A stretch of DNA of 23,147 nucleotides from a virus, in IMG/VR virus record IMGVR_UViG_3300020433_000050, positions 1-23,147 of that record. One strand, written 5' to 3'. The position numbers were made by a program, and so were the translations under genes. Positions 1 to 23,147 of the stretch are shown here, in pieces. The notes beneath the pieces are model-generated. The model worked only from the letters and a program-made list of their open reading frames with translations, was not told the origin of the DNA and searched no databases. The stretch's first letter is position 1. Each line of letters opens with the position of its first letter.

Positions 1-2
1 AT

Positions 3-173
3 TTTATAGATGCTATCCGTAACGATAACTGGGCAATAGATGAGATAGTTTTCAATGAGAGAGCAATAGCAAGAGTATTAGGCACTAATGCAGTAAGATA
101 CAGAAACTTTCTAATGAATCACTATATTGACAGAGGTATTAAATGCATTCAAGAGAGATATGTGACAGTTTAA
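3..173 (+). CDS. Hypothetical phage protein, C-terminal end only
   Basis: The frame is open from the left edge and ends at TAA 171-173, so only the last 56 residues are visible. The fragment is hydrophilic, with alternating acidic and basic residues, and reads as plausible protein (for example AIARVLGTNAVRYRNF), but I recognise no family. Its last codons run into a perfect 9-bp inverted repeat (161-184), and the stop codon lies in the loop of that hairpin. The next gene is separated from it by a hairpin-promoter cassette, which suggests an independent transcription unit. Its true start and function lie outside the window. Confidence 0.65.
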   Translation, partial: FIDAIRNDNWAIDEIVFNERAIARVLGTNAVRYRNFLMNHYIDRGIKCIQERYVTV

Positions 174-184
174 TTACTGTCACA
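161..184 (+). terminator. Stem-loop of PeSL-like cassette 1
   Basis: Bases 161-169 (TGTGACAGT) pair perfectly with 176-184 (ACTGTCACA) around a 6-base TTAATT loop. The stop codon of the upstream gene lies in the loop. No U-run follows the stem, so termination is inferred from position and from recurrence at the next junctions; it could instead be an RNA-stability or processing hairpin. Confidence 0.6.
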
Positions 185-205
185 CGCATTTACCAGTAGC
201 GTAGA

Positions 206-229
206 TTACCCACTATAATGATAGTATAA
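206..229 (+). promoter_or_regulatory. Promoter of PeSL-like cassette 1
   Basis: The box TTACCCACTATAATGATAG contains a perfect TATAAT at 214-219, 24 bases before the ATG at 243. It is nearly identical to the box at 641-664. No good -35 hexamer lies 17 bases upstream. ACTAT (212-216) and ATAGT (221-225) form a dyad around the -10, so this could also bind a regulator. Confidence 0.6.
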
Positions 230-242
230 GAAACAAACAACT

Positions 243-404
243 ATGCAAGAATACGAATTCATTTTTGAAGACTTAGTTTCACAGTTAAGCGAAGCGGGTT
301 TTGAAATCAATCAAAACGCTCTAGATGTAGCAAACATACGAGCAACTCAAATAGCATGGTCTCAGTATCGTGAAATCTCAAATCAAGTTTATCAAGGAGC
401 ATAA
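243..404 (+). CDS. Small hypothetical phage protein (53 aa)
   Basis: ATG at 243 follows the conserved leader AACAAACAACT and the promoter at 206-229; the frame ends at TAA 402-404. The product is a 53-residue acidic protein (MQEYEFIFEDLVSQLSEAGF...) likely to be mostly helical. I recognise no domain and see no membrane segment or signal peptide. It is followed after one base by the ATG of the next gene at 406, whose ribosome site AAGGAG lies inside the last codons of this gene, so the two are very probably translationally coupled. Position and promoter suggest an early gene. Function unknown. Confidence 0.65.
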   Translation: MQEYEFIFEDLVSQLSEAGFEINQNALDVANIRATQIAWSQYREISNQVYQGA

Positions 405-405
405 A

Positions 406-588
406 ATGACTAAAAAGGAAGCAGTAGCACAATTTAGACAAATATGGAAGGATGCAGTAGCATGGAATCCACACCTAAAAAACGATACAATCGCACGCAG
501 ATGTGAATTTAATGATTATGTTGACTACCTACAAAAGGATGGTAGAATCACAGAGTATCAAGCATACAACTGGAGCAACCCATTTTAA
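406..588 (+). CDS. Small hypothetical phage protein (60 aa)
   Basis: The start is placed at ATG 406 rather than at the in-frame ATG at 370. A strong AAGGAG lies 6-7 bases upstream of 406, and starting at 370 would overlap the previous gene by 35 bases. The 60-residue product begins MTKKEAVAQFRQIWKDAV and has a helical amphipathic N-terminal half and an aromatic C-terminus ending NWSNPF. Small proteins of this style (W-K-D and N-D-Y motifs, query about 60 aa) are familiar from marine T4-type phages, but I cannot assign a role. It ends just before the hairpin-promoter cassette at 595-664. Confidence 0.7.
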   Translation: MTKKEAVAQFRQIWKDAVAWNPHLKNDTIARRCEFNDYVDYLQKDGRITEYQAYNWSNPF

Positions 589-594
589 CAATAT

Positions 595-620
595 ATGTGA
601 CAGTTGCATTAGTGTCACAT
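595..620 (+). terminator. Stem-loop of PeSL-like cassette 2
   Basis: ATGTGACA (595-602) pairs with TGTCACAT (613-620), an 8-bp stem with a 10-base loop. The left arm GTGACAGTT is the same as in cassette 1. No U-run follows. Confidence 0.55.
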
Positions 621-640
621 ACTACCGCACATAGCGTAAA

Positions 641-664
641 TTACCCACTATAATAATAGTATAA
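641..664 (+). promoter_or_regulatory. Promoter of PeSL-like cassette 2
   Basis: TTACCCACTATAATAATAG carries TATAAT at 649-654. ACTAT (647-651) and ATAGT (656-660) form a dyad around the -10. The leader ACAAACAAC and then AAGAAACATG follow, as in cassette 3. Confidence 0.6.
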
Positions 665-681
665 ACAAACAACAAAGAAAC

Positions 682-1113
682 ATGACTTCAGTAGAGCAAA
701 CAAACAAGACTTTCATTAAGCATTACACAGAAGGGTATTGTGATGCACTTACTGAGAATTACAGATTACAGCATGTAAGGACTCTTACAAACAATCTAAG
801 CGGTAATTACCCAGAGTATGCAAGAGAGCAACTTGATGAGATAGAAGCAGGCACAGCGAAGTTAATGAAATTTAGAGCAATCGAAGGTAAGAAATACTTT
901 AAAGTTGTATCACAAGAATTCAGAAATGGAGAGTATAGCGACGGAAGCGTAAACGCATTTATCGATAAGAATACTGGTGACGTGTATAAAGCAGCAAGTT
1001 GGAAATCACCCTCTAAAGGAGTTAGATTCAGTTTTCAAAACCCTGAGCACATCCGCTTTTTACTTGACCCTAAGAGAATACAATGGACAGGCGGACACCT
1101 ATACTACAGATAG
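682..1113 (+). CDS. Conserved phage hypothetical protein with a KNTGDVYKAASW-type C-terminal region
   Basis: A 143-residue soluble protein. The N-terminal half is polar and probably helical. The C-terminal region (about residues 70-117) contains GKKYFKVV, then SVNAFIDKNTGDVYKAASW (89-107), then KGVRF (112-116). I recall this block from small uncharacterised proteins of many marine phages, where it is the conserved part; no biochemical role is known to me. The ATG at 682 directly follows the conserved AAGAAAC leader of the promoter cassette, which fixes the start. The gene ends at TAG 1111-1113, immediately before the next hairpin. It is probably transcribed alone from the promoter at 641-664. 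Confidence 0.8.
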   Translation: MTSVEQTNKTFIKHYTEGYCDALTENYRLQHVRTLTNNLSGNYPEYAREQLDEIEAGTAKLMKFRAIEGKKYFKVVSQEFRNGEYSDGSVNAFIDKNTGDVYKAASWKSPSKGVRFSFQNPEHIRFLLDPKRIQWTGGHLYYR

Positions 1114-1135
1114 GTGACAGTTGGGAGAGTGGCAC
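1114..1135 (+). terminator. Stem-loop of PeSL-like cassette 3 (degenerate)
   Basis: GTGACA (1114-1119) pairs with TGGCAC (1130-1135) with one mismatch, immediately after the stop codon. It shares the left arm GTGACAGTT with cassettes 1 and 2. The stem is weak and has no U-run. Confidence 0.4.
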
Positions 1136-1156
1136 AAATCCTCACACGTTGCACAC

Positions 1157-1181
1157 TTTCCCCACTATAATAGTAATATAA
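1157..1181 (+). promoter_or_regulatory. Promoter of PeSL-like cassette 3
   Basis: CCCCACTATAATAGTAATAT has TATAAT at 1166-1171. ACTAT (1164-1168) and ATAGT (1170-1174) form a dyad with one central base. The leader GCAAACAAC and AAGAAACATG follow. Confidence 0.6.
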
Positions 1182-1198
1182 GCAAACAACTAAGAAAC

Positions 1199-1444
1199 AT
1201 GAAAAAAGTTAAAAACAACCAAACATACAAAATAGAGTGGTTACCAAATAAACCACTTATGAAGGGTAGAGAAATCAATAGATGCATTGAAAAGGCATGG
1301 GCAGATTTATACTATGGTGTAGATGAGTCAACTATTGACCCAATCGAAGCAGAGTCTAAAATGCAAGAATTGACTCAAGCGTATATTTTACGTCAAGCAA
1401 TCGTAAATCAGGCACGCAATAGGACAGTTGCAGAAGTGGCATAA
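1199..1444 (+). CDS. Small hypothetical phage protein (81 aa)
   Basis: The frame is open from 1121, but that start would place coding sequence across the hairpin-promoter cassette. The ATG at 1199 follows the leader AAGAAAC exactly as in the preceding gene, so 1199 is chosen. The 81-residue product begins MKKVKNNQTYKIEWLPNKP, contains a probable long helix (REINRCIEKAWADLYYG, then an acidic stretch) and ends AEVA. I do not recognise a family. Its last codons form the left arm of the next hairpin, and its TAA lies in that hairpin's loop, so cassette and coding sequence overlap. Confidence 0.7.
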   Translation: MKKVKNNQTYKIEWLPNKPLMKGREINRCIEKAWADLYYGVDESTIDPIEAESKMQELTQAYILRQAIVNQARNRTVAEVA

Positions 1445-1453
1445 CGTCACTTC
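1433..1453 (+). terminator. Stem-loop of PeSL-like cassette 4
   Basis: GAAGTGGC (1433-1440) pairs with GTCACTTC (1446-1453), 8 pairs including one G-U, around the loop ATAAC. The loop contains most of the TAA stop codon (1442-1444). The sequence GACAGTTGCAG just upstream matches the left arm of cassette 2. Confidence 0.5.
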
Positions 1454-1462
1454 ACTACGGTT

Positions 1463-1486
1463 TAAAATCCACTATAATAAGTATAA
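1463..1486 (+). promoter_or_regulatory. Promoter of PeSL-like cassette 4
   Basis: TCCACTATAATAAGTATAAC carries TATAAT at 1473-1478, 24 bases before the ATG at 1503. It shares the CCACTATAAT core with cassettes 1-3; the dyad is weaker here. Confidence 0.55.
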
Positions 1487-1502
1487 CAACACAAAAGGCA
1501 CT

Positions 1503-1835
1503 ATGAGAAAAATTGAAAGACAAATGAATGAAGCAATCAGAAACAACAAAGATTTCTTCTCATCAAACACTTCAGTTGAAAATGCATTTAACGCAGAGAC
1601 AAACAGACATGAGTCTATCGTTAAACTACATGGCAATCATATTGCAACCGTATTAGATAATTCAATAATTATCAAAGATGGCGGTTGGCAGTCCAATACA
1701 ACCAAATCACGCTTAAACGCTCTACTTGATGAATTCTCTACAGGCACAAGAGTATTCCAAAAGAATTTCACTTGGTTTGTAGGATATAAGAATGTTTCAG
1801 AAAACTTTGTAAGCGGTATGGAGTTAGCATTCTAA
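1503..1835 (+). CDS. Conserved phage hypothetical protein with an SNTTKSRLNALL motif
   Basis: The start is ATG 1503, the first ATG after the promoter at 1463-1486. A longer in-frame start at 1428 would translate through the promoter and overlap the previous gene. The 110-residue protein has a helical N-terminus (MRKIERQMNEAIRNNKDF), then KLHGNHIATV (41-50), then DGGWQSNTTKSRLNALLDEF (59-78), then QKNFTWFVGY. I recall the W-x-SNTTKSRLNAL block as the hallmark of a small family of uncharacterised proteins in marine phages. No catalytic residues are obvious. It is probably monocistronic or read together with the gene at 1887. Confidence 0.8.
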   Translation: MRKIERQMNEAIRNNKDFFSSNTSVENAFNAETNRHESIVKLHGNHIATVLDNSIIIKDGGWQSNTTKSRLNALLDEFSTGTRVFQKNFTWFVGYKNVSENFVSGMELAF

Positions 1836-1886
1836 CCTATACCCAGTATTAAGCAATCACCGACGCCAAATTTTTTACACTTTCAC

Positions 1887-2087
1887 ATGGATAACACAAT
1901 CGACACAATCCCCCAAAAACTAGCACTATTATTAGATGCATACGATAGCGGAAACTTACCCGCAGACCTCGAGGTAGAAATGTGTCAATATCTAATAGAC
2001 ACAACTCTAAGCGAAGTATTTACCCAATATCAACGTTTATGCGATAGGTATATCTTAGAGGGTTTATGCTATGACGTCGCAATTTAA
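1887..2087 (+). CDS. Small acidic hypothetical protein (66 aa)
   Basis: ATG at 1887 to TAA 2085-2087. The product is acidic and probably helical (IPQKLALLLDAYDSGNLPADL then VEMCQYLIDTT). No ribosome site of note and no TATAAT box occurs in the 51 bases after the previous gene; a T6 run (1871-1876) lies upstream. I recognise no family. The composition looks like real protein rather than a chance frame, and it fits the run of small same-strand genes. It is followed by the longest gene-free control segment of the window. Confidence 0.6.
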   Translation: MDNTIDTIPQKLALLLDAYDSGNLPADLEVEMCQYLIDTTLSEVFTQYQRLCDRYILEGLCYDVAI

Positions 2088-2275
2088 CCAGATAAATAAA
2101 TGGTTAAATAAATATAGTTGTGAGTCGTATAAGTCTCGCAGTTGTTGTTGTCTTAGAGCGTAACACAGCGAAGTTTTTTTGTCAAGCATTGTAAGGAAAT
2201 CGTCACATGCCTGCCCCTGCTTGCCCTTTGCCCGATTATGCTTTATAATATGCCCATTGCTGCTAGTCGCCCATT
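2088..2275 (+). promoter_or_regulatory. Control region: late-promoter-like boxes and a sigma70-like promoter
   Basis: This 188-base stretch has no convincing gene. At its left end GATAAATA and TAAATAAATA (2092-2113) resemble the T4-type late promoter core TATAAATA. A T7 run lies at 2174-2180 without a good stem before it. At the right end TTGCCC (2221-2226), a 17-base spacer and TATAAT (2244-2249) form a good sigma70-like promoter, 27 bases before ATG 2276. GCCC occurs five times between 2213 and 2272. It separates the small early-type genes from the structural block. Confidence 0.5.
2221..2249 (+). promoter_or_regulatory. Sigma70-like promoter TTGCCC-N17-TATAAT
   Basis: The -35 candidate TTGCCC (4 of 6 consensus bases) is separated by exactly 17 bases from a perfect TATAAT at 2244-2249. 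It lies upstream of the small gene at 2276. Unlike the cassette promoters it lacks the CCACTATAAT box. Confidence 0.6.
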
Positions 2276-2413
2276 ATGGGTAATACATACAAAGACAATC
2301 AATCACACCATAAGAGTAAGAATAAATCACTAAGGGACAAAAGAGAGAAAAGTAATAAGGTGCGGAGAGAATACGGAGACATATCCCACTATTCACGCAA
2401 ACCCAAATCTTAG
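2276..2413 (+). CDS. Small, highly basic hypothetical protein (45 aa)
   Basis: ATG 2276 to TAG 2411-2413, reading MGNTYKDNQSHHKSKNKSLR and so on to RKPKS. Nearly a third of its residues are K or R, with four in a row of lysine/arginine-rich segments, so an RNA- or DNA-binding or structural-basic role is possible but not shown. It sits 27 bases behind a good promoter. CCCAT-T-ATGGG (2271-2281) forms a short palindrome over the start codon, which could affect initiation. Small basic proteins beginning in this way are familiar to me from marine phages. It is followed after 4 bases by the next ATG. Confidence 0.6.
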   Translation: MGNTYKDNQSHHKSKNKSLRDKREKSNKVRREYGDISHYSRKPKS

Positions 2414-2417
2414 GACT

Positions 2418-2606
2418 ATGCAGAGCAGAATCACCCTATTGACACCTACCCCAGTTAATGTTATAATTTACAATAAAGGGAGGAAATTCTTTTGGACTTA
2501 TGACTATACTGGGTGTGAAGTATATGGGGTTTTTAAATCCTATACTCTAGCATTACAGGATGCACGAATGCACAGCACGCAGAGCGACACCCTAGCGACA
2601 CTATAG
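2418..2606 (+). CDS. Small hypothetical protein (62 aa)
   Basis: ATG 2418 lies 4 bases after the previous stop, with TAGGA upstream overlapping that stop. The 62-residue product contains NVIIYNKGRKFFWTYDY and then EVYGVFKSYTLALQDAR, a strand-strand-helix pattern that looks like a small folded domain. I recognise no family. It is probably co-transcribed with the basic protein at 2276 from the promoter at 2221-2249. The downstream 178 bases (2607-2784) are AT-rich and hold no gene I trust. Confidence 0.55.
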   Translation: MQSRITLLTPTPVNVIIYNKGRKFFWTYDYTGCEVYGVFKSYTLALQDARMHSTQSDTLATL

Positions 2607-2784
2607 AGTAGTATATCTGTATTGGTGATACCAGTGCAGTTATATAACAATATATGCAGTTATTTCGTGTTATTGTTGTTACTTAGTGCCCCTATATTAA
2701 AAACACTTACTTCCCTAACCTACAAAAGTATCCCAAAGCGAGCAATTTATTCTATTCATATTAAAAAAATTTTCCAATATAAAA

Positions 2785-3300
2785 ATGCCCCCACAAGGTC
2801 GCGTATATAAGTCTAAGATTGTCTCCGACAGTCACAGAGTAATGGTGAATATATTAGAAAACTGCATGCCCTTCTTTGAGGGACATGACCCTACTTGGTC
2901 ATATGGTAAATACAATCTATTTGGTTTAACCTCTCCCACTCGTGTCTTCTACGACCTATTCACTGAGTTGAGAGGTTTTGTTTATGATTATCAGTCAGAT
3001 GATGTATGGATGCAGTCATGGGTTAACTATCATATGCCTGATGAAGTGTTGAAATGGCATAATCATGAGTGGGATTATCATGGTTATATCTCTGTTAGAC
3101 CTCATAATACAGTTACTGTGTTTGAAGATAGAGAGATTAAGAATGAGATAGGTAATGTTTATATCGGACCTGGGAATAGATATCATGAAGTAAAGGTGGT
3201 AGAAGAGTATGACACTCCTAGAATTACTATAGGTTTTGATTTAACTATGACACCTTCTACCGCATCTAGTAATATTGGATTAATACCATTTCCAAGATAA
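2785..3300 (+). CDS. 2-oxoglutarate/Fe(II)-dependent oxygenase-like protein
   Basis: The 171-residue protein has the layout of the compact 2OG-Fe(II) oxygenases of cyanophages. A first metal-site segment KWHNHEWDYHGYISV (90-104) offers H92, H94 and H99 with acidic E95 and D97. GNVYIGPGNRYHEV (123-136) contributes a candidate distal histidine H134, and the closing strand PRITIGFD (145-152) puts R146 where the 2-oxoglutarate-binding arginine is expected. Which residues form the H-x-D/E...H triad is uncertain. Family members hydroxylate proteins, nucleic acids or small molecules; the substrate here is unknown. It precedes the structural genes, so virion-protein or host-protein modification is conceivable. 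ATG 2785 is chosen as the first start; the AT-rich upstream has no clear ribosome site. Confidence 0.65.
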   Translation: MPPQGRVYKSKIVSDSHRVMVNILENCMPFFEGHDPTWSYGKYNLFGLTSPTRVFYDLFTELRGFVYDYQSDDVWMQSWVNYHMPDEVLKWHNHEWDYHGYISVRPHNTVTVFEDREIKNEIGNVYIGPGNRYHEVKVVEEYDTPRITIGFDLTMTPSTASSNIGLIPFPR

Positions 3301-3303
3301 TGG

Positions 3304-3335
3304 TTGCAGAAAAAAATCGTTTCTGCTATAATAAT
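3304..3335 (+). promoter_or_regulatory. Diverged cassette 5: hairpin overlapping a TTGCAG-N17-TATAAT promoter
   Basis: GCAGAAA (3306-3312) pairs with TTTCTGC (3320-3326) around a 7-base loop, directly after the oxygenase stop codon. TTGCAG (3304-3309) and TATAAT (3327-3332) are 17 bases apart, so the -35 lies in the hairpin arm. The sequence after the stem, CTATAATAATAGTAA, matches cassette 2. The ATG at 3356 follows. Confidence 0.55.
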
Positions 3336-3355
3336 AGTAAGCACACAGGTATACA

Positions 3356-3499
3356 ATGAATCCCATTGACACTAACCGTATAGCAAATGCCCTTGAGCGT
3401 ATTGCACAAGCATTAGAGCATTTAAACATAGAGCATATACAAGAGATAGACCATAATCATGTAGAAGGAGACATTAACAATCATCCAAAGCAATGGTAA
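3356..3499 (+). CDS. Small helical hypothetical protein (47 aa)
   Basis: ATG 3356 lies 23 bases behind the -10 box of cassette 5 and the frame ends at TAA 3497-3499. The product starts MNPIDTNRIANALERIAQAL, a clear amphipathic helix with leucine/isoleucine spacing suited to a short coiled coil, and has a histidine-rich second half (five H among the last 23 residues). Its end overlaps the next gene as ATGGTAA, indicating translational coupling with the NlpC/P60-like gene. Small proteins with the IANALERIAQALE pattern are frequent in marine phages. Its role is unknown; it might be a partner or regulator of the downstream hydrolase. Confidence 0.6.
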   Translation: MNPIDTNRIANALERIAQALEHLNIEHIQEIDHNHVEGDINNHPKQW

Positions 3500-3984
3500 G
3501 TGATAGAGAGAAAAAGTATCTAGACCTGAGAGATACTTACGCACACCTTCTAGGTAAGAAGTGGACAGGTAATAGACTATTTGGTTGTTATGAGATTATA
3601 AGAGACTACTATAGAGAATCATTAGGTAGAGAGTTAATTGATTTCAATGCTCGTAAGGTGTATGCCTTTACAGATGATGCTATAGCAGAGGAAGATGGTT
3701 ATTGGGTATATCGTAAGGATTGGGGTTTAGATAATGGTGGTATTGATTGGACAGATTTAGAAAAGAATGATATACTATTGTTTAGACTATACGTAAATCC
3801 ATTGGGAGGAGGGTATAGTGCACCTAAGGGTAGAGCACCTAATCATGGTGGTGTATACTTAGGAGATGGGTTTATGCTTCATCATCCATATGGAGGTTTA
3901 TCCGACATAGAGGACTTATATGACACTGGTGTGCAAGCATATCAAATTAGTTGTGTAGGTGCAATTCGAGGAAACACTACATAA
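3493..3984 (+). CDS. NlpC/P60-like cysteine peptidase (candidate tail-associated hydrolase)
   Basis: The 163-residue protein fits the NlpC/P60 papain-like fold. Candidate nucleophile C32 lies at the start of a helix (FGCYEIIRDYYRESLG, 30-45), as in the family's Cys-containing helix. The candidate catalytic histidine H118 sits in PNHGGVYLGDGFMLHHPYGG (116-135), the usual strand pair, with H130 or H131 as the third polar position. WTDLEKNDILLFR (86-98) matches the 'GDlv.f' strand between them. Family members cleave peptides in peptidoglycan; tail-associated phage members open the wall during DNA entry. Position upstream of baseplate and spike genes supports a tail role, but lysis is not excluded. 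No signal peptide or membrane segment is seen. The start overlaps the previous stop. Confidence 0.75.
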   Translation: MVSDREKKYLDLRDTYAHLLGKKWTGNRLFGCYEIIRDYYRESLGRELIDFNARKVYAFTDDAIAEEDGYWVYRKDWGLDNGGIDWTDLEKNDILLFRLYVNPLGGGYSAPKGRAPNHGGVYLGDGFMLHHPYGGLSDIEDLYDTGVQAYQISCVGAIRGNTT

Positions 3985-4005
3985 GGTGTAGTTGTAAATA
4001 GATGT

Positions 4006-4170
4006 ATGAAACGATACACTCTAGATATCCTCGAGGATGACGACTTAAACGCTTACATAAACATTCCTGAGGAGCTCATGAGTGAGGCAGGATGGTTGGT
4101 AGGAGACAAGTTGGAATATGAAGAAGACCTAGACGGAAACATTATTTTAAAACGCTCAGATGAAACATGA
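4006..4170 (+). CDS. Small AbrB-like acidic protein (54 aa)
   Basis: ATG 4006 to TGA 4168-4170. The 54-residue product, rich in D and E, contains YINIPEELMSEAGWLVGDKL (17-36) followed by EYEEDLDGNIILKR. This follows the swapped-hairpin pattern of SpoVT/AbrB domains (I-P-x-E-L...W..GD.L....dG.I.L). Such domains usually bind DNA as dimers, but this copy is very acidic (many D/E, few K/R), which argues against simple DNA binding; it might be a regulator, an antitoxin-like remnant or a structural chaperone. An earlier ATG at 4002 gives only a 12-codon frame. Overlaps the next gene by 11 bases. Confidence 0.6.
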   Translation: MKRYTLDILEDDDLNAYINIPEELMSEAGWLVGDKLEYEEDLDGNIILKRSDET

Positions 4171-4300
4171 AGTAAAACTATTCGTGGCAGGACAAGTATT
4201 CGTAGAAGAAGTCCGTGCACGTAATTACGACGAAGCTAGAGAGGTAGCACTAGCACGTAACCCTAATGCTACTGTGTTAGGAGTAACTGCGGTATTCTAA
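4160..4300 (+). CDS. Small conserved hypothetical protein (46 aa)
   Basis: ATG 4160 overlaps the end of the previous gene in another frame; the frame ends at TAA 4298-4300. The 46 residues MKHEVKLFVAGQVFVEEVRA... read as a strand, a second strand, then a helix (YDEAREVALARNPN) and a last strand, a compact beta-beta-alpha-beta unit. The pattern 'LFVAGQVF...V.A..Y..A...A..RNP.A' is familiar from small uncharacterised cyanophage proteins located near tail genes. Function unknown. TAATG overlap with the next gene implies coupled translation. Confidence 0.6.
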   Translation: MKHEVKLFVAGQVFVEEVRARNYDEAREVALARNPNATVLGVTAVF

Positions 4301-4485
4301 TGAAAACAAAACATTATGCCTTTATAGGATTCTGTGTAGGAATCTTCTCGAGTAGTATGGTTTATCTTGGTGTAAGTAATAATAGACTTGCGGATACCCA
4401 TGATGCTTTATCTGCGGATATCAACCTGATAGTAGAGATTATGACTAGCCAAGGTGAGAGATATCCACTTAACCAGTTGTATTAA
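4300..4485 (+). CDS. Small single-span membrane protein (61 aa)
   Basis: The ATG at 4300 overlaps the preceding TAA (TAATG). Residues 5-25 (HYAFIGFCVGIFSSSMVYLGV) form a hydrophobic span preceded by MKTK, predicting an N-terminal anchor with a short polar C-terminal domain of about 35 residues outside or inside the membrane. Size and single anchor are compatible with an accessory lysis protein such as a spanin- or pinholin-like component, or with a signal-anchored small protein; nothing in the sequence decides. No lipobox cysteine is present. Function unknown. Confidence 0.65.
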   Translation: MKTKHYAFIGFCVGIFSSSMVYLGVSNNRLADTHDALSADINLIVEIMTSQGERYPLNQLY

Positions 4486-4497
4486 AAAAAATCGCGA

Positions 4498-4752
4498 ATG
4501 GAAAAAAATGGCGTCCCCGAGTTTAAAACTGAGATGGAAGCGGTTGCTTGGTCTTTCAAACAACTCAGTGAAGCAGTAAAAAATTTAGCGTCTCGCATCT
4601 CGGTGTTAGAAACAGCATTTAATAAGTTACCTCCACCTGGGGCGAATATGGTAAAGTATAAGATACCTGGGGATGAGGAGTATAGCAACCTTAAGGAGTT
4701 GTTTGATAATCTGTATGAGAGACTAAATAAATTGGAAGAATCTAACAAGTAG
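4498..4752 (+). CDS. Coiled-coil small protein upstream of the large structural gene (84 aa)
   Basis: ATG 4498 to TAG 4750-4752. About residues 12-42 form an amphipathic helix with a heptad pattern (EMEAVAWSFKQLSEAVKNLA then SRISVLETAF), a PPPG turn follows (45-48), and a second charged helix runs from about 62 to the end (LKELFDNLYERLNKLEESNK). This looks like two coiled-coil segments, suited to oligomerisation or to chaperoning a virion protein. The TAG stop overlaps the GTG start of the 1240-residue structural protein (TAGTG), so the two products are probably made together. No function recognised. Confidence 0.65.
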   Translation: MEKNGVPEFKTEMEAVAWSFKQLSEAVKNLASRISVLETAFNKLPPPGANMVKYKIPGDEEYSNLKELFDNLYERLNKLEESNK

Positions 4753-7700
4753 TGGCTGCTTTTATACAAGAGACTGGTAGAAGTTTTCCTAATCCAATAG
4801 GCGGACCTACCTACAAAGAGACGTTTAAGCGTCCTGCTAGTGGTAAGTATCGTTCTCATGCTAACCATAGCGGACCTGGGACGGACTATAATATAACGTT
4901 TAATGGTAGTGGGGCGGGTAGTAATCCTTTAGGAGAAGATGTAGTCTTTTACATAGGAGCAGCAAATAGAGAGTGTGTAGACTACTGTGACTTTCAGAGA
5001 CAAGGTATATTCAGATGGTATCGTCCAAGTAAAGATGACCACCATTATAGTAATGATGGATTAGGTAAAGAAGCATTTGGTCATGAGGATGAGTCATGGC
5101 AGAAAGCAATAAAAGGATATAACGCTGAGCCTCGTAGTGGTAAACCTGTATTCTATGTGATGTCTAAACAGGTTACAGGCTCTGAGCCACTCAAGATGTA
5201 TTATTCATATTGGCCTGATGACACTATACTAACAGTGGGAAGCAATAGTCCTGTTAACGTTGGTGTTGGTAGAAACTATTACAAGTTTATAAGAATAATA
5301 GGATACGTATTTACTAGCGAGGCAGCTGCACAAGACTTCAGAGAGAATGATGAAGACATATTCCCTATCTATCATTACAAGTTACAGAGGAATGGACAGG
5401 ACATAAGTCCTCAATTTGGTTTTAATCCATCTCAACCTCCTAGTGGTGCAGATATTGATAACTTCTATACCATTGACCCTACTAGAGAAGTCAACATTAC
5501 AGGCGGACCTATTGCCTCTCCACAACCACGTGACCGAGAATACGTGTATCAGGGTATCATAGGGTATTGTTTTGCACAAGATTCATCTGCTGCACCAGTA
5601 GAAAGAGTAGTGCAAGGTAGTGCTATAGGTCCTACAGGTAATGGAGTTGATAGAAGTGGGTGGTATGCCTATGATGATGACGAGTATGGTAGCGGAAGAT
5701 ACGCAGGAAGTCCTGCATACAGTTATAATAACTACAGAATGTTTGACCCAGTGTCATATCCTGGGTTTAATGGAGCATATCCAGGTACTCCTGGGTTAGC
5801 AGGATGGGGAAATGGCACGGATGGTGTTGAAATTCTAGACGCAGACGCTAATTTCGAGTGGTTTTATGGGTTAAGTGGTGCAACGAAGGCTGCGGTACCT
5901 CGTTATCTAGGTTTTGAAGACTCGTATGACACACAATTCCTGTATTATCTCTATGACACGACCTATCCTTGGAATGGTCCTGTCTTTTCTTGTCAATATG
6001 TACTCAATGATATACCATGTTGCCCAAATACTACAGTAGGAGACGACGATGAATGCATACCCAACTTCTCTTTCCACTCACATTTCTATGAAATACGTCA
6101 AGATTCATGGGAAACTACCGAAACACGTCTCAAAATCAACGATGGCAGTGAGGATACTAACGCATGTTTCTTTGAAATCGACTCAAAAACTAAAAGATTG
6201 CTGTTTAGATACACATCTAACAACGGAAATGCCTTTGAAAGAGGTCAAAAACTGAATGGTTGGGACATAAACTCTGTATCTTACTTCGGAGATGAGTTAA
6301 AATGCGGATTAATAGAGTTAACTGGTGACGGAAATGACTTTACTTACGGTATTCCCATCACTTCTGAGACAGGAGCAACAGCAACAGTGCTTGCAGGGCG
6401 CGGAATACCCAATAAAGCTGGGTATTGTGGGGTGTATGAGTTTCCAAAACGCATATCTTACTACAAAGTGGAGATAGACCCTAACGCTTTGATACCTCAT
6501 CGCACTCTAGACGAGGCAATATTGAAGGCAGTAGTCAATAATAAGGGGGAAATTACGGATATTGATATAATCAATAGCGGACTTGGGTATAAAAATCCGA
6601 TTCTAAAGGTTATAGACCCGCGCGTAATGGATGATTTCTCCGCATCAGACACCTCAAAGTTTGTAAAGAAGCATTCACCTAAGATGAATCCTGATTGGAA
6701 GAAGGCAATTCCCGCTCCATCGTCAAAAGATGAGAATCAAGACCACATAGAAAACACATATAGCATATTTGATATCAAAGATAGGAAGAATCAAGCTACA
6801 AATAAGAATAGAGAGAAGCAAGTATTCCGAGAAGCGCAGATAGAAATCACTAGAGTAGACTCAATGGGAGCAATCAGGTCTATTCGCATCATTGATGGGG
6901 GGTCTGGATACAACCAAGTTAACCTCCCAGAGGTGTTTGTAAGCGACCCAGAGATGATGAAGTTTAAATCTCCTACTGTTGACGAGGGTGCTACCTCTAT
7001 TGACAATATGGGAAAGGAAATGGCAGAGGCATTTAACGCTGTAGGTGATTATGTGCCATCTCTTGCTTCTGATGAAACTGACAATCGCACGTCTATAGTA
7101 GAATCATTAGAGGAAATTACTCAAGGTAAGGAGATATTAGTACCTGATAGTTACATTCGTGTTGCTGAGAATACTACAGACACCACCAGACACTGTTTTA
7201 ACATCAAATCAGACTGTATCAATATTGATGCAAATGCAATAGTCAGTAAAGCGATGCCTGATGAGGAGGTTTTTGAATATGTAAGTCAGTTAAACCCAGG
7301 TGTTGCTAAGTTTGAAAAAGAAATAATGCCCATTGTATACAATACCGCTAAGCAAGTAGACACATATAACGCAGACAACTCACATGTATATGGTGCATTT
7401 GGTAAATCTAACTGTATCACAACAGGTCAACCTAAGTTATACAACATCACTAGGTGGTTTGACATGCCATGCGCATACCTAGATGTAGGTAATAAGAATA
7501 ATTTAACTAGCAGTCTACCAAATGTTGAGCCAGTAAGGAGAGGTGCTAGTAGAATAGCTGCAGATACTGAAAAAGCATTTGGATATTTACCATATAAGTA
7601 TTGCGCATCTACTGAGGAGTCTGCGTCATTTAGAGTATCATTGGAGATAAAGGGTAAGACGATAGGTGCGCAAGGCGAAGCATTCATGAATTTCTTTAAG

Positions 7701-8474
7701 AAGCAACCTAAACCAGTGCTTATGCCTAGAAGAGTAGTCCCTAAGATTGGTGCAAGCGGAGATGCGAAGACATGGAATTGTAATGACGGTACTGTAGATG
7801 GACGTTGTTACCGTGACCCCAATAACTCCGCAGATATTATATTTGTCCCTGTAGGTGGAGATGAGAATACTTATGACTATAACTCTCTAGGAGGATTTAA
7901 TGAGGTGCAGCAACTACAACTATGGATAGGCAATAACTTAAATGGCACAGGTAGTAGCACTGTAAGTTGGAATAACCCTGATGGTGGAAGCGGGTCTATG
8001 CCTTACTCATCTCTTAGTGTCAACTGTGGGTCATACCCAGGTGCGGAGTGTTGGGACACATATACTCGCGGAAGCGGAAACACTACAGGACCTTTAAACG
8101 TCTTCTCTGGATATGATGGCACTGGAAATGGAATCCCAGGAAATAGATGGTGGGAGATATCCGCATTTGGTGTAACTAATCCGTGGTGCACAGGATGCGG
8201 TGGTAGTGGTAGCGGACCTAGCGTAGGATTGACATTCGTTAATGATGTGTCTATTGCAACTAATCCACAGAGAGTAGATGAAAATAACAATATGCGATTA
8301 GGACCGTATAATGGTAAAATGACAGTAAGGAATTGGTTGAATGGTAGCACTATCGCATTAGGTAGAGCATTAAATAATACAGGCAATCCATTCTTTGATG
8401 AATGTAGTACAGAAGTGCCTCAGGGAAGACCGTATAACATAGGAAACAAAATTAACGACGGAGACATTGCATAG
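4752..8474 (+). CDS. Large virion structural protein, probably tail/baseplate (1240 aa)
   Basis: A 1240-residue protein starting at GTG 4752. Residues 86-276 hold up to three tandem units resembling the DUF5648 surface repeat: FRWYRPSKDDHHYS (87-100), YYSYWPDDTILT with RIIGYVFTS (150-189), and PIYHYKL...DNFYTIDP...YQGIIGYCFAQ (205-276). Two GxGY beta-repeats like those of the giant protein occur at about 590-620 (GLGY 611-614) and 700-725 (GSGY 717-720). The C-terminal third is rich in G, N and S and contains CTGCGGSGSG, giving a probable fibrous or beta-rich end. Cysteines cluster (C75/C79 and CC in DIPCCPN). No enzyme motif found. It is coupled to the genes on both sides and lies before the PAAR-like gene, so a spike, hub or tail-fibre role is likely. 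Cyanophage homologues are known to me only as structural proteins. Confidence 0.75.
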   Translation: MAAFIQETGRSFPNPIGGPTYKETFKRPASGKYRSHANHSGPGTDYNITFNGSGAGSNPLGEDVVFYIGAANRECVDYCDFQRQGIFRWYRPSKDDHHYSNDGLGKEAFGHEDESWQKAIKGYNAEPRSGKPVFYVMSKQVTGSEPLKMYYSYWPDDTILTVGSNSPVNVGVGRNYYKFIRIIGYVFTSEAAAQDFRENDEDIFPIYHYKLQRNGQDISPQFGFNPSQPPSGADIDNFYTIDPTREVNITGGPIASPQPRDREYVYQGIIGYCFAQDSSAAPVERVVQGSAIGPTGNGVDRSGWYAYDDDEYGSGRYAGSPAYSYNNYRMFDPVSYPGFNGAYPGTPGLAGWGNGTDGVEILDADANFEWFYGLSGATKAAVPRYLGFEDSYDTQFLYYLYDTTYPWNGPVFSCQYVLNDIPCCPNTTVGDDDECIPNFSFHSHFYEIRQDSWETTETRLKINDGSEDTNACFFEIDSKTKRLLFRYTSNNGNAFERGQKLNGWDINSVSYFGDELKCGLIELTGDGNDFTYGIPITSETGATATVLAGRGIPNKAGYCGVYEFPKRISYYKVEIDPNALIPHRTLDEAILKAVVNNKGEITDIDIINSGLGYKNPILKVIDPRVMDDFSASDTSKFVKKHSPKMNPDWKKAIPAPSSKDENQDHIENTYSIFDIKDRKNQATNKNREKQVFREAQIEITRVDSMGAIRSIRIIDGGSGYNQVNLPEVFVSDPEMMKFKSPTVDEGATSIDNMGKEMAEAFNAVGDYVPSLASDETDNRTSIVESLEEITQGKEILVPDSYIRVAENTTDTTRHCFNIKSDCINIDANAIVSKAMPDEEVFEYVSQLNPGVAKFEKEIMPIVYNTAKQVDTYNADNSHVYGAFGKSNCITTGQPKLYNITRWFDMPCAYLDVGNKNNLTSSLPNVEPVRRGASRIAADTEKAFGYLPYKYCASTEESASFRVSLEIKGKTIGAQGEAFMNFFKKQPKPVLMPRRVVPKIGASGDAKTWNCNDGTVDGRCYRDPNNSADIIFVPVGGDENTYDYNSLGGFNEVQQLQLWIGNNLNGTGSSTVSWNNPDGGSGSMPYSSLSVNCGSYPGAECWDTYTRGSGNTTGPLNVFSGYDGTGNGIPGNRWWEISAFGVTNPWCTGCGGSGSGPSVGLTFVNDVSIATNPQRVDENNNMRLGPYNGKMTVRNWLNGSTIALGRALNNTGNPFFDECSTEVPQGRPYNIGNKINDGDIA

Positions 8475-9007
8475 TGGCATTTGGATTTCTAAAACCTGTT
8501 ACTTCACTGAATGGATTACCTTGCAGTGGTCATGGTCTCTGTTTACCTTCCACTGTGCACTCCGTGCAATCTTGTGGTAGCGCACCAATACCGTATTCTA
8601 TAGTAATTAAGAATAAGACATGTTGGTGGCCACCTCAACCACTAGTACCAACCTTCCCCATTACACCTGAGCGTGCAATGGTGCAAGTAAACAGGATTCC
8701 TGTTATGGTATTTGGTGATACATTCACCCCGCACATCGCTGTATGCACAAATATAATAATCTATATGTGTCCATGTGGAAAATCGATGTGCCCTATACCA
8801 ACTCCCATTCCATGTAGTATACTAACTATAGAAGATAATGGTGGAGTTGGTCACATCAGAGTCTGTAACGCAACAACGCTTACAGTCTTTGCGCACAAAC
8901 GTCCATTAGCACGCATACTAGACCCGTTAGGTGTCGGAGTACCTGGATTCTCCTTACCTTGCTTCTCAGTTATTGCGTGGGGACACCCAACTGTGTTAGC
9001 ATCTTAG
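8474..9007 (+). CDS. Cysteine-rich PAAR-like protein, candidate spike tip (177 aa)
   Basis: The GTG start overlaps the previous TAG (TAGTG). The protein has 11 cysteines (17, 23, 34, 50, 91, 99, 101, 106, 114, 131, 163) and histidines at 20, 29, 87, 127, 141 and 171, a strong metal-binding signature. NRIPVMVFGDTFTPH (73-87) and the C-terminal WGHPTVLAS (169-177) match the 'PV...GD...' and 'GSPTV' strands of PAAR-repeat proteins, which cap the spike of contractile tails and bind a metal ion at the tip. It is about twice the length of a single PAAR domain, with an unusual proline/cysteine-rich insertion around 95-115. Position between the large structural protein and gp25 supports a role like T4 gp5.4. 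The assignment is by pattern only. Confidence 0.6.
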   Translation: MAFGFLKPVTSLNGLPCSGHGLCLPSTVHSVQSCGSAPIPYSIVIKNKTCWWPPQPLVPTFPITPERAMVQVNRIPVMVFGDTFTPHIAVCTNIIIYMCPCGKSMCPIPTPIPCSILTIEDNGGVGHIRVCNATTLTVFAHKRPLARILDPLGVGVPGFSLPCFSVIAWGHPTVLAS

Positions 9008-9024
9008 TAAATTAACCTTAAATT

Positions 9025-9171
9025 ATGGCAACAAAAACTGGAATGATGGGCTCAGTCTTTAATACAGACTCTAGACCCAAAAAATCTCGACAAGGAAGAG
9101 GAAAACATTCAAAATATTCTGCAACAAGCAGAAATGGAGCAAAGAAAAGGTATCGTGGACAGGGTAAGTGA
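9025..9171 (+). CDS. Small, strongly basic conserved phage protein (48 aa)
   Basis: ATG 9025 to TGA 9169-9171. The sequence MATKTGMMGSVFNTDSRPKK continues through RQGRGKHSKY to KKRYRGQGK, about one third K/R and almost no hydrophobic core, so it is probably disordered until bound to nucleic acid or to an acidic partner. Short proteins with an RPKK-x-RQGR...RYRGQGK layout are well conserved next to baseplate genes of cyanophages, as I recall, without a known role. GTGA overlap with the next gene shows coupled translation. Confidence 0.65.
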   Translation: MATKTGMMGSVFNTDSRPKKSRQGRGKHSKYSATSRNGAKKRYRGQGK

Positions 9172-9824
9172 GTTTTTTAGTCCATAATTTACCTCCAAGA
9201 GAGATTTTAGTGAGAAAGGAGTATCTCTATGACCTAAAAAAGGGTCATGGAGAGTTTACTCCTGGGATTTGGATATCAGTTAAGAGTGTAGAAGCAAAAG
9301 CTTTGTATTTTGAGACACTTTTGACCGAGTATGGAGCACTTTTTGATAAATTACCACTAAGTGCCTTTGTTTGGAAGAAGGATCATGGCGATTTACTGCC
9401 ATTAGACACTTTACAACTGTGGGATTGCTTCGATTACAACATTACAGTCATTGAAAAACCCCTTTTAGGACGTTGCTCCTTCTTTGGAAAGGATAAAAAG
9501 ATGCATTCTGGCGAATATGAGTTTACTATTGACTCATGTCACAGTGAAAGCTCGACTCTCAACGTCAATTTTAGTGAATATGACCCCGAGCACAAGTCAT
9601 TTAACGTTATACGACTAGATAATGGTCAATTTGCTGCTCAACCAAACAATAGAATCATCTGGAAGGACATGAGTTTGATTCCAGAAAACACAAAAATGCC
9701 TGATTTTAATGTTTGTAGTCAGAATTATAGAGTAGAGACATCAGACAAGTGGTCAGTAGGGCATTCTGACGAATGGATGTATAAAACTGAGGAAGAAAAA
9801 AAATCTGAAAATGATGCTAAATAG
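9168..9824 (+). CDS. Conserved hypothetical virion-associated protein (218 aa)
   Basis: GTG 9168 overlaps the preceding TGA (GTGA). The 218-residue protein is soluble and of mixed alpha/beta character, with PPREILVRKEYLYDLKKGHG at 9-28, WISVKSVEAKALYFETLL at 35-52, and a very acidic/basic tail (EEEKKSENDAK). No catalytic motif is visible. Its place, two genes before gp25, is that of T4 gp53 or other baseplate assembly genes in related phages, but the sequence does not resemble T4 gp53 as I know it, so I do not assign that name. Similar proteins recur at this position in cyanophages as far as I recall. Function unknown; baseplate component or assembly factor is the best guess. Confidence 0.65.
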   Translation: MSFLVHNLPPREILVRKEYLYDLKKGHGEFTPGIWISVKSVEAKALYFETLLTEYGALFDKLPLSAFVWKKDHGDLLPLDTLQLWDCFDYNITVIEKPLLGRCSFFGKDKKMHSGEYEFTIDSCHSESSTLNVNFSEYDPEHKSFNVIRLDNGQFAAQPNNRIIWKDMSLIPENTKMPDFNVCSQNYRVETSDKWSVGHSDEWMYKTEEEKKSENDAK

Positions 9825-9876
9825 ATATTGAGCGATAGAAACCGCAATAAAAGTTCTGTTATGACACAGGAGGATT

Positions 9877-10032
9877 ATGGTGGTAAAAGTAGACCGAGCG
9901 GAATGGTTTATTGCCAGTGGGCAATCGTTAATCACTGACTATGTTGGTGATAAATATCAAGAAAAAGGATGTAAATGCCTAGCTACAGATTCAGAGCAGA
10001 AAAATACGTCAGTAGAGGTTTCAAGGATTTAG
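9877..10032 (+). CDS. Possible small protein overlapping the start of gp25 (51 aa)
   Basis: An excellent ribosome site AGGAGG (9868-9873) sits 3 bases before ATG 9877 and 6 bases before GTG 9880; the GTG has the better spacing. The frame reads MVVKVDRAEWFIASGQSLIT, then DYVGDKYQEKGCKC, and continues to TAG 10030-10032, overlapping the first 58 bases of gp25 in another frame. The part before the overlap looks like genuine protein. The tail inside gp25 looks less natural, so the true C-terminus may differ. No family recognised. It would be the only explanation for so strong a ribosome site here. Confidence 0.45.
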   Translation: MVVKVDRAEWFIASGQSLITDYVGDKYQEKGCKCLATDSEQKNTSVEVSRI

Positions 10033-10388
10033 CAATCTCAATGAGTGCTAACCCATCTACAAAAGATTTTGGTGCTGTGAAAAATGAGAGAGCAATCTCT
10101 CAATCTGTGCGTAACCTTTTATTGACTATGTTTGGTGAAAGACCTTTTCAACCTCAGATTGGGTCTAGAATCAAAAAACTTTTATTTGAAAACTGGGACG
10201 TCTTTGCTGCGGATGCTATTCGCACAGAGATTTTTAATGTTATGGAAAGACTAGAACCTCGAATCCAAGTGACAGAGGTTAAAGTAGATGATTCTCCAGA
10301 TAATAATGCTGTTGACATATCAATGGATTATATTATTGTAGGACAAGAATTAGTCCAAAACATAGAATTCTTATTAGAGAAGACGTAA
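9975..10388 (+). CDS. 25: Baseplate wedge protein gp25 (GPW/gp25 family)
   Basis: The 137-residue length and the signature AISQSVRNLLLTMFGERPFQ (40-59) followed by PQIGSRIKKLLFEN (60-73) identify the GPW/gp25 family. The G-E-R-P-F-x-P turn (E55, R56, P57, F58, P60) is the family's core. The C-terminal half alternates strands (IQVTEVKVDDS, AVDISMDYIIVG). In T4, gp25 joins gp6 and gp53 in the wedge, contacts the inner baseplate and helps nucleate the sheath, being homologous to the sheath's handshake domain. AAAGGA lies 7 bases before ATG 9975. gp6 begins one base after its stop, as expected for interacting partners. Confidence 0.95.
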   Translation: MPSYRFRAEKYVSRGFKDLAISMSANPSTKDFGAVKNERAISQSVRNLLLTMFGERPFQPQIGSRIKKLLFENWDVFAADAIRTEIFNVMERLEPRIQVTEVKVDDSPDNNAVDISMDYIIVGQELVQNIEFLLEKT

Positions 10389-10389
10389 A

Positions 10390-12543
10390 ATGCCTGCTAT
10401 ACCGTCACAATTAACCTCTCTAGATTTCTTTGAGATAAAAGAATCAATCAGGTCTTATCTAAGAACTAGACAAGAGTTTACTGATTATGATTTTGAAGGT
10501 AGTGCTGCCTCATATCTTATTGACATTCTAGCTTACAATACGTATTACACTGCATTCAACGCTAATATGGCATTGAATGAATCTTTTTTGGAATCTGCAA
10601 CCGTAAGAGATAATATTGTAAGAATTGCTAAACAATTAAACTACACTCCACGCTCAATCAAAGCACCTAAAGCATGTGTCCATATAAAAGCACAAACTAC
10701 TACAGCATTGAATGGCACTACGTTTCCTGAGTTTTGTGTATTGAGTAAAGGAGATGTATTTGTTGCTGATAACGCATTAGATACATTTACGTTTACCTTA
10801 ACTAGAGATATTCAAGTGCCAGTAGATACAGGCACAGGTATTGCAGACTTTTCTAACGTTATCATATATCAAGGTAATTTATTATCATTTAATTACACAG
10901 TTGATTACACTAAAAATCAAGAATTTGTAATTCCTGCAGAAAATGTTGATACTGAATTATTAACTGTTGATATTTCACCAAATGCACAGTCAAGTGAAAC
11001 TGATACTTACAACTTAGCAGGAAATGTAACGACACTTGATGAAAATTCTCGTGTTTTCTATCTTGAGGAGACTGATGACCAAAGATATAAAGTTATTTTC
11101 GGTGATGGTATAATAGGACGTCGTTTAATTGATGGTGAATTCATTACCATGAATTATGTGACCACAGTTGGTGTTGAAGCAAACGGTGCTGACAACTTTG
11201 CCTTTGTGGGACAGATAAGAGATTCAGATGGTCGCATAATACCTCCACAAAACATCACTACGATGACAAAGGAGAAGGCTCAGCAAGGTGAGAATGCAGA
11301 ATCGTCATTAAGTATTAAATTTAGAGCACCTAGAGCATATGCAACTCAAAACCGTGCTGTAACAGAATCAGACTACGAGCATATAGTAACTGAAATATAC
11401 CCACAGGCAGCGTCTGTAACCGCCTACGGTGGCGAGAAACTATCTCCACCTGTATATGGTAAGGTATACGTTGCAATTAGACCAAAAACAGGAAATAAAC
11501 TAAATGAGTCTACAAAAGCAAAAATTGAAAAAGATTTAAGAAAGTTTGCAGTTGCATCTATTCAACCTGAGGTGATTGACCCAACCAGTTTCTTTATTAT
11601 TCCAAAAGTTTATGCTTATTACAATGCAAATCAAACTGGACTTACTGGAAGTCAACTAGGTACTAAAATTTTACAGTCAATCGATGAATTTAACAGAAAC
11701 GGACAAACTGACAGATTTAATGATAGAATTGAAGGCTCAAAATTTGGTGCAATGGTCGATAATAGTGATACATCAATTTCTGGTAACGTTACACAACTTA
11801 CATTAGGACAAAATCTTGATAAATTCACTTTTGGTAATGTATTTACACAATGTTTGAATTTTGGTAACCCACTTTACGATCCTGGCAGTTTTGCAGGGAA
11901 TCCATCAGGAAGTGGTAGCGGTGGTAACGGTGGTATTGGAGATGGTAACGATGATGGTAGCGGTAATGGTGGAAATAACGGTCTAGGTGAAAAATGTAAA
12001 CCTAATTTCTCTGTTGTTAAGTCTGGGACATTTTATGCAACAGATTATACCGAAGATTTAGTAAATTTAACAACTGGCACAACCACAACTGCTGCTACAA
12101 CCGATACAGTCTTTTCTACTGATGATGCAACACAAGTTTTAGTCCCTGTAAACATCAGAGATGATGGAATGGGCAATCTTATGTTAGTTACAACTAGAGA
12201 TGAGTCAGAAGTTGTATTAAATGCTGCTGTAGGCACTGTGGACTATGGTAGTGGACAAGTTTGTGTAGGTCCTATTGCTATACAACAAACACCTGACGGG
12301 TCAGAGCAACTTCCAATCGCTGTTATGCCAATATCTCCAACTATTGAGATTCCCCCAGGTGTAGACCCTACTTTCTTTAATCCATCAGTCAATCCTATCG
12401 ATTACAACACCCAAAGTTTACCTGTTGCGGCTTTTGACCCTAATAATTTTTCTGGTTATAACTTAGGTGACACAAGTGGTCTAAATATCATTGACTACCC
12501 CTCAGATACCTTTACGTATCCAGTAGATACCTCTTGTTTCTAG
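10390..12543 (+). CDS. 6: Baseplate wedge protein gp6 (baseplate J-like)
   Basis: The 717-residue protein follows gp25 by one base. Its N-terminus (FFEIKESIRSYLRTRQEFTD, 13-32, then SYLIDILAYNTYYTAFNANM, 41-60, and an RDNIVRIAKQLNYTPRS helix) is typical of T4-type gp6, and the core has FGDGIIGRRL (237-246) and a TESDYEHIVTEIYP segment as in baseplate J-like proteins. gp6 dimers form the ring that joins the six wedges and binds gp25 and gp7. T4 gp6 is 660 residues. Here a glycine/asparagine-rich stretch (about 505-533) separates the core from a beta-rich C-terminal region (about 535-717) with IPPGVDP and Asn/Pro-rich segments. That low-complexity linker is unusual for a wedge core protein. Confidence 0.92.
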   Translation: MPAIPSQLTSLDFFEIKESIRSYLRTRQEFTDYDFEGSAASYLIDILAYNTYYTAFNANMALNESFLESATVRDNIVRIAKQLNYTPRSIKAPKACVHIKAQTTTALNGTTFPEFCVLSKGDVFVADNALDTFTFTLTRDIQVPVDTGTGIADFSNVIIYQGNLLSFNYTVDYTKNQEFVIPAENVDTELLTVDISPNAQSSETDTYNLAGNVTTLDENSRVFYLEETDDQRYKVIFGDGIIGRRLIDGEFITMNYVTTVGVEANGADNFAFVGQIRDSDGRIIPPQNITTMTKEKAQQGENAESSLSIKFRAPRAYATQNRAVTESDYEHIVTEIYPQAASVTAYGGEKLSPPVYGKVYVAIRPKTGNKLNESTKAKIEKDLRKFAVASIQPEVIDPTSFFIIPKVYAYYNANQTGLTGSQLGTKILQSIDEFNRNGQTDRFNDRIEGSKFGAMVDNSDTSISGNVTQLTLGQNLDKFTFGNVFTQCLNFGNPLYDPGSFAGNPSGSGSGGNGGIGDGNDDGSGNGGNNGLGEKCKPNFSVVKSGTFYATDYTEDLVNLTTGTTTTAATTDTVFSTDDATQVLVPVNIRDDGMGNLMLVTTRDESEVVLNAAVGTVDYGSGQVCVGPIAIQQTPDGSEQLPIAVMPISPTIEIPPGVDPTFFNPSVNPIDYNTQSLPVAAFDPNNFSGYNLGDTSGLNIIDYPSDTFTYPVDTSCF
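11908..11988 (+). repeat. Glycine-rich low-complexity linker in gp6
   Basis: Residues about 507-533 of gp6 are almost only G, S, N and D (GSGSGGNGGIGDGNDDGSGN and on). The DNA shows imperfect repeats of GGTAGCGGTGGTAACGG type, so it could expand or shrink by slippage. It lies at the junction of the conserved core and the C-terminal region. Confidence 0.75.
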
Positions 12544-12550
12544 GTGAAGA

Positions 12551-15500
12551 ATGCAAACAAAGAATATTAACGTATCGGATAGAGTTGAAAATCAACTTCC
12601 TGAGTTTATTAGGCAAGAGGATAGACAACTTGTAAATTTTCTCTTTGAGTATTACAAATCTCAAGAGAAAACAGGACGTCCTTATGACATTCTGAATAAT
12701 TTACTAAATTACCTCAATCTTGACAGTTATAACTCTAAAACGCTGTCTAGCTCTACAGCATTGCTTGGTGATATTAGTACGATTGACACAAAAATAGAAA
12801 TAGAGAGTATTGACGGATTTGTCGAGAAAGATGGCTCGATAATGATTGATAATGAGGTCATTTACTATGAAACAGTAACTAGAGGACCTGATGCCATCAT
12901 CACCCCAGGTGTATCTTACCCTCAATTCAATAAAAAGAAACAACAACTAGAAAATCCATTTATTTTGTTTGATGGAGTAAGAAGAGAGTTTCCTTTATCA
13001 TTTTTAGGCACTCCTGTATCACCTCCTTCAGCTGAGCACCTTATTGTCGTCACATATAATGATATGCTGACACCTGGGGTTGATTATACGATTAATGGTA
13101 GTAATATTACATTTACAGTAGCACCTAGAGAAAGAAGTGGTGCAGATGATTCAGAATTTACTCAAATTACATATTTGGTTGGTTATGCAGACCAAAATAT
13201 CGTAACGTTAGATGATATTCATTTTAGCGAGTGGCAAGGGACAAAAAACTATCCATTACGAGTAAATGGTAAGGCATATAATCCTACATCCGATATTGGT
13301 CTTGTAATTAACAAAAATGGTAGGTTACAAGAGCCATATGTTGACTATACTGTTTTTGAAACCACAGTAGTCTTTAATAATCCTATTGGAGCAGCAGACG
13401 AAATTAAAATTAGGTCTGTTGAGTATATTGCTCCTGTTTTTGGTAGTGGTGCAAGTGCAGTTGTTGCTGTTAATGCTGCAGGACAAGTTTCTAGAATTAT
13501 TCCTAAAACAGGTGGTAGTAAATATCGTTTAGACTTTAATCCTAGAGTAATCATCACTTCTGACAAAGGAAAAGGTGCTACTGTTAGGTCTTTGATTGGT
13601 GGTATCAAAAATATTAACTTAATTGATGGTGGACAAGGATATAACTCTTTTAACCCACCTATACCTGTTGTAGCAACTCCTACTGACCCTAATGGCACTC
13701 CTGCAAAGGTATCTTTAACTGTAAATGATGAAACAGGTAGAGTTGACACTATTACTATAGATGATAGTGGTAGTGGATATGGATTTATCCCATCTATTAC
13801 ATTTAAAAATCCATCAGGTGCTACAATCAGTGATTGCACCATTGATAGTGAAGGTAGAGTAAATGTAGACAGTATTGAAGTATTGACAATGGGTAGTGGT
13901 TATTCTAACCCTCCTACTGTGTATATTGACCCTGCCCCTGCTGATGGCATCAACGCACAAGCACAAGCAAGAATAAACCAAGATGGTCAAGTATATGAGA
14001 TACAAATAACCAATAGAGGTAGAGGATATGTAACTACACCTAGAGTTGCTATTATAGACCCTGTTGGTGCACAAGTCCTTGATGTTACTGTTGCATCTGG
14101 GTCAGTTACAAATATTGAGATGTTAACAGGTGGTAGTGGTTACACTGATGCTCCATCTGTGTATATTGTTGACGATAGAAAGGATGGATTTGGCGAACCT
14201 ATTGGTGGTACTGGTGCAACTGCTGCAGCAACCATATTCAACGGTGAAATTACTGATATCAACATTACTAACTTTGGTACTGGATATTCTGCAGAGTTTC
14301 CTCCTAAAATTTTCATCTCTGAACCTAAAGCAGCAAGAGCATCTTTAGATGTTGGATTTGACGAAGTTACTGGATATGATGTAATAGAACCTGGCATAGG
14401 TTACTCACCTTCTGCTTTTTTAAACTGCTCTAGAGGGGTTTCTGGACCTGTTACATACGATAATTATCATAACGAGGTATATGCCAGTGAAGCAAATCTA
14501 AGACAGTCTAATCACTTTGCAGGAGCAAGTGTTGTCAATTTAGACAGTCTTTTTATAAAAGAAGTATTTGATAAGTTTAGAAGACAATATTTACCTACCC
14601 TAGACATTGATTTTTCTAAAGTCAATCCTGTGCAAGTCATTAAAAATATTAGTGACTTCTACATCTCAAAAGGTACAGAATTAGCAACTCAATATTTGTT
14701 TAAAATTCTTTTTGGTGAGAATGTATCATTATTCTATCCAAGAGATGAAATCATCTCCGCATCTAACGCTACATGGGTCGTAGACACTGTTTTGCGTGCT
14801 GAGTTGATATCTGGTGACCCTGCTAACTTAATTGACTCTCAAGTAGTCCAATTTGCAGACCCTGTTGACTTAAACATTAAACAAGCAAATGCATTGATTG
14901 AAAATGTCATTACTATCATTGAAGGTACTGATACAATCTATGAATTAGCAATATCTGAAGAAACATTAATAGGTGATTTTAAAATTCCCTATAAAACGAC
15001 TCTAGTCGAGCCTTTATCTACAACTGGTCAAATAATTACCGTCGACTCGACTATTGGATGGCCAGAAAGGAATGGTACTATATTAATCAACGATGAAGAG
15101 CAAGTCCAGTATAAAGAGAAGTCACTTAACCAGTTTATTGAATGTACTCGTAGTAAAAACGGTATTGTAGAGGATTGGGACCCAGGTACTATTATTCAGT
15201 CTGATATTTTCGTATATACAAATAGAGGCACTCCTACCGAGTGTAAGATGAGAATTCTCGGTATTGCTGAGGCAGGCACAACAGTATTGAATGATACTGG
15301 GTCTTATTACCTTAAAGGTGATAAATTAAAAGTTGCTAATTTAGGTGCAACAGATATTGATGAAAGATTAACTTCTTGGTTATATAACGTTAAAAAACTT
15401 ATTAAAGTTGCCTCAGCAACCCCAGGTGGTGTCAATAACCAAACAGCAACCATAGTTTGCGATAATCCACATGGTTTACTTGTTTCTGACCAAGTTACAA

Positions 15501-18500
15501 TTTATGGTGCAAACCCTGTTGTATATAATGGCACATTTACAGTTACTGCACGTTTAGATGACTTTTCTTTCTCCTATCAATTAAACGTCCCTACAGAAAT
15601 TATACCTGAGGGTAATATTCTATTATCTGTTGATTTAAACAGAGGTAAATCAGATGTAACTTCTATTAACAAAGTTGTTAGTGAGTTTACCACTAATATA
15701 CAAAACTCATTCTTTAATGACTCATATGTTTATGTTGCAGCGTCAGGATTACCCAACTATAAGATAGGACCTTTTACTGGGTCTGCTCTTATCCCAGGTA
15801 ACCAAAGAAAACTACTAAGATTTCCTAGAGTTGTTGAAACTATATCTGAAAGGCAAGATATTGCTGCTAACAGTCCAATAGGTACATGGATAAATGGTGT
15901 ATCTATCTGGGGTTACAAATCTGGAGATTTTGTCCAATTCGGACCTTTAACACAAATTACTGTTGATAATTCTGGTGAAGGATATGATGCAGGAGCAAAA
16001 CCAACTGTAGAAATTACAGGTGGTGGAGGTACAGGTGCTGCTGCTGAGGTAATTGTAAATGGTAGTCTTACAGGATTTGATGTAACTGCAGGGGGTAGTG
16101 GATATACAGAATCACCTCTTGTGTCTATTGTTGGTGGAGGTGGTAGCGGTGCTACTGCACAAGCAGTTATTACTGGTGGTAGAGTTACTAGAATATTAGT
16201 AGAGCAATCTGGTACTGGATACACAACTCAACCCAGTGTGTCTATTACAGGTGGTGGAGGTACAGGAGCAGAAGCAACTGCAAGTGTTAGAGGGTCTATT
16301 CAATCTGTTAACATTACTAACTTCGGTACTGGTTATACATCACTTCCTACCGTAAGAGTCAATTCTGGTGAAGGTGCATTAGCACAAGCGATTGTTATCA
16401 ACGGTAGAATCGTATCCATTGCTATTATTAACTCAGGTAGTGGATATACAACTGCGCCAACAGTTATTATCAATGGTGATGGATTTGGTGCTATAGCAAA
16501 AGCAACTATTGGCACAATAGGTGAAGATAAAGGACGTGTATTGGGAATTACTATTCTTAACAGAGGTATAGGATATACACAAGGTAATACAACTATTAGA
16601 TTAGAGGCAGTTGGTCAACTTGCAGAATTTACTCCAGAAGTCTTCAAATGGAATAAAAACTTAGAATATGATTTATCATCCAAGTATGATGATGCAAAAG
16701 GTTATGTATTTACTGGATATAATAATCAGTTTGGTGGTGAATATGCTCATTTATCTGACCCTAAAGAATTAAGATATGTTGTTGGTGATAACGTATTTTT
16801 AAACCCTGTTACACAAAGATTCCAAGAATTAGAATCTAATTTCCAACATTCTCCAATATTAGGTTGGGCATTTGACGGTAACCCAATATACGGTCCTTAT
16901 GGTTACATTGACCCTACTGACCAAAACAGTGGTATTAGAAGATTACGCACATCATATAAACTAAAGGCAAATGTTGTATTTGACGAAGCAACTAACCCGA
17001 ATCCTGCTAGAGTAGACGGACCTTTACTATCAACTTTCCCTGCAGGGACATTTGTTGCTGACTATTTTTATGATTTCCAATCTGGAGACCTAGACAATTA
17101 TAATGGACGTTTTTGTAAAACTCCTGAGTATCCAGATGGCACGTATGCATACTTTATCACTATCGATGCATCAGACACTGGTATTCCAGAATTTCCTTAT
17201 ATCTTAGGACCTCAATTCAACTCACTTCCTGATAATTGGAATTTCTCACAAACTGCAACACAAGAGAATATTCCAGATGGTGTTGTAAGATTTAGAGACC
17301 CATATGTGAATGTTGATATTGATGTTGACCGTCAACCTAACCAAGAGGCAGATGTCCTTACAACTGAAATAGAAGGATATCCTATTATCTTTGAAGTGCA
17401 GGATAGTAATAATGATGGTATTATCGATGCTAACGAGCAACAAGAGATACTTGAGATGTCAGAAGAGGCAACTCTACAAATCTATGATTACTTCCCACAA
17501 GTATCTGCAGAATCTAGAGTTGATATTGAAGTTGAGACAACCACTCAGTTTGAAGATGCACAAATAGACGGATTTGTTATTGAAAACCCAGGTGAGTCTT
17601 ATCAGGTTAATGATACTGTATTCTTCGATGATGAAGGCACTGGTGGTTTTGGTGCATCTGCAATTATTGAATCTGTCAAAGGTAATACTGTATTAGGTTA
17701 CACTAAAGAAATAATTGGTGACCGTCCTTACGGTGTTATTACAACTGATATTGGTCATGAGTTGAGAGCAGAGGATGAAATTATTGTTAACTCAACACCT
17801 ATCATTGATAACACTAACAAACTGTTTAAAGTAAAAGTCGTTGCGGGTATTGAGTCATTAACTGTTAACGCATCAGGCACAGGATACAATTCTGATATTC
17901 CACCAACATTTGAATTGATTACTGAATCAGGTCAAGATGCTCAATTAAGAATTAATTTACTTAATACTGGTAATATTGATACTGTTGATATTATCAATTC
18001 TGGTAATGGGTATGATACTGAGAATCCTCCTCAAATTCGTATATCACATCCACAACAGTTTAAGAAAACTCGTTATTGGTTATCAGAATACTATGAAGCA
18101 TCTGCTAATGTTGTAATCAATGATATCCAAATAACTGATAAAAGATTTACTTACATTGTAGGTACTATTATTGAGACTGATGGAGACCAATCTGGTTTCA
18201 TTGCTAAGTTTGATGACTTAGGACAGAGAGTTTGGGAAAGATATTACATTCCACAAAACCAGAATCAAAAGAAAGCTGAATTCTTAAAGATGTATCTAGA
18301 TACGTCACAAGAAAACGACGTCATTTATGTTACAGGCCAAACATATGACCCTCAAAACCTAGTCTACAACCCAGACATATGGTTAGGAAAATTTGAGTCT
18401 GGATTTAATAATGCAAACGAACCTGATGGTATTTTAGAATGGCAAAAGGCAATAGCTGGTATATCAGGTAGCACAAGAAGAGATTATATTACTACTATTG

Positions 18501-21500
18501 CACTAGACCAAGAAAAACGTATCTACATTGGTGGTTATACAGATAGTAATTCACCTGACCCCAATGATATGTGGATTATTCAGTGTGATATAGATGGTAA
18601 TTTAGTAGAGAAACGTAAGATTGCATCTGAGGATGGGTCAGAAGAGATGACACAAGTTATGTGGGTGTCTGATGATAGATTCTTCTTCACTGGTGTAAAT
18701 GATGAAAATAATGATTTAATTTTTGGTGAAATTTTCTATGACGGAGCAAATATTGAAATTGATTACATTCGTCAGATGCCAGCTATTGGTGGATACGTTA
18801 GAAATCCAAAATTCATTAAAGATAATTATGGAGATATTGTTTTAATATTTGATGTCTATAATAATGCTTCTAATAAGACTGATAAAATCCAGATTAACAA
18901 ATTTGCCTATGCAACTGCAAAATCATCTTGGGAATGGGCAAAAACAATCACACTCAGCAATACAACATTCAGAAACATATACCATTCTGGTATAACTGTT
19001 GATGCATTTGGTAATTACACTGTTGTAGCAGATGTTGATGAGAGTGAAAATAACAGATATTCCATTATTACTTACATGAAGTATAATGGCACAATTATAA
19101 GTGAAACTAAGATTGATGATACTGCTAGTGTTGGATTTAGGTCTAAATCTCATGCTGTAGATAATTCTGGTGACCCAATACTTGCTGTAGACCGTCAAGT
19201 GCCAAACCAGATAGCATCTTTCCGTTTTAATGATGAGAATAATCTAACCTTTGACCATACCAAACTTAATAAAGGCACTTGGCAGTATGTAGACCAAAAT
19301 GAAATATCTGTAGATACAAATATCTACAAGTATGGCACAGGGTCAATGAAGATTAACTCTGCTGCACCAGTTGCAATAACAAACCTTGAGACTGTAACTG
19401 TAGAGTGGTCTACACAAGCATGGTTTGCTATGGATACTACAACATATGCAACTAACCATAAACCAATACTATTTGCTATATTACCCACAGCTGGTGAAGA
19501 AATATTTTGTGAATTAGATGGAGATGCAACTTCACCTGGGTTTGGTAAAGTTTATATACATCTTAATAACGTCCAAGTAGCAGGGTCTACTGCATCAACA
19601 TATTGGACAGGTTTTGGTGGTGCATCATGGAATCATGTATTATTCCAAAAACGTGAAGAATCATTAGGTCTTTATAAGTATGAAGTTTATATTAATGGAA
19701 ACCTAGCAGTAGAATATCAATCAACAACTGATGTGTCTCTTAGTGCACTAACTGTTGGCGGACCTATAACTGCACCAACATCTGCTAACTGTTATGTTGG
19801 ACACGTTGATGATTTAGTAATCGATGATGTAGCACCATACTCTGCTACATTCTCTGCTCCTACTGCTGAGCTTCCTATCACCATGTCAAATAGTGATGCT
19901 GCTCTTATTAAATTTGATAGATTGCATAGTAAAGCAGGGTCTTACACAATGTCAGGTTTGACTAACCATTCAAACTATTCATTTACAGATATAACTGCTA
20001 ATACATTATGGAGTGATGTTAATATTCCTGCTATTAGTGTATGGCAGATAGGACCTGGTGGATTACAGATTCTTGATATGTCTCAGACAGTATCAACTAT
20101 AACCAACAGCACATATACATTAACAGCAAACAAATATGAGTATGGCACTAAGACATCTACAATACCATCACCACAAGGTAGACAATTAGAAATTACTGCA
20201 AACGTTGTTAAAAAATACTACTTACGAGATGCCTTATATCAAAAAATTGATAACGTAAAAGAATTTACATTTACTCAAGATGTAGTTTTAACTAAGGGTA
20301 GCATATTACAACAGTTTAATGCAGGAGGAGTTACAACAGCGTATGGCACGATTGTTGATGTGCCAGAAGGCACATTATTAAATCCTGGGTTTGGTAACAA
20401 ATATAAAGTTGGTAAGATATTTGGTAACTTTAATAATACAGATAGATTCCGCACAACTGCTAATGATGTAAACCAAATTACAGGCACATATTTTGATACT
20501 TTAGAAGAGGAAGACCCATGGCAGTCTGGTGTTGCATATAATACAGGAGACAGAGTTTATAATGGTCAGAAAATCTATGCAGCACAAGGTGCAGGCACGT
20601 CAGGCACTATAGCACCTGTCCATACAGCTGGTGTTGTAAGTGATGGTGTTATTAACTGGGCATTTATAGATGATGCGGGTAAATTTACTGTTGATTTAAC
20701 ACAACATCCATATCCAAGACCTCAATACCTTGATGGTGACATGCCAGAGTGGGTACCTGGATTACTATATGCCACTGGACAACGTGTCTGGTATAAGTTA
20801 AACGTTTATGAGGTAGCAGTTAGTGGTGGTGGTGTTGCAGGCACAACTGCACCTATCCACACTACTGGTGATGACACTGACGGTGGTGTCACATGGACAT
20901 TTGTAGAGACTAGAGAAGCAATCAGCCTCTACACACGGTTGATGCCATATGATATGGGTAATAACTACTCAGTGCAAATCGTAGATATCCAACCTGGGTC
21001 TACATTTATACCTGGGGACGTTGTTTCACTAAACAGTGGCAATATAACTCTTGCGGCTGATGAAAAGAGTGTTGAGATATCTGGATTTAAAGGTGTTAAG
21101 AAAATACGTGTTGTTGCTAGATTAGAAAAAGATATTATTAGGTCATCTGAAGTAAGGACTGAATTCTTATATGCAACTTCAAACAGTGCACATAACTTCT
21201 CTGTAGGAGACATTCTATTTACAGAAGGATTTCAAGGTAATCAATTTAATGGTAGTTTCTTCATTGACGAAATAATAGGGTCTAGAGAATTTACATTTGC
21301 TGTTAGGGAGACTGCATTAGATGACCCTACATTTGTTAATAATGCAATCGCTAGTGTTAACATATATGGTAAACATCCAACTTTAGAATTTACTAGAAAT
21401 CATCAATACGTTTTTGATGTATCCGACCCTTCTAACTTTGGTTACTATCTATCATTTTCACAAGATAACCAGTATAAATTAGAATATTCATTTAACAATA

Positions 21501-23147
21501 TTGAAAGAGCAGGTACCCCAGGTATTGATGCTACTGGGTCTAGCTCACCCTTTGTTAAATTCTCTGTATTAGGTGAAGTTACTAATATTTCATATTACTT
21601 TGACCCATCTAGATTAGGTGCAGACTCACCTGTTGGAAGTAATTCATTTATTGATGTTATAACAACTCCATTTCAAGGCACATTTACAATATCTGAAATT
21701 GTTACAGATTTCCAATTCAAATTCCCATTATTTAAGGAACCTGAAAGAAATGCTGCTGAAATTATCACAGATGAATTTGATAATCCATACACATTCTATT
21801 CTACAACTTCTACAAGAGCAGTAGGACCTATAAACAGTATCAAACTTGTTAGCCCAGGTGGTTTCTATCAGAAGTTACCTATTATTAGTGATATTGCATC
21901 ATTTAGACAGATTGAAAAAATTGTAGTTGTTGATGGAGGTACAGAATATGCCCCAGGTGTGTATTATGATGTGCCTATTAGCGGAGATGGAGAAGGTGCT
22001 AAGGCATCAATTCTGGTTGAATTAGATGATGAAGTTGGGTCAGGCACAATTAAATCTGCAACAGTAACAGACCCAGGTAAAGGATATACTACTGCATCTA
22101 TAGATATCGACGCTATCCCAGGTATCTTAGGTAGCACACTTGCAGGTTCTGGTGGTGCAGTAAACGTTATTATACCTTCTGAAGGTAGTGGTGCATCTGT
22201 ATTTTTAACTGGTAAAAATATTGGTAAGATTAAGAGATTAAAAAATAATGAATTTGGTTTTGGTTATTCACACGATTACACTTTAAAACCAGAGATTACA
22301 TTCCCTGTAAACTTACAACTCTTCAATACATCTATACTTTCACAGATTAAAATTACAAATCCAGGTTCAGGATATACTTCAACTCCTGCTGTTATAATCG
22401 AAGGTGGTGGAGGCACAGGTGCTGCTGCTGAGGCAATTATTAAGAATAATCGTCTTTCTGAAATTATCATTAAAAACCCAGGTGGAGGATATTCATCTGA
22501 GCCTACTGTAACTCTAAAATCAGAATTTAATTATGTTGTTAACTTAGACCTTAACTATCTACAGTTTAACTTCCCACATGGTATTACAACTGGTGCAGAA
22601 ATTCAGTTTAGAGCAGATAATGTTGGTAGCACAGTTGGTGAGTTACCAAAACCAAGTAGTGCGGGTTTAACCTCTTTAGTTGAAGGACAAACTTACTATG
22701 CTATTGCAGGAGAGGCAGCAGGATTAGAATCTGACCAAATTCGTTTTGGTTTAACCTTACAAGCAGCACAAGGTGGAGATTACATTACATTCTTGACACA
22801 GGGTAGTGGTCGTCAGACATTACTTACTGAAGTGTTTGGTGGTCAAGCAGAAGCTGTTGTAGAAACATCAAGATTCTTGGAAGGTGAGGAAGTATATCAA
22901 GGTAGTAGTCCTGAGACTGCTACTGCAGTCGGCACAGTATCTGTAAATACTGGTTGGCAAATAGGTCCTAAGATTCTTAAGATTGTTGATTACACTGGTG
23001 ATTGGGCAAAAGGAGAAAGAGTAACAGGTCAAATATCTAAGGCAGCTGGTGTTATTGATAACCTCAGCATTGCTCGTGGTGTATTGAATATTGGTTCACT
23101 AACTCGCACACCAGGTAGATTTATTGATGACGTTGGTAAACCATCAG
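12551..23147 (+). CDS. Giant mosaic baseplate/tail structural protein, incomplete at the right edge (at least 3532 aa)
   Basis: One reading frame stays open from ATG 12551, 7 bases after gp6, to the end of the window. Order of modules by residue: baseplate-type N-terminus (LPEFIRQEDRQLVNFLFEYY, 14-33); GxGY repeats (about 350-622); the second half of the baseplate module, NISDFYISKGTE...LFKILFGENV...YPRDE (699-733); an HGL-GD beta unit near 975-1010; GxGY repeats (1135-1355); a YHYH-like domain (about 1415-1557) with GWAFDGNPIYGPYGY and NGRFCKTPEYPDGTYAYFIT; an EF-hand loop (1618-1629); three more GxGY units (1675-1832); a propeller-like region (1870-2215); a LamG-like lectin fold (2222-2440); two CBM5/12-like units (2657-2705, 2734-2784); and further GxGY units (3118-3330). 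Such proteins follow gp6 in cyanophages and are virion components. A role in wedge assembly plus host or particle adhesion is inferred. The C-terminus is missing. Confidence 0.85.
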   Translation, partial: MQTKNINVSDRVENQLPEFIRQEDRQLVNFLFEYYKSQEKTGRPYDILNNLLNYLNLDSYNSKTLSSSTALLGDISTIDTKIEIESIDGFVEKDGSIMIDNEVIYYETVTRGPDAIITPGVSYPQFNKKKQQLENPFILFDGVRREFPLSFLGTPVSPPSAEHLIVVTYNDMLTPGVDYTINGSNITFTVAPRERSGADDSEFTQITYLVGYADQNIVTLDDIHFSEWQGTKNYPLRVNGKAYNPTSDIGLVINKNGRLQEPYVDYTVFETTVVFNNPIGAADEIKIRSVEYIAPVFGSGASAVVAVNAAGQVSRIIPKTGGSKYRLDFNPRVIITSDKGKGATVRSLIGGIKNINLIDGGQGYNSFNPPIPVVATPTDPNGTPAKVSLTVNDETGRVDTITIDDSGSGYGFIPSITFKNPSGATISDCTIDSEGRVNVDSIEVLTMGSGYSNPPTVYIDPAPADGINAQAQARINQDGQVYEIQITNRGRGYVTTPRVAIIDPVGAQVLDVTVASGSVTNIEMLTGGSGYTDAPSVYIVDDRKDGFGEPIGGTGATAAATIFNGEITDINITNFGTGYSAEFPPKIFISEPKAARASLDVGFDEVTGYDVIEPGIGYSPSAFLNCSRGVSGPVTYDNYHNEVYASEANLRQSNHFAGASVVNLDSLFIKEVFDKFRRQYLPTLDIDFSKVNPVQVIKNISDFYISKGTELATQYLFKILFGENVSLFYPRDEIISASNATWVVDTVLRAELISGDPANLIDSQVVQFADPVDLNIKQANALIENVITIIEGTDTIYELAISEETLIGDFKIPYKTTLVEPLSTTGQIITVDSTIGWPERNGTILINDEEQVQYKEKSLNQFIECTRSKNGIVEDWDPGTIIQSDIFVYTNRGTPTECKMRILGIAEAGTTVLNDTGSYYLKGDKLKVANLGATDIDERLTSWLYNVKKLIKVASATPGGVNNQTATIVCDNPHGLLVSDQVTIYGANPVVYNGTFTVTARLDDFSFSYQLNVPTEIIPEGNILLSVDLNRGKSDVTSINKVVSEFTTNIQNSFFNDSYVYVAASGLPNYKIGPFTGSALIPGNQRKLLRFPRVVETISERQDIAANSPIGTWINGVSIWGYKSGDFVQFGPLTQITVDNSGEGYDAGAKPTVEITGGGGTGAAAEVIVNGSLTGFDVTAGGSGYTESPLVSIVGGGGSGATAQAVITGGRVTRILVEQSGTGYTTQPSVSITGGGGTGAEATASVRGSIQSVNITNFGTGYTSLPTVRVNSGEGALAQAIVINGRIVSIAIINSGSGYTTAPTVIINGDGFGAIAKATIGTIGEDKGRVLGITILNRGIGYTQGNTTIRLEAVGQLAEFTPEVFKWNKNLEYDLSSKYDDAKGYVFTGYNNQFGGEYAHLSDPKELRYVVGDNVFLNPVTQRFQELESNFQHSPILGWAFDGNPIYGPYGYIDPTDQNSGIRRLRTSYKLKANVVFDEATNPNPARVDGPLLSTFPAGTFVADYFYDFQSGDLDNYNGRFCKTPEYPDGTYAYFITIDASDTGIPEFPYILGPQFNSLPDNWNFSQTATQENIPDGVVRFRDPYVNVDIDVDRQPNQEADVLTTEIEGYPIIFEVQDSNNDGIIDANEQQEILEMSEEATLQIYDYFPQVSAESRVDIEVETTTQFEDAQIDGFVIENPGESYQVNDTVFFDDEGTGGFGASAIIESVKGNTVLGYTKEIIGDRPYGVITTDIGHELRAEDEIIVNSTPIIDNTNKLFKVKVVAGIESLTVNASGTGYNSDIPPTFELITESGQDAQLRINLLNTGNIDTVDIINSGNGYDTENPPQIRISHPQQFKKTRYWLSEYYEASANVVINDIQITDKRFTYIVGTIIETDGDQSGFIAKFDDLGQRVWERYYIPQNQNQKKAEFLKMYLDTSQENDVIYVTGQTYDPQNLVYNPDIWLGKFESGFNNANEPDGILEWQKAIAGISGSTRRDYITTIALDQEKRIYIGGYTDSNSPDPNDMWIIQCDIDGNLVEKRKIASEDGSEEMTQVMWVSDDRFFFTGVNDENNDLIFGEIFYDGANIEIDYIRQMPAIGGYVRNPKFIKDNYGDIVLIFDVYNNASNKTDKIQINKFAYATAKSSWEWAKTITLSNTTFRNIYHSGITVDAFGNYTVVADVDESENNRYSIITYMKYNGTIISETKIDDTASVGFRSKSHAVDNSGDPILAVDRQVPNQIASFRFNDENNLTFDHTKLNKGTWQYVDQNEISVDTNIYKYGTGSMKINSAAPVAITNLETVTVEWSTQAWFAMDTTTYATNHKPILFAILPTAGEEIFCELDGDATSPGFGKVYIHLNNVQVAGSTASTYWTGFGGASWNHVLFQKREESLGLYKYEVYINGNLAVEYQSTTDVSLSALTVGGPITAPTSANCYVGHVDDLVIDDVAPYSATFSAPTAELPITMSNSDAALIKFDRLHSKAGSYTMSGLTNHSNYSFTDITANTLWSDVNIPAISVWQIGPGGLQILDMSQTVSTITNSTYTLTANKYEYGTKTSTIPSPQGRQLEITANVVKKYYLRDALYQKIDNVKEFTFTQDVVLTKGSILQQFNAGGVTTAYGTIVDVPEGTLLNPGFGNKYKVGKIFGNFNNTDRFRTTANDVNQITGTYFDTLEEEDPWQSGVAYNTGDRVYNGQKIYAAQGAGTSGTIAPVHTAGVVSDGVINWAFIDDAGKFTVDLTQHPYPRPQYLDGDMPEWVPGLLYATGQRVWYKLNVYEVAVSGGGVAGTTAPIHTTGDDTDGGVTWTFVETREAISLYTRLMPYDMGNNYSVQIVDIQPGSTFIPGDVVSLNSGNITLAADEKSVEISGFKGVKKIRVVARLEKDIIRSSEVRTEFLYATSNSAHNFSVGDILFTEGFQGNQFNGSFFIDEIIGSREFTFAVRETALDDPTFVNNAIASVNIYGKHPTLEFTRNHQYVFDVSDPSNFGYYLSFSQDNQYKLEYSFNNIERAGTPGIDATGSSSPFVKFSVLGEVTNISYYFDPSRLGADSPVGSNSFIDVITTPFQGTFTISEIVTDFQFKFPLFKEPERNAAEIITDEFDNPYTFYSTTSTRAVGPINSIKLVSPGGFYQKLPIISDIASFRQIEKIVVVDGGTEYAPGVYYDVPISGDGEGAKASILVELDDEVGSGTIKSATVTDPGKGYTTASIDIDAIPGILGSTLAGSGGAVNVIIPSEGSGASVFLTGKNIGKIKRLKNNEFGFGYSHDYTLKPEITFPVNLQLFNTSILSQIKITNPGSGYTSTPAVIIEGGGGTGAAAEAIIKNNRLSEIIIKNPGGGYSSEPTVTLKSEFNYVVNLDLNYLQFNFPHGITTGAEIQFRADNVGSTVGELPKPSSAGLTSLVEGQTYYAIAGEAAGLESDQIRFGLTLQAAQGGDYITFLTQGSGRQTLLTEVFGGQAEAVVETSRFLEGEEVYQGSSPETATAVGTVSVNTGWQIGPKILKIVDYTGDWAKGERVTGQISKAAGVIDNLSIARGVLNIGSLTRTPGRFIDDVGKPS
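13604..14421 (+). repeat. GxGY beta-repeat block 1 (about seven units)
   Basis: Units of roughly 35-45 residues share the pattern I-x-I-x-x-x-G-x-G-Y-x-x-x-P-x-V-x-I, with turns GQGY, GSGY, GSGY, GRGY, GSGY, GTGY and GIGY. A degenerate unit (GSKY) lies just before the block. The regular strand-turn pattern suggests a beta-solenoid or stacked beta arch. The block sits inside the split baseplate module of the giant protein. Confidence 0.75.
15956..16615 (+). repeat. GxGY beta-repeat block 2 (six units)
   Basis: Six consecutive units with GEGY, GSGY, GTGY, GTGY, GSGY and GIGY, most followed by P-x-V-x-I and GGGGTGA. Repeat length is about 32-36 residues. DNA-level similarity to the unit at 22403 and to block 1 is high (36 bases with 2 mismatches; 27 bases with 2 mismatches). 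Confidence 0.8.
21905..22512 (+). repeat. GxGY beta-repeat block 3 with interruptions
   Basis: Units with GTEY, GKGY, GSGY and GGGY are spread over about 200 residues (3118-3320), with a spacer of other sequence between the second and third. The pair GSGYTSTPAVIIEGGGG and GGGYSSEPTV is the closest match to block 2. Confidence 0.7.

Follow-up and report, generated by a model that had tools for sequence, protein, structure and literature searches.

Which protein is encoded by a reading frame that starts directly behind the baseplate wedge gene gp6 and reaches the end of a viral contig without meeting a stop, and where in the virion would such a product act? The window, i.e., the whole stretch of 23,147 bases analysed here, corresponds to the linear virus contig of the source record. 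The features located in it are listed in Table 1, together with the loci of related phages that were used for comparison.

Table 1. Location of the features in the window and of selected loci in related phages (residue numbers refer to the giant protein concerned)
Feature	Location	Strand	Basis
1,240-aa ORF	window 4752-8474		phrog_22792
PAAR-motif protein	window 8474-9007		phrog_281
218-aa ORF	window 9168-9824		phrog_3704
gp25 baseplate wedge	9975..10388	+	PF04965, E 5e-14
gp6 baseplate wedge	10390..12543	+	phrog_219, 654 bits; Pfam Gp6-like_1st, E 7e-18
Giant gp7-type wedge gene, 5' half, open at the contig end	12551..23147	+	ORF list, translation; phrog_701; colinearity
First part of the gp7 core (residues 1-110), helices at the N-terminus	12551..12880	+	alignment with the beginning of gp7 in S-SM2 and P-HM2
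Beta-rich insertion, residues 111-620	12881..14410	+	BLAST blocks; AF2 pLDDT about 90; repeat HMM
gp7 core, second part, residues 621-950	14411..15400	+	hhalign with T4 gp7 family; Foldseek; VIA
Beta-repeat block 2, 6 repeats	15938..16645	+	repeat HMM
YHYH domain PF14240, residues 1393-1540	16727..17170	+	Pfam, E 3e-28
Beta-repeat block 3, 2 repeats	17840..18091	+	repeat HMM
Predicted beta-propeller, about residues 1840-2224, late closing strand about 2444-2467	18068..19960	+	AF2 model
Predicted LamG/concanavalin-type domain, nested in the propeller ahead of its closing strand	19226..19880	+	AF2 pLDDT about 90
Two tandem CBM5/12-like modules, about residues 2624-2789	20420..20917	+	phmmer and inspection
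Beta-repeat block 4, 4 repeats	22040..22558	+	repeat HMM
S-SZBM1 giant, tandem phycobiliprotein-like domains, residues about 4091-5341	L002:20998-24750
G009 giant, tandem phycobiliprotein-like domains	residues 4028-5251
S-SZBM1 giant, C-terminal stretch, residues 6187-6325	L002:27286-27702
S-RIM44, cpeT-adjacent locus	L375:1511-14809
ACG-2014e, cpeT-adjacent locus	L376:1741-14858
S-CAM1, cpeT-adjacent locus	L377:2309-14991

The open frame and its full-length relatives

The giant frame was found at 12551..23146 (+) as a single open frame of 3,532 codons, its 3' end being cut by the contig end and its start lying 7 bases past the end of the gp6 ORF (12543). The ORF list and the translation contain no stop within it, confirming the uninterrupted frame of at least 3532 codons, placed directly after gp6, that an initial annotation of this DNA had claimed. 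The other five frames carry 132–519 stops each over 12551-23146, and the G+C content by codon position in the giant frame (0.48/0.41/0.20) is typical of coding DNA. Relatives were retrieved from IMG/VR with the last 382 residues of the frame, and in 29 of the 29 relatives checked, all of them independent contigs, the frame was open, with 5,442–6,875 open codons inside the stored stretch; its anticipated continuation past the contig end holds as well. The metagenomic contig ends inside the gene, which could point to an artefact of assembly or to a chance frame. This explanation was rejected as virtually inconceivable, since isolates carry the same gene, the frame is equally open in dozens of independent contigs of relatives, and it bears a coding signature.

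Among the IMG/VR relatives, G002 is 91% identical over the shared part and has 6,869 open codons with its 5' end absent; its full length would be about 7,470 aa once the absent 5' part is counted. Both start and stop are present in the giants of G006 (9,560 aa) and G009 (9,914 aa, calculated mass of 1.08 MDa, on a 199,258-base contig with gp6 upstream), and the next tail gene follows directly 3' in each of them. The window holds the 5' half of the gene, for which about 7,000 codons or more are expected from the family. This family is already known: the phrog_701 profile covers residues 5-3532 of the window giant (4,683 bits), and the Kyanoviridae members, named 'baseplate wedge initiator / virion structural protein', measure 4,156–8,573 aa in isolates. 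They include S-SZBM1_208 (UNH61325.1; 6,619 aa), S-WAM1 gp159 (6,737 aa), P-TIM40 gp099 (7,351 aa), P-RSM6 CPXG_00128 (8,573 aa, from a 25,722-base CDS), syn9 gp101 (6,076 aa), a P-SSM3 protein annotated as 'similar to gp7' (7,312 aa), and the proteins annotated as 'gp7' in P-HM2 (4,454 aa) and S-SM2 (4,156 aa).

The giants of S-SZBM1, S-WAM1, and P-TIM40 occupy the same gene position and are colinear over all 3,532 residues of the window giant with 59–63% identity, and the giants of syn9 and P-RSM6 share this position, the syn9 protein being colinear over most of these residues with 48–50% identity. The labels of the isolate giants are merely virion structural protein, hypothetical, fibre, or wedge initiator, and no description of their domain content, including the phycobiliprotein-like domains treated below, was found in the searchable literature. 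In the full-length comparison, the part common to the giants spans about 4,300 residues at the N-terminus and 1,250–1,800 at the C-terminus, and the middle differs by thousands of residues. Homologues as a whole form a size ladder of 586, 631, 896, 1,007, 1,454, 1,942, and 3,032 up to 9,914 aa. With a full length of about 6,600–9,900 aa in colinear relatives, the product ranks, as had been proposed, among the largest virion proteins of the phage.

Mass spectrometry of particles purified with CsCl recovered 71 peptides of S-SZBM1_208, covering 13.5% of the protein (PMC9146016) and providing for a 60%-identical homologue the proteomic check that the initial annotation had suggested. This coverage is compatible with a non-intact chain, i.e., with a product that is cut into pieces during assembly and leaves no giant chain in the particle. 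We consider such processing improbable, given the number of peptides recovered from purified particles for a homologue of 6,619 aa and the conservation of both chain ends across relatives. A C-terminal stretch of the S-SZBM1 giant (Table 1) shares about 30% identity with the N-terminal insertion at residues 140-275, an internal duplication spanning both chain ends.

Relationship of the N-terminus to T4 gp7

Synteny, profiles, and predicted structure identify the N-terminus of the giant as the T4 gp7 wedge domain, the core of which corresponds to the 'baseplate module' of the initial annotation. The gene order gp25-gp6-giant is shared by the window, P-TIM40, S-WAM1, syn9, P-HM2, and S-SM2, and the order in T4 is gp6-gp7-gp8. 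Because plain BLAST of the giant against T4 gp7 aligned 26 residues only (E 8e-4), profiles were used. Ten aligned cyanophage and related proteins matched the family of T4 gp7 (hhalign, E 2e-7), and the short homologues of 586–1,007 aa, from phiM19 (1,007 aa), Melnitz-2 (896 aa), OC (631 aa), and Desulfovibrio phage 7757 (586 aa), when aligned together, matched T4 gp7 639-888 at E 1e-13; the direct profile match between the giant and T4 gp7 is short (31–157 columns). Neither alignment gave a profile match to T4 gp6, gp8, gp9, gp10, gp11, gp12, or wac. Residues 1-110 and 621-950 were shown to be homologous to T4 gp7 about 640-890, split by the beta-repeat insertion. For the first part, which was modelled as low-confidence helices (AF2), the short homologues align to T4 gp7 from residue 639 on, and the second part contains the motif DFYISKGTELATQYLFKILFGE. 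No counterpart of T4 gp7 residues 1-640 was detected by profiles in the giant, and since the short homologues of other phages are likewise without a match, the T4-type 1-640 part may not be universal among gp7 proteins.

The AlphaFold model of residues 1-1000 had a pLDDT of 80. Ranks 1 and 2 in Foldseek were T4-type baseplate chains of gp7 length (9f4a, E 2.8e-4; 5iv5, E 7.8e-3), which we infer to be gp7 from their length and the aligned region; one match was below 1e-3, and the TM was about 0.08, owing to the multi-domain model. VIA placed model residues 740-950 onto residues about 760-857 of T4-type chains with Z values of 7.9, 7.7, and 6.8. Overall, VIA scored highest (Z up to 10.7) for model residues 813-886, which matched beta-barrels of phages and ATPases. 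As this beta-barrel arrangement is common, the gp7 matches (Z 6.8–7.9), which cover a single domain, would not convince by themselves; they are consistent with the assignment and count as support solely alongside the sequence profiles and the gene order, which agree with it.

When compared to T4 gp7 (1,032 aa), the giant is alike in its place after gp6 and in its homologous wedge domain, but this domain is N-terminal, is split by an insertion, and is followed by thousands of residues absent from T4. The gp7 proteins of P-HM2 and S-SM2 have a homologous core and the same order gp25-gp6-gp7-gp8, although they are shorter than the giant and lack the 111-620 insertion at the same place; S-SM2 gp7 is also without phycobiliprotein-like domains.

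T4 gp7 has been stated to be absent from cyano- and pelagimyophages, apparently being substituted by VrlC (Zaragoza-Solas 2020; PMC7029224), and the syn9 gene is annotated as 'putative fiber'. On this basis, the giant could be a fibre or adhesin gene that merely adjoins gp6, with the true gp7 lost and VrlC in its place. We regard this as very unlikely, as VrlC, orf530, and orf615 did not match T4 gp7 (E values of 0.15 or worse), whereas the core of the giant and the short syntenic homologues do match it with the E values given above. The downstream protein annotated as gp8 matched gp8 (3.5e-13) and orf495 matched gp9/gp10, while VrlC and two more downstream proteins matched none of the T4 wedge proteins tried with profiles. 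VrlC was rejected as a gp7 replacement in view of the absent profile match, and the published replacement claim is not supported. The orf615 family (copies of G009, G002, and G006; SSZBM1_205 type) was also rejected as gp7 because its profile did not match that of T4 gp7; the name 'baseplate wedge initiator' carried by SSZBM1_205 (OL473597.1, 615 aa) therefore looks wrong.

Surface-type modules and proposed role

An HMM built on the repeats counted 20 beta-repeats in four blocks (residues 310-640, 1130-1365, 1764-1847, and 3164-3336), most of block 1 being contained in the 111-620 insertion; the repeats seen in the initial annotation are present, and its 'over 20' was a slight overcount. GxGY motifs occur 19 times, compared with a mean of 1.5 and a maximum of 7 in 1,000 shuffles, and their positions are conserved in relatives. 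The YHYH domain scored 99.5 bits against a curated cut-off of 25, and this domain has been predicted elsewhere to be a metal-dependent hydrolase (PMC7824862). The propeller model reached VIA Z values of up to 31.6 with the CylK propeller and 26–27 with PLL/PHL lectins and WD40 proteins, and its sequence includes an SBBP repeat match (E 0.0019, Pfam). For the LamG-type domain, Foldseek returned AbnA domain 4 (5hon, TM 0.67 of target) and laminin LG modules. Residues 2624-2707 matched PDB 7eea (phmmer E 1e-7), the receptor-binding domain of a short-tailed cyanophage tailspike, whereas the giant has one or two such modules inside a baseplate protein. The second CBM5/12-like copy, at residues 2732-2789, was recognised in the sequence by eye, and the CBM_5_12 match to the tailspike-like modules reached only E 0.97 (Pfam). 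NCBIfam gave no match. The announced 'at least five' surface or lectin-type modules are therefore upheld for YHYH (Pfam), for the beta-propeller and the LamG-type domain (predicted structure), and for the first copy of the tailspike-like tandem (7eea match), the second copy being judged by eye only. A gp7-type domain is joined to many surface-type modules, supporting the proposal that wedge and adhesion-type modules are linked in one chain.

Taken as a whole, the frame is probably the 5' half of the expanded gp7 gene of a T4-like marine cyanophage (Kyanoviridae); the core of the product would be anchored in the baseplate, and its remainder would form a peripheral array at the host surface. In the T4 baseplate, monomeric gp7 occurs six times, is located at the periphery, and together with gp8 provides a platform for gp6 (PMC3004832). 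By likeness to T4, where the one gp7 copy of each wedge contacts gp6, gp8, and gp10, there would be one giant per wedge and six per virion, and the gp7 core would build the giant into the baseplate, touching gp6 and gp8. The remaining chain would extend as a large array with its modules directed outward and touching the host surface. S-SZBM1, S-WAM1, P-RSM6, and P-TIM40 have been reported, in one paper, to be without long tail fibres (PMC9146016), so the giant may do the work of these fibres in the closest isolates.

Alternatively, the modules past the core could be structural spacers or a protective coat of the baseplate and not receptor-binding elements, given that beta-repeats and propellers also act as scaffolds and that T4 gp7 itself is partly architectural. 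We regard this as the less likely reading, since residues 2624-2707 resemble a cyanophage tailspike receptor-binding domain, LamG and YHYH modules are present, and the middle part of the chain is variable. On the expanded-gp7 reading, gp7 is retained in marine T4-like phages, its length having risen from about 600 to about 9,900 residues with the uptake of surface modules, and these chains offer an approach to host recognition in phages for which long tail fibres have been reported missing.

Phycobiliprotein-like domains and cpeT

Distal to the window end, relatives longer than 4,400 aa carry a row of 2–9 phycobiliprotein-like domains, so called for their resemblance to light-harvesting proteins of the cyanobacterial host; in most of these giants, the row starts near residue 4,030–4,200. 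The Pfam phycobilisome family matched the distal part of the S-SZBM1 giant at 5.9e-12, and an HMM built on those stretches counted two copies in P-HM2, three in syn9, nine in P-TIM40 (some weak), and six or seven each in S-SZBM1, S-WAM1, G009, G006, and G002. The window itself contains no such domain in any frame, the first domain of the relatives being located about 500 residues past the contig end; from G002, we infer that the window phage possesses them.

When a profile of 21 domains was searched against the PDB, the best 60 matches listed were all phycobiliproteins or derivatives, with phycocyanin alpha (2vjr) at the top (E 4.4e-8), and the phage cysteine fell on the CxRD cysteine in the phycocyanin alpha alignment. 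After masking CxxD, 59 of the 60 listed PDB matches were still phycobiliproteins (best E 1.5e-5), and the remaining one was a globin, which fits the superfamily. PF00502 was found in 10 of the 21 single domains at E up to 1 (best 2.7e-4; none in the first member), and the whole-genome PF00502 matches were mostly under the curated cut-off. Since these single-domain Pfam scans are weak, the phycobiliprotein assignment relies on the PDB search with the profile, together with its masked control. Among 306 distinct domains, ungapped positions had Cys in 271 of 284 and Asp in 283 of 296, and Arg in only 151 of 294; in bilin-binding globins, CXRD has been named as the motif (PMC10151467). The helical stretch and the bilin-site C-x-[R/x]-D are shared with phycobiliproteins (PF00502; 2vjr). 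Unlike these, the phage domains occur in 2–9 copies inside tail or baseplate proteins, and their C-terminal half has diverged, half of the domain being unaligned to phycobiliproteins beyond profile position 63 in most matches. Over the bilin-site helix region, the distal domains of the relatives can be regarded, judging from sequence comparison, as homologous to phycobiliproteins. In the openly available literature searched, no report of phycobiliprotein-like domains in phage structural proteins was found.

A tblastn search with one domain returned 352 phage records, all belonging to Synechococcus or Prochlorococcus phages or named 'Cyanophage', and the matching proteins are annotated as tail, tail fibre, neck, YadA-domain, or structural. 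The domain profile and PF06206 (CpeT) were then searched in 17 complete cyanophage isolates: both were found in 10, neither in five, the domain alone in two (S-SKS1 and ACG-2014f), and CpeT alone in none (Fisher p 0.0034, for a small chosen sample whose isolates are treated as unrelated by descent). T4, phiM19, Melnitz-2, and OC had neither the domain nor CpeT. In S-RIM44, ACG-2014e, and S-CAM1, cpeT is situated zero or one protein gene upstream, on the same strand, of a large domain-bearing tail-type gene (Table 1), and a 2OG-Fe(II) oxygenase/prolyl 4-hydroxylase gene lies between them in two of the three loci. Both S-CAM1 genes, cpeT and the tail-type gene, are annotated as hypothetical, and their identities were assigned here by profile. 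Bilin reductase (PF05996) was present in P-TIM40, P-RSM6, P-HM2, P-SSM3, and G009, and in none of the Synechococcus phages tested. Prochlorococcus is without ordinary phycobilisomes. The benefit of bilin genes to Prochlorococcus phages has been stated as unclear (PMC2984593).

As a tentative proposal, possible but doubtful, the window chain may continue, as in the 91%-identical G002, into six phycobiliprotein-like domains that would bind bilins in the virion; the phage CpeT lyase, plus PebS/PcyA where present, might then make and attach the bilins of the phage's tail and baseplate proteins, either instead of serving the host antenna or in addition to it. The cysteine on which CpeT-type lyases are said to act is a different one (beta subunit, position 153; PMC10452541), an argument against this idea in its simplest form. 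With the domains found only in cyanophages and tracking cpeT, the long-standing question of what purpose the phage bilin genes serve becomes testable, above all in Prochlorococcus phages.

Other genes of the window lie upstream of the wedge genes (Table 1). The match of the 218-aa ORF carries the label ferredoxin (putative); bilin reductases are ferredoxin-dependent. Part of the 1,240-aa ORF resembles the 'baseplate wedge subunit' phrog_719 (E 6.5e-21), and the giant-gp7 isolates have similar-sized ORFs in the corresponding position. The PAAR-motif protein is encoded just upstream of the wedge genes.
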